From Amycolatopsis sp. cg9 (lineage in GTDB: Bacteria > Actinomycetota > Actinomycetes > Mycobacteriales > Pseudonocardiaceae), in assembly GCF_041346945.1 (NCBI RefSeq), contig NZ_CP166850.1, positions 7,734,501 to 7,798,500 of the forward strand: 64,000 nucleotides of DNA, written 5' to 3'. The notes beneath the pieces are model-generated. The model was given only the letters and a program-made list of their open reading frames with translations, ran no database searches and was not told the origin of the DNA. This document shows, piece after piece, positions 1-64,000 of this stretch. The position numbers and the translations under genes were made by a program. Within the stretch, counting starts at the first letter, position 1; every line of letters starts with the position of its first letter.

Positions 1-396
1 CAGCGGCGCGGGTTCGTCGGTGCCGGCCAGGCGGGTGAGGGCGTGCGCCGCCGAGCCGAGCAGGGACACGTCGAGGTTCAGGCACAACGCGGCCACGTAC
101 TCGCCGGCGGAGTTGCGGATGCCGATCGACGTGCTCTTCGCCGGGCGCCCGTCCGGGAACCGGTTCGGGTAGTTCTGGAGCACGTCCGGGAAGCCCGGGT
201 CGGCGATCCGCGCCAGGCCCAGCTCGGTGGCGGGGTCGCCGACGGCGCGGCCGGACAGGCCGCCTTCGATCGCGCGCACGGCGTGGGCCGGGTCGCGCAG
301 ATCGTGCAGCACCACCTCGCACAGGCCGGGGAACATCCGGCCGACGGCGTGGGCGATCTTCTCGGCTTCGCGCAGCAGCAGCTCGTCCTCGGTCAC
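1..396 (-). CDS. YheO/DauR-like PAS-domain transcriptional regulator (partial)
   Basis: This is the N-terminal part of a regulator that continues past base 1. The visible ~132 residues match the YheO-like PAS domain of DauR-type regulators: FPGLCEVVLHDL near residue 25, then NYPNRFPDGRPAKSTSIGIRNSAGEYVAALCLN near residues 78-110, which in the family forms the ligand-sensing core. The C-terminal helix-turn-helix expected in the family would lie outside the window. The start is a GTG inside the stop of the upstream gene (GTGA overlap), so the two are translated as an operon. Its partner is a PLP enzyme, and YheO-type regulators often control amino-acid catabolism genes next to them. A role in sensing an amino-acid-related ligand is inferred. 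Confidence 0.7.
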   Translation of the reverse strand, partial: MTEDELLLREAEKIAHAVGRMFPGLCEVVLHDLRDPAHAVRAIEGGLSGRAVGDPATELGLARIADPGFPDVLQNYPNRFPDGRPAKSTSIGIRNSAGEYVAALCLNLDVSLLGSAAHALTRLAGTDEPAPL

Positions 397-1502
397 CCGA
401 TCAGCTCCCGCAGCTTGTCGGCCGCCTTCAAGCCGGAGCCGGTGAGCACCACGACGGTGGTTTCGCCCGGCCGGATCGCGCCGCGGCCGCGGAAGACGTC
501 GATGGCCGCGGCGGCGGTCGCGCTGGTCGGCTCGGCGTAGAGGCCGAGGGCCGCCAAGCGGCGGGCGGCCGCGGCGATGGCGTCCTCCCCGATCGCGGCC
601 GTGTCGCCGCCCGAGCGCCGGATCGCCGCGACCACCTCCGGCAGGCGCACCGGCCGCCGGATCGCGGTGCCCTCGGCGACGGTCGGGGCGAACGGCGGCG
701 GCTGCCGGTCGTGGACGGCGGCGTCGACGGGGGAGCAGTTCCGCGGTTGCGCGACGAGCAGCCGCGGCAGCCGCGTGATCGACCCGGCGGCCAGGAGCTC
801 GCCGAACCCGAGGTCGCAGCCCAGCACGATGCTGCCCGCGCCGGCGACCGTGACGACGGCGTCGGGTGCGCGGAAGCCGAGGTCTTCCCACAGCTCGTAG
901 GCGAGGGTCTTGGTGCCCTGCAGGAAGAAGGGGTGCCAGTTGTGGCTGGCGTACGTCGTGGCCGCCGAGCGCCGGACGGCTTCGGCGGCGGTGTCGTCGC
1001 GGGTGCCGGGCACCAGTTCGACCGTCGCGCCGTACGCGCGGGTCTGCAGCACCTTCGCGGGCGAGGTCCCCTCGGGGGCCAGGACGGTCGCCGCGATCCC
1101 GGCCGCGGCGCTGTAGGCCGCGACCGACGAGCCGCCGTTGCCGGAGCTGTCTTCCAGGAGCTGCTTCACGCCGGCGCCGGCCAGTGCGGACACCATGACG
1201 CTGGAGCCGCGGTCCTTGAAGCTGCCGGTCGGGCTGAACCATTCGAGCTTGAACCGGACGTCGGTGCCGCCCCAGGTCCGCGGGACCAGCGGGGTGCAGC
1301 CCTCGCCGAGGGAGACCGGGCGGAGGTCGCCGGGCAGTGCGGCCCGGTACCGCCAGAGCGACCGGTCCCCGGTTTCGACGTCGCCGGGGCCGAGCCCGGC
1401 CAGCGGGGCGACGGTGAGCGGGGCGCCGTCGTCGCCGCGCCACCGCAGCGGGTCACCCGGGTACCGCGTTCCCGAGCGGTCGTCGGTGTACCAGTAGTCC
1501 AC
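393..1502 (-). CDS. PLP-dependent threonine-synthase-like enzyme
   Basis: This 369-residue protein belongs to the fold-type II PLP enzymes. It shows the lysine motif SFKDRG (the lysine should form the Schiff base), the phosphate-binding SSGNGGSS loop and a late glycine-rich VLTGSGLK. The N-terminal TPLVPR and FKLEWFSPTGSFKDRG spacing fits threonine synthase and its paralogues (threonine or diaminopropionate lyases), and the exact substrate cannot be read. The GTG at 1502 is preferred because GGAGG precedes it; a TTG at 1532 in the same frame has no ribosome site. The stop overlaps the GTG of the regulator downstream, so the pair is probably a small amino-acid catabolic or biosynthetic operon. 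A threonine-synthase role in threonine biosynthesis is possible but not favoured by this context. Confidence 0.72.
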   Translation of the reverse strand: MDYWYTDDRSGTRYPGDPLRWRGDDGAPLTVAPLAGLGPGDVETGDRSLWRYRAALPGDLRPVSLGEGCTPLVPRTWGGTDVRFKLEWFSPTGSFKDRGSSVMVSALAGAGVKQLLEDSSGNGGSSVAAYSAAAGIAATVLAPEGTSPAKVLQTRAYGATVELVPGTRDDTAAEAVRRSAATTYASHNWHPFFLQGTKTLAYELWEDLGFRAPDAVVTVAGAGSIVLGCDLGFGELLAAGSITRLPRLLVAQPRNCSPVDAAVHDRQPPPFAPTVAEGTAIRRPVRLPEVVAAIRRSGGDTAAIGEDAIAAAARRLAALGLYAEPTSATAAAAIDVFRGRGAIRPGETTVVVLTGSGLKAADKLRELIG

Positions 1503-1779
1503 AGCACCTCCACGGCTGGACAGTCCGTCCAAGTCTAGACGGTGCGTCCATCGTTACTGGCGGGTATGCGAAATGTCTTCAGCTTTTCTCAGGGAAAATT
1601 TGTAACGCGGCGGGGGAAGATTGCGATCACCGCCGTCCGGCGGGCACCGAACGCGGCACCGATGGTGTTCGCCCGAATACCGGCGGTCGCGCCGCCTGGG
1701 ACGAGCGGCGGGGCGACCGGCGAGGCAGGGAGGTTCGTCCGTGATCGCGTGAGCACCGGAAATCCGGGCGGCGCCCCAA

Positions 1780-1790
1780 TCCACAGTGGA
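1780..1790. repeat. TCCACAGTGGA palindrome, intergenic copy
   Basis: This is the only copy of this 11-base element in the window that lies outside a gene. It sits about 500 bases upstream of the first synthase. Confidence 0.7.
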
Positions 1791-2215
1791 CTCACGAAGG
1801 GGTGCGGAGTGGCCAACGCATTCTCGGGCCGATTCTCGCGCGCGTCCGGAAAGGCGCGAATTGGCCTTACTTGGTAACCGAAGAATTGACGTCCGGTGCG
1901 ACTGCCGAGAAGTGGATACCGGACGGTCGGTTTTACTTTTCCGATACGTCCCGGTCGCGTTGCCGAAACGCCCGACCCGCCGGTCGGAGTGGTCCGGTGC
2001 GGGCAACCGCCCGGCGTCCACCAGGCGGGATGGCTTGCGCCGTCCGGCGGCGTGCGTCCAGTGGACCACCCCCGGAACCGGTCCGGCGGCCGTCGGCGGC
2101 AATCCGGTCCCGCATCCCGGACGCGGGGAACATGACGGCCGCGTTAAATTCTTGCGCTACCGGCCTGGTCGATCCCGAATTTTCTGAACCGCGGCGATGA
2201 AATCGCGGTGGGTTG

Positions 2216-2244
2216 TTGACGACGTGGAGGGAACCCGCTTAAGT
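2216..2244 (+). promoter_or_regulatory. Candidate promoter of the synthase operon
   Basis: TTGACG (2216-2221) and TTAAGT (2239-2244) are separated by 17 bases, as expected for a housekeeping sigma factor. The -35 element is good and the -10 element is weak. A transcript from here would have a leader of about 35-40 bases before the ATG at 2289. This is a sequence-match prediction only. Confidence 0.35.
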
Positions 2245-2288
2245 ACTCCCCGTTGCCCATCACCCATTCGTGCGTAGCGGGAGTTCCC

Positions 2289-5200
2289 ATGCGTCTCTCG
2301 AAAGACGACTCCGCGCCGGCCGGGCTGGTCGTCGCCGTGTCGCCGCTGCGATGGCCGTCCGCGCGCGGGGTCGCCGCCGCCGCGCGCGGGGGCGGGCTCG
2401 GCGTGCTCGACCTGACCGGCGGGGACGCCGCCGGCGCGGAGGAGCTCGCGCTGCTGGGCGAATGGGGGATCCCGGCGTTCGGGGTCCGGCTCGCCGGCCC
2501 GCCCGCGGGTGCGGAACTGCCCGAAGCCGTCACCACCGTCCTGCTGACCGAAGACGCCGGGTGCGCGGCGCGCGACTTCCCGGGCCGCCGGGTGCTGGCC
2601 GAGGTCACCTCCCGCGCGTCGGCCGAGCGGGCGGTCGGCGGCGGCGCGCACGGTCTCGTCGCCCGCGGTCGCGAATGCGGTGGCCGGACCGGGGAACTGA
2701 GCACGTTCGTGCTGCTGCAGGCCTTGCTCGGGAACTTCGACGTCCCGGTGTGGGCCGCGGGCGGGATCGGGCCGCACACCGCCGCGGCCGCGATCGCCGG
2801 TGGTGCCGCCGGCGTCGTGCTCGACACGCAGCTCGCCCTGCTGCCGGAGGCCGAGCTGCCGTCGCGGCTCACGACCGGCCTGGCCGGGCTCGACGGGTCG
2901 GAAACGACCGTCGTCGACGGCGTCCGCGTGCTCGCCCGCCGGGGCGCCGAACCGCTCGAAGCGGGCCAGGACGTCTTCCTCGCCACCCGGTTCCGCGACC
3001 GCTGGGGCACGGTGACCGCGGCGGTCCGCGGCCTGGCCGACGCCGTCGGGGAGGCGCTGCGCGGGGAAACGCCGGTGCTGGGACCGGCCGGCGCGGGCCG
3101 CCGCGCGCTCGGCACGGCGCTGCCGATCGCGCAGGGCCCGATGACCCGGGTCAGCGACCAGCCCGCGTTCGCCGCCGAGGTCGCGGCGGGTGGGGCGCTG
3201 CCGTTCATCGCGCTGGCCCTGTCCGGTGCGGAGCAGACCCGCGAAGTCCTGGACCGGACCCGCGAAGCCGTCGGCGACGCGCCGTGGGGCGTCGGGGTGC
3301 TGGGGTTCGCCGCCGACGACGTCAAAGCCGCCCAGCTGGCGGTGATCCGGGAGCTGCGGCCGACCCACGCGATCATCGCCGGTGGCCGCCCGGCGCAGGC
3401 GGCGGTCCTGGAGGACGCCGGCATCTCGACGTTCCTGCACGTGCCCTCGCCCGGGCTGCTCAAGCAGTTCCTCGAGGCCGGGGCGCGCAAGTTCGTCTTC
3501 GAGGGCTCGGAGTGCGGCGGCCACGTCGGGCCGCGCACCAGTTTCCCGCTGTGGGAAGCGCAGCTGGGCGTCCTCGCCGACTTCCTCGCCACCACCCCGG
3601 ACGCGGCCGCGCAGCTGCAGCTGCTGTTCGCGGGCGGCGTCCACGACGAACGGTCGGCCGCGATGGTGGCCGCGCTCGCCGCGCCGGTGGCCGAGCGAGG
3701 TGCGGCGATCGGGGTGCTGATGGGCACCGCGTACCTGTTCACGCGCGAGGCCGTCGCGGCGGGCGCGGTGCTGCCGGGGTTCCAGCGGCAGCTGCTGGCC
3801 GCCCGGCACACCGATCTGCTGGAAACCGCGCCGGGGCACGCCACCCGCTGCGTCCGCAGCCCGTTCACCGAGGAGTACGCGGCGATCAAGGCGGACCTCG
3901 CCGGGCGGGGCGTGCCGAGCCGGGACGCCTGGGAACAGCTGGAGACGCTCAACGTCGGGCGCCTCCGCCTGGCGAGCAAGGGCATCGAGCGCGTGGGCGC
4001 CGAACTGCGCGCCGTCGGCGAGGACCGGCAGCTCGCCGAGGGCATGTTCATGGCGGGCGAGGTCGCGGTGCTGCGCTCGGCCGTGACGACGATCGCCGAG
4101 CTGCACCACGCGGTGGGGGACGGCGCGGACGCGTTCCGGCGCGCGCGGGCCGCGGAGTTCGGCGGCACCGCACCGGAGCCCGGCGCGCCCGAGCCCCTCG
4201 AAATCGCGATCGTCGGGATGGCGTGCCTGTTCCCGCAGGCCCCCGATCTGGCGTCGTACTGGGCCAACGTGCTGTCCGGGGCGGACGCCGTCACCGAGGT
4301 CCCGCCGCAGCGCTGGGACCCGGCGCTGTACTACGACCCCGAGGGCCAGGGCGCGGGGACGCCGTCGCGCTGGGGCGGGTTCCTGCCCGAGATCGGGTTC
4401 GACCCGCTGCGCTACGGCATCCCGCCGTCGTCGCTGGCCAGCATCGAACCCGTGCAGCTGCTGGCCTTGGAGGCCGCGCACCGGGCGCTGGTGGACGCCG
4501 GGTACGAGCACCGCGCGTTCGACCGGTCGCGGACGTCGGTGGTGTTCGGCGCCGAGGCGGGCAGCGACCTGTCGAACGCGATGACGCTGCGGACCGTGCT
4601 GCCGTCCTACGTCGGCGGACTGCCCGCCGAACTGGACGAACGGCTGCCGCGGCTCACCGAGGACTCGTTCCCGGGGGTGCTGGCCAACGTCATCGCCGGG
4701 CGGATCGCCAACCGGCTCGACCTGGGCGGCGCGAACTACACCGTCGACGCGGCCTGCGCGTCGTCGCTGACCGCCGTCGACGTCGCGTGCAAGGAACTGA
4801 CCGCCGGCACCAGCGACCTCGTCCTCTGCGGCGGCGCGGACCTGCACAACGGCATCAACGACTACCTCCTGTTCGCCTCGGCGCACGCGCTCTCGCCGAC
4901 CGGGCGGTCGGCGACGTTCGACAGCGCGGCCGACGGCATCGCGCTCGGCGAGGGTGTCGCCTGCGTCGCGCTCAAGCGGCTGGCCGACGCCGAACGCGAC
5001 GGCGACCGGGTGTACGCGGTGATCAAGGGCGTCGGCGCGGCGTCCGACGGCCGCGCGCTCGGGCTGACCGCGCCCCGGCCGGAAGGCCAGCGCACCGCGC
5101 TGACCCGCGCCTACCGCAACGCCGGCGTCTCGCCCGCGCGCGTCGGGCTCGTCGAGGCGCACGGCACCGGCACGGTCGTCGGCGACCGGACCGAGCTGGC

Positions 5201-8200
5201 CACGCTGACGAAGGTGTTCAGCGAGGCCGGTGCCGCGCCGGGCGGCTGCACGATCGGGTCGGTGAAGTCGCAGATCGGGCACACCAAGTGCGCCGCGGGC
5301 CTGGCCGGGCTGATCAAGACCGCGCTCGCGCTGCACACCGGCGTCAAACCGCCGACCCTGCACATCTCGGCGCCGAACCCGGCCTGGGACGCCGAGACCA
5401 GCCCGTTCGTGTTCCAGTCGGCCGCGCAGCCGTGGGCCGCGCCGGCCGCGGACCGGATCGCCGGGGTCAGCGCGTTCGGCTTCGGCGGGACCAACTTCCA
5501 CGTCGTGCTGGGCGCGCACGACAGCGTGCCCCCGGCTCAGGCGGCCGACGAGTGGCCCGCGGAGCTGTTCACCTTCGAGACGGAGGCGGCGGCGCGGGAC
5601 CTGCTGGCGCTGGCCTCGGACGTGCCGGCCGGGTACGAGCCGTGGCGGTTGCGGGACCTGGCGCTGAGCACGTCGCGGCGGGCGGCGGGCCGGGCGGCGC
5701 GGCTCGCCGTGGTCGCGTCCACTGTGGACGAACTGGTGTCACGGCTGCGCGAGGCGCTCGACGGGCGCGATCCGGCCGGGGTGTTCCGCGGCGACGGGAG
5801 CGAACCCGGTTCGGTGGCGGTGCTGTTCCCCGGCCAGGGCAGCCAGCGGCCGGGCATGTTCGCCGAGCTGTTCGTCGCCTTCCCGGACCTGCAGCGGTAC
5901 CTGCGCCTGGACCCGGTGACCGCCGGCGCCGTCTTCGGGCCCGCGGTGTTCGGCGAGGCGGCGCGCCAGGCGTCGGCCGACCGGGTCACCGACACCCGCG
6001 TCGCCCAGCCCGCGCTCGGCCTCGCCGGCCTGGCGGCGTTCCGGCTGCTGACCCGGGCCGGCGTGCGGCCCGCGATGCTGGGCGGGCACAGCTACGGCGA
6101 GCTGACCGCGCTGGCGGCGGCCGGGTCCCTCACCCCCGAGGGACTGCTGCACGCGAGCCACGCCCGTGCGGGGGCGATCCTGGACGCGGTGCCCGCGTCG
6201 GACCCGGGTGCGATGGCCGCGGTGTCGGCGTCCGCCGCCGACGTCCGCGCGGCCCTCGGCTCGTCGCCGGTCGTGCTGGCCAACCACAACTCGCCGAAGC
6301 AGACGGTGATTTCCGGGGCGACGGCGGACGTCACGGCGGCGGTCGAGCGGCTGCGTGGAGCCGGGCTGGGCGCGAAACGGCTCCAGGTGGCCTGCGCGTT
6401 CCACAGCCCGCTGGTGGCCGCCGCCGGTGCGGCGTTCGGCCGCACGCTGGGCGCGATCGGCGTCGTCCGGCCGGCCATCCCGGTGTACGGCAACCGGACG
6501 GCGGCGCCCTACCCGGCCGGCCCGGACGAGATCCGCGGCGAGCTGGCGGCGCAGCTGGGCGCGCCGGTGCGGTTCGTCGAGCAGATCGAGGCGATGTACG
6601 CGGCCGGGGCGCGGGTGTTCGTCGAGGCGGGACCGGGCGCCGTGCTGGCCGGGCAGGTCGAAGCGATCCTCGGCGACCGTCCCCATCGGACGGTCGGCTT
6701 CGAGCAGCCGGGCCGCCGCGGCCTGCCGGGCTTCCTCGGCGCGCTGGCACGGCTGGCGGTGTCCGGCGCACCGCTCGAGACCGGCTGGCTGTTCCGCGGC
6801 CGCGACGCGGTCGACGCGGCGACGGCCCCGCGGCCGAAGCGCCCGGGCTGGACGGTCGACGGCCACCTGCTCCGCACCGCGGACGGCACGATCCCGGCGG
6901 GCGCGCTGCGGCCGGCCTCGCGGGTCACGCTGGGACCGCCCGCCGCGGCGGCACCGACGTCGGAGGCGATGGTCGCGGACTTCCTGCGGACCAGCCGCGA
7001 GATGATCGCCGCCCAGCGGGACGTCCTGCTCGGCTTCTTCGGCAGCGCGGAAGCACCCGTGCCGAAGCGCCCCAATGTGGCGTTGGTTGCGTCCAACGCA
7101 CCGAACGCCACATTGGGTGCGTCAGACGCACCGAACGCCACATTGGGGCGCTCGGTGCTGGAGACGGTCGTCGCGGTGATCGGGGAGCGGACGGGCTATC
7201 CGGTCGAGATGATCGAGCCGGACCTCGATCTCGAGGCGGATTTGAGCGTGGATTCGATCAAGCGCGCGGAGATCGCGGGCGAGCTGGCGGCCCGGCTCGG
7301 CCTCACCGGCGGTGACGTCGAGGAGTTCGCGAAGGCCCGCACGGCCGCGGCGATCGCCGAGCTGATCGGGGCCCCGCAGCCGCCTTCGGCCGGCACCTCG
7401 GTGCTGGAGACCGTGGTCGCGGTGATCGGGGAGCGGACCGGCTACCCGGTGGACATGATCGAGCCGGATCTCGATCTCGAAGCGGACCTGAGCGTCGACT
7501 CGATCAAGCGGGCCGAGATCGCCGGGGAGCTGACCGTCCGCCTCGGCACCGGCGACGTCGAGGTGCTGGCCAAGGCCCGGACCGCGGCGGGGATCGCGGA
7601 GCTGCTGGGTGCGGGCGAAGCGGACCGCGCCGAACCACAGCCGGTGACCAGTGAGCCCGAGCCCGTGATCGTCGCGCCGAAGCGGTACGTCCTGGCCGAG
7701 GTCGCGCTCGCCCCCGCCGGCACCCCCGACATCGCCGGCCGCCGGTTCCTGGTCCTCGGCTCCGGCGCCTTCGCCGACGACGTCCGCGCCGAACTCGGGG
7801 CCCACGGCGCCGAGGCCGAAACCGGCGAGGACGTCCGCCCCGGCTTCGACGGGTACCTGTTCCTCGCCCCCGTCCTGCCCGCCGCCTTCTCCCGGTACCG
7901 GGACGCCCTCGCCCAGTACCCCCGGTGGCTGCTCAGCGCCGGACCGGCCGAGGGGCTCCGAGGGTTCCACCGCAGCGTCGCCCGCGAATACCCGGACACG
8001 CTCACCCGGGTCGTCGAAGGCGCGGGCGCCGCCGGCTTCGTCGCCGAACTGTCCACACCGGACCGCGAACCGGTCGTCGTGCACCGCGGGACCACCAGGC
8101 ACGGCATCGAACCCGCCGAGGAAAGCCTGGGCCTGCTCGCCGGCAGCGGCGCGGGCCCCGCGGGCGACGGCGTGGCCGAAGCCGCCGCCATCGGGCTGGA

Positions 8201-9029
8201 CCGCGAGTCGGTCGTCCTGCTCGTCGGTGGCGCCAAGGGCATCACCGCCCGGTTCGCCGGCACCCTGGCCGCGACCACGCGGTGCCGCGTCGAGCTGCTC
8301 GGCCGGACGCCGGTCCCGGCCGCGGAAGACGAGTACCCGCAGGCGAAAGACGCCAAGGCGCTCCGCGCCGCCCTCATCGGCGCGGGCCTGAAGAACCCCG
8401 CCGAAATCGAGCGGGCCGTCCGGCGGATCACCGGCGAACGCGAGGTCCGCACCACCCTCCGAGAGCTCGAGGCGCTCGGCAGCCCGGTGCGCTACCAGTC
8501 CGTCGACATGCTCGACGCCGAAGCCGTCCACCGCGCGGTCAAGGAGATCCACGCCGAACACGGGCGGCTCGACGGGATCGTCTACGCCGCCGGCGTCATC
8601 GAGGACAAGCTCGTCAGGGACAAGACGCCGGAGTCCTTCGCCCGCGTCTACAGCACCAAAGTGGACGGTGCGGACACCCTCCTCGAAGCGACCGCCGACC
8701 TGCCCGACGAGCCGAAGTTCGTCGTCCTGTTCGGCAGTATCGCCGCCGCGCTCGGCAACCGGGGCCAGGCCGACTACGCCGCGGCGAACGACGCCCTCGA
8801 AGCGCTCGGGCGGCGGTGGCCAGCCGGGCGCGCGGTGACCGTCCACTGGGGACCGTGGGCACCGGCCGGCGAGCACGACGGGATGGTCACCCGCGAGCTC
8901 ATGCGGGACTACGCCCGCCGGGGCATCGCGCTGATCGACCCCGAGGAAGGCACCCTCGGGCTGCTGCGCGAGCTGGCCTGGGGCCGCGCCGGCACCGCCG
9001 CCGTCGTCCACACCGCGTCCGGGTGGTGA
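2289..9029 (+). CDS. Iterative type I synthase NPD-NPD-KS-AT-ACP-ACP-KR (PfaD-PfaA-like fusion)
   Basis: This 2246-residue synthase resembles a fusion of PfaD and PfaA from polyunsaturated fatty-acid (secondary lipid) synthases. Residues ~1-600 hold two nitronate-monooxygenase (NPD) barrels; the second has GSECGGHVG with His412, while the first has ECGGRTG with Arg133. The KS starts near 637 with nucleophile Cys823 (DAACASS) and later VEAHGTGT and SQIGHTK histidines. The AT carries GHSYGE with Ser1268. Two ACPs have LSVDSIKR motifs (Ser1656 and Ser1738). A large PfaA-type KR fills ~1975-2230. There is no DH or thioesterase; the next protein supplies DH. The ATG at 2289 follows GGGAG. The stop overlaps the GTG of the next gene. 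The two ACPs are nearly identical, as in other multi-ACP lipid synthases. The product is unknown, and a reduced or partly unsaturated acyl chain is inferred. Confidence 0.88.
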   Translation: MRLSKDDSAPAGLVVAVSPLRWPSARGVAAAARGGGLGVLDLTGGDAAGAEELALLGEWGIPAFGVRLAGPPAGAELPEAVTTVLLTEDAGCAARDFPGRRVLAEVTSRASAERAVGGGAHGLVARGRECGGRTGELSTFVLLQALLGNFDVPVWAAGGIGPHTAAAAIAGGAAGVVLDTQLALLPEAELPSRLTTGLAGLDGSETTVVDGVRVLARRGAEPLEAGQDVFLATRFRDRWGTVTAAVRGLADAVGEALRGETPVLGPAGAGRRALGTALPIAQGPMTRVSDQPAFAAEVAAGGALPFIALALSGAEQTREVLDRTREAVGDAPWGVGVLGFAADDVKAAQLAVIRELRPTHAIIAGGRPAQAAVLEDAGISTFLHVPSPGLLKQFLEAGARKFVFEGSECGGHVGPRTSFPLWEAQLGVLADFLATTPDAAAQLQLLFAGGVHDERSAAMVAALAAPVAERGAAIGVLMGTAYLFTREAVAAGAVLPGFQRQLLAARHTDLLETAPGHATRCVRSPFTEEYAAIKADLAGRGVPSRDAWEQLETLNVGRLRLASKGIERVGAELRAVGEDRQLAEGMFMAGEVAVLRSAVTTIAELHHAVGDGADAFRRARAAEFGGTAPEPGAPEPLEIAIVGMACLFPQAPDLASYWANVLSGADAVTEVPPQRWDPALYYDPEGQGAGTPSRWGGFLPEIGFDPLRYGIPPSSLASIEPVQLLALEAAHRALVDAGYEHRAFDRSRTSVVFGAEAGSDLSNAMTLRTVLPSYVGGLPAELDERLPRLTEDSFPGVLANVIAGRIANRLDLGGANYTVDAACASSLTAVDVACKELTAGTSDLVLCGGADLHNGINDYLLFASAHALSPTGRSATFDSAADGIALGEGVACVALKRLADAERDGDRVYAVIKGVGAASDGRALGLTAPRPEGQRTALTRAYRNAGVSPARVGLVEAHGTGTVVGDRTELATLTKVFSEAGAAPGGCTIGSVKSQIGHTKCAAGLAGLIKTALALHTGVKPPTLHISAPNPAWDAETSPFVFQSAAQPWAAPAADRIAGVSAFGFGGTNFHVVLGAHDSVPPAQAADEWPAELFTFETEAAARDLLALASDVPAGYEPWRLRDLALSTSRRAAGRAARLAVVASTVDELVSRLREALDGRDPAGVFRGDGSEPGSVAVLFPGQGSQRPGMFAELFVAFPDLQRYLRLDPVTAGAVFGPAVFGEAARQASADRVTDTRVAQPALGLAGLAAFRLLTRAGVRPAMLGGHSYGELTALAAAGSLTPEGLLHASHARAGAILDAVPASDPGAMAAVSASAADVRAALGSSPVVLANHNSPKQTVISGATADVTAAVERLRGAGLGAKRLQVACAFHSPLVAAAGAAFGRTLGAIGVVRPAIPVYGNRTAAPYPAGPDEIRGELAAQLGAPVRFVEQIEAMYAAGARVFVEAGPGAVLAGQVEAILGDRPHRTVGFEQPGRRGLPGFLGALARLAVSGAPLETGWLFRGRDAVDAATAPRPKRPGWTVDGHLLRTADGTIPAGALRPASRVTLGPPAAAAPTSEAMVADFLRTSREMIAAQRDVLLGFFGSAEAPVPKRPNVALVASNAPNATLGASDAPNATLGRSVLETVVAVIGERTGYPVEMIEPDLDLEADLSVDSIKRAEIAGELAARLGLTGGDVEEFAKARTAAAIAELIGAPQPPSAGTSVLETVVAVIGERTGYPVDMIEPDLDLEADLSVDSIKRAEIAGELTVRLGTGDVEVLAKARTAAGIAELLGAGEADRAEPQPVTSEPEPVIVAPKRYVLAEVALAPAGTPDIAGRRFLVLGSGAFADDVRAELGAHGAEAETGEDVRPGFDGYLFLAPVLPAAFSRYRDALAQYPRWLLSAGPAEGLRGFHRSVAREYPDTLTRVVEGAGAAGFVAELSTPDREPVVVHRGTTRHGIEPAEESLGLLAGSGAGPAGDGVAEAAAIGLDRESVVLLVGGAKGITARFAGTLAATTRCRVELLGRTPVPAAEDEYPQAKDAKALRAALIGAGLKNPAEIERAVRRITGEREVRTTLRELEALGSPVRYQSVDMLDAEAVHRAVKEIHAEHGRLDGIVYAAGVIEDKLVRDKTPESFARVYSTKVDGADTLLEATADLPDEPKFVVLFGSIAAALGNRGQADYAAANDALEALGRRWPAGRAVTVHWGPWAPAGEHDGMVTRELMRDYARRGIALIDPEEGTLGLLRELAWGRAGTAAVVHTASGW
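5717..5729. repeat. GTCCACTGTGGAC palindrome in the KS-AT linker
   Basis: The element encodes Ser-Thr-Val-Asp in the linker after the KS. It uses the codons TCC-ACT, which are unusual for this GC-rich coding sequence. Confidence 0.7.
7067..7151. repeat. 85-base inverted/direct repeat element inside the synthase linker
   Basis: The ends form a perfect 18-base inverted repeat (GCGCCCCAATGTGGCGTT at 7067-7084 against its complement at 7134-7151). Between them, the right-hand arm and its neighbour are repeated directly, so the protein reads NAPNATLGAS-DAPNATLGRS. The element lies between the AT and the first ACP and stays in frame, lengthening a flexible linker. It is more AT-rich than the surrounding gene. 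It looks like an intragenic palindromic repeat of the REP type, not a domain. Confidence 0.75.
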
Positions 9030-12000
9030 CCGGGATGCGCGTGGCGATCGTCGGGATGTCGGTGCTGCTGCCCGGGGCCCCGGACCTGGCCGCCTACTGG
9101 CGCAACCTCGCCGGCGGCGTCGACGCCATCACCGAGGTCCCGCCGGAGAAGTGGGACGGCACGCACTACGCGCCGGACGAGCGGCGGGCCGACCGGGTCT
9201 ACTGCCGCCGCGGCGGGTTCGTCGACGAGCTGGCCGAAGTGGACGTCACCGGGTTCGGGATCATGCCGAACTCCGTGCCCGCCACCGAACCCGACCAGCT
9301 GATCGCGCTGCGGGTCGCCGCGCAGGCCCTCGCCGACGCCGGCGGCCCGGACCGCCTGCCCGCGGACCGGGCGAAGGTCGGCGTGGTGCTCGGCCGCGGC
9401 GGCTACCTGACACCCGGTCTCGTCCGGCTCGACCAGCGCGTCCGCACCGCGACCCAGCTGGTCCGCACGCTCGGCGAGCTGATGCCCGGACTCGGCGCGG
9501 ACCAGCTCGACGCCGTCCGGCAGGCCTTCACCGACCAGCTCGGCCCGGAGGCCCCCGAGTCCGCGATCGGGCTGGTGCCCAACCTCGCCGCGTCGCGGCT
9601 GGCCAACCGCCTCGACCTGCGCGGCCCGGCCTACACCGTGGACGCCGCGTGCGCGTCCTCCCTGATCGCCGTCGACCACGCCGTCCGCGAACTCGCGAGC
9701 GGGCGCTGCGACGTCGTCCTCGCCGGCGGCGTGCACCACTGCCACGACATCACCTTCTGGAGCGTCTTCACCCAGCTCGGCGCCCTTTCGCCGACCGAGC
9801 GCATCCGGCCGTTCCACCGCGACGCCGACGGTGTGCTCATCGGCGAAGGCACCGGCGTCGTCGTGCTCAAGCGCCTCGCCGACGCCGAACGGGACGGCGA
9901 CCGCGTCTACGCCGTGATCACCGGGACCGGCGTCGCCTCCGACGGGCGGACCGCGAGCCTCGCCAACCCCGACTCCGGCGGCCAGGTCCGCGCGGTTCGC
10001 CAGGCGTGGGCCGCGGCCGGGCTCGACCCCGCCGAACCGGACTCGATCGGCCTGCTGGAGGCGCACGGCACCGCGACCCCGGCCGGCGACGCGGCCGAGC
10101 TCGCCACTCTCGCGGAGGTCTTCGGCAGCGCCGGCGCCGCCGTGCTCGGCTCGGTCAAGTCGATGATCGGGCACACCATGCCCGCGGCCGGCATCGCCGG
10201 GCTCGTCAAGGCCGCGCTGGCCGTGCACCACGGCGTCCTGCTGCCCACCCTGCACTGCGACGACCCGCACCCCGGCCTCGCGCGGACCCGCTTTTCCACT
10301 TTGGACACCGCGAAGGAGTGGGACGCGGCCGTGCGCCGGGCCGGGGTCAACGCGTTCGGGTTCGGCGGGATCAACGCCCACGTCGTGCTGGAACAGGCCC
10401 CGGGCCGCCCGGTACCCGCCGCCGTCGTCCGCGAACCGGAACGGGTGCTGCGCCTGGCCGCCCGGTCGGCCGGGGAGCTGAGGGACCTGCTCGAGGCGCC
10501 CGGCACGCCGGTGACCGGCGACGGCCCGGTCCGGCTCGGTGTCGTCGACCCGACCGAAAAGCGGCTGGCGCTCGCCCGGAAGGTCCTCGCCCGCGGCCGG
10601 GCCTGGCGGGGCCGCAACGACGTCTGGTTCGCCGACCGCCCGCTGCTCGGGCCGGGCGGCGGGAAGGTCGCCTTCGTGTTCCCCGGCCTGGAGTCGGAGC
10701 TGGCGCTGAACTGCGGCGACGTCGCCCGCCACTTCGGGCTGCCGTGGCGGCACGGGGACGTCGAAGTCGGCGACGTCGGCCGCCAGGGCACGGCGGTGTT
10801 CGAGCTGGGCCGGCTGCTCAACGCCGCGCTCGGCCGGCTGGGCGTCGTCCCGGACGCGGTCGCCGGGCACAGCCTGGGGGAGTGGACGGCGATGGCCGTG
10901 GCCGGCCTGCACGCCGAGGCGGAGGTCGACGCGTTCCTCGCCGGGTTCGACCCCGACGCGCTCGTCGTCCCCGGCCTCGCGTTCGCCGCGATCGGCGCGC
11001 CCGCGCCGCGGGTGACCGAGGAGCTGGCCGGGTGCTCGGACGTCGTGCTCTCCCACGACAACTCGCCCAACCAGGCCATGGTCTGCGGTCCGGCCGCCGC
11101 CGTGACCGCGCTCGTCACGCGGTTCCGCGACGCCGGGATCGTCGCGCAGGTGCTGCCGTTCCGGTCCGGGTTCCACACCCCGATGCTGCGGCCGTACCTG
11201 GACCCGATCCGCGCCGCGGCCGCCCGGTTCACCCTGCACCCGCCGCGGCTGCCGATCTGGTCGGCGACCACGGTCGCGGAGTACCCGGCCGGCGAAGCGG
11301 AAGTCCGCGAGCTGTTCGTGCGGCACCTGCTGGAACCGGTCCGGTTCCGGCCGCTCGTGCGGGCGCTGCACGCCGCCGGGTTCCGCGCGTTCGTCCAGGT
11401 CGGCGCGGGCCAGCTCGGCTCGCTGGTCGGCGACACCCTGCACGGCGAGGAGCACCTGGTCGTGGCGGCGCACTCGGCGCACCGGCCCGGGCTCGCGCAG
11501 CTGCGCCGGGTCGCGACCGCGTTGTGGACCGAGGGCGCCGGCCTCGACTTCGGCCGGCTGCCCGGCGAACGCGGGGTGCCGTCGAAGGCGGTCAAGCTGG
11601 ACCTCGGCGGCCGCCTGATCTCCCTCGACGAAGGCGTCCGCGCGCGCATCGCCCTCCCGGCCCGCCGATCCACAGTGGACGACCTGGCCGGGAAGGGCCC
11701 GCTCGCCGCGGAACTCGCCGCCCTGCTGACCGACACGGCCCAGCTGGCGTCCACCGCCCTCGCCGGTGCCGCACTTTCACGTGAAAGTGCGGACCCAGGT
11801 GATCACTTTCACGTGAAAGTGCCGAGGGAGCTGGACACGACGCTCGAGGTGTCGGTCGAGGCGATGCCGTACCTGCTCGACCACTGCTTCTTCAAGCAGC
11901 CGCCGGGAGCCGACCCGGGCGACCGCTGGCCGGTCGTCCCGGCGACGACGGTGATCGACCACCTGATGGGGTTCGCCGAGCGGGCCGCGCCCGGCTGCCG

Positions 12001-13330
12001 CGCGGTCGCGGTGCACGACGTCCGGCTCACGCAGTGGATCACCGCGGTCCCGGCGGTCAGCGTGGGCGTCCGGGTCCGCCCGCACGGCCCCGGCCGGGTC
12101 CTCGCCGCGCTGGACGGCTACTCCCAGGCCGTCGTGGAGCTCGCCCCGGCCCACCCGGGCGGCGCACCGGCCCCGTGGCGCTTCCCCGCGTCGGCGGAGC
12201 AGGTCCCCGAGACGACGGCCGCCGAACTGTACGCCGACCGCTGGATGTTCCACGGGCCGCGCTTCCAGGGCGTCATAGAGCTGACCGCCGTCGGCGAGCG
12301 GCACGTCCGGGCCGTGCTGACCACGCCCGCCGCGCCCGGCGCACTGCTCGACAACGTCGGCCAGGTGCTCGGCTACTGGATCATGTCCCGGCTGGCCGAA
12401 CGCACCACCGTGTTCCCGGTGGCGATGCGCGAAATCCGGTTCCACGGCCCGCACCCGGCGCCGGGGGAGCGGCTGGAGTGCCTGGTGAAGATCACCGGGC
12501 TGACCGGGGAATTCCTCGACGCCGACATGCAGCTCGTCCACGACGGAGCGGTGTGGGCCGAGTTCACCGGCTGGCGCGACCGCCGGTTCGACAGCACCGC
12601 GCACATCCGCCAGGCCGACCGGACGCCCGAGCGCTCGACGCTGTCGATCGAGCAGCCGGGCGGCTGGGCGCTGGTGCACGAGCAGTGGCCGGACCTGGCC
12701 ACCCGCGAGCTGATCATGCGCAACTACCTCGCCGGCGCCGAGCGCGACGCCTACGAACGCCGTCCGCCGCGCGGGCGGCGGCAGTGGCTGCTCGGCCGGA
12801 TCGCCGCGAAGGACGCCGTCCGCCAGTACCTCTGGGCGCGCGGCGAGCCGGCGATGTTCCCGGCCGAGCTGCGCGTCGGCAACGACGACGCCGGGCGCCC
12901 GTTCGTGACCGGCGCCTACGGCCGGGAGCTGCCGCCGCTGACGATCTCGGTGGCGCACCGGGCCGAGGCGGGCGTGGCGATCGCCCGGCCCGGGCCCTGC
13001 GGCATCGACGTCGAAGAGGTCGGGGCGCGGCGGGAATCCACTGTGGACGCCGCGCTGGGTGCGGCCGAGCAGGCCTTGTTCGCGGGCTTGCCCGGCGATC
13101 CGGAACGGTGGTTCGCCCGCTTCTGGACGGCGAAGGAAGCCGTCGCGAAGCTGCTCGGGACCGGCCTGCGCGGCGAGCCCCGCGACTTCGAAGTCGTCGC
13201 GGCCGCGCCGGCGGAGCTCACCGTCCGCGCCGCCGGGCGGGACCACCTCGTCCACTGCGCCGACGCCGACCGGCCGCCGCGCCGCTACGTCGTCGCCTGG
13301 ACCGAAGAGACGAAGGAGACAGCCGGATGA
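9026..13330 (+). CDS. Iterative type I synthase KS-AT-DH with C-terminal phosphopantetheinyl transferase
   Basis: This 1434-residue partner of the upstream synthase has four regions. The KS (1-~470) has Cys209 in DAACASS plus LEAHGTAT and SMIGHTM. The AT-like domain (~545-830) has GHSLGE with Ser616. The dehydratase region (~925-1180) is a double hotdog with His953 in LLDHCFF and WMFHGPRFQG in the second half. The last ~170 residues form an Sfp-type 4'-phosphopantetheinyl transferase with GIDVEEV and WTAKEAVAK. The fused transferase could activate the ACPs of this locus, the role PfaE has in PUFA systems and the C-terminal domain has in enediyne synthases. It starts at a GTG overlapping the previous stop and ends in an ATGA overlap with the ACP gene. 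Which KS elongates cannot be settled, as both have intact cysteines. Confidence 0.87.
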   Translation: MTGMRVAIVGMSVLLPGAPDLAAYWRNLAGGVDAITEVPPEKWDGTHYAPDERRADRVYCRRGGFVDELAEVDVTGFGIMPNSVPATEPDQLIALRVAAQALADAGGPDRLPADRAKVGVVLGRGGYLTPGLVRLDQRVRTATQLVRTLGELMPGLGADQLDAVRQAFTDQLGPEAPESAIGLVPNLAASRLANRLDLRGPAYTVDAACASSLIAVDHAVRELASGRCDVVLAGGVHHCHDITFWSVFTQLGALSPTERIRPFHRDADGVLIGEGTGVVVLKRLADAERDGDRVYAVITGTGVASDGRTASLANPDSGGQVRAVRQAWAAAGLDPAEPDSIGLLEAHGTATPAGDAAELATLAEVFGSAGAAVLGSVKSMIGHTMPAAGIAGLVKAALAVHHGVLLPTLHCDDPHPGLARTRFSTLDTAKEWDAAVRRAGVNAFGFGGINAHVVLEQAPGRPVPAAVVREPERVLRLAARSAGELRDLLEAPGTPVTGDGPVRLGVVDPTEKRLALARKVLARGRAWRGRNDVWFADRPLLGPGGGKVAFVFPGLESELALNCGDVARHFGLPWRHGDVEVGDVGRQGTAVFELGRLLNAALGRLGVVPDAVAGHSLGEWTAMAVAGLHAEAEVDAFLAGFDPDALVVPGLAFAAIGAPAPRVTEELAGCSDVVLSHDNSPNQAMVCGPAAAVTALVTRFRDAGIVAQVLPFRSGFHTPMLRPYLDPIRAAAARFTLHPPRLPIWSATTVAEYPAGEAEVRELFVRHLLEPVRFRPLVRALHAAGFRAFVQVGAGQLGSLVGDTLHGEEHLVVAAHSAHRPGLAQLRRVATALWTEGAGLDFGRLPGERGVPSKAVKLDLGGRLISLDEGVRARIALPARRSTVDDLAGKGPLAAELAALLTDTAQLASTALAGAALSRESADPGDHFHVKVPRELDTTLEVSVEAMPYLLDHCFFKQPPGADPGDRWPVVPATTVIDHLMGFAERAAPGCRAVAVHDVRLTQWITAVPAVSVGVRVRPHGPGRVLAALDGYSQAVVELAPAHPGGAPAPWRFPASAEQVPETTAAELYADRWMFHGPRFQGVIELTAVGERHVRAVLTTPAAPGALLDNVGQVLGYWIMSRLAERTTVFPVAMREIRFHGPHPAPGERLECLVKITGLTGEFLDADMQLVHDGAVWAEFTGWRDRRFDSTAHIRQADRTPERSTLSIEQPGGWALVHEQWPDLATRELIMRNYLAGAERDAYERRPPRGRRQWLLGRIAAKDAVRQYLWARGEPAMFPAELRVGNDDAGRPFVTGAYGRELPPLTISVAHRAEAGVAIARPGPCGIDVEEVGARRESTVDAALGAAEQALFAGLPGDPERWFARFWTAKEAVAKLLGTGLRGEPRDFEVVAAAPAELTVRAAGRDHLVHCADADRPPRRYVVAWTEETKETAG
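11669..11679. repeat. TCCACAGTGGA palindrome in the AT-DH linker
   Basis: It encodes Ser-Thr-Val within RRSTVDDLAG, about 100 bases before the larger palindrome pair in the same linker. Confidence 0.7.
11771..11821. repeat. Paired CACTTTCACGTGAAAGTG palindromes inside the synthase gene
   Basis: A 20-base perfect palindrome (11771-11790) and an 18-base perfect palindrome (11804-11821) flank a 13-base spacer that contains CCCAGGTG. The pair is in frame and encodes ALSRESADPGDHFHVKVP in the linker before the dehydratase. The same architecture, with the spacer inverted, occurs between genes at 18187-18240, so this is one repeat family and not a protein feature. The AT-rich cores stand out from the surrounding gene. 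Confidence 0.85.
13037..13047. repeat. TCCACTGTGGA palindrome in the PPTase region
   Basis: It encodes Ser-Thr-Val inside RRESTVDAALG, within the transferase domain and between its GIDVEEV and WTAKEAVAK motifs. Confidence 0.7.
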
Positions 13331-13632
13331 GCGTCGAGACCACGGCCACGGACGAGGAAACCGTCCTCGCGCAGCTGGCGGGGATGCTTCGGGAACTGCT
13401 GGCGGAGTACGGCCTGGACGACGCCGAGATCACGATGGACACGACGTTCCACGACGACCTCGAACTGGAGAGCGTCGACCTGGTGGCGCTGTCGGGGCAG
13501 CTGCGCGAGCACTACGGCGACCGCGTCAACTTCGCGACCTTCATCGCCGAGCGGGACCTCGACGAGATCATCGCGCTGACCGTCGGCGAGCTCGTCCGGT
13601 ACACCGTCGCCTCGCTGCGGGCTACCGCGTGA
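13327..13632 (+). CDS. Discrete acyl carrier protein
   Basis: This 101-residue acidic protein has the carrier-protein motif DLELESVDLVAL, with Ser49 as the expected phosphopantetheine site. It starts in the stop of the upstream synthase (ATGA) and ends in a GTGA overlap with the hydrolase, so it is translated as part of the operon. Its motif (LESVDL) differs from the LSVDSIKR motif of the built-in ACPs. It probably serves a separate step such as starter loading or transfer to a tailoring enzyme, which is inferred. The fused transferase of the neighbouring synthase could activate it. Confidence 0.88.
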   Translation: MSVETTATDEETVLAQLAGMLRELLAEYGLDDAEITMDTTFHDDLELESVDLVALSGQLREHYGDRVNFATFIAERDLDEIIALTVGELVRYTVASLRATA

Positions 13633-14435
13633 GCCGGATCCGGGCGGGCGAGCTGGACGTGCACGTCCAGCGGCTCACGCCCGACGTGCCGCTCGACGGG
13701 GACGCGCCGCTCGTGGTGTGCGTCCACGGCCTGCTGACCGACAGCCTCGCCAGCTACTACTTCACCCTCGGCCCGGCGCTGGCCGCGCGCGGCCTCGACG
13801 TCCTGATGTACGACCTGCGGGGCCACGGCCGCACGACGCGCCCGGAATCGGGGTACCGGCTGGAGGAGTTCGTCGACGACCTCGTCGCCGTCCTCGACGC
13901 CTGCGGTGCGACGCGGCCGGTGCACGTGGTCGGCAACTCCTTCGGCGCGTCGGTGGCGTTCGGGCTGGCCGCCGCCCGGCCGGACCGGGTCGCGAGCGTC
14001 ATCGCGATCGAGGGCGAACCACCGACCGCGGCGTGGACGCAGCACATGGCGGACGGCCTCGCGGACGCCAAGACCCGGCTGGCGATCGACGAGGTGATCG
14101 GCTGGATCGCGGACAACCACGGCGCGCACACCGCGCGGCTGTCGAAGGCCGCGCACCGGATCCTGGAGACCACGACCATCGCCGAGGACGTCCCGCGCAG
14201 CGCGACCATCGCGGCGGACCTGTCGGCCGTGCGCTGCCCGGTGTTCGCGATCTTCGGCGGTGACTCCGGGCTGGCCGCCCAGGTCCCGGACTTCGAGGCG
14301 AACCTGCCGCGCTGCCGGTGCACCGTGCTGGCCGACCAGGGGCATTCGGTGCTGGTGGAGCGGACCGCCGAGGTGATCGACCTGGTTTTCGAGTGGGTCC
14401 GCGACACCTCGCGCGCGCCGGCCCGGGTGCGGTAG
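13629..14435 (+). CDS. Alpha/beta hydrolase (possible chain-release enzyme)
   Basis: This 268-residue hydrolase has the oxyanion HGLLTDS segment, nucleophile Ser104 in GNSFGA and catalytic His239 in DQGHSVLV. It has no signal peptide, so it acts in the cytoplasm. It is locked into the synthase operon by GTGA with the ACP and by a one-base overlap of its TAG stop with the glycosyltransferase GTG. Neither synthase has a thioesterase domain, so a role in releasing the acyl chain or hydrolysing a thioester is likely. The family alone would also allow an esterase acting on the finished product. Confidence 0.8.
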   Translation: MSRIRAGELDVHVQRLTPDVPLDGDAPLVVCVHGLLTDSLASYYFTLGPALAARGLDVLMYDLRGHGRTTRPESGYRLEEFVDDLVAVLDACGATRPVHVVGNSFGASVAFGLAAARPDRVASVIAIEGEPPTAAWTQHMADGLADAKTRLAIDEVIGWIADNHGAHTARLSKAAHRILETTTIAEDVPRSATIAADLSAVRCPVFAIFGGDSGLAAQVPDFEANLPRCRCTVLADQGHSVLVERTAEVIDLVFEWVRDTSRAPARVR

Positions 14436-15601
14436 TGGCCCGGTTCCTGTTCGTCGTCCCGCCGCTGGTCGGGCACGTCAACCCGGCCGCCGGCGTGGCG
14501 GGCGAGCTCACCGCGCGCGGGCACGAAGTCGCCTGGGCGGGCCACGACGAGCTGCTGTGGCGGCTGGCCGGCCCGGACGCGCTCGTGTTCTCGTGCGCCG
14601 TGCCACCGGAGGTCCCCGAGCGCCCGCCGGACCTCAAGGGGCCCGCCGCGCTGCGGTTCCTCTGGCAGGACTTCCTCGTCCCGCTGGCCGACGCCATGGC
14701 GCCCGGAGTGGCCACCGCGCTGGACGTGTTCGAGCCGCACGTGGTGGTCGCCGACCAGCAGGCGCTGGCCGGCGGGCTGCTCGCCGAAGCGCACGGCCTG
14801 CCGTGGGTCACCTCGGCGACCACGTCGGCCGAGCTGGTCGACCCCCTGGCCGGGATGCCGAAGGTGGCCGGCTGGGTCGGCGAGCTGCTCGACGGCCTGC
14901 GCGCCCGGATCGCCGGCGGCCGCGGCACGGCCGACCCCCGGTTCTCCCCGCACGGCGTGCTCGCCTTCACCACCCGCGAACTGCTCGGCGCGGCCGCGCT
15001 GCCGCCGCGGGTCCGGCTGGTCGGCCCGGCCCTCGGCACCCGGCCGTCCACAAGCGACTTCCCGTGGGAGTGGCTCGACCCGCTCCGCCCGGCCGTGCTC
15101 GTCTCCCTCGGCACGGCGAACACCGGCGCGGGTGTGGAATTCCTGGCGGCGACGGCGGAGGCGTTCGCCGGCCTGCCCGCCCGCGCGGTGATCGCCGACC
15201 CGGGCGGGGTGCTCGGCGCGGTCCCGCCCAACGTCCTCGTGCGGCCCTCGGTCCCGCAGCTGCCGCTGCTCGCGCGGGTCGACGCGGTGCTGTGCCACGC
15301 GGGCCACAACACGGTGTGCGAGGCGCTGTGGCACGGCCTGCCGCTGGTGGTCGCGCCGATCCGCGACGACCAGCCGATCGTGGCGGCCCAGGTGGTCGCC
15401 GCGGGCGCGGGGATCCGCCTGCGCTTCGGCCGCGCCGACCGCGCGCGGATCACCACGGCGCTCGAGGAAGTGCTGACGGAGCCGTCGTACCGCCGTGCGG
15501 CCGAGGCGGTGGCGGCTTCGTTCCACGCGGCGGGCGGCAGCGCCGCGGCGGCCGGGCACCTCGAGCAGCTCGCGCTGGAGAGCCTGCTGCCGGGAACTTG
15601 A
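14435..15601 (+). CDS. UGT/MGT-family glycosyltransferase
   Basis: This 388-residue GT-B enzyme resembles macrolide and antibiotic glycosyltransferases. The N-terminal half has FVVPPLVGHVNP, typical of acceptor-binding domains. The C-terminal donor domain has DAVLCHAGHNTVCEALWHGLPLVVAPIRDDQ, the usual HxG...E...G.P nucleotide-sugar signature. The GTG start overlaps the hydrolase stop, so it closes the tightly overlapping operon. It probably glycosylates the lipid or polyketide made by the two synthases. No sugar-nucleotide biosynthesis genes lie nearby, so the donor is likely a common UDP- or dTDP-sugar from general metabolism, which is inferred. Confidence 0.85.
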   Translation: MARFLFVVPPLVGHVNPAAGVAGELTARGHEVAWAGHDELLWRLAGPDALVFSCAVPPEVPERPPDLKGPAALRFLWQDFLVPLADAMAPGVATALDVFEPHVVVADQQALAGGLLAEAHGLPWVTSATTSAELVDPLAGMPKVAGWVGELLDGLRARIAGGRGTADPRFSPHGVLAFTTRELLGAAALPPRVRLVGPALGTRPSTSDFPWEWLDPLRPAVLVSLGTANTGAGVEFLAATAEAFAGLPARAVIADPGGVLGAVPPNVLVRPSVPQLPLLARVDAVLCHAGHNTVCEALWHGLPLVVAPIRDDQPIVAAQVVAAGAGIRLRFGRADRARITTALEEVLTEPSYRRAAEAVAASFHAAGGSAAAAGHLEQLALESLLPGT

Positions 15602-15639
15602 GGGTTCACCGCGAAAATCGCCCGGGCTACGGTGCCGGG

Positions 15640-16119
15640 ATGACTGTTTCCGTGTGCGCTCCGAGTGACGTCCCGGCGCTGGTGGCTTCGGCCGCGGCCC
15701 TGTTCGCCGAAGACGGCGGCCGTCGCGATCCGTTCATGGACACCGGCTGGCCCGCGCGCGAAGGCCAGGCCTACTACGCCGGCCTCGTCGAAGACCCGGC
15801 CTGCCTGTGCCTGCTCGCCGCCGGCGGGCACCTGATCGGGCGGCTGCGACCCGCCGACCCGCTACGGCCCGGCGCGGTGCGCGCGGTGCTGGAAAGCATG
15901 CGGGTCGGCCCGGAACACCGCCGGTCCGGCGCCGGCGCCGAACTGGTCGCGGCTTTCCTCTACTGGGCAAGGGACAACGGCGCGAACGACGTCACCGTCA
16001 CGGCCTACGCGGCCAACCACGGTGCGCTCGAGTTCTACCGCGCGCAGGGCTTCGAGCCGTTCGAAGTGGTGCTGCGTCACCGGAACGAGTGGCTATCCAC
16101 AGTGGACCCGGCGCACTAG
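15640..16119 (+). CDS. GNAT-family N-acetyltransferase
   Basis: This 159-residue protein has the GNAT core: a beta strand AVLESMRVGPEHRRSGAGAELVAAFLYWA carrying the acetyl-CoA loop (RRSGAGA) and a late AYAANHGALEFYRAQGFEPF, the classic motif B. It stands 38 bases after the glycosyltransferase with no overlap, so it may be outside the synthase operon. The acceptor cannot be predicted. Its last codons contain one of the TCCACAGTGGA palindromes. Confidence 0.8.
   Translation: MTVSVCAPSDVPALVASAAALFAEDGGRRDPFMDTGWPAREGQAYYAGLVEDPACLCLLAAGGHLIGRLRPADPLRPGAVRAVLESMRVGPEHRRSGAGAELVAAFLYWARDNGANDVTVTAYAANHGALEFYRAQGFEPFEVVLRHRNEWLSTVDPAH
16096..16106. repeat. TCCACAGTGGA palindrome at the GNAT 3' end
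   Basis: It encodes Ser-Thr-Val in the final WLSTVDPAH of the acetyltransferase. Confidence 0.7.
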
Positions 16120-16148
16120 CCTCGGAGGCCGAGCGAGGAGGGCGCGAG

Positions 16149-18182
16149 ATGACGGCCACCGCGGAGATCGCCCACGAACCGGGGCCCGCGCCGCTGAGCA
16201 AGGGGCGCGTCAACGCCGTCTTCGGCGCCGTGCTGCTCGGGATGCTGCTGGCCGCGCTGGACCAGACCATCGTCGGGACGGCGCTGCCCACCATCGTCGG
16301 CGACCTCGGCGGCGCCGGGCACCTGTCCTGGGTCGTCACGTCCTACCTGCTCGCCGAGACCATCATGACCGTCGTCGTCGGCAAGCTCGGCGACCTCTTC
16401 GGGCGCAAGCTGATGTTCCAGCTGTCCGTGGTCGTGTTCGGCATCGGCTCGTTCTTCGCCGGGTTCGCCGACAGCATGGTGTGGCTGATCGTCTGGCGCG
16501 CGGTGCAGGGTCTCGGCGGCGGCGGGCTGATGGTCACCTCGACCGCGCTCATCGCCGACGTCGTCCCGCTGCGCGAGCGCGGCAGGTACCAGGGCGTGCT
16601 CGGCTCGGTGTTCGGCGTGGTGACCGTCGCGGGCCCGATGCTCGGCGGCTTCTTCGTCGACCACCTCTCCTGGCGCTGGGCGTTCTACGTCAACATCCCG
16701 CTGGTCGTCGTGGTGCTGGTGGTGGCGTCCTCGGCGATGCCGAACGCCCGCGCCGCGGTCAAACCGGTCATCGACTACCTCGGCATCCTGCTGATCGGCC
16801 TGGCCGCGACCGGCCTGACCCTGGTCACGAGCTGGGGCGGCACGCAGTACGCGTGGGGCTCGCCGACGATCATCGGGATGGCGATCGGCTCGGTGGTGCT
16901 GCTCGCCGCGTTCGTCTTCGTCGAACTGCGGGCGAAGGAACCGATGCTGCCGATGCGGTTGTTCCGCAACCCGGTCTTCACCGTCGGCGGGATCATGAGC
17001 TTCGTCGTCGGTTTCGCGATGCTCGGCGCGCTGTCCTACCTGCCGACGTACATGCAGTACGTCCAAGGCACGTCGGCGACTTCGTCCGGCGTCCGGTTGC
17101 TGCCGATGGTGCTGGCGCTGCTCGTGGCGTCGATCGCGGCCGGCAACGCGGTGAGCAAGACCGGGCGGTACAAGATCTTCCCCTTGGTCGGCGCGGCGGG
17201 GATGACGATCGGGCTCTACCTGCTGTCCCGGCTCGACACCGACACCGGCTTCTGGGAGGCGTCGGCGTACATGGCCGTGCTCGGCCTCGGCATCGGGCTC
17301 GGCATGCAGGTGCTGACCATCGCCGTGCAGAACACGGTCGACTACGCCGATCTCGGCGTCGCCACGTCGGGTGTGACGTTCCTGCGCTCGATCGGCAGCT
17401 CGTTCGGCGCGGCGATCTTCGGCACGGTGTACGCCAACCAGCTGACGCCGAACCTGGCCGCGGCGGTGGCCTCGGTGCCCCCGGGCGTCGACCCGCGGGC
17501 GCTGCAGGTGCCCACGGCCTTGCACGCGCTGCCGGACGCGGTGTCCGCACCGGTGATCAAGGCGTACAGCGACTCGTTGCACGTGGTGTTCCTGGCGGCG
17601 GCGCCGGTCGGCCTGGTCGCCTTCGCGCTGGCGTTCTTCCTCAAGGAGGTCCCGCTGCGCGACACCGCCCGCGCGGCGGCCCCGGACCTCGGCGACGGCT
17701 TCGCGATGCCGGAGGCCCGCACGGACGACCGCGAGCTGGAACGCGCGGTCGCGACCCTGTTCTTCCGCGAGCGCCGCAAGGTGGCCCCGGCGATCGTCGA
17801 CCGGGCCGGCAGCGACCTCGACGAGGGCGGCATCTGGTGCCTCCTGCAGGTCCACCTGCGCGAACGCCGCGGCGAGCCGGCGACGCTGAAGGCGATCGGC
17901 GACCACTTCGGCGTCCCGGCGCCGGTGCTCGAACCGGCGTTCAACCGCCTGGAGCTGACCGGCCACCTGCGCTACACGCGCGACGGCTGGGAGCTGACCG
18001 GCGCGGGCCGCACGGAGTTCGCGAAGGTGGTCGGCGCCTGGCACGACTGGCTGGCCGACCGCCTCGGCGACTGGGGCACCGGCAACCGCGCCGACCTCGA
18101 CGCGGCGATCGGCCGCGTGGCGGCCCGCCTGCTCGACCAGAGCGCGGAAACCCGCTCCCACGGCCGGCACGCGCTGGCCTGA
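16149..18182 (+). CDS. DHA2-type MFS exporter with C-terminal winged-helix domain
   Basis: This 677-residue protein has a 14-helix drug:H+ antiporter part (residues ~20-510), with LDQTIVGTALPTI in helix 1, GKLGDLFGRK in the 2-3 loop and GPMLGGFFVDHLSWRWAFYVNIP (motif C) in helix 5. The last ~150 residues are soluble and resemble a winged helix: GEPATLKAIGDHFGVPAPVLEPAFNRLELTGHLRYTRDGWELTGAG. Such fusions occur in actinobacterial MFS proteins. The domain may sense cargo or regulate transport from the cytoplasmic side, which is not known. The gene lies just after the synthase locus on the same strand and may export its product. GGCGCGAG precedes the ATG. Confidence 0.85.
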   Translation: MTATAEIAHEPGPAPLSKGRVNAVFGAVLLGMLLAALDQTIVGTALPTIVGDLGGAGHLSWVVTSYLLAETIMTVVVGKLGDLFGRKLMFQLSVVVFGIGSFFAGFADSMVWLIVWRAVQGLGGGGLMVTSTALIADVVPLRERGRYQGVLGSVFGVVTVAGPMLGGFFVDHLSWRWAFYVNIPLVVVVLVVASSAMPNARAAVKPVIDYLGILLIGLAATGLTLVTSWGGTQYAWGSPTIIGMAIGSVVLLAAFVFVELRAKEPMLPMRLFRNPVFTVGGIMSFVVGFAMLGALSYLPTYMQYVQGTSATSSGVRLLPMVLALLVASIAAGNAVSKTGRYKIFPLVGAAGMTIGLYLLSRLDTDTGFWEASAYMAVLGLGIGLGMQVLTIAVQNTVDYADLGVATSGVTFLRSIGSSFGAAIFGTVYANQLTPNLAAAVASVPPGVDPRALQVPTALHALPDAVSAPVIKAYSDSLHVVFLAAAPVGLVAFALAFFLKEVPLRDTARAAAPDLGDGFAMPEARTDDRELERAVATLFFRERRKVAPAIVDRAGSDLDEGGIWCLLQVHLRERRGEPATLKAIGDHFGVPAPVLEPAFNRLELTGHLRYTRDGWELTGAGRTEFAKVVGAWHDWLADRLGDWGTGNRADLDAAIGRVAARLLDQSAETRSHGRHALA

Positions 18183-18186
18183 GCAC

Positions 18187-18240
18187 GCACTTTCACGTGA
18201 AAGTGCGCACCTGGGGCGCGCACTTTCACGTGAAAGTGCG
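18187..18240. repeat. Paired GCACTTTCACGTGAAAGTGC palindromes between convergent genes
   Basis: Two palindromes (18187-18206 and 18219-18240, the second extended to 22 bases) are separated by a spacer containing CACCTGGGG. The unit fills the gap between the MFS gene and the PHP gene. Each palindrome could fold into a hairpin without a U-tract. It is the intergenic, inverted counterpart of the copy at 11771. Confidence 0.85.
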
Positions 18241-18242
18241 GG

Positions 18243-19079
18243 TCAGCGGCGCCAGAAGTCGTGTGGGGTGCGGCCCGGGCGGAAGCCGCAGGACTCGACG
18301 AGCGCGGCGGCCTCGGCGAACCCCCTCCCGACCAGGCCGGGCTCGTGGGCGTCACTGCCGAAGGTGACCGCCTCGCCGCCGTCCTGGAACCACCAGCGCA
18401 CGACCTCGCCCGGCAGCGGCACCTGCGTGTTGACCTCCAGGGCCCGCCCGCTCGCCTTGAGCGCGCGCAGCACCGCGCGGAACTCCTCCTCGTAGTCCGC
18501 GGCCGCGAACGGTGGGCCCTCGGAGGGCCACGAACGCAGCGCGTAGTCGATGTGCGCGAGCACCGCGAAGTCCGCCGTCGACTCGACCAGGCCGAGCACC
18601 TCGGTCAGGTACGCCCGCAGGATGTCGCCGGGCGGCCGCCCGGAAACCACGCTCAGCTCGTGGTGGTGTTCGCCGTCCGGGAGCGAGTGCACCGAGCCGA
18701 GCACCCGGTCGAAGCCGTGGGCCGCGAGCAGCGCGTCGGCGCGTTCGCGGTGCCAGTGCGGCTCGCTCAGCTCGACGCCGGAGAGGATCCGCAGCGACGG
18801 GAACCGCTCCCGGCACTCCGCGACGCACGCCAGGTAGCCCTCGACGTCGAGGTCCGGCGGTTCGAGGACGCCGTCCGGGCGCAACCGCACCCGGAAGTGC
18901 CCGGGGAGCAGGGGCCGGACCGGCTCGGGGATCAGCCACGGCGTCAGGTCCGCGTGCTCGGTGAACGCCACCGAGGGCAGGCCGAGTTCGAGCGCCCGCT
19001 CGCAGGAGCCGAGCATGGACCCGGTGACCGTGTCCCAGGACCACTCGGTGTGCACGTGACCGTCCGGCGGGAGGCTCAT
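18243..19079 (-). CDS. PHP-domain phosphoesterase (histidinol-phosphatase-like)
   Basis: This 278-residue protein carries all PHP metal-site motifs in order: HVHTEWSWD at the start, FTEHAD, SGVELSEPHWH, GSVHSLP, AHIDY and GSDAHEP. PHP enzymes bind two or three metal ions and hydrolyse phosphoesters. The best known stand-alone members are HisK-type histidinol-phosphate phosphatases. No histidine genes lie nearby, so the substrate is open. It is divergent from the LigD-type polymerase with about 40 bases between starts, so they share a promoter region. PHP domains are also attached to DNA polymerases, so a nucleic-acid link is conceivable but unsupported. Confidence 0.82.
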   Translation of the reverse strand: MSLPPDGHVHTEWSWDTVTGSMLGSCERALELGLPSVAFTEHADLTPWLIPEPVRPLLPGHFRVRLRPDGVLEPPDLDVEGYLACVAECRERFPSLRILSGVELSEPHWHRERADALLAAHGFDRVLGSVHSLPDGEHHHELSVVSGRPPGDILRAYLTEVLGLVESTADFAVLAHIDYALRSWPSEGPPFAAADYEEEFRAVLRALKASGRALEVNTQVPLPGEVVRWWFQDGGEAVTFGSDAHEPGLVGRGFAEAAALVESCGFRPGRTPHDFWRR

Positions 19080-19118
19080 GGGCCCACGTTAACGGCGATG
19101 TGGGTTAAGTTCGGGACC

Positions 19119-20069
19119 ATGGCGCAGAAGTCTCCGTCGGTGGAGCTGGAGGTCGGGCCGCACACGGTGCGCGTCTCGAACCCGGACCGGGTCTACTTCC
19201 CGGCCCGCGGCGAGACCAAGCTCGACCTGGTCGACTACTACCTCTCGGTGGGTGACGGCATCGTCAACGCGCTGCGGGAGCGGCCGTGCATGCTGCACCG
19301 GTTCCCGTCCGGCGTGGCCGGGGAGAAGGTGCACCAGAAGCGCGTGCCGAACGGCGCGCCACCCTGGCTGGAAACCGTCCGCGTCGACTTCCCGCGCTAC
19401 GGACGGCACGCCTACGAGCTGTGCGTCACCGAGCTGGCGCACGTCGCCTGGGCGGTGCAGATGTCCACAGTGGAGTTCCACCCGTGGAACTCCAGGCGCG
19501 CCGACACCGAGAAGCCGGACGAGTGGCGCATCGACCTGGACCCGATGCCCGACTGCGGTTTCGACCGCGTCCGCCGCGTCGCCCACGTCGCGCACGAGGT
19601 CCTCGACGAGCTCGGCGCGGTCGGCTGGCCGAAGACCTCGGGCGGCCGCGGCCTGCACGTCTACGTCCGGATCGAACCCCGCTGGGGCTTCACCGACGTC
19701 CGCCGCGCGGCGCTCGCCTTCGCGCGGGAGGTCGAACGCCGGGCTCCCGACGACGTCACCACGACCTGGTGGCGCAAGGACCGCGACCCGCGGTCGCTCT
19801 TCGTCGACTACAACCAGAACGCCCGCGACCACACGATCGCCAGCGCCTACTCGGTGCGCGGCAACCCCGAAGGCACGGTGTCGACGCCGATCCGGTGGGA
19901 CGAGATCGACGACGTCGAGCCGGGCGACTGCACGATCGCGACCGTCCCGGCCCGCTTCGCCGAGCTGGGCGACCTCCACGCGGGCATCGACGACGCCGTG
20001 TTCTCCCTCGACCCCCTGCTGGAGTGGGCCGACCGCGACGGCGTCGAGGAACCCCCCGACCCGGACTGA
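19119..20069 (+). CDS. Stand-alone LigD-type DNA polymerase/primase domain
   Basis: This 316-residue protein is the polymerase (archaeo-eukaryotic primase fold) domain of LigD without ligase or nuclease domains. Visible signatures are NPDRVYFP near the start, WNSR, RIDLDPMP (the catalytic DxD), TSGGRGLHVYV and FVDYNQNARDHTIASAYSVR. LigD polymerase domains fill gaps in Ku-dependent end joining and prefer ribonucleotides. No Ku or ligase gene is near. Stand-alone copies are common in actinobacteria. The ATG at 19119 is chosen; an ATG at 19098 in frame would add seven residues. The gene contains one TCCACAGTGGA palindrome. Confidence 0.87.
   Translation: MAQKSPSVELEVGPHTVRVSNPDRVYFPARGETKLDLVDYYLSVGDGIVNALRERPCMLHRFPSGVAGEKVHQKRVPNGAPPWLETVRVDFPRYGRHAYELCVTELAHVAWAVQMSTVEFHPWNSRRADTEKPDEWRIDLDPMPDCGFDRVRRVAHVAHEVLDELGAVGWPKTSGGRGLHVYVRIEPRWGFTDVRRAALAFAREVERRAPDDVTTTWWRKDRDPRSLFVDYNQNARDHTIASAYSVRGNPEGTVSTPIRWDEIDDVEPGDCTIATVPARFAELGDLHAGIDDAVFSLDPLLEWADRDGVEEPPDPD
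19464..19474. repeat. TCCACAGTGGA palindrome in the LigD-type polymerase gene
   Basis: It encodes Ser-Thr-Val within VQMSTVEFHPWNSR, here followed by Glu instead of Asp. Confidence 0.7.
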
Positions 20070-20104
20070 CGTATTTTCCGCGCCCGCCCGCGGCTCTGCC
20101 CGGG

Positions 20105-20524
20105 GTGAAGGTCGTCTTGTCGGGTGTGGACGCGGGCGCGTGGAGCCTGGTCGCGTTGCAGGTGGTCCTCGAGCGCGCGGGCCACGAGGTGCGCGTGGCG
20201 GCCGACGTGCTCAAGGGGTGCCGCCGCGCGCGGCCGGACTGCCTGGTGCTGTCCACCGTGCTCGGGGGTTCGGGTGTGGAGGTGCTCCGCCGCGTGCGCG
20301 CCGACCCCGGGCTGGGCGGGCTGCCCGTGGTGATCGGCGGCCGGCTGCGGAACACGCGGGCGGAGCTGCTCGCCCTCGGCTACGACGAGGCGTTCCCGGT
20401 CGCCGCCGCGGATCCCGGGGGAGCCGTGGCGGCGCTGCGGGCGTACCTGGCGCGTCAGTCCAGGCGTTCGACGATCGTCGCGTTGGCGAGGCCGCCCGCC
20501 TCGCACATCGTCTGCAGGCCGTAG
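20105..20524 (+). CDS. B12-binding-fold protein lacking the cobalt-ligand histidine
   Basis: This 139-residue protein resembles the small corrinoid-binding subunit fold of glutamate or methylmalonyl mutases: VVLSGVDAGAWSLVALQVVLERAGHEVRVAADV, then LVLSTVLGGSGVEVLRRVRADPGLGGLPVVIGGRL. The loop that should read DxHxxG is DAGAWS, so the histidine that ligates cobalt is missing. It may bind no cobalamin or bind it base-on, and a sensor role is possible. The GTG at 20105 is preceded by a weak purine run. The last ~23 codons run past the conserved fold and overlap the end of the convergent thiolase gene by 70 bases. No mutase large subunit is nearby. Confidence 0.55.
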   Translation: MKVVLSGVDAGAWSLVALQVVLERAGHEVRVAADVLKGCRRARPDCLVLSTVLGGSGVEVLRRVRADPGLGGLPVVIGGRLRNTRAELLALGYDEAFPVAAADPGGAVAALRAYLARQSRRSTIVALARPPASHIVCRP

Positions 20525-21651
20525 CGGCCGCCGGTCTGCTCCAGCACCGACAGCAGCGTCGTCATCAGCCGGGCGCCGCTGCCGCCGAGCGGGTGCCCGA
20601 CGGCGATCGCGCCGCCGTTGACGTTGACCTTGGCCGGGTCCGCGCCGATCTCGGCCTGCCAGGCCAGCACGACGCTCGCGAACGCTTCGTTGACCTCGAA
20701 GGCGTCGATGTCCGAGACGTCGAGCCCGGCCCGGGCCAGCACCTTGCGCGTGGCCGGGATGATGCCGGTCAGCATCAGGAGCGGGTCGTCGCCGGTGACG
20801 GCGAAGCTGTGGAGCCGGGCCCGCGGCCGCAGCCCGAGCGCCTTCGCCGTCTCGGAGCTGGTGATCATCAGCGCGGCGGCGCCGTCGTTGATCGGCGAGG
20901 AGTTGCCCGCCGTGACGTGCCAGCCGAGGCCCGGGAACCGCTGCTCCCAGCCGTCGGCGCGGAACGCGGGCTTCAGCCCGGCGAGGATCTCCGGCGTGGT
21001 GCCCGGCCGCACGGTCTCGTCGGTGGTGACGTCGACGAGCGCGCCGTCGGCCCCGGGCGCCTTGAGCGGCGCGACCTCGCCGGCGAACTTCCCGTCGGCC
21101 CACGCCCGGGCGGCCCGCTGGTGGCTCCGGGCGGAGAACTCGTCCAGCTGCGCCCGGCTGAAACCCCACTTCGCCGCGATGAGCTCCGCGCTGATGCCCT
21201 GCGGCACGAGGCCGCCCGGGTAGCGCGCGGCGACCTGCGGGCCGAACGGGTCCCGCCCGGCGACCTGGCTGCCCATCGGCACCCGGCTCATCGACTCGAC
21301 GCCGGACGCGATCACGACGTCGTACGCGCCGGCGATGACGCCCTGCGCGGCGAAGTGGACGGCCTGCTGGCTGCTGCCGCACTGCCGGTCCACGGTCACG
21401 GCGGGCACCGACTCGGGCAGGCCCGCGGCCAGCGCGGCCCAGCGGGCGGTGTTCATGCTCTGCTCGCCGATCTGCCCGACCGCGCCGCTGATCACGTCGT
21501 CGATCCGGGCCGGGTCGGCGCCGGTGCGCTCGACGAGCGAACGCAGGACGTGGGCGTGCAGGTCGACCGGGTGCACCCCGGCCAGCGTTCCGTTCGGCTT
21601 GCCCTTGCCGATGGGGGTCCGTACCGCGTCGACGATCACCGCGTCCGTCAT
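20455..21651 (-). CDS. Acetyl-CoA C-acyltransferase (thiolase)
   Basis: This 398-residue thiolase is full length. The acyl-accepting Cys91 is in DRQCGSSQQA, His353 is in GGAIAVGHPLGGSG, and the second active-site Cys383 is in QTMCEAGGLANATIVERL. Thiolases cleave or form 3-ketoacyl-CoA, and this type is usually a degradative acyl-CoA thiolase. GGAGG lies eight bases before the ATG. It is divergent from an HxlR regulator across 155 bases that hold two similar inverted repeats, so HxlR control of this gene is likely. Thiolases often occur singly in actinomycetes, and no other beta-oxidation gene is adjacent. Confidence 0.9.
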   Translation of the reverse strand: MTDAVIVDAVRTPIGKGKPNGTLAGVHPVDLHAHVLRSLVERTGADPARIDDVISGAVGQIGEQSMNTARWAALAAGLPESVPAVTVDRQCGSSQQAVHFAAQGVIAGAYDVVIASGVESMSRVPMGSQVAGRDPFGPQVAARYPGGLVPQGISAELIAAKWGFSRAQLDEFSARSHQRAARAWADGKFAGEVAPLKAPGADGALVDVTTDETVRPGTTPEILAGLKPAFRADGWEQRFPGLGWHVTAGNSSPINDGAAALMITSSETAKALGLRPRARLHSFAVTGDDPLLMLTGIIPATRKVLARAGLDVSDIDAFEVNEAFASVVLAWQAEIGADPAKVNVNGGAIAVGHPLGGSGARLMTTLLSVLEQTGGRYGLQTMCEAGGLANATIVERLD

Positions 21652-21701
21652 GACGTCTGCCTCCTCGCAGATCGGGGATGCCTTCGGTATACGCCGAGTA
21701 A

Positions 21702-21718
21702 GTTGGATTACACAACTC
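21702..21718. promoter_or_regulatory. Inverted repeat AGTTGGATTACACAACT, candidate HxlR operator 1
   Basis: The arms AGTTG and CAACT are separated by seven bases. The site lies about 50 bases upstream of the thiolase start. It shares TTGGATT...CAAC with the second site near the HxlR start. Confidence 0.5.
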
Positions 21719-21777
21719 TGCTGTTCGCGAGGTCACACGGTGGTTGTTCTCCGGTTGCCGATCCGCCCGAGGTGCTA

Positions 21778-21793
21778 GGTTGGATTTTCAACC
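21778..21793. promoter_or_regulatory. Inverted repeat GGTTGGATTTTCAACC, candidate HxlR operator 2
   Basis: The arms GGTTG and CAACC are separated by six bases. The site ends 13 bases before the HxlR ATG and just before its ribosome site, which suits autorepression. Confidence 0.5.
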
Positions 21794-21806
21794 CGATGGA
21801 GGTGGC

Positions 21807-22247
21807 ATGGTCCGGCGTGGTCGCGAGTGCTCGGTCGCGGAGGCCCTCGAGGTCGTCGGCGAACGGTGGAGCCTCCTGGCGTTGCGCGAGATCATGCTGG
21901 GGGAGCGGCGGTTCAACCAGATCGCCGAGAACACCGGGGCCAGCCGGGACATCCTCGCGGCGCGGCTGCGCAAGCTCGTCGACGCCGGCGTGCTCGAAAA
22001 GGTCCAGTACGAGGCCCACCCGCCGCGCCACGAGTACTACCCGACCGAAGCCGGCCGGGCGCTGCAGCCGATCCTGCTCGGGCTGATGGCCTGGGGCGAC
22101 CAGTACGTCCACCAGGGCGAACCGCCCACCCTCTGGCGCCACGCCTGCGGCGAGGAACTGCGCCCGGTCACCGTCTGCGCCCATTGCGGCGAGCCCGTCA
22201 ACGCGCCGGGCACCCACGCGATCCGCCTCGGGGCCGTGCGCTCCTGA
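21807..22247 (+). CDS. HxlR-family winged-helix regulator
   Basis: This 146-residue regulator begins with the HxlR core: RECSVAEALEVVGERWSLLALREIMLGERRFNQIAENTGASRDILAARLRKLVDAGVLEKV. The C-terminal half has an HACGEELRPVTVCAHCGEPV segment whose CxxC...C arrangement may bind zinc or sense redox state. HxlR proteins act as dimers, often on divergent redox or catabolic genes. GGAGG lies just before the ATG. It faces the thiolase and has two matching inverted repeats upstream. A strong hairpin with a T-tract ends it. Confidence 0.88.
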   Translation: MVRRGRECSVAEALEVVGERWSLLALREIMLGERRFNQIAENTGASRDILAARLRKLVDAGVLEKVQYEAHPPRHEYYPTEAGRALQPILLGLMAWGDQYVHQGEPPTLWRHACGEELRPVTVCAHCGEPVNAPGTHAIRLGAVRS

Positions 22248-22259
22248 CCCCCGCCGCCC

Positions 22260-22294
22260 AGGCCTCCTCGCATCCCCCGCGAGGAGGCCTTTTT
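22260..22294 (+). terminator. Rho-independent terminator of the HxlR gene
   Basis: AGGCCTCCTCGC pairs with GCGAGGAGGCCT around a seven-base loop and is followed by TTTTT. It starts 13 bases after the HxlR stop and is the clearest intrinsic terminator in the window. Confidence 0.9.
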
Positions 22295-22532
22295 GGTGTC
22301 CGGGCGTTGACTTGAGACCCCCGTCACGGTAACTCTTGAACGAATCAGTGCAAGAACCTGACAACACCGCGAGAAATCGAGGCAACTGTCAGGAAGATCT
22401 CGCTCAGCCCTCGACGAAGAGGTGCCCATGACGTGCTGCCCGCGTGCGCCACCGGACCCGGTCCGCGCGTGCCCGTTCCCTGGTTGTGCCGTCCCGACGC
22501 GTCTCCCCTCCTCCCCGGATCCGAGGAACCCC

Positions 22533-25500
22533 ATGAGAACGAAGCGACTCCTGTCGCGCGCGGCGACCTACGCCGCCCTGTCCTTCCTGCTGGTCACCCC
22601 CGCCGTGGCCGCGAGCGCCGCCCCGGCCGCCGCTCCCGCTCCCGCGCCCGCCGCCGTCGCCGCGCAGGCGGCCGCCGCGACCTACACCGCGAGCAGCCAG
22701 CTCGCCGGCTACCCCGTCTCGAACGTCGGTGACGGCAACCAGGCCTCCTACTGGGAGAGCACGAACAACCAGTTCCCGCAGTGGGTCCAGGCCGACCTCG
22801 GCGCGGCCGCGAACGTCGCGCAGCTGGTGCTCAAGCTGCCGACCGGCTGGGAGGCCCGCACCGAGACCTTCAGCGTGCAGGGCAGCACCGACGGCACGAG
22901 CTTCAGCGACCTGAAGGCCTCGGCCGGGTACCGCTTCGACCCCGCCACCGGCAACACCGTGACCGTGGCCGTCACCGGGAACACCCGGTACGTCCGGCTC
23001 AACGTCACGGCCAACACCGGCTGGCCCGCCGCGCAGCTCTCGGAGTTCGAGGTGCACGGCCCGGCCGGCGGGGACACGCAGCCGCCGTCCGCACCCGGCA
23101 ACCTCGCCTACACCCAGCCGGCGAGCGGCCAGATCCGGCTCACCTGGTCGGCCTCGACCGACAACACCGGCGTCGTCGGCTACGACGTCTACGCCAACAA
23201 CCAGCTGCGCGGCAGCGTCGCGGGGACCGTGCTGACCTACACCGACAACCAGCCCGACGGCACGACCGTGGCGTACTACGTGCGCGCGAAGGACGCGGCG
23301 GGCAACCAGTCGGGGAACAGCAACACCGTGACCCGCAACGGCACCCAGGCCGGCACTAACCTCGCGCTGGGCAAGCCGATCACGGCGTCCTCGACGGAGT
23401 TCACCTTCGTCGCGGCCAACGCCAACGACAACTCGCTCACCACGTACTGGGAGGGCGGCGGCGGGACCTACCCGAACCTGCTGACCGTCGCGCTCGGCTC
23501 GAACGCCGACCTGAACCAGGTCGTCGTGAAGCTCAACCCCGACGCGTCCTGGGGCCCGCGGACCCAGACGATCGCGGTCGAAGGCCGTGACCAGGCCTCG
23601 AGCGCGTTCACCACGCTGTCCGCGGCGCAGACCTACGGCTTCAGCCCCGCGTCCGGGAACACCGTGACGATCCCGCTGAGCGGCCGCGCCGCCGACGTCC
23701 GGCTGCGCGTCACCGCCAACTCCGGCGCCGGCGGCGGGCAGGCCGCGGAGTTCCAGGTCTTCGGCGTGCCCGCGCCCAACCCGGACCTGACGGTTTCCGG
23801 GGTCTCCTGGTCGCCGCAGAACCCGGTGGAGACCGACGCGGTCACCGCGTCGGCGACCGTCCGCAACGCCGGGACGGCGGCCTCGGGCGCCACGAACGTC
23901 AACCTCTACCTGGGCACCACCAAGGTCGGCACCGCGAACGTCGGCGCGCTCGCCGCCGGGGCGTCGACGACCGTGTCGGCGAACATCGGCACCCGGGACG
24001 CGGGCAGCTACCAGCTGACCGCGAAGGTCGACGAGGCCAACACCGTGATCGAGCAGAACGAGGACAACAACTCCTACACCGGCTCGGCGCCGCTCGTCGT
24101 CAGCCCGGTGCCGAGCTCCGACCTCGTCGCGGCCACCGCGTGGTCGCCGAACAACCCGTCCGCGGGCAACGCGGTGACGTTCACCGCGACCCTGCGCAAC
24201 CAGGGCACGGTCGCGTCGGCGGCCGGCGCCCACGGCGTCACGGTGACGATCGCCGACCAGAACGGCACCGTGGTCAAGACGCTCAGCGGGAGCTACACCG
24301 GGGCGATCGCGGCCGGTGCCACCGCGGCGCCGGTGACCGTCGGCACCTGGACCGCCGCCAACGGCCGGTACACGGTGAAGACGGTCGTCGCGAACGACGC
24401 CAACGAGCTGCCGGTCAAGCAGGCCAACAACACCAGCACGCAGGCGCTGTTCGTCGGCCGGGGCGCGAACATGCCCTACGACATGTACGAGGCCGAGGAC
24501 GGCGTCGTCGCCGGCGGCGCGTCCGTCGTCGGTCCGAACCGGACGATCGGCGACCTGGCCGGGGAGGCGTCGGGCCGCAAGGCCGTCACGCTGAACTCGA
24601 CCGGCTCGTCGGTGGAGTTCACCACCCGCGCCTCGACCAACACCCTGGTCACGCGGTTCTCCATCCCGGACTCCGCGGGCGGCGGCGGGCAGAACTCGAC
24701 GCTGAACGTCTACGTCGACGGCACGTTCCTCAAGGCCATCGACCTGACCTCGCACTACGCGTGGCTCTACGGCGCCGAAACCGGCCCGGGCAACTCGCCG
24801 GGCGCCGGGCCGCGCCACGTCTACGACGAGGCGAGCGCGATGCTCGGCACGACCGTGCCCGCCGGGCACAAGATCAAGCTGCAGAAGGACGCGGCCAACA
24901 GCACGAACTACGCGATCGACTTCGTGAACTTCGAGCAGGCCACCGCGGCCGCGAACCCGGACCCGGCGCACTTCGCGGTGCCCACCGGGTTCACGCAGCA
25001 GGACGTGCAGAGCGCGCTCGACAAGGTCCGCCAGGACGCGACGCTCACCGGCGTCTACCTGCCGGCCGGGAACTACTCGCTCTCGAGCAAGCTGAACGTC
25101 TACGGCAAGGCCGTCACGGTCACCGGCGCCGGGCCGTGGTTCACCAAGTTCTCCGCACCCTCCGGGCAGGAGAACACCGACATCGGCATCGACGTGCAGG
25201 CCGGCGCGAACGGCTCGACGTTCAGCGGGTTCGCGGTGTTCGGGAACTACACCTCGCGCATCGACGGCCCCGGCAAGGTGTTCAACCTGACCAACGTCGC
25301 CAACCTGACGATCGACAACATCTGGGTGGAACACCAGGTGGTCATGGTCTGGGGCACCAACGTGGACAACACCACGATCAAGAACTTCCGGATCCGCGAC
25401 ACCTTCGCCGACGGCGTCAACCTCACGAACGGGAGCACCGGCAACCACGTCACCAACATCGAAGCCCGGTCCACCGGGGACGACAGCTTCGCGCTGTTCG

Positions 25501-26126
25501 CCGCCACGGACATCAACCAGGGCAACCAGTACGACAACGTGTTCGAGAACCTGACCTCGCTCACCCCGTGGCGCGCGGCCGGGCTGGCGGTCTACGGCGG
25601 GTACAACAACACCTTCCGGAACCTCTACATCGCGGACACGCTGACGTACTCGGCGATCACGATCAGCTCGCTCGACTTCGGCTACCCGTTCCTCGGGTTC
25701 GGGCCGCAGCCGACGACGGTCCAGAACGCCTCGCTCGTCCGGGACGGTGGCCACTTCTGGGGCCAGCAGACCTTCCCGGCGATCTGGCTGTTCTCCGCGT
25801 CCAAGGAGTTCCGCGGGATCCGGGTGTCCGATGTGGACATCGAGAGCCCGACCTACAGCGGCATCATGTTCCAGACCAAGTACAACGGCACCACGCCGGA
25901 GCACCCGGTCGAGGACACGGTGCTGACGAACGTGTCGATCACCGGCGCGCACCGCAGCGGTGACGCTTTCGACGCGAAGTCCGGGATCGGCATCTGGGCC
26001 AACGAGCTGCCGGAACCGGGTCAGGGCCCGGCCGTCGGTTCGGCGACGTTCACCGGGCTCACGCTGAGCGACAACGCCCAGGACATCCGGAACACGACGA
26101 GCACGTTCACCATCAACCGGAACTGA
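22533..26126 (+). CDS. Secreted GH87-like alpha-1,3-glucanase/mycodextranase with carbohydrate-binding modules
   Basis: This 1197-residue exported protein starts with a signal peptide (MRTKRLLSRAATYAALSFLL, cleavage near AVAASA). In order it has an F5/8-type (discoidin) module (~50-185), an Fn3 domain (~185-268), a second discoidin module (~275-412), two CARDB domains (~415-525 and ~528-640), a CBM35-like module starting YDMYEAEDG (~647-805) and a right-handed beta-helix (~809-1197). The helix carries ADGVNLTNG and STGDDSFALF, where GH87 enzymes keep catalytic aspartates. The layout matches secreted actinomycete mycodextranases, which cut alpha-1,3-glucan of fungal walls. The ATG at 22533 is chosen because the signal peptide begins there; frames opening earlier are proline-rich and unlikely. 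Confidence 0.78.
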   Translation: MRTKRLLSRAATYAALSFLLVTPAVAASAAPAAAPAPAPAAVAAQAAAATYTASSQLAGYPVSNVGDGNQASYWESTNNQFPQWVQADLGAAANVAQLVLKLPTGWEARTETFSVQGSTDGTSFSDLKASAGYRFDPATGNTVTVAVTGNTRYVRLNVTANTGWPAAQLSEFEVHGPAGGDTQPPSAPGNLAYTQPASGQIRLTWSASTDNTGVVGYDVYANNQLRGSVAGTVLTYTDNQPDGTTVAYYVRAKDAAGNQSGNSNTVTRNGTQAGTNLALGKPITASSTEFTFVAANANDNSLTTYWEGGGGTYPNLLTVALGSNADLNQVVVKLNPDASWGPRTQTIAVEGRDQASSAFTTLSAAQTYGFSPASGNTVTIPLSGRAADVRLRVTANSGAGGGQAAEFQVFGVPAPNPDLTVSGVSWSPQNPVETDAVTASATVRNAGTAASGATNVNLYLGTTKVGTANVGALAAGASTTVSANIGTRDAGSYQLTAKVDEANTVIEQNEDNNSYTGSAPLVVSPVPSSDLVAATAWSPNNPSAGNAVTFTATLRNQGTVASAAGAHGVTVTIADQNGTVVKTLSGSYTGAIAAGATAAPVTVGTWTAANGRYTVKTVVANDANELPVKQANNTSTQALFVGRGANMPYDMYEAEDGVVAGGASVVGPNRTIGDLAGEASGRKAVTLNSTGSSVEFTTRASTNTLVTRFSIPDSAGGGGQNSTLNVYVDGTFLKAIDLTSHYAWLYGAETGPGNSPGAGPRHVYDEASAMLGTTVPAGHKIKLQKDAANSTNYAIDFVNFEQATAAANPDPAHFAVPTGFTQQDVQSALDKVRQDATLTGVYLPAGNYSLSSKLNVYGKAVTVTGAGPWFTKFSAPSGQENTDIGIDVQAGANGSTFSGFAVFGNYTSRIDGPGKVFNLTNVANLTIDNIWVEHQVVMVWGTNVDNTTIKNFRIRDTFADGVNLTNGSTGNHVTNIEARSTGDDSFALFAATDINQGNQYDNVFENLTSLTPWRAAGLAVYGGYNNTFRNLYIADTLTYSAITISSLDFGYPFLGFGPQPTTVQNASLVRDGGHFWGQQTFPAIWLFSASKEFRGIRVSDVDIESPTYSGIMFQTKYNGTTPEHPVEDTVLTNVSITGAHRSGDAFDAKSGIGIWANELPEPGQGPAVGSATFTGLTLSDNAQDIRNTTSTFTINRN

Positions 26127-26134
26127 GCGGGCCG

Positions 26135-26174
26135 TGCGTGCCCGCCGGGAGACCGTTTCCCGGCGGGCACGCAC
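26135..26174. terminator. Perfect 15-base-pair hairpin after the GH87-like gene
   Basis: GTGCGTGCCCGCCGG pairs with CCGGCGGGCACGCAC around a ten-base loop, nine bases after the stop. There is no T-tract, as is common for actinomycete terminators. Confidence 0.7.
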
Positions 26175-26204
26175 CGTGCCAGGATGGCGCCGGAGGTGGT
26201 CGAC

Positions 26205-26942
26205 GTGCGGATCCTGGTCACCGGCGGCACCGGGCAGCTCGGCTCGGCGGTCGTGGCGCGCCTGCGGGCGGCGGGGGAGGAGGTCCGCGTGCTGAGCCGT
26301 CGCGCGGCACCGGACGTCGTCCGGGGTGACCTGCGGACCGGGCGCGGCGTCGACAGCGCGGTCGCGGGCGTCGACGCGATCGTTCACTGCGCCACGGACT
26401 TCCTGCACGAGACCACGCTCGCGCGGACGCTGGCCGAAGCGGCGCGCTGGGCCGGGGCCCCGCACCTGGTGTACGTCTCGATCGTCGGCGTCGACCGCGT
26501 GCCACTGGGCTACTACCGGGCCAAGCACGAGACCGAGCAGCTCCTCGCCGCGTCCGGGCTGCCGTGCACGATCCAGCGGGCCACGCAGTTCCACGGCCTG
26601 GTCCGGACCTTGCTCGCCGGCGCGTCCCGGCTCCCGGTGGTGCCGGTGCCGCGGATCTCGTTCCAGCCGGTGGACGTCCGCGACGTCGCTCGCCGGCTGG
26701 CGTCGCTCGTCGCGGCCGACCCGGCGGGCCGGGCCCCCGACTTCGGCGGTCCCGAGATCCTGACCGCGGCGGAGCTGGCCGGAGCGGTCGGCGAGGCGAC
26801 CGGGCGGGTCCGGCGGATCGTGCCAATGACGCTGCCGGGGGAGACGTTCCGGGCTTACGCGGGCGGTGGCCACCTCGCGCCCGGGCACCGCGAAGGCGAG
26901 ATCACGTTCCGGGAGTACCTGGCCGAGCACGCTCATATGTAA
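26205..26942 (+). CDS. NmrA-type NAD(P)-binding oxidoreductase
   Basis: This 245-residue atypical short-chain dehydrogenase has the nucleotide motif ILVTGGTGQLGSAVV at its start and the YYRAKHETEQLL segment used for catalysis in the extended family. FQPVDVRDVARRLASLV and FGGPEILTAAEL are typical of the NmrA/ubiquinone-oxidoreductase-subunit-like group, which often senses NADP(H) or reduces small electrophiles. The GTG at 26205 sits eight bases after GGAGG and begins directly at the Rossmann strand. It follows the GH87-like gene on the same strand but is separated by the hairpin, so it is probably its own unit. Confidence 0.82.
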   Translation: MRILVTGGTGQLGSAVVARLRAAGEEVRVLSRRAAPDVVRGDLRTGRGVDSAVAGVDAIVHCATDFLHETTLARTLAEAARWAGAPHLVYVSIVGVDRVPLGYYRAKHETEQLLAASGLPCTIQRATQFHGLVRTLLAGASRLPVVPVPRISFQPVDVRDVARRLASLVAADPAGRAPDFGGPEILTAAELAGAVGEATGRVRRIVPMTLPGETFRAYAGGGHLAPGHREGEITFREYLAEHAHM

Positions 26943-26993
26943 TCGGATTAATTACGAAGATTCTTGACCGCGTCACCGGATAGGTCATATGTT
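26939..26993 (+). promoter_or_regulatory. AT-rich promoter/operator region of the GH95-like gene
   Basis: TTGACC (26964-26969) and TATGTT (26988-26993) are 18 bases apart. Just upstream is an inverted repeat GTAAT-N7-ATTAC (26939-26955), partly inside the preceding stop codon. The stretch is sharply AT-rich against its surroundings. It would place the transcript start near 27000 and leave a leader of about 40 bases. Confidence 0.4.
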
Positions 26994-27040
26994 TGGCGGG
27001 CTTCACGGCCGGTTTCCGCCCAACGCCGAACGGACCAGTC

Positions 27041-29383
27041 ATGCCGGATCAGTCGCTCCCGCCGTCGCGGCGGACCTTCCTCAAGCTCGGTGGCGCGGTC
27101 GGCGCCGGAGTCGCCCTCGGCGGCCTGCGCCCCTTTGCTGCCAATGCCGAAGTCCTCCGACCTGCCGGTGAGGACCTCGTCCCCGACGCCCGCGCCACCA
27201 CGCTCTGGTACCTCGCGCCCGCGGTCGAGGACAAGGTCATCGAACAAGGCCTGCCGATCGGCAATGGTCGGATCGGTGCCCTCGTCGGCGGTGACCCCGC
27301 GGCCGACTTCCTCTACCTCGCCGACGCGTCGCTGTGGACCGGCGGCGCCAACGACGTCCTCGAAGACGACGGGCAGTTCCCCTACGAGCGCGAGAAGTTC
27401 GGCACCCTCGGCCTGCTCGCCAAGGCGCGGATCGCCGTCCCGGCGCACACCGGCGTCACGGACTACCGCCGCACGCTCGACCTCAGCAACGGCCTGGTCA
27501 CCGTCACCTACACCCACCAGGGCACGCGCTACCGCCGCGAGGTCTACGCGAGCCACCCCGACGACGTCGTGGTCGTCCGGCTCACCGGTGGTCCGATGAC
27601 CGGCGCGGTCGCGCTGGAGCCGACGCGCGGCGAGACCCTGGCCGGCCCCGCGTTCGCGGCGGCCTTCGCCAACGGGCTGAAGTACGCGGCCGCCGTCGCG
27701 GCGTCCGGTCGCGGCGGCCAGGTGACGACCCGGGGCGGCGCGGTCGCGTTCACCGGCTGCCGGGAAGTCCTGATCGTGCTCACCGGCGGCACGAACTACG
27801 TGCCCGACGCGGCCCGGAAGTTCCTCGACGCGGCCGCCGATCCGCTGCGCGTGGCGAAGGAGAAGGTGGCCACGGCGCTGCGCGCGGGCGGGGACGCGCT
27901 GCGCGCCACGCACGTCGCCGACTACCGGCGGCTCTACGACCGGATGGCCGTCGACCTGGGCCAGTCACCGCCGGCGAAGCGGGCGCTGGACACGTGGTCG
28001 CGGCTGCGGGCCCGGCACGACGTCCCGGCGACCGCCGACCCGGAGCTGGAGGCGAGCTACCTGCAGTTCGGGCGCTACCTGACGATCACCGGGTCGCGCG
28101 ACGGCCTGCCGATGGGCCTGCAGGGCCTGTGGCAGAACACCAACGCGCCCGACTGGATGAGCGACTACCACACCGACATCAACGTCCAGATGAACTACTG
28201 GCTGGCGGACCGGGCGGGGCTGCCCGGGAGCTTCACTGCCCTGGCCGACTACTGCCTCGCGCAGCTTCCGGTGTGGACGGACAGCACGAACCGGCTGTTC
28301 AACGACCCCCGCAACAGGTTCCGGAACACCAGTGGCAAGGTCGGCGGCTGGGCGGTCGCGTTCTCCACCAACATCTACGGCGGCTCCGGCTGGTGGTGGC
28401 ACCCGGGCGGCAACGCCTGGCTGTGCAACTCGCTCTGGGACCACTACGCGTTCACCCAGGACAAGGCCTACCTGGCACGGATCTACCCGCTGCTCAAGGG
28501 CGCGTGCGAGTTCTGGGAGGCGCGGCTGCTGCCGATGACGGTGGGCGGGCGCGACGTGCTGGTCGACGACCACGACTGGTCGCCCGAGCACGGCCCGCAG
28601 GACACCCGGGGGAACACCTACAGCCAGGAGATCGTCTGGGACCTGTTCGAGAACTACCGTGAAGCCGTCGCCGTGCTGGGGCGGGACCGCGCGTACGGCG
28701 ACCGGATCGGCGGGCTGCAGCGGAAGCTGTACCTGCCCGAGGTCAGCCCCACGACCGGCTGGCTCGAAGAGTGGATGTCGCCGGACAACCTCGGCGAGAC
28801 CACGCACCGGCACCTCTCGCCGCTGATCGGCTTCTTCCCCGGGGACCGGATCGCGGCCGACACCGCGCCGCGCGCCCTGCTCGACGGCGTGCGCGCGCTG
28901 CTGATCGCGCGCGGGATGGACAGCTACGGCTGGGCGACCGCGTGGCGCTCGGCGTGCTGGGCCCGGCTCAAGGACGCCGACCGGGCGTACCAGCTGCTGC
29001 TCACCGTGCTGCGGCCGTCGGTGGCCAACGGCAACGGGACCGCGCCGAACTTCTTCGACATGTACAGCCAAGGCAGCTACACGATCTTCCAGATCGACGC
29101 GAACCTCGGCGCGCCGGCCGCGATGGTGGAGATGCTCGTGTACTCGCGGCCGGGGGTGCTGGAACTGCTGCCGGCGCTGCCCGCGGCGTGGGCGGGCTCG
29201 GGCCGGGTGACCGGCATCGGCGCGCGCGGCGGGTTCGAGGTCGACCTCGCGTGGCGCGCCGGGAAGGTGACCGAAGCGGTGATCCGCAGCGTCGGCGGTA
29301 CCCGGACCGAGGTCCGCGCGGGGGCCTGGCGACGCACGATCACCCTGCGGCCGGGCGGGTCGGTCACAGTCCAGCCAAGTTGA
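27041..29383 (+). CDS. GH95-like alpha-L-fucosidase, Tat-exported
   Basis: This 780-residue enzyme has a Tat signal (SRRTFLKLGG followed by a hydrophobic run ending FAANA), so it is folded before export. The mature part starts with LWYLAPAVEDKVIEQGLPIGNGRIGALVGG, the N-terminal beta-sandwich of GH95. The catalytic (alpha/alpha)6 barrel has LQGLWQNTNAPDWMSDYHTDINVQMNYWLADRAGL and later HRHLSPLIGFFPGD, both characteristic of the family. GH95 enzymes release L-fucose or L-galactose by inversion. The ATG at 27041 is preferred because the Tat motif follows within 12 codons, although its ribosome site is weak. No sugar transporter is adjacent. Confidence 0.85.
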   Translation: MPDQSLPPSRRTFLKLGGAVGAGVALGGLRPFAANAEVLRPAGEDLVPDARATTLWYLAPAVEDKVIEQGLPIGNGRIGALVGGDPAADFLYLADASLWTGGANDVLEDDGQFPYEREKFGTLGLLAKARIAVPAHTGVTDYRRTLDLSNGLVTVTYTHQGTRYRREVYASHPDDVVVVRLTGGPMTGAVALEPTRGETLAGPAFAAAFANGLKYAAAVAASGRGGQVTTRGGAVAFTGCREVLIVLTGGTNYVPDAARKFLDAAADPLRVAKEKVATALRAGGDALRATHVADYRRLYDRMAVDLGQSPPAKRALDTWSRLRARHDVPATADPELEASYLQFGRYLTITGSRDGLPMGLQGLWQNTNAPDWMSDYHTDINVQMNYWLADRAGLPGSFTALADYCLAQLPVWTDSTNRLFNDPRNRFRNTSGKVGGWAVAFSTNIYGGSGWWWHPGGNAWLCNSLWDHYAFTQDKAYLARIYPLLKGACEFWEARLLPMTVGGRDVLVDDHDWSPEHGPQDTRGNTYSQEIVWDLFENYREAVAVLGRDRAYGDRIGGLQRKLYLPEVSPTTGWLEEWMSPDNLGETTHRHLSPLIGFFPGDRIAADTAPRALLDGVRALLIARGMDSYGWATAWRSACWARLKDADRAYQLLLTVLRPSVANGNGTAPNFFDMYSQGSYTIFQIDANLGAPAAMVEMLVYSRPGVLELLPALPAAWAGSGRVTGIGARGGFEVDLAWRAGKVTEAVIRSVGGTRTEVRAGAWRRTITLRPGGSVTVQPS

Positions 29384-29442
29384 GCCGGGTCCTCCGGAAA
29401 GAGGTGTAGTGTTCAACCACTTTCTTCGGACCGGAGGTCATC

Positions 29443-29811
29443 GTGAACGTCGTCCTGTGGGTAGTGGCTGGTGTGCTCGCCGCGCTGTACCTCGCCGCCG
29501 GGGGCATGAAGCTCGCGACCCCGCGCGCGAAGCTGCTGGAGAACCCGAACATGGGCTGGACGGCGGACTTCTCCGAGGCGGCGGTGAAGGGCATCGGCGC
29601 GGTGGAGATCCTCGGCGCGCTCGGGCTGATCCTGCCCTGGGCGCTCGGCGTCGCGCCGGTGCTGACCCCGCTGGCCGCCACCGGACTGGCGGTGGTCCAG
29701 ATCGGTGCGATCATCGTGCACGCACGGCGCAAGGAAACGAAGGCGCTGCCGATGAACGCCGTGCTGCTCGTGCTGGCGGCGTTCGTGGCGATCGGCCGGT
29801 TCGCCGGCTGA
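29443..29811 (+). CDS. DoxX-family membrane protein
   Basis: This 122-residue protein has four hydrophobic segments and the DoxX-like pattern VLAALYLAAGGMKLATPRAKLLENPNMGWTADFSEAAVKGIGAVEILGALGLILP. DoxX-like proteins are small quinol or redox-linked membrane proteins of uncertain role. GGAGG lies eight bases before the GTG start. An imperfect inverted repeat AGTGTTCAACCACT sits upstream and could be an operator. The alpha/beta hydrolase follows within 17 bases on the same strand, so the two probably form one transcript. Confidence 0.82.
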   Translation: MNVVLWVVAGVLAALYLAAGGMKLATPRAKLLENPNMGWTADFSEAAVKGIGAVEILGALGLILPWALGVAPVLTPLAATGLAVVQIGAIIVHARRKETKALPMNAVLLVLAAFVAIGRFAG

Positions 29812-29827
29812 GGGATCCGGAGGTGCG

Positions 29828-30598
29828 ATGACGCTCATCGGCGGGCGGGAAGTGGCCTACACCGACCACGGTGGCCAGGGCGCGGTGGTGGTGCTCCTGC
29901 ACAGCTTCCTGATGGACGGCCGGATGTTCGCCCCGCAGCGGGCGGCGCTCGAGGGCTTCCGGTGCGTCACCGTCGACGAGCGCGGGCACGGCGGCACCCC
30001 CGCCGACGGCCCGTTCGACTACTGGGACGTCGCCCGGGACGTGCTGGGCGTGCTCGACCACCTCGGCGTCGAGCGCGCGGCGGTCGTCGGGACGAGCCAA
30101 GGCGGATTCGTCGCGCTGCGGCTGGCGCTGCTCGCCCCGGCGCGGATCAGCGCCATCGCGGTGCTCGGCACCTCGGCGGCCGCGGAAGACCCCACCGTCG
30201 CGGCCGGCTACCGGGCGGTGCTGGACGCCTGGGTGACCGGCGGCGCCCCGCCCGCGGTGCTCGACGGCGTCGCCCGCATCTGCTTCGGCGACTTCGCGGC
30301 GCCGGACTGGATCGAGCACTGGGCCTCGGTGCCGCCTGCCCAGCTGACGCCGGCCATGAACGCGCTCGTCGACCGGGACGCCGTGCTGGCGCGAGCGGGC
30401 GAGATCTCGTGCCCGGCACTGGTCCTGCACGGCTCGGCGGACCTCGCCTACCCGGTCGAGCGGGCGGCGGAGCTGGCCGCCGCGCTCCCCGCGGCCGAGC
30501 CCCTGGTCGTCGTCGAGGACGGCGCCCACTTCCTCAGCTTCACCCACGCGCCGGCGGTGAACCCGCACCTGCTGGAGTTCCTCGAGGCGCACGCGTGA
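29828..30598 (+). CDS. Alpha/beta hydrolase
   Basis: This 256-residue hydrolase has the oxyanion LLHSFLMDG segment, nucleophile Ser90 in GTSQGG and a final His in GAHFLSF. It has no signal peptide. GGAGG lies six bases before the ATG. It pairs with the DoxX-like gene. The arrangement resembles small detoxification operons in which a hydrolase acts on electrophiles, but the substrate cannot be read. Confidence 0.8.
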   Translation: MTLIGGREVAYTDHGGQGAVVVLLHSFLMDGRMFAPQRAALEGFRCVTVDERGHGGTPADGPFDYWDVARDVLGVLDHLGVERAAVVGTSQGGFVALRLALLAPARISAIAVLGTSAAAEDPTVAAGYRAVLDAWVTGGAPPAVLDGVARICFGDFAAPDWIEHWASVPPAQLTPAMNALVDRDAVLARAGEISCPALVLHGSADLAYPVERAAELAAALPAAEPLVVVEDGAHFLSFTHAPAVNPHLLEFLEAHA

Positions 30599-30626
30599 CG
30601 GACGTCGATCTGCGCAAGCTTCATGG

Positions 30627-31538
30627 TCACCCGCCCTCGGATTCCTGACTTTCCGGTGTCACGTGCGAGATGGCGGCTACCGCGATGATGATCGCCGCTT
30701 GGATGCCGAACAGCTTGTCGAGCATGGTAAAACCGGCGACATCCGCCGGCACGAGAACTTGCCGAAGAGTTACTATTGCGAGAAGCGCCGCAGCAAGTTC
30801 GAGGGGACTGGTTCGCGCGTCCTTCGCGGTTCGTCCCAGGCGATAACGCGATAAGACATAGCTCGCGATCAACACGATGGGCAGCAGGAATATGCTGAGC
30901 ACATAGGCCAAGTTCTCCTGGTTCCGGCCGAAGGTGATGCGCACGTCTCTGTCGAGATTTGGAACCGCCGTCGGGTTGCCGTCAAACGTTGCGGTCAGGT
31001 GGTCGCTTCTCAAAGTCTTGTCGAAAACCCAGTCGTTGACACTGGAATTGAACTTCACTTCGGATACCGCCAGGGCCAGCTCCTTGCGGTTGGCTACCCT
31101 GGCATGAAGCCGGAAGGTGGAAATGTACTCATCGAACGGGTACGACGCGGGGTAGCCGGTGAGCGGGAGTACGAAAGACGGAATGCCCGCGGAAACCGAA
31201 TTCCTGTCAAGGTGAAAACGTGTTGCGCTGGAAACTCTCCCTTCGCCGTACTCGTCTTCTGCTGCAGCAAACTCGACGTCGACGTTTTCTTGGCCGATCT
31301 CTGTGAGAGAATCGTTCCACCGACGGACGTCGAGCTCGATACGGCCGTTGGCTCGCATTGTGCCGGCCCGCAGATCAACTTGGTTTATGGTGATCTCCAC
31401 CAGGCCGTCGTACCTGTTCGGCGAACCAGCGGGCGGCGCGTCACCTGTCCCCAGGGTGGTGTCGGCATCAGTTGGTACGGCTGCCCATATCGCGATGCCT
31501 ATTGATGCAAGCGACAGCAATCCGATCAACCATCTCAC
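30627..31538 (-). CDS. DUF4436 membrane protein in a lower-GC island
   Basis: This 303-residue protein matches the actinobacterial DUF4436 family. It has an N-terminal membrane helix (WLIGLLSLASIGIAIWAAV), an outside domain of about 180 residues and three C-terminal helices (LAYVLSIFLLPIVLIASYVL, the ELAAALLAIVTL run, and IQAAIIIAVAAI). The function of the family is unknown. The gene is visibly less GC-rich than its neighbours and contains a TTA leucine codon at 30854-30852, rare in such genomes and often dependent on the bldA tRNA. These features suggest recent acquisition. A GTG start is used at 31538. Confidence 0.72.
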   Translation of the reverse strand: MRWLIGLLSLASIGIAIWAAVPTDADTTLGTGDAPPAGSPNRYDGLVEITINQVDLRAGTMRANGRIELDVRRWNDSLTEIGQENVDVEFAAAEDEYGEGRVSSATRFHLDRNSVSAGIPSFVLPLTGYPASYPFDEYISTFRLHARVANRKELALAVSEVKFNSSVNDWVFDKTLRSDHLTATFDGNPTAVPNLDRDVRITFGRNQENLAYVLSIFLLPIVLIASYVLSRYRLGRTAKDARTSPLELAAALLAIVTLRQVLVPADVAGFTMLDKLFGIQAAIIIAVAAISHVTPESQESEGG

Positions 31539-31683
31539 GCTTGTGAATCGGGCTTTCGCTTCGCAGCGTTACGAATAGAGCGGTGGCCGGCCCGTGCTCC
31601 GGCCCGCGGCCCGGCACCATGACCGCTCGCACACCCGGTGCGCCATGATCGCGTCGACCGACCGCTCACCCGTGCGAGCTGCC

Positions 31684-31854
31684 TCAGCGCTCGGTCGCGG
31701 CTCGGAGCTGCTCCGGCCGCCGCCCCGGGAACAGCCCCGCGCGCAAGCCTTGCCACAGCTTCGACGGACGGCGCGGCCCCGCAGCCACCGGGGCCGGGCC
31801 GGCCCGATACTCCATCTCCACCTTGGCCCAGTCGTAGATCCAGTCGCCTCGCAT
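31684..31854 (-). CDS. Small hypothetical protein, 56 residues
   Basis: A short frame starts at an ATG nine bases after GAGGG and reads MRGDWIYDWAKVEMEYRAGP before a basic tail ending EQLRAATER. The amphipathic, aromatic N terminus and the ribosome site suggest a real small protein. No domain is recognised. It lies between the DUF4436 gene and the CitE-like gene, in a stretch otherwise without a gene. Confidence 0.4.
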   Translation of the reverse strand: MRGDWIYDWAKVEMEYRAGPAPVAAGPRRPSKLWQGLRAGLFPGRRPEQLRAATER

Positions 31855-32039
31855 GTCGATCCCTCACTCCGTCGGATGATGGAGCCCACGATCGTGCTGA
31901 GGCCGCCCCGCCCGCATCGGGTGAACACGCACTCCGGCCGGGGCGGGCCCTTACCCCCGGAGTTCCGCCACCGCGTCCAGGCCGTAAGCCGCTGGTCCAG
32001 CGCGAACGCCTCAGCCGCCTTTGATACCTTCGGGGCACC

Positions 32040-32798
32040 ATGACCGCGAGGACGTTCCTGTTCGTGCCCGGCGACCGGCCCGACCGCTTCGGCAAGGCCG
32101 TGACCAGCGGTGCGGACGTCGTGCTCCTCGACCTCGAGGACGCGGTCGCCCCGGCGGACAAGGACACCGCTCGCGAGGCGGTCGGCGCGTGGCTGGCCGC
32201 GGGCGGCACGGCGACGGTCCGGATCAACGCCCCGGGCACCCCGTGGTTCGAGGCCGATGCCGCTTTCGTGGCCGCGCGCGGTGTGCCCGTCATGGTGCCG
32301 AAGGCCGAGACGCCGGGAGTGCTCGCCGGGTTCCGTGAAGTCGTGGCCCTCGTCGAAACCGCGCGGGGCGTCGAGCGCGCCGGTGAGCTGGCGGCGGTGC
32401 CGTCGGTGTCGCGGCTGGCGTTCGGCACCGTCGACCTGGCGGCGGAACTCGGTGTCGAGCCCGAAGACCCGGAGCCGTTCGCCTACGCGCGGTCGCGGCT
32501 GGTGATCGCGTCGGCGGCGGCCGGGCTCGCACCGCCGGTGGACGGCGTCACCACGGACCTGCGCGACGACGACCGGCTGGCCGCCGACGTCCGGTACGCG
32601 CGCCGCCTGGGTTTCGGCGGCAAGCTGTGCGTCCACCCGCGGCAGATCGCCGCGGTGCGCGCGGGGTTCGCGCCGACCGACGCCGAACGCGAGTGGGCGC
32701 GCCGGGTCGTCACGGCGGGCGCTTCGGTGTCCACTGTGGACGGGAAGATGGTGGACAAGCCGGTGCTCGCCCGGGCCCGCCGCATCCTGGGGGAGTAG
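32040..32798 (+). CDS. HpcH/HpaI (CitE-like) aldolase/lyase
   Basis: This 252-residue TIM-barrel enzyme begins TFLFVPGDRPDRFGKAV, the CitE signature, and has DVVLLDLEDAV (metal and substrate binding), VRINAPGTPWF, ALVETARGV and GFGGKLCVHPRQI near the end. CitE-like enzymes act on CoA esters such as malyl-CoA, citramalyl-CoA or citryl-CoA. The stand-alone form, with no citrate-lyase alpha and gamma subunits nearby, points to a malyl- or citramalyl-CoA type. The convergent neighbour is a CaiB-type CoA-transferase only three bases away, consistent with shared CoA-ester chemistry, though the two cannot be co-transcribed. Confidence 0.85.
   Translation: MTARTFLFVPGDRPDRFGKAVTSGADVVLLDLEDAVAPADKDTAREAVGAWLAAGGTATVRINAPGTPWFEADAAFVAARGVPVMVPKAETPGVLAGFREVVALVETARGVERAGELAAVPSVSRLAFGTVDLAAELGVEPEDPEPFAYARSRLVIASAAAGLAPPVDGVTTDLRDDDRLAADVRYARRLGFGGKLCVHPRQIAAVRAGFAPTDAEREWARRVVTAGASVSTVDGKMVDKPVLARARRILGE
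32730..32740. repeat. TCCACTGTGGA palindrome in the CitE-like gene
   Basis: It encodes Ser-Thr-Val within ASVSTVDGKMVDKP near the C terminus. It is the last copy of this element in the window; none was found in the remaining 31 kb. Confidence 0.7.
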
Positions 32799-32801
32799 GC
32801 G

Positions 32802-33977
32802 CTACACGGCTCCCCGGCGCCGCAACGCTTCCGCGTCGAAGCCGAACTCCGCCAGCACCGCGTCGGTGTGCTCGCCCACGTCCGGTACCGGGTCCATCCG
32901 GGGCGCCCGGCCGGCGACGGTGATCGGCGGCAGCGTCGCGCGGATCGGCCCGGCCGGCGTCGCCACGTCCGCGAACCGGTCTCGCGCCGTCAGCTGCGGG
33001 TGGGCCAGGACGTCGGGCAGCTCGCGGCGGCGGGCGTGCGCGATCCGGCCCGCCGTCAGCCTCTCCGCCAGCTCGGTGCCGGTCAGCCCGGCGAAGACCG
33101 CGTCGATCTCCCGTTCCAGCGCGGGCCGGTTCGCGACGCGGGCGCTGCCGGTCGCGAACCGCTCGTCGGTCACCCACTCCGGCCGCCGGACCGCGTGCTC
33201 GCAGAACGCGGCCCACTCGCGGTCGTTCTGCACCGCCAGCACCAGCTCGGTCCCGTCCCCCGCGGCGAAGGTGCCGTAGGGCGCGATCGCGGGGTGGCTG
33301 GTGCCGGTCCGCGGTGGCGGCGTCCCGCCGTAACCGGCGTAGTAGAGCGGAAATCCCATCCACTCGACGAGCGAGTCGAACAGGCTGACCTCCAGCTCGG
33401 TGCCCTGTCCGGTGCGCTCCCGGTCGTAGAGCGCGGACAGGATGCCGGAGAAGGCGTACATCCCGGCGCCGATGTCCGCGGCCGGGATGCCGCTCTTGGC
33501 CGGCTCCGTCTCCGACCCGGTCACCGAAACCAGCCCGGCTTCGGACTGGATGAGCAGGTCGTACGCCTTCGCATCGCGGTAGGGCCCGCTCGAGCCGTAC
33601 CCCGACACCGAGCACGTGATCAGCCGCGGCCGGGACGCGCGGAGCTCCGCCGCGCCGAGGCCGAGCCGCTCGGCTACACCGGGGGCGAAGTTCTGCACGA
33701 AGACGTCGGCCCGGTCCAGCAGGGCCGCCATCACCTCGCCCGCCGCGTCGCTCTTGAGGTCGAGGGTGATGCTCTCCTTCGACCGGTTGAGCCACACGAA
33801 GTGGCTGGACAGGCCGTGCACGGTTTCGTCGTAGGCGCGGGCGAAGTCGCCGCCGCCCGGCCGTTCGACCTTGAGCACCCGGGCCCCGAGGTCGGCGAGG
33901 TGCCGGGTGGCCAGCGGCGCGGCGACCGCCTGTTCGCAGGACACGACGGTGACGCCGTCGAGGGGCAACGAGAGCAT
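32802..33977 (-). CDS. CaiB/BaiF-family CoA-transferase
   Basis: This 391-residue class III CoA-transferase has the N-terminal PLATRHLADLGARVLKVERPGGGDFAR, SKESITLDLKS and FVQNFAPGVAERLGLG segments, the catalytic aspartate in IPAADIGAGMYAFSG, and the C-terminal DVGEHTDAVLAEFGF. It moves CoA between carboxylic acids through an enzyme-anhydride intermediate. It starts at the ATG directly before LSLPLDGVTVV and overlaps nothing. The acids used cannot be deduced. It could feed the convergent CitE-like enzyme. Confidence 0.87.
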   Translation of the reverse strand: MLSLPLDGVTVVSCEQAVAAPLATRHLADLGARVLKVERPGGGDFARAYDETVHGLSSHFVWLNRSKESITLDLKSDAAGEVMAALLDRADVFVQNFAPGVAERLGLGAAELRASRPRLITCSVSGYGSSGPYRDAKAYDLLIQSEAGLVSVTGSETEPAKSGIPAADIGAGMYAFSGILSALYDRERTGQGTELEVSLFDSLVEWMGFPLYYAGYGGTPPPRTGTSHPAIAPYGTFAAGDGTELVLAVQNDREWAAFCEHAVRRPEWVTDERFATGSARVANRPALEREIDAVFAGLTGTELAERLTAGRIAHARRRELPDVLAHPQLTARDRFADVATPAGPIRATLPPITVAGRAPRMDPVPDVGEHTDAVLAEFGFDAEALRRRGAV

Positions 33978-34012
33978 GGCCGCATCCTGCCACCCGGGAA
34001 CCGACGGCACAG

Positions 34013-34993
34013 TCAGACCGCGCGGGCGATGGCGATGTTCCCGGCGAGCCGCGCGCCGGCTTCGTAGATCATGTACTCGCGGCCCTGGTAGGTCCCGAAG
34101 CTCGGCGCCGCGCACCGCCCGTTGTCCGGCGCCCCGGCCAGCGGGGCGTGGAACACCCCGAGGTGGTCGCGCTTGGAGAAGTCGGTGCCGACCTCGGTGA
34201 TCATCAGCTTCCCGCCGTGGGCGATGTCGGTGTTGTACACGACGTACGTGCTGTTGTTCCGCTCCAGCAGGTGCGGGCCGCCGATGTCCGACGCGCCGAC
34301 GTCGGTGTGCCGCACCAGCGGCGTCTGCGAGAACGTCCACGTCCGCGCGTCGGCCGACCAGCCCCAGCCGATGTCGCGGTGGTTGGTGGTGTTGTTGAGC
34401 ATGAAGACCATGACGTACCGGGCGTTCTTCGCCGGCAGGTCGTGGCGGAACACCCGCGCGTAGGACGTTTCGGTGGTGCCGGCGGGCTGCAGCCGCGTCG
34501 AGAGGACCTCCTTTTCGTAGGTGAAGTGGATGCCGTCGGCCGAACTGGCCAGCCGCGTCACGGTGTTCTCGCCGTGGAAGTACAGGTAGAGCCGCTTGAC
34601 GTCGTCGTTCCACAGGGCGTGCGGGGAGGAGACGTGGCTGACCGAGTACTCACCCGGCCACGAGTTCCCGATGATCGGGTTACCGGCGTACTCGGTGAAC
34701 TCCTCGTCGAGGGAGTTCGCGTACGCCAGGCAGATCCCGCCGGGCGCGTCGTGCGGGGCGTAGTAGAGGTAGTACGCGCCGAGCGCGCCCGGGATGCGGC
34801 CGGCGGTGCCGCGCACGCAGGGGAAGATGAGTTCACCGGTCGGGTTGTACCGCAGCTTGCTCTTCACGAGGGCGAGCCGCTGGTAGCGGTAGTCCGGGAA
34901 ACCGGCCGGCGCCGCGGTCGCGGCCCCGGGCAGCAGCGCGGCCGCACCGAGCGCGGCGGTTCCGGCCAGCAGGCCGCGGCGGGTGAGGGTCAT
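34013..34993 (-). CDS. Tat-exported beta-propeller protein, GH43-like
   Basis: This 326-residue protein has a Tat signal (TLTRRGLLAGTAALGAAALLPG). The mature part shows repeating blade-like strands, such as GAYYLYYAPHDAPGGICLAYANSLDEEFTEYAGNPIIG, HVSSPHALWNDDVKRLYLYFHG and GASDIGGPHLLERNNSTYVVYNTD. This is typical of five-bladed GH43/GH32-type or related propellers that handle plant or microbial sugars. I could not identify the full catalytic triad, so a non-catalytic or divergent member is possible. AAGGAG lies five bases before the ATG. Confidence 0.6.
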   Translation of the reverse strand: MTLTRRGLLAGTAALGAAALLPGAATAAPAGFPDYRYQRLALVKSKLRYNPTGELIFPCVRGTAGRIPGALGAYYLYYAPHDAPGGICLAYANSLDEEFTEYAGNPIIGNSWPGEYSVSHVSSPHALWNDDVKRLYLYFHGENTVTRLASSADGIHFTYEKEVLSTRLQPAGTTETSYARVFRHDLPAKNARYVMVFMLNNTTNHRDIGWGWSADARTWTFSQTPLVRHTDVGASDIGGPHLLERNNSTYVVYNTDIAHGGKLMITEVGTDFSKRDHLGVFHAPLAGAPDNGRCAAPSFGTYQGREYMIYEAGARLAGNIAIARAV

Positions 34994-35059
34994 GGCGGCT
35001 CCTTCGTCGTCGAAGTGTGCCGTGACGGTGGCATTGTGGAGTGGGCTAGGTCAAGGGAG

Positions 35060-35071
35060 TGATACGTATTA
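35060..35071. promoter_or_regulatory. Palindrome around ATACGTAT, possible operator
   Basis: GTGATACGTATTAC is a 14-base near-palindrome with a perfect ATACGTAT core. It lies about 70 bases upstream of the propeller gene start and is AT-rich against its surroundings. LacI-type operators have similar symmetry, but no regulator is adjacent. Confidence 0.3.
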
Positions 35072-35138
35072 CTGACTCCGGGGCAGCGGCGGGGGAGTTT
35101 CGGGCACTCCGACCTTCAGCCGAGACGGCGGACGCTGC

Positions 35139-36413
35139 TCACTTCGCTCGCCAATTCGTCATCAGACCCGTTCCGCGGGCTGTCCTGATCCACGACTCGA
35201 GCGCCTGCCGGACGACGACGCTGATCGATTCGGCGATGGGCGCCCCGGTGAGCCCTTCGGTCAGGTAGTGCATCACGGCGGCGTTGAACGCATTGTTGCG
35301 GCCGGGCACGTCTCGCGCCGGCGGGAGTCCCGGGGTCACCGAAACGGCCGGCAGCAGCTCGTTGTCCAGAACGATGTGCGCCGAAGTCGCCTCCGCGGCC
35401 GCGTGGCCACGGACGATCGTGACCCGGGGGAGCTTCCCGCTCGCTGCGAACTTCTGCAGGGTCTCCTCCGGCGTGGCTTGGGCGTCGGCCTCGACGTCGG
35501 CCGTCGCCATCAGCCGGCAGAGCTCGGGGAGGGTGCAGATGTACAGGTCGATCAGCCTCCGGTTGAACGCCTCGAGCAGGGCGTTCGCGGCGCCTTGGTG
35601 GTCTTCGGGCAGGAACCGGCCGTGGTCGACGCAGACGAGAAGGTTCGGCGACAAGTTCTCGAGGGCATGGCAGAGCTCCCTGTGGAGCCCGGTTCTGAAG
35701 TAGCCCGATATGTGCAGGACGCCCCCGCGACTGGTCTTCTTGACCATCTTGCTCAGGAGTGGTTCCCAGTTGAAACCGCCCAAAGCTCCTTTGTGGGTGA
35801 ACGTCGTGCGGTATGAACTGTCCGCCTGCAGCAGATGCAGGGAAACGCCTGATTGCGCGTGCGCATCATTTTGGTAGTGGGCACGCCTGATCCACTTTTC
35901 CTCGCTCAGTTTACCGCGCAGCTCGTCGCTGAGTGCGGTCTGTTCGCCGAGCCGGGAGTACAGATAGCTCCGGTGGTCGAAGTTCTGGTGCAGGTAATGG
36001 CCGACGTAGCACGCCGACCCGCCGCAATCGTACCGGATCTGATCGAGTGTGCTGTATTCGTAGTTGTCGAGGCGCTTGACGCTGATCGGCTGGACCATGA
36101 GGTCCAGGTAGACGCCGCCGAGGATGAAGAAGCCTGGCCGCCATGCCTTCCGAACGGCATCCAGCCTCCACTCCAGGGTGGTGTCGCGACGTGACAGCCC
36201 GGCTCTGCTTCTCCAGCTGGGGTAAAGCTGGTCCGCGCTGCGTCGCAGCAGCGACTCGGCTGCTTCCGGTAGCCGCTTCAACAGATTTCTGGCCAGGGAA
36301 AGCAGGGGTTCGCGAAATAAACGAACAAGAACGGCTGCGATGATGAAGGCGGTCAACTTGAGTGAGACATCGCTGAGGATGATCTTGTTCAGGAAGTTCC
36401 AGAACTGTGTCAT
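35139..36413 (-). CDS. Membrane-anchored PfkB-fold protein with lost catalytic aspartate
   Basis: This 424-residue protein has one N-terminal membrane helix (about residues 20-36, LKLTAFIIAAVLVRLF) and a basic juxtamembrane segment. Its body follows the ribokinase/PfkB plan: GGVYLDLMVQP, a YDCGGSACYVGHYL segment where GG..xN.A is usual, SYLYSRLG, a central VCVDHGRF and DLYICTLPELCRLM, then VTIVRGHA and DVPGRNNAFNAAVMHYL. The last motif aligns with the catalytic GAGDAF, but the aspartate is Asn374 and the anion-hole glycines are changed, so phosphotransfer is unlikely. Codon use is less GC-rich than the neighbours. AGGAG lies six bases before the ATG at 36413. A sugar- or nucleoside-sensing role at the membrane is inferred. 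Confidence 0.6.
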   Translation of the reverse strand: MTQFWNFLNKIILSDVSLKLTAFIIAAVLVRLFREPLLSLARNLLKRLPEAAESLLRRSADQLYPSWRSRAGLSRRDTTLEWRLDAVRKAWRPGFFILGGVYLDLMVQPISVKRLDNYEYSTLDQIRYDCGGSACYVGHYLHQNFDHRSYLYSRLGEQTALSDELRGKLSEEKWIRRAHYQNDAHAQSGVSLHLLQADSSYRTTFTHKGALGGFNWEPLLSKMVKKTSRGGVLHISGYFRTGLHRELCHALENLSPNLLVCVDHGRFLPEDHQGAANALLEAFNRRLIDLYICTLPELCRLMATADVEADAQATPEETLQKFAASGKLPRVTIVRGHAAAEATSAHIVLDNELLPAVSVTPGLPPARDVPGRNNAFNAAVMHYLTEGLTGAPIAESISVVVRQALESWIRTARGTGLMTNWRAK

Positions 36414-36593
36414 GGTCAACTCCTGCGTTGCCGCTCGAATATCCGGCGAGTGTGGTTTGAAGGGTCGTGGTGATGGGATCCCGTGTTACAGCAGCGGTCT
36501 CGATTCCGTCACGTTCGGCTCGCCGGGGTGTAATCCGTAACTCGGCCGCCGGCGCAGGCGATTCCGATGGCACTCGCCTGCCGAGGAGGTCCG

Positions 36594-37214
36594 ATGAAAC
36601 CGTTCTTTTGTCACGCGAATCGTCCGATCGGCGTCGCCCTCGAGGTGGTCGCTGTCGCCGGATTGCTGGGCATCGCCGGGGCGATGACTTCCGCGCCGGC
36701 CGACGCGGCTCCCGGGCGGACCAGCCGCGGCGACGCGGAAGCCGTCCTGCGCGCGAGCGGTGCCGGCGGAGCCGCCATCCGGAACCACCACGTGGTCGGC
36801 GGTGGCTCGCCGGCCGACATCGACGGGCGGGTGTCCATTCGCGTGCTGCCGTCGGTGGACGGCCGCCACTACTGCCAGGACGACTGGCACGTCATCCTGG
36901 TGGCGGAAATCAGCGGCGGGGACAAGTCGTTCACCATGCAGAACGCCAAGGCGGAATCGGACGCCGTACGGCTGGAGTTCTTCCTCGACGGCTCCCCGCT
37001 GGCCACCGAGCGTACGTCGGTCAAGCGGTTCCTGGACCCGGGCCGCTTCGAGTTCGACGAGGCGTACTACTTCCAGCAGGGCGCGATCATGGCACCCGGT
37101 GATCTGACGGTCGGCGCGCATTCGTTGCGGGTGGTCGCCACCGACCCGGCCGGCGGCGGGGAAAACGAGATCACGGTCTGGATCGACGCCACGGGCACCG
37201 GCACCTGCCTCTGA
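36594..37214 (+). CDS. Secreted protein of unknown function
   Basis: This 206-residue protein has a basic start, a long hydrophobic run (VALEVVAVAGLLGIAGAMTSA) and a likely cleavage near APADAA. The mature part of about 170 residues looks like a beta-sandwich, with YCQDDWHVILVAEISGG, VRLEFFLDGSPLATERTSVKRF and LTVGAHSLRVVATDP. It has a cysteine near residue 98 and one at the C-terminal GTCL that may form a disulfide. No family is recognised. GAGGAGG precedes the ATG. It is divergent from the PfkB-like gene across 180 bases, so a shared promoter region is possible. Confidence 0.65.
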   Translation: MKPFFCHANRPIGVALEVVAVAGLLGIAGAMTSAPADAAPGRTSRGDAEAVLRASGAGGAAIRNHHVVGGGSPADIDGRVSIRVLPSVDGRHYCQDDWHVILVAEISGGDKSFTMQNAKAESDAVRLEFFLDGSPLATERTSVKRFLDPGRFEFDEAYYFQQGAIMAPGDLTVGAHSLRVVATDPAGGGENEITVWIDATGTGTCL

Positions 37215-37315
37215 GTCCGGTGCTCAGGAGCCTCGGCGGCTCCACCGGGGCCCGCTGGCCGTCCCAGCAGGCGCGCGGCCAGCGCACCCGGCCATCCGGG
37301 TGATAGGAATGGCCG

Positions 37316-38638
37316 GTGACCGAACCGAACACCATCGAAGCCGCCGCGGCCGAGGCCGTCACGCTGACCAGTGAGCTCATCCGGATCGACACCACCAACA
37401 CCGGGGATCCCGACACGCTGGTCGGTGAGCGGGCGGCGGCCGAGTACGTCGCGGAGAAGCTGACCGACGCCGGCTACGAGATCACCTACGTCGAGTCGGG
37501 CGGGAAGAACCGGCACAACGTGATCGTCCGGCTCGAAGGCGCCGATCGGTCCCGGGGTGGGCTGCTGATCCACGGGCACCTCGACGCCGTGCCCGCGGAC
37601 CCGTCGGAGTGGTCGGTCCACCCGTTCTCCGGTGCGGTCCAGGACGACTACGTCTGGGGCCGCGGCGCGGTCGACATGAAGGACATGTGCGGGATGGCGC
37701 TCGCGCTGGCCCGGCACTACAAGCTGAACGACGTGGTGCCGCCGCGGGACCTCGTCTTCGCCTTCCTCGCCGACGAAGAGGCCGGCGGCAAGTACGGCGC
37801 GCAGTGGCTGGTCGAGAACCGGCCGGAGCTGTTCGAGGGTGTCACCGAGGCGATCAGCGAGGTCGGCGGCTTCTCGATCACGCTCAAGGACGACGTCCGC
37901 GCCTACCTCATCGAGACGGCGGAGAAGGGCATCCGCTGGATGAAGCTGCGCGTGCGCGGCACCGCCGGCCACGGGTCGATGATCCACCGCGACAACGCCG
38001 TCACCAAGCTCGCCGAGGCCGTCGCGAAGCTCGGCAACCACCGCTTCCCGCTGGTGCTCACCGAATCCGTGAAGGAGTTCCTCGCCGGCGTCACCGAGAT
38101 CACCGGCTGGGACTTCCCGGAGGACGACCTCGAAGGCTCGGTCGCCAAGCTGGGCAACATCTCCCGGATGATCGGCGCGACCCTGCGCGACACCGCCAAC
38201 CCGACCATGCTGACCGCCGGGTACAAGTCGAACGTCATCCCGTCGGTCGCCGAGGCCGCGGTCGACTGCCGGATCCTGCCGGGCCGGCTCGAGGCCTTCG
38301 ACCGCGAGCTCGACGAGCTGCTCGGCCCGGACATCGAGAAGGAGTGGATGGAGCTGCCGCCGGTCGAGACGACGTTCGACGGCGCGCTCGTCGACGCGAT
38401 GACCGCCGCGGTGCTGGCCGAAGACCCGGGGGCGAAGACGCTGCCGTACATGCTCTCCGGCGGCACCGACGCCAAGTCGTTCCAGCAGCTCGGCATCCGC
38501 AACTTCGGCTTCGCGCCGCTGAAGCTGCCCGCGGACCTCGACTTCTCGGCACTCTTCCACGGCGTCGACGAGCGGGTCCCGGTCGAGGCGCTGAAGTTCG
38601 GCACCCGCGTGCTGGACCGGTTCCTGCGCACGTCCTGA
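37316..38638 (+). CDS. M20-family metallopeptidase
   Basis: This 440-residue enzyme shows the M20 metal ligands in order: IHGHLDAVP, RGAVDMKDMCGMALAL, FLADEEAGGKYGA and the last histidine near GTDAKSFQQLG. The DapE/ArgE/carboxypeptidase group hydrolyses N-acylated amino acids or dipeptides with two zinc ions. A GTG start lies a few bases after a short purine run. Its stop overlaps the ATG of the alpha/beta hydrolase (TGATG), so the two are co-translated. The substrate is unknown; a dipeptidase or N-acyl-amino-acid hydrolase is likely. Confidence 0.87.
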   Translation: MTEPNTIEAAAAEAVTLTSELIRIDTTNTGDPDTLVGERAAAEYVAEKLTDAGYEITYVESGGKNRHNVIVRLEGADRSRGGLLIHGHLDAVPADPSEWSVHPFSGAVQDDYVWGRGAVDMKDMCGMALALARHYKLNDVVPPRDLVFAFLADEEAGGKYGAQWLVENRPELFEGVTEAISEVGGFSITLKDDVRAYLIETAEKGIRWMKLRVRGTAGHGSMIHRDNAVTKLAEAVAKLGNHRFPLVLTESVKEFLAGVTEITGWDFPEDDLEGSVAKLGNISRMIGATLRDTANPTMLTAGYKSNVIPSVAEAAVDCRILPGRLEAFDRELDELLGPDIEKEWMELPPVETTFDGALVDAMTAAVLAEDPGAKTLPYMLSGGTDAKSFQQLGIRNFGFAPLKLPADLDFSALFHGVDERVPVEALKFGTRVLDRFLRTS

Positions 38639-39531
38639 TGACCGGCTTCGCGCTCGCCGACGGAACGTCCCTGCAGCTCATCCGCAGGGGCGACCCGGCC
38701 GCGCCGGTGACCGTCGTGTTCGTCCACGGCTACGCGCTCGACCAGCGCAGCTGGGGCCGGATCGCGCCGCTGGTCCCGGACGCGGCCGAGGGGCCGGTGG
38801 CCGTGCTGACCTACGACCAGCGCGGCCACGGCGGTTCCGGGCGGGCGCGGCGCGGCACCGCGACCATGGCGCAGCTCGGGGACGACCTCGCCGAGCTGCT
38901 CGGGCGCGAAGTGCCGGACGGGCGGGTGGTGCTCGTCGGCCACGACATGGGCGGCCTGGCGATCATGTCGCTGTCCCAGCGGCACCCTGAGCTGTTCGCC
39001 GCGCGGGTGTCCGGCCTGGTGCTGCTGGCGACGTCGTCGGGGACGCTGGCCACCGAGGTGTCGGCGGCCTGGCCCAGCGCGCTGGGGAAGCTGGCGCGCG
39101 ACCTCGAAGCGGTACTCGGCTCGAAGCTGTTCGGCGTCGTGCGCGAGCACACCAGCCGGGCGGTCAGCGCGGGCCTGCGCTGGTGGCTCTTCGGCGACGA
39201 CCCGGACCCGGAGCTGGTCGAGCTGACCGTGAAGATGATCCGCGGCAACTGGCCGCACACCGTCTCGCTCTTCCGCCCGGCACTGGACGCCTACGCGCGC
39301 GACGCGGCGCTGGCGCAGGTGAGCGGGGTGCCGGTGACGGCGATCGTGGGGGAGCGGGACCGGATCGTGCGGGCCTCCGACGTCGAGCAGTGGGCCGGCG
39401 GGCTCGACGACGGGACCGCCGTGGTGCTGCCGGGCGTCGGGCACGTCGTCCCGCTGGAGGCCGCGGCGCAGGTGCTGCCGCGGGTGGTCGCCCTGGTCAA
39501 CGCCAGCCACCGACAAGACGAGAGTTCTTGA
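38638..39531 (+). CDS. Alpha/beta hydrolase with GHDMGG nucleophile elbow
   Basis: This 297-residue protein has FVHGYALDQRSW, TYDQRGHGGSG and a nucleophile elbow VGHDMGGLAI in which Asp103 replaces the usual serine, as in epoxide hydrolases and haloalkane dehalogenases. Late motifs GERDRIV and GVGHVVPLE supply the acid and His. The family normally adds two cap tyrosines for epoxide hydrolases, which I could not confirm. The start overlaps the M20 stop, and the stop lies inside a candidate operator for the next gene. The aspartate suggests an alkyl-enzyme ester mechanism. Confidence 0.75.
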   Translation: MTGFALADGTSLQLIRRGDPAAPVTVVFVHGYALDQRSWGRIAPLVPDAAEGPVAVLTYDQRGHGGSGRARRGTATMAQLGDDLAELLGREVPDGRVVLVGHDMGGLAIMSLSQRHPELFAARVSGLVLLATSSGTLATEVSAAWPSALGKLARDLEAVLGSKLFGVVREHTSRAVSAGLRWWLFGDDPDPELVELTVKMIRGNWPHTVSLFRPALDAYARDAALAQVSGVPVTAIVGERDRIVRASDVEQWAGGLDDGTAVVLPGVGHVVPLEAAAQVLPRVVALVNASHRQDESS

Positions 39532-39541
39532 CAACTTCTCT
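39521..39541. promoter_or_regulatory. Palindromic site over a -35 box, candidate ArsR operator
   Basis: The site reads AGAG-N3-TTG-N-CAA-N3-CTCT and contains TTGACA at 39528-39533. It overlaps the stop of the upstream hydrolase and lies about 20 bases before the ArsR ATG, where an autorepressor would sit. Confidence 0.45.
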
Positions 39542-39562
39542 GTTCGGTACGAAGCTGAGCGC

Positions 39563-40162
39563 ATGTTCTCCGTGGCGGTGATCGAAGACCCGGCCGCGGC
39601 CGAGGTGTCGCTGGACCCGATCCGCGCGCGGCTGCTGGCCGAGCTGGCCGAACCCGCGTCCGCGACGATGCTCGCGGCCCGGGTGGACCTGCCGCGCCAG
39701 AAGGTCAACTACCACCTGCGCGCGCTGGAGGCGCACGGCCTGGTGGAGCTGGTCGAGGAGCGGCGGAAGGGCAACGTCACCGAGCGGATGATGCGGGCGA
39801 CCGCGGCCTCGTACGTCATTTCGCCGGCCGCGCTCGCCGCGGTCCAGCCCGACCCCGCGCAGTCGCCCGACCGGCTCTCGGCCCGGTGGCTGCTCGCGGT
39901 GGCCGGCCGGCTGGTGCGGGACGTCGGCCTGCTCATCACCGGCGCGGCCAAGGCGAAGCAGCGGGTCGCGACCTTCGCGCTCGACGGTGAAGTGCGGTTC
40001 GCCTCGCCCGCCGACCGGGCCGCGTTCGCGGAGGAGCTGACCACGGCGGTCACCACGCTGGTGGGCAAGTACCACGACGAAGCGGCCGAGAAGGGCCGCG
40101 GCTACCGGGTGGTCGTCGCCGTCCACCCGAGCATCCCGGAGGAGACCGCCAGTGGGGCGTGA
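39563..40162 (+). CDS. ArsR-like winged-helix regulator
   Basis: This 199-residue protein has a winged helix at its N terminus: DPIRARLLAELAEPASATMLAARVDLPRQKVNYHLRALEAHGLVELVEERRKGNVTERMM. The rest is a longer C-terminal domain than in short ArsR proteins. No metal-binding cysteine pair is visible, so it is not a metal sensor of the usual kind. Its stop overlaps the start of the SRPBCC gene by 11 bases. ArsR-SRPBCC pairs are common in actinobacteria and the regulator probably controls both. A palindromic site upstream may be its operator. Confidence 0.85.
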   Translation: MFSVAVIEDPAAAEVSLDPIRARLLAELAEPASATMLAARVDLPRQKVNYHLRALEAHGLVELVEERRKGNVTERMMRATAASYVISPAALAAVQPDPAQSPDRLSARWLLAVAGRLVRDVGLLITGAAKAKQRVATFALDGEVRFASPADRAAFAEELTTAVTTLVGKYHDEAAEKGRGYRVVVAVHPSIPEETASGA

Positions 40163-40874
40163 GTTCGAGCTGACCGACGTCGCCGAGGTCGGCGCGACGC
40201 CGGAGCAGGTGTGGGAAGCCATCGCCACCGGGCCGGGCATCGACTCGTGGTTCATGGGCCGCAACGAGGTCGAGGGCGGCACCGGCGGCGTGGTCCGCGG
40301 CGCGTTCGGCGGGTATCGGCCCGAGTACCGCATCCGCGAATGGGAGCCGCTGGAGAAGCTCGTCTACGGCAGCGACCCGGCGCCGGACGGGCGGACGATC
40401 GCCTACGAGTTCCTCGTCGAGGGCCGGGACGGCGGCAGCTCGGTCGTCCGGTGCGTCACCAGCGGCTTCCTGCCCGGCGACGACTGGGAGGACGAGTTCG
40501 AGGCGATGACCGCGGGCGGCGCGCTGTTCTTCCGCACGCTCGTCGAGTACGTCACGCACTTCGCCGGCCGCACGGCGGTCCCGGTCACGGTGTTCGGACC
40601 GCCGGTGGGGGACTGGGACGAGGCGTGGGCGCGGCTCGGAACGGCGCTGGGACTGCCCGCGAGACCCGCGGTCGGCGACCGGGTGTCACTCGGCGGCGTC
40701 GTCTACGCGGCCAACGACCAGACGGTGGGAATCCGGACCCCGGACGCGATGATCCGCTTCATGGAGGGCTTCCACGGCCCGATGGTCGCGGCCCACCACG
40801 TCTTCACCCCGGGCGCGGACGCCGAGGCCGAGGAGAAGACCTGGAGCGAGTGGCTGAACCGGGTGTTCGGCTAG
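40152..40874 (+). CDS. SRPBCC (START/Bet v1-like, AHSA1-type) domain protein
   Basis: This 240-residue protein begins REFELTDVAEVGATPEQVWEAIATGPGIDSWF, the AHSA1-like SRPBCC pattern, with GGRYRPEYRIREWEPLEKLVY-type strands after it. The second half (about residues 150-240) adds an extra conserved segment ending in NRVFG. Such proteins bind hydrophobic ligands. The GTG start is inside the regulator gene, so translation is coupled. Its TAG stop and the TAG of the convergent DUF5703 gene share the four bases CTAG. Confidence 0.85.
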   Translation: MGREFELTDVAEVGATPEQVWEAIATGPGIDSWFMGRNEVEGGTGGVVRGAFGGYRPEYRIREWEPLEKLVYGSDPAPDGRTIAYEFLVEGRDGGSSVVRCVTSGFLPGDDWEDEFEAMTAGGALFFRTLVEYVTHFAGRTAVPVTVFGPPVGDWDEAWARLGTALGLPARPAVGDRVSLGGVVYAANDQTVGIRTPDAMIRFMEGFHGPMVAAHHVFTPGADAEAEEKTWSEWLNRVFG

Positions 40875-41095
40875 GTCGGGAGACCGCCGGGCAGGCTCTC
40901 CTTGGTCTTCTTGCGGCGCAACCAGACCCTGCGCGTGCCGTCGGCGTAGAGCCGCACGGTGCGCAGTTCCCAGCCCGCGAACTCCGCGTGGATGGAGAGC
41001 TGGATCGCCGCCGCACGCCGGGACACACCCGGGGGGAGGTGCAGGCGGCGGTACTCCCAATCCCCTTCGACCACCGCCTCGCTGACCGTCGTCAT
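40871..41095 (-). CDS. DUF5703 small protein
   Basis: This 74-residue protein matches the actinobacterial DUF5703 family: EGDWEYRRLHLPPGVSRRAAAIQLSIHAEFAGWELRTVRLYADGTRRVWLRRK. It has no signal peptide. Its function is unknown. Its ATG overlaps the stop of the lipoprotein gene (ATGA), so the two are co-translated. The stop shares CTAG with the convergent SRPBCC gene. Confidence 0.85.
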   Translation of the reverse strand: MTTVSEAVVEGDWEYRRLHLPPGVSRRAAAIQLSIHAEFAGWELRTVRLYADGTRRVWLRRKKTKESLPGGLPT

Positions 41096-42105
41096 GGCTG
41101 GATCACCTGGGTCCCTTCTCCGGCGGCCGAGCCGACGAGCACGCGGCCGCTGCTCTCGTCCACCCCGACCGAGTCCGGCTGGCGCACGGTGGGGAACCGG
41201 TACTTCTCGACGGGTTCGCCGCCGCGGACGTCGAACCCGACCACTTCGTTGCGTTCGGTCAGCGTCACCCAGGCCAGGCTCCGCTTCGCGTCGTAGGCGA
41301 TCCCGTACGCGCCACCCGGCACCGGGTAGCGCTGCCGCAGGATCAGCGGCCCGGCCGAGAACGCCAGCAGCGCGCCCGCCCGGGCGTCGGTCACCAGCAC
41401 CCGCCCGTAGGAGTCCGCCACGGCGTTCGCGGCACCGTCGCCCGCCCGCAAGCCTTCGTTGACCTTGCCCGCCGCGACGTCCACCGAGAACACCGCCGTC
41501 CGCAGCCGGTCCAGCACCACCACGCCGTCCCCGGTGTCGACGACGTCGTCGGCGCTGTAGAGCTGCCCGCCGATCGTCCGCGCCGGACCGCTCACCGGCA
41601 GCAGCCGGAGGTCCTTGCCGTCGCCCATCGCGACCAGCCGGTCCGCGCCGAACGCGATGCTCGACGCCGGCATCCCGCCGGTCTTCGTCTCGGTCAGCGC
41701 CCGCTCGGGCAGCCTCAGCTCCTGCACCACACCCGCACCCGGCTCCGCGATCTCCACCCGCCCCGGCGTCACGGTCAGCTTCTCCGCCTTGCCGTATAAC
41801 GGCATATTCACCGGGGCGGACGCGAGGGCGTTCAGGTCGTAGAGCCGCAACGACGGCGGCTCGGAAAGCGCCACGACGAGGGTCGAGGTCTTCGCGTCGA
41901 CGGCGAGGGCGGAAACGGCGCCGCCGGGCAGGACCTGCCCGGCGGGTTTCACGCTCACCGCGGGGGAGACCGCCGGGCGCGCGGCCTGCGGGTTCGCCAC
42001 GATCTGCAGCTCGTCGCCGGTCGACTTCGCCGAAGAGCAGCCCGAGAGCACCATGGCACCGGCGAGCGGGAGCGCGATCCACGACACGGCGGTGAGCCGA
42101 CCCAC
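41092..42105 (-). CDS. Beta-propeller lipoprotein
   Basis: This 337-residue lipoprotein has a short signal peptide and the lipobox LSGC (Cys23 counted from the chosen start), followed by an SSAKSTGDE linker. The mature part has repeated strands such as AVSALAVDAKTSTLVVALSEPPSLRLYDL, YSADDVVDTGDGVVVLDRL and AYGIAYDAKRSLAWVTLTERNEVVGFDV, typical of YncE/NHL-type propellers. The GTG at 42105 is chosen because GGAGG lies seven bases before it; an ATG at 42150 in frame would add 15 basic and polar residues. It is translationally coupled to DUF5703. Its function is unknown. Confidence 0.8.
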   Translation of the reverse strand: MGRLTAVSWIALPLAGAMVLSGCSSAKSTGDELQIVANPQAARPAVSPAVSVKPAGQVLPGGAVSALAVDAKTSTLVVALSEPPSLRLYDLNALASAPVNMPLYGKAEKLTVTPGRVEIAEPGAGVVQELRLPERALTETKTGGMPASSIAFGADRLVAMGDGKDLRLLPVSGPARTIGGQLYSADDVVDTGDGVVVLDRLRTAVFSVDVAAGKVNEGLRAGDGAANAVADSYGRVLVTDARAGALLAFSAGPLILRQRYPVPGGAYGIAYDAKRSLAWVTLTERNEVVGFDVRGGEPVEKYRFPTVRQPDSVGVDESSGRVLVGSAAGEGTQVIQP

Positions 42106-42196
42106 GCTGTGGCCTCCGGTTGTTCCTCGGTGGTTGGTCTTCACCAGCATGCTCCTTGATCCCCTCGCCGTCACGTCCGTGTCACCCAACAGACAC

Positions 42197-43165
42197 CTAC
42201 CGCGGCCAGCGCTCGGGGTAGCCGACCTCGATCGCGCTGACGTCGTCGAGCGCGGACCGGATGGCGGGCGGCAGGGTGATGCCCTCGGCGGTCAGCGAAC
42301 CGGTGAGCTGACCGGTGTCCCGCGCGCCGACGACCGGCGCGACGACGCCGGGGCGGTCGCGGACCCAGGCCAGCGCGACGGCCAGCGGAGAGGTACCCAG
42401 CCCGTCGGCGGCGGTGGCGACCGCCTGCACGATCCGGGCGGCGCGGTCGGTGCGGTGGTGCTCGACGTAGCCGGCGTAGGCGCTGTTCGCGCCGCGCGAG
42501 TCGGCGGGCGTGCCGGAGCGGTACTTGCCGGTGAGCACGCCGCGGCCGAGCGGCGCCCACGGCAGCAGCCCGATGCCGTGGTGCTCGGCGGCGGGTACGA
42601 CTTCGCGGTCGACGCCGCGTTCGAGCAGCGAGTACTCGACCTGGGTGGAGACGATCGGGGCGGCCGGTGCGGCGCCGGCGGCGGCCGTCGCCAGCTGCCA
42701 GCCCGCGTAGTTCGAGACCCCGACGTAGCGGACCTTCCCGCTGGTCACGGCGTACTCGAGGGCGGACAGGGTCTCGGCGAGGGGCACGCAGCCGTCCCAG
42801 GCGTGCAGCTGCCACAGGTCGATGTGGTCGGTGCCGAGCCGTTTCAGGGAGCCGTCGAGCGCGCCGAGCAGGGCACCGCGGGAGGCGCCGCCGCCGAACG
42901 GGCCGTCGGTGCGCTTGGCGACCGCTTTCGTCGCGAGGACGACGTCTTCCCGGGGGACGAGGTCACCGAGCAGCGAGCCGAGCACCCGCTCGCTCTCGCC
43001 TTCGCCGTAGATGTCGGCCGTGTCCACCAGGGTGCCGCCGGCGTCGACGAAGGCGACCAGCTGGCTGGCCGCCTCCTCCGCGTCGGTGTCGCCACCCCAG
43101 GTCATGGTGCCGAGCGCCATCCGCGAGACGCGCAGTCCCGAGCGGCCGAGCAGTCGCTTTTCCAC
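42197..43165 (-). CDS. Aldo/keto reductase
   Basis: This 322-residue protein has the AKR motifs: LGTMTWGG, DTADIYGEGESE (Tyr catalytic), the catalytic lysine and histidine in ATKAVAK and DLWQLHAW, and GVSNYAGWQL plus QVEYSLLERGVDREVVP. The gene starts at a GTG before EKRLLGRSGLRVSRM. It follows the lipoprotein gene on the same strand but is separated by 91 bases, so linkage is unclear. It is divergent from the F420 oxidoreductase gene across 87 bases. The substrate is unknown. Confidence 0.87.
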   Translation of the reverse strand: MEKRLLGRSGLRVSRMALGTMTWGGDTDAEEAASQLVAFVDAGGTLVDTADIYGEGESERVLGSLLGDLVPREDVVLATKAVAKRTDGPFGGGASRGALLGALDGSLKRLGTDHIDLWQLHAWDGCVPLAETLSALEYAVTSGKVRYVGVSNYAGWQLATAAAGAAPAAPIVSTQVEYSLLERGVDREVVPAAEHHGIGLLPWAPLGRGVLTGKYRSGTPADSRGANSAYAGYVEHHRTDRAARIVQAVATAADGLGTSPLAVALAWVRDRPGVVAPVVGARDTGQLTGSLTAEGITLPPAIRSALDDVSAIEVGYPERWPR

Positions 43166-43252
43166 GACCGCCGAGCCTAGTGGGCGGTCCCCGGCGAACC
43201 TGACCAAGGTGAGTCGTGTCGCGGCCGAGGGCCCCCGTTAGGGTTCGGCCCC

Positions 43253-44290
43253 GTGCGACTCGGACTCAATCTCGGCTACTGGGGAGCGGGGAACGACCCC
43301 GCGAACCTGGCCCTGGCGAAACAGGCGGAGGACCTCGGCTACGCCGTCGTGTGGGCCGCCGAAGCCTACGGCGCGGACGCGGTGACGGTGCTTTCGTGGC
43401 TCGCGGCCCGCACGTCGCGGATCGACGTCGGGTCCGCCGTGCTGCAGATCCCGGCCCGGACGCCGGCGACCACCGCGATGACCGCGGCGACCCTGGACAC
43501 GCTCTCGGGCGGGCGGTTCCGGCTCGGGCTCGGCGTGTCGGGTCCGCAGGTGTCGGAGGGCTGGCACGGGGTGCGGTTCACCTCGCCGGTGGAGCGCACC
43601 CGGGAGTACGCCGCGATCGTGCGGTCGGCGCTGCGCCGCGAGCGCGTCAGGTTCGACGGCGACCACTTCACGCTGCCGCTGCCGGACGGCCCGGGCAAGG
43701 CGCTGCGGCTGACCGTCCGCCCGGCGCGCAGGCACATCCCGCTCTACCTGGCCGCGATCGGGCCCCGGAACCTGGAGCTGACCGGCGAGATCGCCGACGG
43801 CTGGCTCCCGGTGTTCTTCTCGCCGGCGCACGCGGGGGAGCAGCTGGCGCCGATCCGCGCCGGTGCCGAGCGGGCCGGGCGCGCCCTGGCGGGCTTCGAC
43901 GTCGCGCCGAACGTGCCGCTGGTGCCCGGGGCGGACTGGCGGGACTGCGCGGACGCCGTCCGCGGCTACGCGGCCCTGTACCTGGGCGGGATGGGGAGCA
44001 AGGAGAAGAACTTCTACAACCGGCTGGCGTGCCGGATGGGCTTCGCGGCCGAAGCCGCGGAGGTGCAGGAGAAGTACCTGGACGGCGACCGGGCGGGGGC
44101 GATGGCGGCGGTGCCGCTGGAGTTCCTCGACGCGACGTCGCTGCTGGGACCGAAGGAACGGATCGCGGAGAAGATGACGGAATTCGCCGAAGCCGGCGTG
44201 ACGACCCTGTCGGTGTCGCCGCTGGCCCCGGAGCCGGCCGGCGCGCTGCGCACCGCCGCCGAGGCGCTCGAGCTGGCGGGGGTGGCCTGA
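43253..44290 (+). CDS. F420-dependent luciferase-like oxidoreductase
   Basis: This 345-residue protein starts [33 protein letters not shown] and has the luciferase-like (LLM) segments [38 protein letters not shown] and FDGDHFTL. In actinobacteria such enzymes use F420 as hydride carrier. It is followed after one base by UppP and then by a MSMEG_4193-type phosphatase, a conserved neighbourhood in Actinobacteria. Its substrate is unknown. Confidence 0.87.
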
Positions 44291-44291
44291 C

Positions 44292-45134
44292 GTGGGCTGG
44301 TTCGAAGCACTGGTGCTGGGCCTGGTCCAGGGCCTGACCGAGTTCCTGCCGATCTCGTCGAGCGCGCACCTGCGCATCGTCGCGGCGCTGGCCGGCTGGG
44401 ACGACCCGGGCGCGGCGTTCACCGCGGTCACCCAGATCGGCACCGAACTGGCGGTGATCATCTACTTCGGCCCGAAGATCGGGAAGATCCTGCGGGCCTG
44501 GTTCTTTTCACTGTCCAAGGCGGAGTGGCGCCAGGACCCGGACGCGCGGCTGGGCTGGCTGATCATCGTCGGTTCGCTGCCGATCGTGGTGCTGGGGCTG
44601 CTGCTGCAGGACCAGATCGACAGCGCGTTCCGCGACCTGCGGATCACCGCGACGGTGCTCATCGTGTTCGGCCTGATCCTGCTGCTCGCCGACCGGATCG
44701 GGAAGCAGGAGCGCACCCTCGACCACCTGACGGTGCCGCACGGCCTCGGCTTCGGCTTCGCGCAGGCGCTCGCCCTGATCCCGGGGGTGTCCCGCTCGGG
44801 CGGCACGACGAGCGCGGGGCTGCTGCTGGGCTACACCCGCGCGGAGGCGGCGGAGTACTCGTTCCTGCTGGCGCTGCCGGCGGTGTTCGGGTCGGGCGTG
44901 TACAAGCTCAAGGACATCGGCTCGGGCGGGGTGCCGGCCCAGTGGGGCCCGACGATCCTGGCGACGCTGGTCGCGTTCGGCGTCGGGTACGTGGTGATCG
45001 CGTGGCTGATGGCCTACATCAAGAAGCGCAGCTTCGTGCCGTTCGTGGTGTACCGGCTGGTGCTGGGCGTGCTGCTGTTCGTGCTGATCTTCACCGGCGC
45101 GCTGGACCCGAACGCGGGTCCCGTCAGCCACTGA
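44292..45134 (+). CDS. uppP: Undecaprenyl-diphosphate phosphatase
   Basis: This 280-residue membrane protein has both UppP motifs: [15 protein letters not shown] near the start and [19 protein letters not shown] in the middle. About eight helices are visible. It converts undecaprenyl diphosphate to undecaprenyl phosphate for cell-wall synthesis and confers low-level bacitracin resistance. A GTG start lies one base after the preceding stop, so it is co-translated with the F420 oxidoreductase. The phosphatase gene downstream follows 49 bases later. Confidence 0.95.
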
Positions 45135-45183
45135 GCCGCCCGCGTGGGGACCGCTCGCCCGGTCCCCACGTAGGGTGGGTCCC

Positions 45184-45903
45184 GTGAGTACGGTCATCCT
45201 TCTCCGGCACGGCAAGTCGACGGCCAACGGTTCGGGTATCCTCGCCGGGCGCTCCCCGAAGGTGAACCTCGACGACACCGGCCGCGCCCAGGCGGAGAAG
45301 CTCGTCGAACGGCTCGACGGGGTCCCGCTGGCCGGGCTCGTCGTTTCGCCGATGCTGCGGTGCAAGCAGACGGTCGGCCCGCTCGCGGCCGCGCGGAACC
45401 TCGGGAAGACGGTCGAACCCGGGCTGTCCGAAGTGGACTACGGCGACTGGACCGGCAAGGAGCTCAAGCACCTCGCGAAGGAACCGCTCTGGCGGGTCGT
45501 GCAGGCGCACGCCTCCGCCGCGGTCTTCCCCGGCGGTGAGGGGCTGGCCCAGATGCAGGCGCGCTCGGTCGCCGCCGTGCGGGCGCACGACCGGCGGATC
45601 TCCGCCGAACACGGCGACCACGCCGTGTGGCTCCTGTGCAGCCACGGCGATGTGATCAAGTCCATCCTCGCCGACGCGCTCGGGCAGCACCTCGACGCCT
45701 TCCAGCGGATCGTCGTCGACCCGGCGTCCATCTCGGTCGTGCGCTACACCGAGACGCGGCCGTTCGTCATGCGGGTCAACGACCACGGTGGCGATCTGCG
45801 CGGCATCGTGCCGCCGGAACCCCAGCCGGACCGGAAGGCGAAACGAGGCAAAAAGGCCACGTCGAGCAGCGATGCCGTCGTCGGTGGTACCACCGGGCCG
45901 TGA
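45184..45903 (+). CDS. Histidine phosphatase-superfamily protein (MSMEG_4193 type)
   Basis: This 239-residue protein has the phosphohistidine motif ILLRHGKSTAN, VVSPMLRCKQTV, GLSEVDYGDWTGKELKHLAKEPLWRVVQAHASAA and a second histidine in WLLCSHGDVIK. It belongs to the actinobacterial MSMEG_4193 putative phosphomutase subfamily, found next to UppP in many genomes. The C-terminal ~25 residues are basic and low-complexity. A GTG start is used. Confidence 0.87.
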   Translation: MSTVILLRHGKSTANGSGILAGRSPKVNLDDTGRAQAEKLVERLDGVPLAGLVVSPMLRCKQTVGPLAAARNLGKTVEPGLSEVDYGDWTGKELKHLAKEPLWRVVQAHASAAVFPGGEGLAQMQARSVAAVRAHDRRISAEHGDHAVWLLCSHGDVIKSILADALGQHLDAFQRIVVDPASISVVRYTETRPFVMRVNDHGGDLRGIVPPEPQPDRKAKRGKKATSSSDAVVGGTTGP

Positions 45904-45997
45904 GCTTGGCCACCTCCGGAAAGCGCTGACATCGGCAGCGGGGGAACCCGTAGGGTGGCGGGACCGAGTGTGCCACCCCGACCAGGAGCCTGCGCCG

Positions 45998-48052
45998 ATG
46001 ATTTCGCCGGACAACCCGTTCGCCGCACCCAGCGAGCTGCCCTACGCCCTGCCGCCCTTCGACCGGATCGCCGACGAGCACTACCGGCCCGCGTTCGAGG
46101 CCGGGCTGGCCGAGCACGCGGCGGAGATCGAGCAGATCGCGGCGCAGGACGCCGAGCCGACGTTCGACAACACCATCGTGGCCCTCGAGCGCGCCGGTGA
46201 GCTGCTGGGCCGCGTCGCGAGCGTGTTCTACAACCTGGCCGGCTCCAACAGCACCGACGAGATCCAGGCCATCCAGGCGGAGTTCGCGCCGAAGCTGGCC
46301 GCGCACCACGACGCGATCCACCTGGACCCGAAGCTGTTCGCCCGCATCGACGCCCTGCACGCCAAGCGCGGCGAGCTCGGCCTCGACGAGGAGTCGCTGC
46401 GGCTGCTGGAACGGCGGCACACCGACTTCAGCCGCGCGGGTGCCGGGCTCGGCGAGGCCGAGCAGGCCCGCCTGCGCGCGCTGAACGAGCAGCTCTCCAC
46501 CCTCCAGACGAAGTTCCAGCAGAACCTCCTCAAGGACACCAACGAGCTCGCCGTCGTCATCGAGGACCGGGCCGAGCTGGCCGGGTTCGGCGACGGCGCG
46601 ATCGCCACCGCGGCCGAGGCGGCCGCCGCCCGCGGCGAAGACGGCAAGTACGTGCTCACCCTGACCCTGCCGACGAGCCAGGCGTCGCCGCTGGAGACCC
46701 TGCGCGACCGCGACGTCCGCGAGCGGATCCACGCCGCGTCGATGGCGCGGGGCAACAGCGGCAACGACTTCGACAACAACGGTGTCGTCGCCGAGATCGT
46801 CCGCCTCCGCGCCGAGCGCGCCGCGCTCCTGGGCTACCCGAACCACGCGGCGTACGTCATCGCCGACGAGACGGCCAAGACCGCGGAAGCCGCGGCCGGG
46901 CTGCTCGAACGGCTGGCGCCGGCCGCGGTCGCGAACGCCCGCGCCGAAGCCGCGGAGCTGCAGCAGCTGCTGGAAGCCGACGTGCCGGGCGCGAAGCTGC
47001 GCCCGTCGGACTGGCCGTTCTACGCCGCCCAGGTCCGCCGCGAGCGCTTCGACGTCGACACCGAGGCCCTGCGGCCGTACTTCGAGGCCGACCGCGTCTA
47101 CCTCGACGGCGTCTTCTTCGCCGCGAGCAAGCTCTACGGCCTCACCATCACCGAGCGGCACGACCTCCCGAAGTACCACCCGGAGGTCCGGACCTTCGAG
47201 GTCTTCGACGCCGACGGCACCGCGCTCGGCCTGTACCTGCTCGACCTCTACACCCGCGACTCCAAGCGCGGCGGCGCCTGGATGAACACCTTCGTCGACC
47301 AGTCGGCGCTGCTGGACCGCAAAACGGTCGTGGTGAACGTCCTCAACGTCGGCAAGCCGCCGGCGGGGGAGCCGACCCTGCTGACCTTCGACGAGGTCGT
47401 GACGGCGTTCCACGAGTTCGGGCACGCCCTGCACGCACTGGTCTCCTCGGTCCGCTACCCGACGTTCTCCGGCACCAACGTGCCCCGCGACTTCGTCGAA
47501 TACCCGTCCCAGGTCAACGAGATGTGGATGCTGTGGCCGGAGGTGCTCGCCAACTACGCCAAGCACCACGAGACGGGCGAGGCCCTGCCGCAGGAGCAGG
47601 TCGACAAGCTCCTCGCCGCCCAGCAGTACGGCGAAGGCTTCGCCACCACCGAGTACCTCGCGGCGTCCCTGCTCGACCAGGCCTGGCACGGGCTCGGCGT
47701 CGACGACCGCGTGGGGGAGGTGCAGCGGTTCGAAGCCGAGGCGCTCGTGAAAGCCGGCGTGGCCGTCGAGGCGATCCCGCCGCGCTACCGCACGACCTAC
47801 TTCGCGCACATCTTCAGCGGCGGCTACAGCGCCGGGTACTACTCCTACATCTGGAGCGAAGTCCTCGACGCCGACACCGTCCAGTGGTTCCGGGAGAGCG
47901 GGGGACTGACCCGCGAGAACGGCGACCACTTCCGCCGCACCCTGCTCGGCCGGGGCGGCAGCGTCGACCCGATGGACGCCTTCCGGGCGTTCCGCGGCCG
48001 AGACCCGGAGATCGAGCCGCTGCTGGCCCGCCGCGGCCTCAACGGAGTCTGA
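45998..48052 (+). CDS. M3-family peptidyl-dipeptidase (Dcp-like)
   Basis: This 684-residue protein is a full-length M3 metallopeptidase. The zinc motif is FHEFGHALH (His472, Glu473, His476), with the third ligand in QVNEMWMLWPE. It has no signal peptide, so it is cytoplasmic, like E. coli Dcp and oligopeptidase A. The first ~450 residues are helical. It cuts dipeptides from or within peptides. A purine-rich site precedes the ATG. A strong hairpin follows 25 bases after the stop. Confidence 0.92.
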   Translation: MISPDNPFAAPSELPYALPPFDRIADEHYRPAFEAGLAEHAAEIEQIAAQDAEPTFDNTIVALERAGELLGRVASVFYNLAGSNSTDEIQAIQAEFAPKLAAHHDAIHLDPKLFARIDALHAKRGELGLDEESLRLLERRHTDFSRAGAGLGEAEQARLRALNEQLSTLQTKFQQNLLKDTNELAVVIEDRAELAGFGDGAIATAAEAAAARGEDGKYVLTLTLPTSQASPLETLRDRDVRERIHAASMARGNSGNDFDNNGVVAEIVRLRAERAALLGYPNHAAYVIADETAKTAEAAAGLLERLAPAAVANARAEAAELQQLLEADVPGAKLRPSDWPFYAAQVRRERFDVDTEALRPYFEADRVYLDGVFFAASKLYGLTITERHDLPKYHPEVRTFEVFDADGTALGLYLLDLYTRDSKRGGAWMNTFVDQSALLDRKTVVVNVLNVGKPPAGEPTLLTFDEVVTAFHEFGHALHALVSSVRYPTFSGTNVPRDFVEYPSQVNEMWMLWPEVLANYAKHHETGEALPQEQVDKLLAAQQYGEGFATTEYLAASLLDQAWHGLGVDDRVGEVQRFEAEALVKAGVAVEAIPPRYRTTYFAHIFSGGYSAGYYSYIWSEVLDADTVQWFRESGGLTRENGDHFRRTLLGRGGSVDPMDAFRAFRGRDPEIEPLLARRGLNGV

Positions 48053-48077
48053 CTCTCTGAGTGTATAACGACCTATA

Positions 48078-48111
48078 CCGTGGGGCTGGTTTCGAAAAAC
48101 CAGTCCCACGG
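48078..48111. terminator. Bidirectional terminator hairpin
   Basis: CCGTGGGGCTGGTTT pairs with AAACCAGTCCCACGG (one G-T pair) around a CGAA tetraloop. It lies between the convergent M3 peptidase and SGNH genes, with no T-tract on either side apart from the three As and Ts in the stem. Confidence 0.75.
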
Positions 48112-48152
48112 TTCGTTGTGCGCTTCCAAAAACCGCACCGGACCGGAAGGGC

Positions 48153-48809
48153 TCAGGCCACCAGCCGCAGCCAGGCTTCCGCGAGTGCGCAGTGGCCGGC
48201 GGGGGTCGGGTGCACGCCGTCTTCGGACCAGTGTTCCGGTCCGGTTTCCGCGGAGAGTCCGGCGAACATGCGGTCGGCGGCGAGCAGGTGGGCGCCGTAC
48301 TCGCCGGCGAGGTGCCGCACGGCCTGGATCTTCGGGTCGAGGCCGGCTCGCCAGTCCCGGCGGACGTCGTCGTCGATGCGGATGTCGCCGGCTTCGGTGA
48401 CGCCTTCGACCGGCAGGAGGAAGGGCTCGATGAGGATCAGTTCCGCACCGGTTTCGGCGAGGGGTGCGAGCAGGCGGTCGTAGCCCGCCGCGAACTCGTC
48501 CGCGGAGACCTCGGGCGCGTGTGGGTCGAAGGTGTGGCGTCCGTTGTCGTTGACGCCGACGAGGATCGAGACGACGTCGGGGTGGGCGTCGAGGACGTCG
48601 GTCTGCCAGCGGGCTTCGAGGTCGGTCACGGTGTGGCCGGCGTCGGCGGTGTCGATCCAGGTGATGGGGCGGTCGGGGTGGGCGAAGGACCATTCGCCGG
48701 CGACCAGGAGTGGGTAGCCGCAGCGGTCTTCGCCGTCCGGTCGCCAGAGGGTGGTGATGGAGTCGCCGGCGAAGAGCACGGTGCTGTGGGGCTTCAAGGT
48801 GATCGTCAT
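48153..48809 (-). CDS. SGNH/GDSL hydrolase
   Basis: This 218-residue protein has block I FAGDSITTLW (nucleophile Ser), the block III asparagine in LVGVNDNGRHT, and the C-terminal catalytic Asp and His in DGVHPTPAGH. It has no signal peptide when started at the ATG at 48809. An in-frame GTG upstream would add 13 low-complexity residues. Such enzymes are esterases or lipases, and the substrate is unknown. Confidence 0.87.
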   Translation of the reverse strand: MTITLKPHSTVLFAGDSITTLWRPDGEDRCGYPLLVAGEWSFAHPDRPITWIDTADAGHTVTDLEARWQTDVLDAHPDVVSILVGVNDNGRHTFDPHAPEVSADEFAAGYDRLLAPLAETGAELILIEPFLLPVEGVTEAGDIRIDDDVRRDWRAGLDPKIQAVRHLAGEYGAHLLAADRMFAGLSAETGPEHWSEDGVHPTPAGHCALAEAWLRLVA

Positions 48810-48878
48810 GGGGTCGAGCGTGGTGGTGGCGGCTGGCGGGGGACGCACAGCGGGCTGGCATCCCCCGCCTTCGCGCTG

Positions 48879-49475
48879 TCAGGCCGTGGCGGTCCGCTCG
48901 TGGGTGACGATGTGGTCGACGAAGCCGTAGGTGAGGGCTTCGTCGGCGTCGAACCAGCGGTCGCGGTCGGCGTCGGCGGTGATGCGCTCGACGGTCTGGC
49001 CGGTCTGGGCGGCGGTGATCTGGGCGATGCGGCGCTTCATCTTGCCGAAGACCTCGGCCTGGATGGCGATGTCGGTGGCGGCGCCGCCGATGCCGGCGGA
49101 GGGCTGGTGCATGACGATGCGGGTGTTGGGGAGGAGGTAGCGCTTGCCGGGGGTGCCGGAGGAGAGGAGGAACTGGCCCATGGAGGCGACGAAGCCGAGG
49201 CCCCAGGTGGAGACGTCGGGTTTGACGAGCTGCATGGTGTCGTAGATGGCCATGCCGGCGGTGACGGAGCCGCCGGGTGAGTTGATGTAGAAGGTGATGT
49301 CCTTGGCCGGGTCGTCGGCGGCGAGGAGGAGAAGCTGGGCGATGATGCGGTTGGCGACTTCGTCGTTGACTTCGGAGCCGAGGAAGACGATGCGGTCGCG
49401 CAGGAGCTGCTGGTAGACCGAGTCGTCGGGGGTCTGGCCGGGGGTGTGCATGTCGGGTAGGGCGAGAAGGGTCAT
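48879..49475 (-). CDS. Single ClpP-type serine protease
   Basis: This 198-residue ClpP has the catalytic serine in [14 protein letters not shown], the histidine in [10 protein letters not shown] and the aspartate in [12 protein letters not shown]. Actinobacterial housekeeping ClpP genes occur as a tandem clpP1P2 pair beside clpX, which is absent here, so this looks like an additional paralogue. It would need a ClpX/ClpC chaperone and probably another ClpP ring to act. The ATG at 49475 follows weak purines. The SGNH gene downstream on the same strand is 69 bases away. Confidence 0.85.
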
Positions 49476-49597
49476 GGGGGTGACGGTAGGGCGGGGGATC
49501 CGGTGGGCGGGGCCGGTTTCGCTGTGGGCGTGCGGTGTTCGCGGGACGCGAAAGGGCCGCCGTCCGGTGTGGACGGCGGCCCTGGTGGTGCGGTGGC

Positions 49598-50659
<1,062 letters not shown>

Positions 50660-50689
50660 TCACTGTTGCGTGGATCGCTTTTCGGGGGC

Positions 50690-50809
50690 TCCGGGTGGTG
50701 AAACCCCCGGCCCGGGGCGAAGGCCCCGGTTGTCACAGCTCGCTTTGGGGGGTCCGGGTGGCGAAGCCCCCGGCCCGGGGCGAAGGCCCCGGTTGTCACA
50801 GCTCGCTTT
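50690..50809. repeat. Tandem 57-base repeats with hairpins behind the MarR gene
   Basis: Two nearly identical 57-base units (50690-50746 and 50753-50809, offset by 63) differ at two positions. Each holds the stem CCGGGGC-GAAG-GCCCCGG and a second GC-rich palindrome, and each ends GCTCGCTTT. A partial third copy of the unit end lies before 50690. The array directly adjoins the MarR stop, so on the minus strand it would act as a double terminator. Confidence 0.8.
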
Positions 50810-51241
50810 TCAGGTGTCGGTGACGTTCGTGGCGAGGCGGTGGAGGAGGTCGGTGAGCTGGGTGAGCTCGGTGTCGGTGAGGCCTTTTCGCAGGCGTTGG
50901 TCGTGGGCGATGGCGGCGGTGGCGAGGCGGTGGAAGAGCTGTTCGCCGTCGTCGGTGAGTTCGACGAGGTGGACGCGGCGGTTTTCGGGGTCGCGGCGGC
51001 GGGTGACGAGGCCGGTGGTTTCCATGGCGTTGAGGTGGTGGGTGAGGGTGGCGCCTTGGATGCCGACGGCGTCGGCGAGTTCGCGCTGGTTGGCGACGGT
51101 GCGGGTTTTGAGGGTGATGAGGATCTGCCAGACGGGTTGGGAGCCGCCGGCGGCGGTGAGGGCTTGGTCGAAGGCGCGGCTCGCGGTTTTGGCGGTGCGG
51201 GTGAGGACGACGCCGATGGGGGTGGTGGTGGGTGGTGGCAC
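50810..51241 (-). CDS. MarR-family regulator
   Basis: This 143-residue protein has the MarR winged helix: PVWQILITLKTRTVANQRELADAVGIQGATLTHHLNAMETTGLVTRRRDPENRRVHLVELTDDGEQLF. The GTG at 51241 is preferred: AAGG precedes it, and starting at the ATG at 51310 would translate the operator repeats as a non-conserved leader. It is divergent from the NTF2-like operon and probably represses it. The upstream inverted repeat lies between the two starts. Confidence 0.82.
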   Translation of the reverse strand: MPPPTTTPIGVVLTRTAKTASRAFDQALTAAGGSQPVWQILITLKTRTVANQRELADAVGIQGATLTHHLNAMETTGLVTRRRDPENRRVHLVELTDDGEQLFHRLATAAIAHDQRLRKGLTDTELTQLTDLLHRLATNVTDT

Positions 51242-51258
51242 GGGCAGGACCTTACCGC

Positions 51259-51281
51259 AGATGTCTAACCGTTTGACATCT
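51259..51281. promoter_or_regulatory. Inverted repeat AGATGTC-N9-GACATCT, candidate MarR operator
   Basis: The seven-base arms are perfect. The region continues with direct TCTAA-N-CGTT repeats (about 51264-51300) toward the divergent operon. It lies 18-40 bases from the MarR GTG, where it could control both directions. Confidence 0.6.
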
Positions 51282-51330
51282 AATCGTTCGACTTCTAACG
51301 TTGTGTTCATCGAACCGGAAGGGGAATGCG

Positions 51331-51735
51331 ATGAGCACCGAAGAGCAGGTCCGCGAGTTCGGCCGGGTCTGGGCCGCGGCGGAAGAGCGGGGGGACACCG
51401 GCGTGCTGGCCGGGCTGGCCGCCGACGGGTTCCGGCTGGTCGGGCCGCTGGGGTTCGTCCTGGACCGCGACCAGTGGCTGGCGCGCTACGGCGGCGGTGA
51501 CCTGGTGACCGAGAAGCTGGCGTGGGACGACGTCGAGGTCCGCGACTTCGGCGCGACCGCCATCGCGATCGGTGTCCACGACCAGGTGGCGAAGCACCGG
51601 GGCAACCCGGTGAACGGCCGGTTCCGCGCCACGCACGTCCTGGTCCGCGACGGCGACCGCTGGCAGCTCGCGGGTATCCATCTGAGCCCGATCGGCGGGC
51701 CGCCGCCGTTCGCACCGGCGGGAGAGCCGCGATGA
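51331..51735 (+). CDS. NTF2-like (SnoaL/DUF4440) protein
   Basis: This 134-residue protein has the NTF2-like pattern: EFGRVWAAAEERGDTGVLAGLAADGFRLVGPLGFVLDRDQWLARY, then VRDFGATAIAIGVHDQV and FRATHVLVRDGDRWQLAGIHLSPI. Such cone-shaped folds serve as enzymes or ligand binders. AGGGGAA lies nine bases before the ATG. Its stop overlaps the next start (ATGA). Confidence 0.8.
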   Translation: MSTEEQVREFGRVWAAAEERGDTGVLAGLAADGFRLVGPLGFVLDRDQWLARYGGGDLVTEKLAWDDVEVRDFGATAIAIGVHDQVAKHRGNPVNGRFRATHVLVRDGDRWQLAGIHLSPIGGPPPFAPAGEPR

Positions 51736-52097
51736 GCGTCGAACTGAATCACACGATCGTGTGCGTCACCGACCGGGAGAAGTCGGCGGGGTTCCTGGCC
51801 GGGATCCTCGGCCTGGAGGTGGGTCCGGTGACCGGGCCGTTCGTGCCGATCCGGCTCGCGAACGGTGTCACGCTGGACTACCTGCGGGTGGACCGGGTGA
51901 CGAGCCAGCACTACGCGTTCCTGGTCGGCGAAGACGACTTCGACGCCGCGCTGGCGCGGATCGAGCGGGCCGGGATCGCCTACTGGGCGGATCCGTTCCA
52001 CGAGCGGGCCGGTGCGCTCAACGACCTGAACGGCGGCCGCGGGGTCTACTTCGAGGACCCGGACGGCCACAACCTGGAACTGCTGACGAGGGGGTAG
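51732..52097 (+). CDS. Glyoxalase/VOC-fold protein
   Basis: This 121-residue protein has one vicinal-oxygen-chelate module: LNHTIVCVTDREKSAGFLAGILGLEVGPV at the start and GRGVYFEDPDGHNLELLTRG at the end, with metal-ligand candidates at the His and Glu. VOC proteins act as dioxygenases, isomerases or drug binders. It is co-translated with the NTF2-like gene and followed two bases later by the F420 oxidoreductase. Confidence 0.87.
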   Translation: MSVELNHTIVCVTDREKSAGFLAGILGLEVGPVTGPFVPIRLANGVTLDYLRVDRVTSQHYAFLVGEDDFDAALARIERAGIAYWADPFHERAGALNDLNGGRGVYFEDPDGHNLELLTRG

Positions 52098-52099
52098 CC

Positions 52100-52954
52100 G
52101 TGCGGTTGAGCATCGGGGTCACGGACTTCTCGTGGCCGGACCGGCTGACGGAAGAGCTCGCGGCGGTCGCGGTGGCGGCCGAGGACGCCGGGCTGGACAC
52201 CTTGTGGGTGGCCGACCACCTGCTGCAGGCCGACCCGAACAGCACCCCGGATTCGGCGATGCTGGAGGCGTACACGACGCTGGGGTTCCTCGCCGCCCGC
52301 ACCGGCCGGATCGGGCTGGGGACGATGGTTTCGGCGGTGACGTTCCGGCCGCCGGCGCTGCTGGTCAAGGCGGTCACGACGCTGGACGTCCTGTCCGGCG
52401 GGCGGGCCCGGTTCGGGATCGGCACCGGGCACCACGACGGCGAGGCGCGGGCGATGGGCCTGCCCTTCCCGCCGGTGGCCGAGCGGTTCGAGCACCTGGA
52501 GGAGGTTCTCCAGGTGGCGCAGCGGATGTGGGACGGCGACGAGTCGCCGTTCGAGGGCAGGCACCACCGCCTCGGCCGCCCGGTCGGGAACCCCCGTCCG
52601 GCGCGGCGGCCGCGGGTGCTGATCGGCGGGGCGGGCGAGCGGAAGACGCTGCGGCTCGTCGCGCGGTACGCCGACGCGTGCAACCTCTTCGACATCCCCG
52701 ACGGTGGCGCGACCGTGCGGCGCAAGCTGGCCGTGCTCGCGCGCCACTGCGAAGAGGCCGGGCGGCCGTACGGGGAGGTCGAGAAGACGATCAGCACCCG
52801 GCTGGCGCCCGGGGAGCCGGCGGAGTCGTTCGCGGCGCGGTGCGCGGAGTTCGCCGCGTGGGGGATCGAGCACACGGTCGTGATCACGGCGGGCCCGTGG
52901 TCGCCGTCGGCGGTCGCGACACTGGGACGGGCCGGGGCGCTGCTGGCGAGGTGA
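52100..52954 (+). CDS. F420-dependent luciferase-like oxidoreductase
   Basis: This 284-residue protein begins RLSIGVTDFSWPDRLTEELAAVAVAAEDAGLDTLWVADHL and has LGFLAARTGRIGLGTMV, GGRARFGIGTGHHDGEARAMGLPFPPVAERF and VLIGGAGERKTLRLVARYADACN. It belongs to the LLM F420-dependent class but differs from the protein at 43253. It closes the MarR-controlled operon. The three genes could detoxify or reduce a small molecule sensed by MarR, which is inferred. Confidence 0.87.
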   Translation: MRLSIGVTDFSWPDRLTEELAAVAVAAEDAGLDTLWVADHLLQADPNSTPDSAMLEAYTTLGFLAARTGRIGLGTMVSAVTFRPPALLVKAVTTLDVLSGGRARFGIGTGHHDGEARAMGLPFPPVAERFEHLEEVLQVAQRMWDGDESPFEGRHHRLGRPVGNPRPARRPRVLIGGAGERKTLRLVARYADACNLFDIPDGGATVRRKLAVLARHCEEAGRPYGEVEKTISTRLAPGEPAESFAARCAEFAAWGIEHTVVITAGPWSPSAVATLGRAGALLAR

Positions 52955-53197
52955 AACGATCAAGCCCGGACGTCGCGTGGGTGATCACCCGCGGCGAGCG
53001 GCGGTCCGGGGGTGCGAAATCGTTTTCCGCTGGTATTCTTTCGTAGCGCCGAGAATGCGGGTTCGAAATTATCGGTATACCGTGTGGTGGGACGACTGCG
53101 GTGTGTTGCTCCGTTCAGTGGCGTTTGCGACCATGATCCTTTCGCTACCATGGTCGGCGCCCCCGTACCCAATTCGAATGTATTGGGAAGGATTTCA

Positions 53198-53827
53198 ATG
53201 CTCTCTGCGGTCGTTGCTGCCGTAATGGCGCTGTCCTCAGTGGTCACCCCGCATTCGTGGAACACTCCTCCGCCGCCCGACAAAATCGTCATCGACGTCG
53301 TGAACGCCATCGGCACGGGCTGTCCGCCGAACACGTCCGCGGTGGCGGTTTCGCAGGACAACACGGCGTTCACGGTGACCTACAGCGCCTACACGGCCTT
53401 GGTCGGGGTCGGCGCCGGCCCGCTGGACGCCAGGAAGAACTGCCAGATCGGCCTGCGGGTGCACGTGCCACAGGGCTTCACCTACGGAATCGCGCAGGCC
53501 GACTACCGCGGATTCGCCCACTTGGAACGGGGGGCGACCGGCCTGGAAAGAGCGAACTACTATTTCCAGGGAAATTCGCCGACGGCGTACGTGCAGCACC
53601 CGCTGGCGGGGCCGTTCGAGGACGACTGGCATTTCACCGATTCGACGGAGGTCGGTGCGATCGTGTTCAAGCCGTGCGGCGAGGAACGCAATCTGAACAT
53701 CAACACGGAATTGCGTGCGGCGGCCGGGACGTCGGATCCGAAGAAGACGACGAGCTACGTCACGATGGACTCGACCGACGGCAGCATCACCACGGTGTAC
53801 CACTTCGCGTGGCTGGTCTGCCCCTGA
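53198..53827 (+). CDS. DUF4360 secreted protein
   Basis: This 209-residue exported protein has a short signal peptide (MLSAVVAAVMALSSVVTPHS). The mature part matches DUF4360: IGTGCPPNTSAVAVSQDNTAFTVTYSAYTALVG, RKNCQIGLRVHVPQGFTYGIAQADYRGFA, and the final CGEERNLNINTELRA. The cysteines are paired in the family. Its role is unknown. GGAAGGA lies seven bases before the ATG. The 240 bases upstream are less GC-rich than the neighbours, with no gene seen. Confidence 0.87.
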   Translation: MLSAVVAAVMALSSVVTPHSWNTPPPPDKIVIDVVNAIGTGCPPNTSAVAVSQDNTAFTVTYSAYTALVGVGAGPLDARKNCQIGLRVHVPQGFTYGIAQADYRGFAHLERGATGLERANYYFQGNSPTAYVQHPLAGPFEDDWHFTDSTEVGAIVFKPCGEERNLNINTELRAAAGTSDPKKTTSYVTMDSTDGSITTVYHFAWLVCP

Positions 53828-53902
53828 TCGGCTCCGGCTCCGGGTGAGGCGGAGCAGGTGAAGAGGGGCGGCGCGGCCAGGCAACCGCGCCGCCCCGGAC
53901 CG

Positions 53903-55987
53903 CTATTTCGCCGGGGCTCGCGGGTCGGTGGCCTGGAGGCCGAAGACGCGGCCGAGGGAGACCAGTGCTTCGTCGAGGTGGCTGAGGCTGGAGAGGACGG
54001 CGCGGGTTTCGGCTTGCTCGACGCGGTCGGAGACGGGGGTGCCGTCGTCGCGCACGAGCGTGCCGGGTGTGGGGCCACCCGGTGCGTCGAGCGCGGTGCG
54101 GAGGACGTCGATGTTGGTCAGCAGCCGCCCGGTGAACTGGCGGAGCCGGTCGGTGTCGGCGCCGGCGAGCATCCCGGGCTGGGCGCGGGCGGCGACGTGG
54201 CGGGCCCGGAAGGCGATGGTTTCGAGGGTGGTCAGCACGTGCCAGCCGTAGTCGCGGCGGGCGCTGCGCAGGTTGACCGGGTGGGTCAACGGCTCGATGG
54301 TGGTCCGGACCACCTCGACGGAGCGGTCGAGGTCGCGGGAGAGCTCGATGATGTTGACGTTCTCCTCGCCGGCGAGCAGCCCGCGGGTGTGCTCGAGGAA
54401 CTCCTCGAGCTCGTCGAGCACCTCGCCGATGTCGTCGAGCATCACCGAGCGGGTGCGGACCGGGACGATGACGACGGCGGCGAGGATGCCCGCGGCGGCG
54501 CCGACGGCGGTCTCGGCGACGCGGATCCAGAGCACCGCGAGGCTGAACGTGCCGAGGAGGCTGTAGAGCAGGCCGAGCATGCTGGTGATGAAGAACGCCA
54601 TCACCACCTGCGAGACGCGCGCGGTGTAGACCATGCCGAACACGCAGACCAGGATCAGCGCGAGGGTGGCCGGGGTGTTCCCACCGACCAGCAGCGCGAG
54701 CAGGACGCCGCCGACGATGCCGATCAGCGTGCCGCCGAGGCGGCGGACGCCCTTGACGAAGGTGGCGCCGGCGCTGGAGGCACCGATGAACACGACGAAG
54801 ACGGTCAGCACCGCCCAGTACCAGCGCTGGTGGGACACCAGTTCCCCGCCGAGCACGGCGAGCCCGCCGCCGACGACGGCCTGGATGGCGCTGCGGGTCC
54901 GGTTGTCGTAGGCGAACCGGGGCTCCGGCTCGTCCTCCTCCTCGTCTTCGGGCGGGTCCACGGTGGCTTCGGGCGTGGCGGCGCGCTGGGCCCGGTCGTC
55001 GGCCAGGGCGAGTTCGGCCAGTGCCTTGCGGACGCCGTCGCCGGGGGCGGCGTGTTCGTCGATGCGGCTGCCTTCGACGAGCATGCGGCTGTATTCGCCG
55101 GTCTGGCTGATCAGGGGCAGCTCGCGCGGGTCGCGTTCCATCAGGGCGCGGAAGCGGGCGAGGCGGGCGATGAGGTCGTCGCGGACGTGCGGGCCGAGTT
55201 CGTCGGAACAGGTGCGCTGGACGGTGCTGGCGAGCCACTGCACGGCCAGTTCGACTTCGATGGCGCGGCGGCGGAGGCGGTCGGCGGCGCGGGCGTCGAC
55301 GACGTCGGGGGCGGCGTCTTCGATGAGCAGGACGCATTCGTGGAGCCGGGCCAGCGCGGTCCGCAGCTGCTTGCGGGTCCGGTCGCTGCCGCCGACGGCC
55401 AGGTGCGCTTCGGTGGCGCGGACGACGGCGGCGAGCCGGGCGCGGAAGGCCCGGCGGACCCGGAGGAATTCGGCTTCGGCGTTGGGGCGCAGCAGGACGA
55501 ACCGGACGACGGCGTTGGCGAGCACCCCGACGGCCAGTGCGAGCAGCAGCTGCGGGACCTGCTTGAGGTGGGCCTGCAGGAACATCGGGAAGAAGAACAG
55601 GAAGAACGCGATCGACCCGAGGGCGGTGCCGCGCGGGCCGAAGCGCTGCGCGTAAACGGCGACGAAGATCAGCAGGACGAACACGATGCTGTCCAGCGGC
55701 GGCAGGGCGGAGCCGAGGCTGGCGGTGGTGATCGAGGCGGCCCCGGTGAGGAACGCCAGGGCGAGGGTGCCGGCCTGGGCGCCGGGGGTGGCGTCGTTGA
55801 CGGTGAACGCCGTCATCATGGCGGCGATGGCGCCGACGAGCATGACGGTGAGCGGCAGGTGGGCGGGCAGCAGGGCGCCGACGGCCAGCACGATGCCGAG
55901 CACGGCGGACCCGGCGAGCCGCAGCCGGACCAGGCCGGGGTCGGCGGCGGCGAGCCGGTCGAGGGCGGCGAGGCGGTACCGGTTCAT
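53903..55987 (-). CDS. FUSC-family membrane protein
   Basis: This 694-residue protein has two blocks of membrane helices (about residues 20-170 and 365-500) separated by a soluble helical domain, with an acidic EDEEEDEPEP run near residue 350. The second block has RSAIQAVVGGGLAVLGGELVSHQRWYWAVLTVFVVF, the FUSC core seen in AaeB and fusaric-acid resistance proteins. A C-terminal soluble region of about 200 residues follows. It probably exports aromatic acids or other weak acids. Its ATG overlaps the GH92 stop by the ATGA sequence, so it is translated with it. Confidence 0.87.
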   Translation of the reverse strand: MNRYRLAALDRLAAADPGLVRLRLAGSAVLGIVLAVGALLPAHLPLTVMLVGAIAAMMTAFTVNDATPGAQAGTLALAFLTGAASITTASLGSALPPLDSIVFVLLIFVAVYAQRFGPRGTALGSIAFFLFFFPMFLQAHLKQVPQLLLALAVGVLANAVVRFVLLRPNAEAEFLRVRRAFRARLAAVVRATEAHLAVGGSDRTRKQLRTALARLHECVLLIEDAAPDVVDARAADRLRRRAIEVELAVQWLASTVQRTCSDELGPHVRDDLIARLARFRALMERDPRELPLISQTGEYSRMLVEGSRIDEHAAPGDGVRKALAELALADDRAQRAATPEATVDPPEDEEEDEPEPRFAYDNRTRSAIQAVVGGGLAVLGGELVSHQRWYWAVLTVFVVFIGASSAGATFVKGVRRLGGTLIGIVGGVLLALLVGGNTPATLALILVCVFGMVYTARVSQVVMAFFITSMLGLLYSLLGTFSLAVLWIRVAETAVGAAAGILAAVVIVPVRTRSVMLDDIGEVLDELEEFLEHTRGLLAGEENVNIIELSRDLDRSVEVVRTTIEPLTHPVNLRSARRDYGWHVLTTLETIAFRARHVAARAQPGMLAGADTDRLRQFTGRLLTNIDVLRTALDAPGGPTPGTLVRDDGTPVSDRVEQAETRAVLSSLSHLDEALVSLGRVFGLQATDPRAPAK

Positions 55988-58900
55988 CGGGCGAGCAGCT
56001 CCCACTGGGCCAGCGTCGGGCGGCGGCCGCGGGTGGCGGTGATCCGCAGCCGGTAGCGGGTGTGCGCGGCCGGGGTGGCGAGGGCGAACGGCCGGGTTTG
56101 GCGGCGCCAGCGGAACAGTTCGCCTTCGCGCTCGTCGAGGGTGGTCCAGGTGGTCCCGTCGTCGGAGCCTTCCAGCACCCACGCGCTGGGGTCGCCGCGG
56201 CGGGTGCCGGAGGTGAGGGTGTACATCGTGACCGGGCGGGGCTCGCCGGTGACGGTGAACTCGATCGCCGGGGCGGCGGTGCGGAAGGTGACCTGGGTGC
56301 GGGTGGTGTCGTCGAACAGGGCGCCGACGTTCTTGGCTTCGGCGCTGGTCGCGGTGCCGGTGAGGTCGGTGACCGGGTCCGGCCGCTCGGCGGGCGGCGG
56401 CGGGGTGCCCCAGCCGGTGGGTTCGGTCGTCAGGTCGAAGACCAGTTCGGCGCCGCCGGCGAGGGTGGCGTGGGCGATCGAGGTGTCTTCGTGCGGCTCG
56501 CCGTCGACGGTGAGGCCGCGGACGTAGACGGTGTCGTCGGTGTTGCCGGGTGCGTGGACGACGAGTTTCTTGCCTTCGCCCAGGTGGACGGTCGCCTTCT
56601 CGAACAACGGCGAGCCGATGGCGTAGCGGGGGCTGCCGACGGCGAGGGGGTAGAAGCCGAGCGCGCTGAACAGGTACCACGCGGACATCTCGCCGTTGTC
56701 CTCGTCGCCGGGGTAGCCCTGGCCGATCTCGCTGCCCAGGTAGAGCCGTCGCAGCACTTCGCGGACGGCGCGCTGGGCTTTGGCGGGCGCGCCGGCGAGG
56801 TTGTAGACGTAGGGGATGTGGTGCGAGGGCTGGTTGGAGTGCCCGTACTGGCCCATGCGGACGTCGCGGGCCTCGGTCATCTCGTGGATCAGGCCGCCGT
56901 ACGCGCCGGGACGGCGGCCGGTCTCCGGGGTGGCGAAGAAGGTGTCCAGTTTGGCCTCGAGACCGGCGTTGCCGCCGTGGAGGGCGGCGAGGCCGGGGCC
57001 GTCGTGGGGCGCGGTGAAGGCGGTGTTCCAGGCGTTGGTCTCGACGAAGTCGCCGCCCCAGGCCGCCGGGTCGTAGCCGGCCGGTGCGAACTTGCGGCGC
57101 CCGTCGCGGTGGCGGCCCTGGAAGAACCCGATCTCCGGGTCGAAGTGGTGGACGTAGTTCTTCGCGCGCTCGCGGAAGTAGGCCGCGTAGTCGGCGTAGC
57201 GGCGGGCCCGTGCCCCGGCACTTTCACGTGAAAGTGCGTCGGAGAGGTTGGCGAGGCCGAAGTCGTTGATGCAGCCCTCGAGCGCCCACGACAGTCCTTC
57301 GTGGACCGACACCGGGGTCCAGCCGAGGAAGATCGACTCTCCGAGCCCCTTGCGGCCGACCGAGCGGTGCGGCGGGGTGACGGTGGCGTTCTTCAGCCCG
57401 GCGTCGTAGGCGGCCTCGACGTCGAAGTCGCGGACGCCCTTGAGGTAGGCGTCGGCGAACGCGACGTCGGAGCTGGTGCCGGTCATCAGGTCGGCGTAGC
57501 CGGGCGAGGACCAGCGGGAGATCCAGCCGCCCTCGCGGTACTGCTGGACGAAACCGTCGATCAGCCGCCCGCACCGTTCCGGGGCGAACAGCGCGTACGC
57601 CGGCCAGGTGGTGCGGTAGGTGTCCCAGAAGCCGTTGTTGACGTACAGCTCGCCGTCGACGACCTTCGCGCCGGTCCGCCGCCGGGTGCTCGGCCGGAAC
57701 CGGCGCACCACCGGGCTGGCGTGCCGGATCCCCTTCGGCGTGTTCTCGTGCGCGATGTTCGGGTAGAGGAACAGCCGGTAGAGGTTGGAGTACAGCGTCG
57801 TGGCCTGGTCCTCGGTCGCGCCTTCGACCTCGACGCGGCCGAGCTGCTCCTGCCACGCCGCCCTGGCCTGCGCCCGCACCTCGGCGAACGTCGTCCCGGC
57901 CGGGAGCTCCAGTTCGAGGGTGCGCTTGGCTTGGGCGAGGCTGATCAGCGACGTCGCGATCCGCAGCGTGACGTCGGGCCCGTCGAACTCGAAGTAGCCC
58001 GTGACGCGCCGCCACGGCGGGCGGTGGACCTTCGCGCCCCGCGTGGCCGGGGCGTCGGTGACGCCGTAGACGAACATCCGCCGCGCCCCGGCCGAGAGCC
58101 GGCTGCGGATCCGGGTGTACCCGCTGATCTCGCCGGTGTCGGGGTTCAGCCGCAGCCGGCCGCGGTTGCGGACGTTGTCGAACAGCAGCCAGCCGTGCTT
58201 GTCGGGGAAGGTGAACCGCAGGATCGCCGCGTGCGAGGTCGGGGCGAGGTCGGCGGTCATGCCGTTGGCGAACCGGACGCCGTAGTGGTGCGGCGAGTCG
58301 GTCTCGTCGGCGTGGGAGAAGGCCAGGGCCCGCTTGCGGCGGTCGCGCTCGACCGGGCCGGTGCCCGGCATGACGTGGAAGGTGTGGCGGTCGCCCATCC
58401 ACGGGCTCGGCTGGTGGCTCAGCGCGAGGGCCTGCAGCGCCGGCCGGTTCTCGGCGTTGTTGTGCCGGTGGTAGGAGTAGAGCCAGTTGGTGACGCCGGC
58501 GTCGGTGACCGGGGTCCAGAAGTTGAAGCCGTGCGGCACCGCGGTGGCCGGGAAGTTGTTGCCCCGGGAGAAGTCGCCGCTGGAGTGCGTGCCCCGGGTC
58601 GTGCGGACGAAGTCGACCGGGTCCCGCGGCGGCTCGGCGCGGTCGGCGACGCGGACATCGTCGATCCACCCGGTGCTGTCGTCCGGTGCGTCGGTGCGCA
58701 GGACGAGCCGGGCGATCCGCCGCCCGGCGAACGCGCCCAGCGGGCGGCGCACCGGGTTCCACTGGTCCACCCAGAGCGTCTTGTCGTCGACCGGCTCGAA
58801 CCCGGCGCTCGTGCCGTCGGCGAATTCGACGTCGAGGCTGACCCGGGTGGCGTGGTAGGCGGGGATCTCGCCGTCGGCGGCCGGGAAGACCACATAGGAC

Positions 58901-59106
58901 AGCTCGGTGCGCCGGGTGACCGGGAGGTCGAGTTCGAACAGGACCGCGCGGGGCCGGGCGCCGTAGCGCAGGGCGCGTGCCCCGGTGAAGCCGACGCCGG
59001 TCTTGGCCGTGGGGGACCGGTCCGGCCCGCGGTCCACGACCAGGGCGGGGTCCGCGGGCTGCGGGTCACCGGTTTCGAAGGAGGAGAAGAACACGGCGTC
59101 GGGCAT
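55984..59106 (-). CDS. GH92 alpha-mannosidase without signal peptide
   Basis: This 1040-residue protein has a leading beta-sandwich (about 1-170), the GH92 N-terminal domain starting TTRGTHSSGDFSRGNNFPATAVPHGFNFWTPV (about 180) and the GH92 catalytic domain with NNGFWDTYRTTWPAYALF, YADLMTGTSSDVAFADAY, HSNQPSHHIPYVYNLAG and PGDEDNGEMSAWYLFSALGFYPL, which includes the catalytic acid glutamate and aspartates. A C-terminal discoidin-like module (about 900-1040) closes it. GH92 enzymes are calcium-dependent exo-mannosidases. No signal peptide is visible after MPDAVFF, unlike most GH92. It is coupled to the FUSC gene and carries an internal CACTTTCACGTGAAAGTG palindrome. Confidence 0.87.
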   Translation of the reverse strand: MPDAVFFSSFETGDPQPADPALVVDRGPDRSPTAKTGVGFTGARALRYGARPRAVLFELDLPVTRRTELSYVVFPAADGEIPAYHATRVSLDVEFADGTSAGFEPVDDKTLWVDQWNPVRRPLGAFAGRRIARLVLRTDAPDDSTGWIDDVRVADRAEPPRDPVDFVRTTRGTHSSGDFSRGNNFPATAVPHGFNFWTPVTDAGVTNWLYSYHRHNNAENRPALQALALSHQPSPWMGDRHTFHVMPGTGPVERDRRKRALAFSHADETDSPHHYGVRFANGMTADLAPTSHAAILRFTFPDKHGWLLFDNVRNRGRLRLNPDTGEISGYTRIRSRLSAGARRMFVYGVTDAPATRGAKVHRPPWRRVTGYFEFDGPDVTLRIATSLISLAQAKRTLELELPAGTTFAEVRAQARAAWQEQLGRVEVEGATEDQATTLYSNLYRLFLYPNIAHENTPKGIRHASPVVRRFRPSTRRRTGAKVVDGELYVNNGFWDTYRTTWPAYALFAPERCGRLIDGFVQQYREGGWISRWSSPGYADLMTGTSSDVAFADAYLKGVRDFDVEAAYDAGLKNATVTPPHRSVGRKGLGESIFLGWTPVSVHEGLSWALEGCINDFGLANLSDALSRESAGARARRYADYAAYFRERAKNYVHHFDPEIGFFQGRHRDGRRKFAPAGYDPAAWGGDFVETNAWNTAFTAPHDGPGLAALHGGNAGLEAKLDTFFATPETGRRPGAYGGLIHEMTEARDVRMGQYGHSNQPSHHIPYVYNLAGAPAKAQRAVREVLRRLYLGSEIGQGYPGDEDNGEMSAWYLFSALGFYPLAVGSPRYAIGSPLFEKATVHLGEGKKLVVHAPGNTDDTVYVRGLTVDGEPHEDTSIAHATLAGGAELVFDLTTEPTGWGTPPPPAERPDPVTDLTGTATSAEAKNVGALFDDTTRTQVTFRTAAPAIEFTVTGEPRPVTMYTLTSGTRRGDPSAWVLEGSDDGTTWTTLDEREGELFRWRRQTRPFALATPAAHTRYRLRITATRGRRPTLAQWELLAR
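57218..57237. repeat. Single GCACTTTCACGTGAAAGTGC palindrome inside the GH92 gene
   Basis: This perfect 20-base palindrome is in frame and encodes ALSRES within NLSDALSRESAGARARRYAD, a loop in the catalytic domain. The paralogue at 59773 has a different sequence there (NLSKKLYDEAPASDPRKQEY) with only two residues more, so the palindrome replaced or grew within a variable loop. Confidence 0.85.
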
Positions 59107-59152
59107 GGGGACACCGTATCCGCCGAACGGCGCAGCCGCGGGCCCGGCGCGG

Positions 59153-59695
59153 TCAGCCGGGACGGCCGCCGAACCGCCAGGTGCGGACTTCGACGGTGGC
59201 GTACCGCCCGGCGGTGAGAACGGCCCGAGCGCCGCCCGGGTCCGCGGCACGGACCAGGGCGGCGGTGCCCAGCCAGGTGCCGCCGTCGTCGGACAGCAGC
59301 GGCCCGTACGCGATCAGGTCGTCCCGCTCCGCCGGCACGGGTTCCTCGGCGTCGCCGGCGCCGAGGCCGAGCACGAGGAACCGGTGCCCGCCGCCGCGCC
59401 CGCCGGGGAACTCCCACATCGTCCGCCCCAGCTCGTTCCGCCACCGGCGCAGCAGCACGTCCCGGTACGCGCCGGCCTGGTGACCGGGCTCGTCGAACGC
59501 GAACGCACGGGCCGCGGCGGGATCCGGCAGGTCGAGGATGTGCACGCTCCCGGTCAGGACGTCACCGTCGAACGTCGGCCCCCGCGCGATCATCCCGCCG
59601 GCGAACCGGTCCATGTACGCCCAGTGCTCTTCGACCAGCCGCTCCCGCAGCGGCGTCGACCCCGCCCGGTCTCGGTGAAAACAGAAGAACTCCAC
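59153..59695 (-). CDS. YciI-like protein, duplicated domain
   Basis: This 180-residue protein has a YciI-like ferredoxin-type half: EFFCFHRDRAGSTPLRERLVEEHWAYMDRFAGGMIARGPTF and TGSVHILDLPDPAAARAFAFDEPGHQAGAYRDVLLRRW. A second, more divergent half (about residues 100-180) repeats the pattern. YciI-type folds bind small molecules or act in dehydrochlorination; the role here is unknown. It starts at a GTG and stands between the two GH92 genes. A large hairpin lies just upstream of its start. Confidence 0.78.
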   Translation of the reverse strand: MEFFCFHRDRAGSTPLRERLVEEHWAYMDRFAGGMIARGPTFDGDVLTGSVHILDLPDPAAARAFAFDEPGHQAGAYRDVLLRRWRNELGRTMWEFPGGRGGGHRFLVLGLGAGDAEEPVPAERDDLIAYGPLLSDDGGTWLGTAALVRAADPGGARAVLTAGRYATVEVRTWRFGGRPG

Positions 59696-59710
59696 CCCAC
59701 CCCCCGAACG

Positions 59711-59761
59711 CCGTGAAGGCCATCTCCAGGAACTCTACGTTCCTCGAGATGGCCTTCACGG
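59711..59761. terminator. Near-perfect 51-base hairpin behind the large GH92 gene
   Basis: CCGTGAAGGCCATCTC (59711-59726) pairs with its exact complement (59746-59761), and an inner AGGAAC/GTTCCT pair continues the stem around a five-base loop, with a single C-C mismatch. It lies between the YciI start and the GH92 stop, so on the minus strand it can terminate the large GH92 gene. It has no T-tract. Confidence 0.75.
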
Positions 59762-59772
59762 CACTTACCGGG

Positions 59773-62700
59773 CTAGGTCTTCGCGCACTGCCCGGCGGCC
59801 GGGCCGCGGACGGTGTTCGGCAGGTCGTAGTCCGTCGGGACCGGCGAGTTCGCCGCGCACGCCAGCGGGCCGCCGACCGTGCTGGACGTCAGGACCGGGC
59901 CGTGGTTGGCGGTCAGCGCGACCGGGCCGGCGACGTCGGTCAGCTCGATCGACACCGTCCCGGTCGTCCCGGTGATCGCCACCGGGCCGCCCACCTTCGT
60001 GCGGTTGAGCACGACCTGGGCGGCGCCGGTCGCCGCCAGCGGGCCCTTGACCTGGCCGCCGCGGACGATCAGCGAGGCGCCGCCGCCCACGGTGACCGGG
60101 CCCGAGATCGTCGCGTCCTGCAGGCACACCGTGCCCGAGGTCACCGACAGCGGGCCGGACTGCGTACCGGTCACCGTGCGGGTGCACGCCGCGTCCGGCT
60201 TGCCCAGCAGCTCGAACTCGGCCAGCTGCGCCGGGGCGCCGGTGCTGGTCGCGGTCACTTCGAGCTTGTAGTGGGCGTAGTGCGCCGGGTTGGCGACCTT
60301 GAACGCGCGGGTCTGCTGCCGCCAGCTGAACGCCTGGTTGGTCTGCTGGTCGGCCACCGCCCAGGTCTTGCCGTCGTAGGAGCCCTTGAGCGTCCAGCTC
60401 TTCGGGTCGCCCGCACCGGTCTGGGACGTCAGCGTGTAGTTCGTGACGGCCTCGTCGGTGTTGTTCAGCTGGTACTGCACGGCCCCGGTGACCGCGGCCT
60501 GGGTGCGCGACGTGTTGTCCACCAGCGCCTTGGCGTCGGAGCCGTCCGAAGTGGACAGCGTGCCCCTGCCGGGGCCGGTTTCGTCGTGCAGCGGCGCCGG
60601 GACGGCGTCGCCCTGGGTGATCGACTTCGGCGCGTCGTTCGGGCCGGTGCCCCACTTCGACGGGTTCGGGCCCATGTCGAAGTCGATGACCCCGCCGCGG
60701 GCGATGACGTCCTGCGACAGCGACGTCGAGGAGTACGCCTTGCCGTTGACCTTCACGCCCTGGACGTAGACGTTCTTCGCGCTGTTCTTCGGCGCGTTGA
60801 TCACCAGGTCCTTGCCGCCGGCCAGGTGGATCGTCGCCTTCTTGAACAGCGGCGACCCGATCGCGTAGTTCGGGCTGCCCATCTGCAGCGGGTAGAAGCC
60901 CAGCGCGCTGAAGGTCCACCACGCCGACTGCTCGCCGTTGTCCTCGTCACCCGCGTAGCCCTGGCCGATCTCGCTGCCGGTGTAGAGCCGCGAGAGCGCC
61001 TCGCGGACCTTCTCCTGCGTCTTCGACGGCTGGCCCGCGTAGTCGTACATGTAGAGCGTGTGGTGCGAGGCCTGGTTCGAGTGACCCAGCTGGCCCATCC
61101 GGACGTCGCGGGCTTCCCGCATCTCGTGGATCACCCCACCGTAGGAACCCGGGAAGTTCGCGGTCTCCTGGTCGGCGAAGAACGCGTCCAGCTTCGTCGC
61201 CAGCCCCGCCTTGCCGCCGTAGAGGTTCGCCAGGCCCTGACCGTCCTGCGGCACGGAGAACGCCATGCCCCAGCCGTCGGTCTCGGTGTAGTCGATGCCC
61301 CACACCCGCGGGTCGTAGTCCTGCGGCGAGCGGCTGAACTTGCCCGCCGCGTCGCGGCCCTGGAAGAACCCGACGCTCGGGTCGAACAGGTTCACGTACT
61401 GCTGCGCGCGGCTGGTGAAGTACTCGTAGTTCGACAGGTACTCCTGCTTGCGCGGGTCGCTCGCCGGGGCTTCGTCGTAGAGCTTCTTCGACAGGTTCGC
61501 GATGCCGAAGTCGTTGACGTAGCCCTCGATCGACCACGAGAAGCCGTGGTCGGCGGTGTTGGGCGCGTAGCCGAGGAACATGCCCTCGTCGACGCCCTTG
61601 CGGCCGACCGCGTTGTTCGGCGGGGTCACCGTCGCGTCCTTCAGCGCCGCGTCGTAGAACGACTTGACGTCGAAGTTCTTCACGCCCTTGAGGTAGGCGT
61701 CGGCGAAGGCGACGTCGGCGCTGGTGCCGGTCATCAGGTCCGCGTAGCCCGGGGACGACCAGCGGGAGATCCAGCCGCCGTCGCGGTACTGCTGCACGAA
61801 CCCGTCGACCATCTTCCCGGCCATGTCCGGGGTGAGCAGCGAGTACGCCGGCCACGTGGTGCGGTAGGTGTCCCAGAACCCGTTGTTGACGTAGGTCTGG
61901 CCGTCGACGATCTTCGACCCGGTCTGCGTCGGGGTGTCCGCCCCGGCCTTCGGCGAGACGAAGCTCGCGTACTTGTAGGCCGGCTTCTCGGCTGTGCCGG
62001 TGTTCTCGAACGCCGAGTTCGGGTAGAGGAACAGCCGGTACAGGTTGGAGTAGAGCGTCGTGATCTGGTCCTTCGACGCGCCCTCGACCTCGATCACCTT
62101 CAGCTGGTCGTCCCAGGTGCGCTGGGCGGCGTCGCGGACGGAGTCGAAGGTCGCGTTCGGGGCGATCTCCTGCGCCAGGTTCTTCTTGGCCTGTTCGACA
62201 CTGATCAGCGACGTGGCGATCCGCATGGTCACCGTCTTGTCGGCGCCGGCGGCGAACCGCAGGTAGCCGGTGACGTTGTCGCGGCCCTGCCCGGTGAGCT
62301 TCCCGCCCGCGGTGACCGGCTTGTCGAAGGTGGCGTAGACGAACATCCGCCCCGCCCCGGCCGACAGGCCGCTCTTGGCGTCGCTGAAGCCGGACAGCGT
62401 GCCCGTCGCCGGGTCGAGCGTCAGCCCGCCGGAGTTGTTCACGTTGTCGAAGATCAGGCTCGAGTCCGCGCCCGGGAAGCCGAAGCGCATGACCGCCGCG
62501 TGGTCGGTCGGGGCGATCTCGGTCTTGATCCCGTTCTGGAACTGCACGCCGTAGTAGTGCGCCCGCGCGGTCTCGTCGCTGTGCTTGAACGCCAGCGCGC
62601 GCTTGTCGCGGCTGGCGTCGGGCACCCCGGCGGCCGCGGACGGCATCACCTGGAAGCTCTGCCGGTCACCCATCCACGGGCTCGGCTCGTGGCTGACGCT

Positions 62701-64000
62701 GAACGCCTGCAGCGCCGGCAAGTTGTCGGCGTTGTTCTGGGTGCTGTAGTTGTACAGCCAGCTGTCCGAGCCGGCGTCGGTCACCGGCGTCCAGAAGTTG
62801 AACCCGTGCGGCACCGCGGTGGCGGGGAAGTTGTTGCCCCGGGAGAAGGTGCTGTTGGCCATCGTGCCGCGGGTGGTGAGCACGTTGTCGGTCGGGCGGG
62901 TGCTGGCCGGCGGGGTCGGCGTCGCCGAGATCTTGACGTCGTCGAGCCAGCCCTGCAGCGAGCCGGGGCCGTCGGGGTTGTCGTAACCGACGAGGATCCG
63001 GTCGATCGTCTTGCCCTTGGCGACCGTGCCGATCGCCGAGCGGACCAGGTTCCACTGGTTGGTGTAGAGGACCTTGCTCTTGCCCTGGCCCTCCGGCGTC
63101 AGCGGGAAGCCGTACTGGTCGGTGGCGCCGAGGTCGCGCAGCCGGGTGCCGTCGGTGAAGACCAGGTCGATCGCGACGTTCGTGCTCTGGTACTTCAGGT
63201 CACCGGTGATGAACTGCGGCTGCACCTTGTAGGACAGCTCGGTGGAGGCGACGACCGGGACGTCGACGTCGAAGACCTTGTTGTAGGACCAGCCGTGGCC
63301 CTCCGCGGTCTGGCTGCCGGAGTAGCGGAACGCCTTGAGCCCGGTGTAGCCGACGCGGTTCTTGTTCGTGTACCCGCTGGTCGGGCCGGAGTCGGTGAAG
63401 CTGCGCATGTTCGGCAGCGGCGGCGGCGCCGGCTCGTCGTTGGCCAGCAGCAGCTCCGACAGCTGCAGGATCGGCCCGCCGTTGTTGCGGGTCACGTTCA
63501 GCCGGAAGAACTTGAACGCGGCGCTCGGGGCGGCCAGCGGGTAGTCCTTCTGCTGGAACCGGGCGGTGAACGCCTGGTCGGCCTGCTTGTCGAGGTCGGT
63601 CCAGGTGAGGGCGTCGTTCGAGCCCTGCAGTGTCCAGTCCTTGGGGTCGCGGTTGTCGAAGTCGTTGGCCGAGGACAGCGCGTAGTGCGTGATCGACGTC
63701 GGCTCCGACAGCGTGACCTGCGCCCACGCGGTGGGGTCCCAGGACAGCCACTTCGTGTCGGTCGTGCCGTCGAACAGGTTGGACACGACCTCGCCGCCGC
63801 TGGTGTTCTCGCTGCTGGCGCTGCTTTCGGTCACCTTGCCGCGGACGTCGCCGGGGATGGCGGTGCCGTTCGCGCCGTTGATCCCCGACGCGCGCGGCTT
63901 GCCGTCGGCGTCGGTGTCCACGGTGTCGGTCCACGTCGGCTGGACGTCACCGGCCTCGAAGGAGGAGGAGAAGTCGGCGGGCAGAGCTTCGTCGGCGGCC
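59773..64000 (-). CDS. Large multidomain GH92 alpha-mannosidase (partial)
   Basis: The visible 1409 residues lack the true N terminus, which lies beyond base 64000. From the left there is a discoidin-type module (with VSNLFDGTTDTKWLSW and WTLQGSNDALTWTDL), a beta-sandwich, the GH92 N-terminal domain (TTRGTMANSTFSRGNNFPATAVPHGFNFWTPV), the catalytic domain (NNGFWDTYRTTWPAYSLL, HSNQASHHTLYMYDYAG, AGDEDNGEQSAWWTFSALGFYPL), a second discoidin module, and a C-terminal stretch of about 130 residues with repeats like GPVTVGG, GPLAATG, GPVAITG and GPVALTA that suggest a beta-solenoid. The domain set is that of secreted, wall-binding mannosidases; the signal peptide would be outside the window. It is a paralogue of the gene at 55984 and likely acts on fungal or bacterial mannans. 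Confidence 0.88.
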   Translation of the reverse strand, partial: AADEALPADFSSSFEAGDVQPTWTDTVDTDADGKPRASGINGANGTAIPGDVRGKVTESSASSENTSGGEVVSNLFDGTTDTKWLSWDPTAWAQVTLSEPTSITHYALSSANDFDNRDPKDWTLQGSNDALTWTDLDKQADQAFTARFQQKDYPLAAPSAAFKFFRLNVTRNNGGPILQLSELLLANDEPAPPPLPNMRSFTDSGPTSGYTNKNRVGYTGLKAFRYSGSQTAEGHGWSYNKVFDVDVPVVASTELSYKVQPQFITGDLKYQSTNVAIDLVFTDGTRLRDLGATDQYGFPLTPEGQGKSKVLYTNQWNLVRSAIGTVAKGKTIDRILVGYDNPDGPGSLQGWLDDVKISATPTPPASTRPTDNVLTTRGTMANSTFSRGNNFPATAVPHGFNFWTPVTDAGSDSWLYNYSTQNNADNLPALQAFSVSHEPSPWMGDRQSFQVMPSAAAGVPDASRDKRALAFKHSDETARAHYYGVQFQNGIKTEIAPTDHAAVMRFGFPGADSSLIFDNVNNSGGLTLDPATGTLSGFSDAKSGLSAGAGRMFVYATFDKPVTAGGKLTGQGRDNVTGYLRFAAGADKTVTMRIATSLISVEQAKKNLAQEIAPNATFDSVRDAAQRTWDDQLKVIEVEGASKDQITTLYSNLYRLFLYPNSAFENTGTAEKPAYKYASFVSPKAGADTPTQTGSKIVDGQTYVNNGFWDTYRTTWPAYSLLTPDMAGKMVDGFVQQYRDGGWISRWSSPGYADLMTGTSADVAFADAYLKGVKNFDVKSFYDAALKDATVTPPNNAVGRKGVDEGMFLGYAPNTADHGFSWSIEGYVNDFGIANLSKKLYDEAPASDPRKQEYLSNYEYFTSRAQQYVNLFDPSVGFFQGRDAAGKFSRSPQDYDPRVWGIDYTETDGWGMAFSVPQDGQGLANLYGGKAGLATKLDAFFADQETANFPGSYGGVIHEMREARDVRMGQLGHSNQASHHTLYMYDYAGQPSKTQEKVREALSRLYTGSEIGQGYAGDEDNGEQSAWWTFSALGFYPLQMGSPNYAIGSPLFKKATIHLAGGKDLVINAPKNSAKNVYVQGVKVNGKAYSSTSLSQDVIARGGVIDFDMGPNPSKWGTGPNDAPKSITQGDAVPAPLHDETGPGRGTLSTSDGSDAKALVDNTSRTQAAVTGAVQYQLNNTDEAVTNYTLTSQTGAGDPKSWTLKGSYDGKTWAVADQQTNQAFSWRQQTRAFKVANPAHYAHYKLEVTATSTGAPAQLAEFELLGKPDAACTRTVTGTQSGPLSVTSGTVCLQDATISGPVTVGGGASLIVRGGQVKGPLAATGAAQVVLNRTKVGGPVAITGTTGTVSIELTDVAGPVALTANHGPVLTSSTVGGPLACAANSPVPTDYDLPNTVRGPAAGQCAKT

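Follow-up and report, generated by a model that had tools for sequence, protein, structure and literature searches.

In the window (the whole stretch of 64,000 nucleotides of Amycolatopsis sp. cg9 that was analyzed), reading of the open reading frames at positions 2289-15601 revealed five co-directional genes, A to E, which overlap by 4, 4, 4 and 1 bases at the A/B, B/C, C/D and D/E junctions. The GTG start of B is assumed; an in-frame ATG at 9035 is the alternative, and it would abolish the A/B overlap. The domains were assigned with Pfam (threshold E 0.001) and NCBIfam, and the residue counts for proteins A and B were taken from alignments of 72 A proteins and 81 B proteins, the window included, from which A proteins shorter than 80% of the window's length were excluded. 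The features are as follows.

2289-9029, plus strand: gene A, NPD1-NPD2-KS1-AT1-ACP-ACP-KR; ATG start, 2246 amino acids (Pfam, NCBIfam)
2289-3074, plus strand: NPD1, divergent FabK/PfaD-like, with Arg133 at the catalytic His position
3075-4118, plus strand: NPD2, FMN enoyl-reductase-like; ECGGH motif, His412 kept in 72 of 72
4200-5666, plus strand: KS1; Cys823, His958 and His998 invariant in 72
5814-6770, plus strand: AT1; GHSYGE, malonyl-type Gln1240 and Arg1293 in 72 of 72
7146-7640 (approximate limits), plus strand: two tandem PUFA-type ACP domains (Pfam PP-binding)
8211-8861, plus strand: KR; Ser in 69 and Tyr in 70 of 72
9026-13330, plus strand: gene B, KS2-AT2-DH-PPTase; GTG start (assumed), 1434 amino acids (Pfam)
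9038-10495, plus strand: KS2; Cys209, His347 and His383 invariant in 81
10583-11575, plus strand: AT2; GHSLGE, with Gly588 in place of the malonyl-binding Gln and Ala639 at the Arg position
11813-12625, plus strand: DH, PKS type; His953 and Asp1109 in 81 of 81
12698-13300, plus strand: PPTase domain; motifs AGRP and ISVAH
13327-13632, plus strand: gene C, free ACP; ATG start, PP-binding, Ser49 in 81 of 81
13629-14435, plus strand: gene D, alpha/beta hydrolase; GTG start, Abhydrolase, GNSFG nucleophile
14435-15601, plus strand: gene E, GT1/UGT glycosyltransferase; GTG start, UDPGT/EryCIII-like

The Pfam matches were NMO (two stretches), ketoacyl-synt, Acyl_transf_1, PP-binding (two stretches) and KR on A; ketoacyl-synt, Acyl_transf_1, PS-DH and ACPS on B; PP-binding on C; Abhydrolase and, weakly, Thioesterase on D; and UDPGT/EryCIII-like on E. 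The best NCBIfam match of A was PfaA at 880 bits. Both matching schemes bear out the domain order NPD-NPD-KS-AT-ACP-ACP-KR and KS-AT-DH-PPTase that the initial annotation had proposed, and the free ACP, hydrolase and UGT that it had placed behind these two genes with overlaps of 1 to 4 bases are there as it described them. The host genome comprises 10.6 Mb in two contigs, and its closest B proteins are those of Amycolatopsis.

Several domains depart from their textbook form. NPD1 matched FabK weakly and over part of its length, and the position of the catalytic His is Arg in 58 of the 72 aligned A proteins; because Arg133 occupies this position in the window, NPD1 is probably non-catalytic. 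The number of tandem ACPs varies among 71 relatives, with one in 47, two in 23 and none in one by a strict motif. The catalytic Ser is invariant in AT1 as well as in AT2 (72 A and 81 B proteins), and AT2 has lost the malonyl-binding pair: across the 81 B proteins the Gln column holds Gly in 80, while the Arg column holds Ala in 43, Arg in five and mixed residues in the rest. The same loss was visible in a pairwise comparison with a FabD. In this respect AT2 resembles PfaB, which is without the Gln-Arg pair and has been identified as a terminal long-chain acyltransferase in PMC12895367. The analogy is incomplete, however, since AT2 retains the His of GHS before the catalytic Ser in 81 of 81 proteins, where PfaB has Tyr. 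Within the PPTase domain, the His of ISVAH is kept in 79 of 81 proteins and the first Asp is less constant, being replaced in nine of 81. The linker between AT2 and DH contains a genome-wide repeat. Inactivity of both KS domains, which the initial annotation had named as counting against its proposal, was not what we found: the active-site Cys is present in 72 of 72 KS1 and 81 of 81 KS2 domains, and neither KS looks inactive as far as the sequence tells.

The nucleophile of D is Ser in 72 and Cys in nine of the 81 proteins, and its scores against many hydrolase families were all below their cutoffs, none of them decisive. RhlA and RhlB form the rhamnolipid pair; D-E was considered as its counterpart but this is not claimed, there being no RhlA-named chain among the 60 listed of 212 solved relatives of D. 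E carries the N-terminal His in 79 of 80 and DQ in 80 of 80 sequences, and scored best against the macrolide-family glycosyltransferases (TIGR01426, 159 bits, cutoff 260).

A search of a species genome collection with the B alignment yielded 298 relatives, of which the best 80 loci, that is, the closest relatives and not an unbiased sample, were analyzed. They belong to Amycolatopsis, Streptomyces, Kitasatospora, Kribbella, Actinosynnema, Actinophytocola, Umezawaea, Allokutzneria, Streptantibioticus and Wenjunlia, plus two further strains. By tblastn and an order check, 79 of these best 80 loci have the five genes in order on a single strand; the sole miss (L019) is a contig of 6.5 kb whose start lies within B. 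The recurrence of this order in 79 of 80 loci excludes chance. E was matched by tblastn in all 80 of the best 80. Pairwise identities of the gene products correlate across 72 sequences (A-B 0.97, B-D 0.91, B-E 0.87; 0 of 300 permutations each), a correlation to which common descent contributes along with common function. The catalytic residues are nearly invariant although A and B span 56-97% pairwise identity. No additional gene family was common to all 80 loci, the largest reaching 53 of 80 under loose linkage and 39 of 80 under a stricter one; several example frames from this neighbor search had no Pfam match. One of the neighboring families turned out to be a methyltransferase; a methyltransferase homologue was found in 39 of the best 80 loci, adjacent to E in 37 by the limits set.

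The wider distribution was surveyed with the DH-PPTase part of B, in counts that include the window's own genome and are silent on the other genes. It was detected in 67 of 80 genomes of the genus (E 1e-30), in 54 of 394 sampled genomes of the class, representing 13 of 138 genera (E 1e-30), and in seven of 296 genomes in the phylum (E 1e-20), three of them outside the class. We then scanned 24 distant loci (20 hand-picked from the class survey, the three from outside the class and one more) with domain HMMs built from the best 80 loci. C and D were each present in 24 of these 24 loci and E in 23, the exception being L090, where the 6.7 kb retrieved beyond D contain no E. E and part of the A/B domains of L095 come in two pieces. 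Contig ends truncate L093 and L103, so that A is either incomplete or lacking in these two loci. For the B protein of L109, a Nocardioides gilvus record is an exact match, and among its other relatives several carry the name Acidimicrobiales. Judged by this conservation, C, D and E are parts of the synthase system, whose putative release and glycosylation genes are near-constant.

Natural variants reveal which parts of the system can change. KS2 is absent from four of the 24 distant loci (L091, L093, L107 and L108), in which the gap between KR and AT2 measures 0.3 to 0.5 kb, too short for a KS; KS2 is therefore dispensable in some lineages. Read from these sequences, elongation there must fall to KS1 unless another source provides a KS. 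L107 has A and B fused in a single open frame about 10 kb long. Furthermore, the genome of the window carries a second A-B-C-D-E block at 720-740 kb of contig C1 (L005), in which B is 53% identical, NPD1 is shortened, A has one ACP match and the PPTase is only partly recognizable. With this diverged block, the five genes exist as a unit in two versions in one genome.

This recurrence in many actinobacteria does not support the singularity that the initial annotation had implied for the gene order, and the architecture fits a described type. Shulse & Allen (2011, PMC3098273) defined a Type M secondary lipid synthase whose product was uncharacterized, with members in Actinosynnema mirum, Frankia, Renibacterium and Streptomyces avermitilis, and gave the PPTase motifs P1a x(G/D)xP, P1b' hShxH and P0 hRxhLS. 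Like Type M in that paper, the locus combines a PfaA-like synthase with an associated PPTase in an actinobacterium, and no difference appeared in any feature compared. By eye, AGRP fits P1a and ISVAH fits P1b', while P0 hRxhLS is not seen in the PPTase of B, which places it on the M-T side of that paper's motif scheme. Close relatives of B occur in Type M genera, in Actinosynnema pretiosum (L044) and, at 69%, in S. avermitilis (P0057). Pseudofrankia, kin of Frankia, has the B-type proteins P0252 and P0253.

The Renibacterium salmoninarum cluster consists of fused pfaDA and pfaBC with a PPTase domain according to PMC13291983, where the synthase was still called uncharacterized in 2026. The two fused proteins of that published description, ER-KS-AT-ACP-KR and KS-AT-DH-PPTase, are both present here, and it is by this description that the locus is likened to Renibacterium. 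The Aquimarina and Flavobacterium clusters of the same source are joined to PKS-NRPS lines, whereas a free ACP, a hydrolase and a UGT stand in that place here. A type I PKS is conserved in all Frankia strains (PMC3848822) and may be a system of the A-E type. Taken together, the description, the PPTase motifs and the genus-level kinship strongly suggest, but do not prove, Type M membership. The words "glycosyl", "hydrolase" and "thioesterase" are absent from the main text of PMC3098273 in a word search, so C-D-E were apparently not counted in Type M; nor did searches of the openly licensed PMC literature yield any account that assigns C-D-E to the system. The statement of the initial annotation that no characterized product is known for this gene order holds in that neither such a product nor a description of the A-E order was found in the openly licensed PMC literature, but the underlying architecture fits a described type. 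Most likely the operon belongs to a known though uncharacterized kind, and what is added here is the near-constant release and glycosylation genes, the lost pair of AT2, the degenerate NPD1 and the possible absence of KS2.

That the locus makes a polyunsaturated fatty acid for membrane lipids as PfaA-E do, with D and E as accessory genes, is suggested by the PfaA match of A and by the presence of ER, KR and DH; moreover, PfaA-like clusters, perhaps of the same type, in two other actinobacterial genomes are annotated as omega-3 PUFA synthases in PMC3910706 and PMC4210621. The marine PUFA synthases indeed share KS-AT-ACP(n)-KR, a PfaD-type ER, an AT without the Gln-Arg pair and a PPTase. They differ in that the locus has two NPDs, one degenerate, and a glycosyltransferase, and in that neither a CLF nor a FabA-type DH/isomerase was found in A or B by Pfam at E 0.001: B has one KS stretch followed by AT2, and the DH present is the PS-DH of B, with none in A. 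The initial annotation had equated the two genes with the activities of PfaA to PfaE, which is too strong given these two negatives, and because of them an output of methylene-interrupted cis-PUFAs is unlikely. The PfaA score also lies below the curated cutoff of 1010, and E was matched in every one of the best 80 of 298 loci and in 23 of 24 distant ones. We consider a PUFA product decidedly improbable.

The enediyne PKS is a single KS-AT-ACP-KR-DH-PPTase protein without ER. The locus holds its domain set (KS-AT-ACP-KR with DH and PPTase), and the fused, KS2-less L107 approaches its order, which would fit a conjugated polyene or enediyne-like polyketide with later glycosylation. Unlike that enzyme, the system has two proteins and two KS domains, and NPD2 with its catalytic His intact in 72 of 72 predicts enoyl reduction; no extra family common to all 80 loci emerged either, in a search by shared family. 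Such a product is quite unlikely in our estimate. Macrolide-type glycosyltransferases may also serve self-protection, and the best score of E against that family, together with an EmrB/DHA2-type MFS transporter downstream of E (16191-18179), could mean that the lipid itself is the product, with E serving in self-protection or in connection with export and not in building the final molecule. This appears unlikely: the GNAT gene lying between E and the transporter is found in eight of 80 loci as against E in 80 of 80, counts that concern the GNAT gene and E. A relic without function would account for the replaced PPTase Asp, the degenerate NPD1 and the repeat in the AT2-DH linker, yet none of the five frames is interrupted in the window and the catalytic residues have stayed nearly invariant across the identity range of A and B, which makes decay highly improbable.

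We thus favor, as the probable reading, that the five genes form a self-contained glycolipid operon of the Type M secondary-lipid-synthase kind. Of the initial annotation's proposal, the compact two-protein synthase and its dedicated genes for release and glycosylation are supported, with a glycolipid as the probable product. A parallel is found in the heterocyst glycolipid (hgl) islands, where a PfaA-like synthase and a glycosyltransferase, HglT, make a long-chain glycolipid. Those islands have 13 conserved genes including an ABC transporter and hglT according to PMC11804610, compared with the five-gene block common to the 80 loci; an hgl island is expected to hold seven or more HG genes, the ABC transporter among them, and the comparison here is by block size.

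In the pathway that we infer for the operon, which extends to the chain length and reduction state of the product and to its cellular role, the PPTase domain of B would charge the carrier domains, AT1 would load malonyl units and KS1 would condense them iteratively. KR, the PKS-type DH and NPD2 would reduce each unit, with NPD1 perhaps serving as a structural partner of NPD2. The ERb/ERc heterodimer of thraustochytrids likewise places two PfaD-type ER domains in one synthase, according to PMC13311796; both of those domains keep the catalytic His and bind FMN, whereas NPD1 has no such His and the NPDs stand in tandem on one chain. KS2 may perform special or late elongations. The finished chain would be handed to the free ACP C by AT2, which is without the usual pair for malonate, and D would putatively release or re-esterify it. 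Finally, E would attach a sugar from a presumptive donor, either to a hydroxyl remaining after the final KR reduction or to the carboxylate. The genes, their order, their conservation and their catalytic residues are observed.

It is possible, though we advance it tentatively, that the locus represents a new glycolipid class across the actinobacterial phylum, in which a malonyl-blind AT passes the chain to a free ACP, a hydrolase and a UGT finish it, KS2 is dispensable and NPD1-NPD2 form a pseudo-dimer. Type M synthases had no known product in 2011, and none reported since was found in the openly licensed PMC literature. With C, D and E near-constant from Amycolatopsis and Streptomyces to Nocardioides and the out-of-class genomes, the search narrows to an A-, B- or E-dependent glycolipid. 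The KS2-less loci, the A-B fusion, the added methyltransferase and the duplicated set already hint at the essential parts. Elsewhere in the window, eight frames at 22-49 kb together gave a single Pfam match, below its cutoff.

The genome carries a diverged second copy of the whole five-gene operon (L005, C1:720001-740000), in which the first NPD domain of gene A is shortened and the PPTase domain is partial. Four relatives, L107 (1993-12087), L108, L091 and L093, lack the KS2 domain of gene B, and in L107 genes A and B form one fused frame. In L106, a relative from outside the Actinomycetes, a tandem pair of genes resembling hydrolase D was observed at 12479-13922.

Among the best 80 of the 298 relatives found by search with alignment of gene B, a methyltransferase gene adjoins glycosyltransferase gene E on its downstream side in 37 loci and is lineage-specific, and a GNAT acetyltransferase gene was found in 8, every one Amycolatopsis. 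The genes flanking the operon, in the window unless another locus is named, are as follows:

393-1532 (minus strand), gene for a pyridoxal-phosphate-dependent enzyme, upstream of gene A
15667-16119, GNAT acetyltransferase gene, directly downstream of the operon
16191-18182, EmrB/DHA2-type MFS exporter gene, directly downstream of the operon
18261-20069, gene with a LigD primase-polymerase domain
L067:16715-18064, example of the methyltransferase gene, downstream of E

The window holds 5 copies of a perfect 16-base palindrome, ACTTTCACGTGAAAGT, and the whole genome has 129; the control, the same sequence read backwards, gave 0 occurrences. The window copies, often paired at a distance of ~33 bases, are:

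11773-11788
11805-11820
18189-18204
18222-18237
57220-57235

Two copies lie in the AT2-DH linker of gene B, where the palindrome is translated as ALSRES in one frame and as HFHVKV in the other. Across the 109 loci examined for the palindrome in gene B, which include the window's own genome (L001), a single copy within B was found in L006, L007, L018 and L027, all Amycolatopsis.
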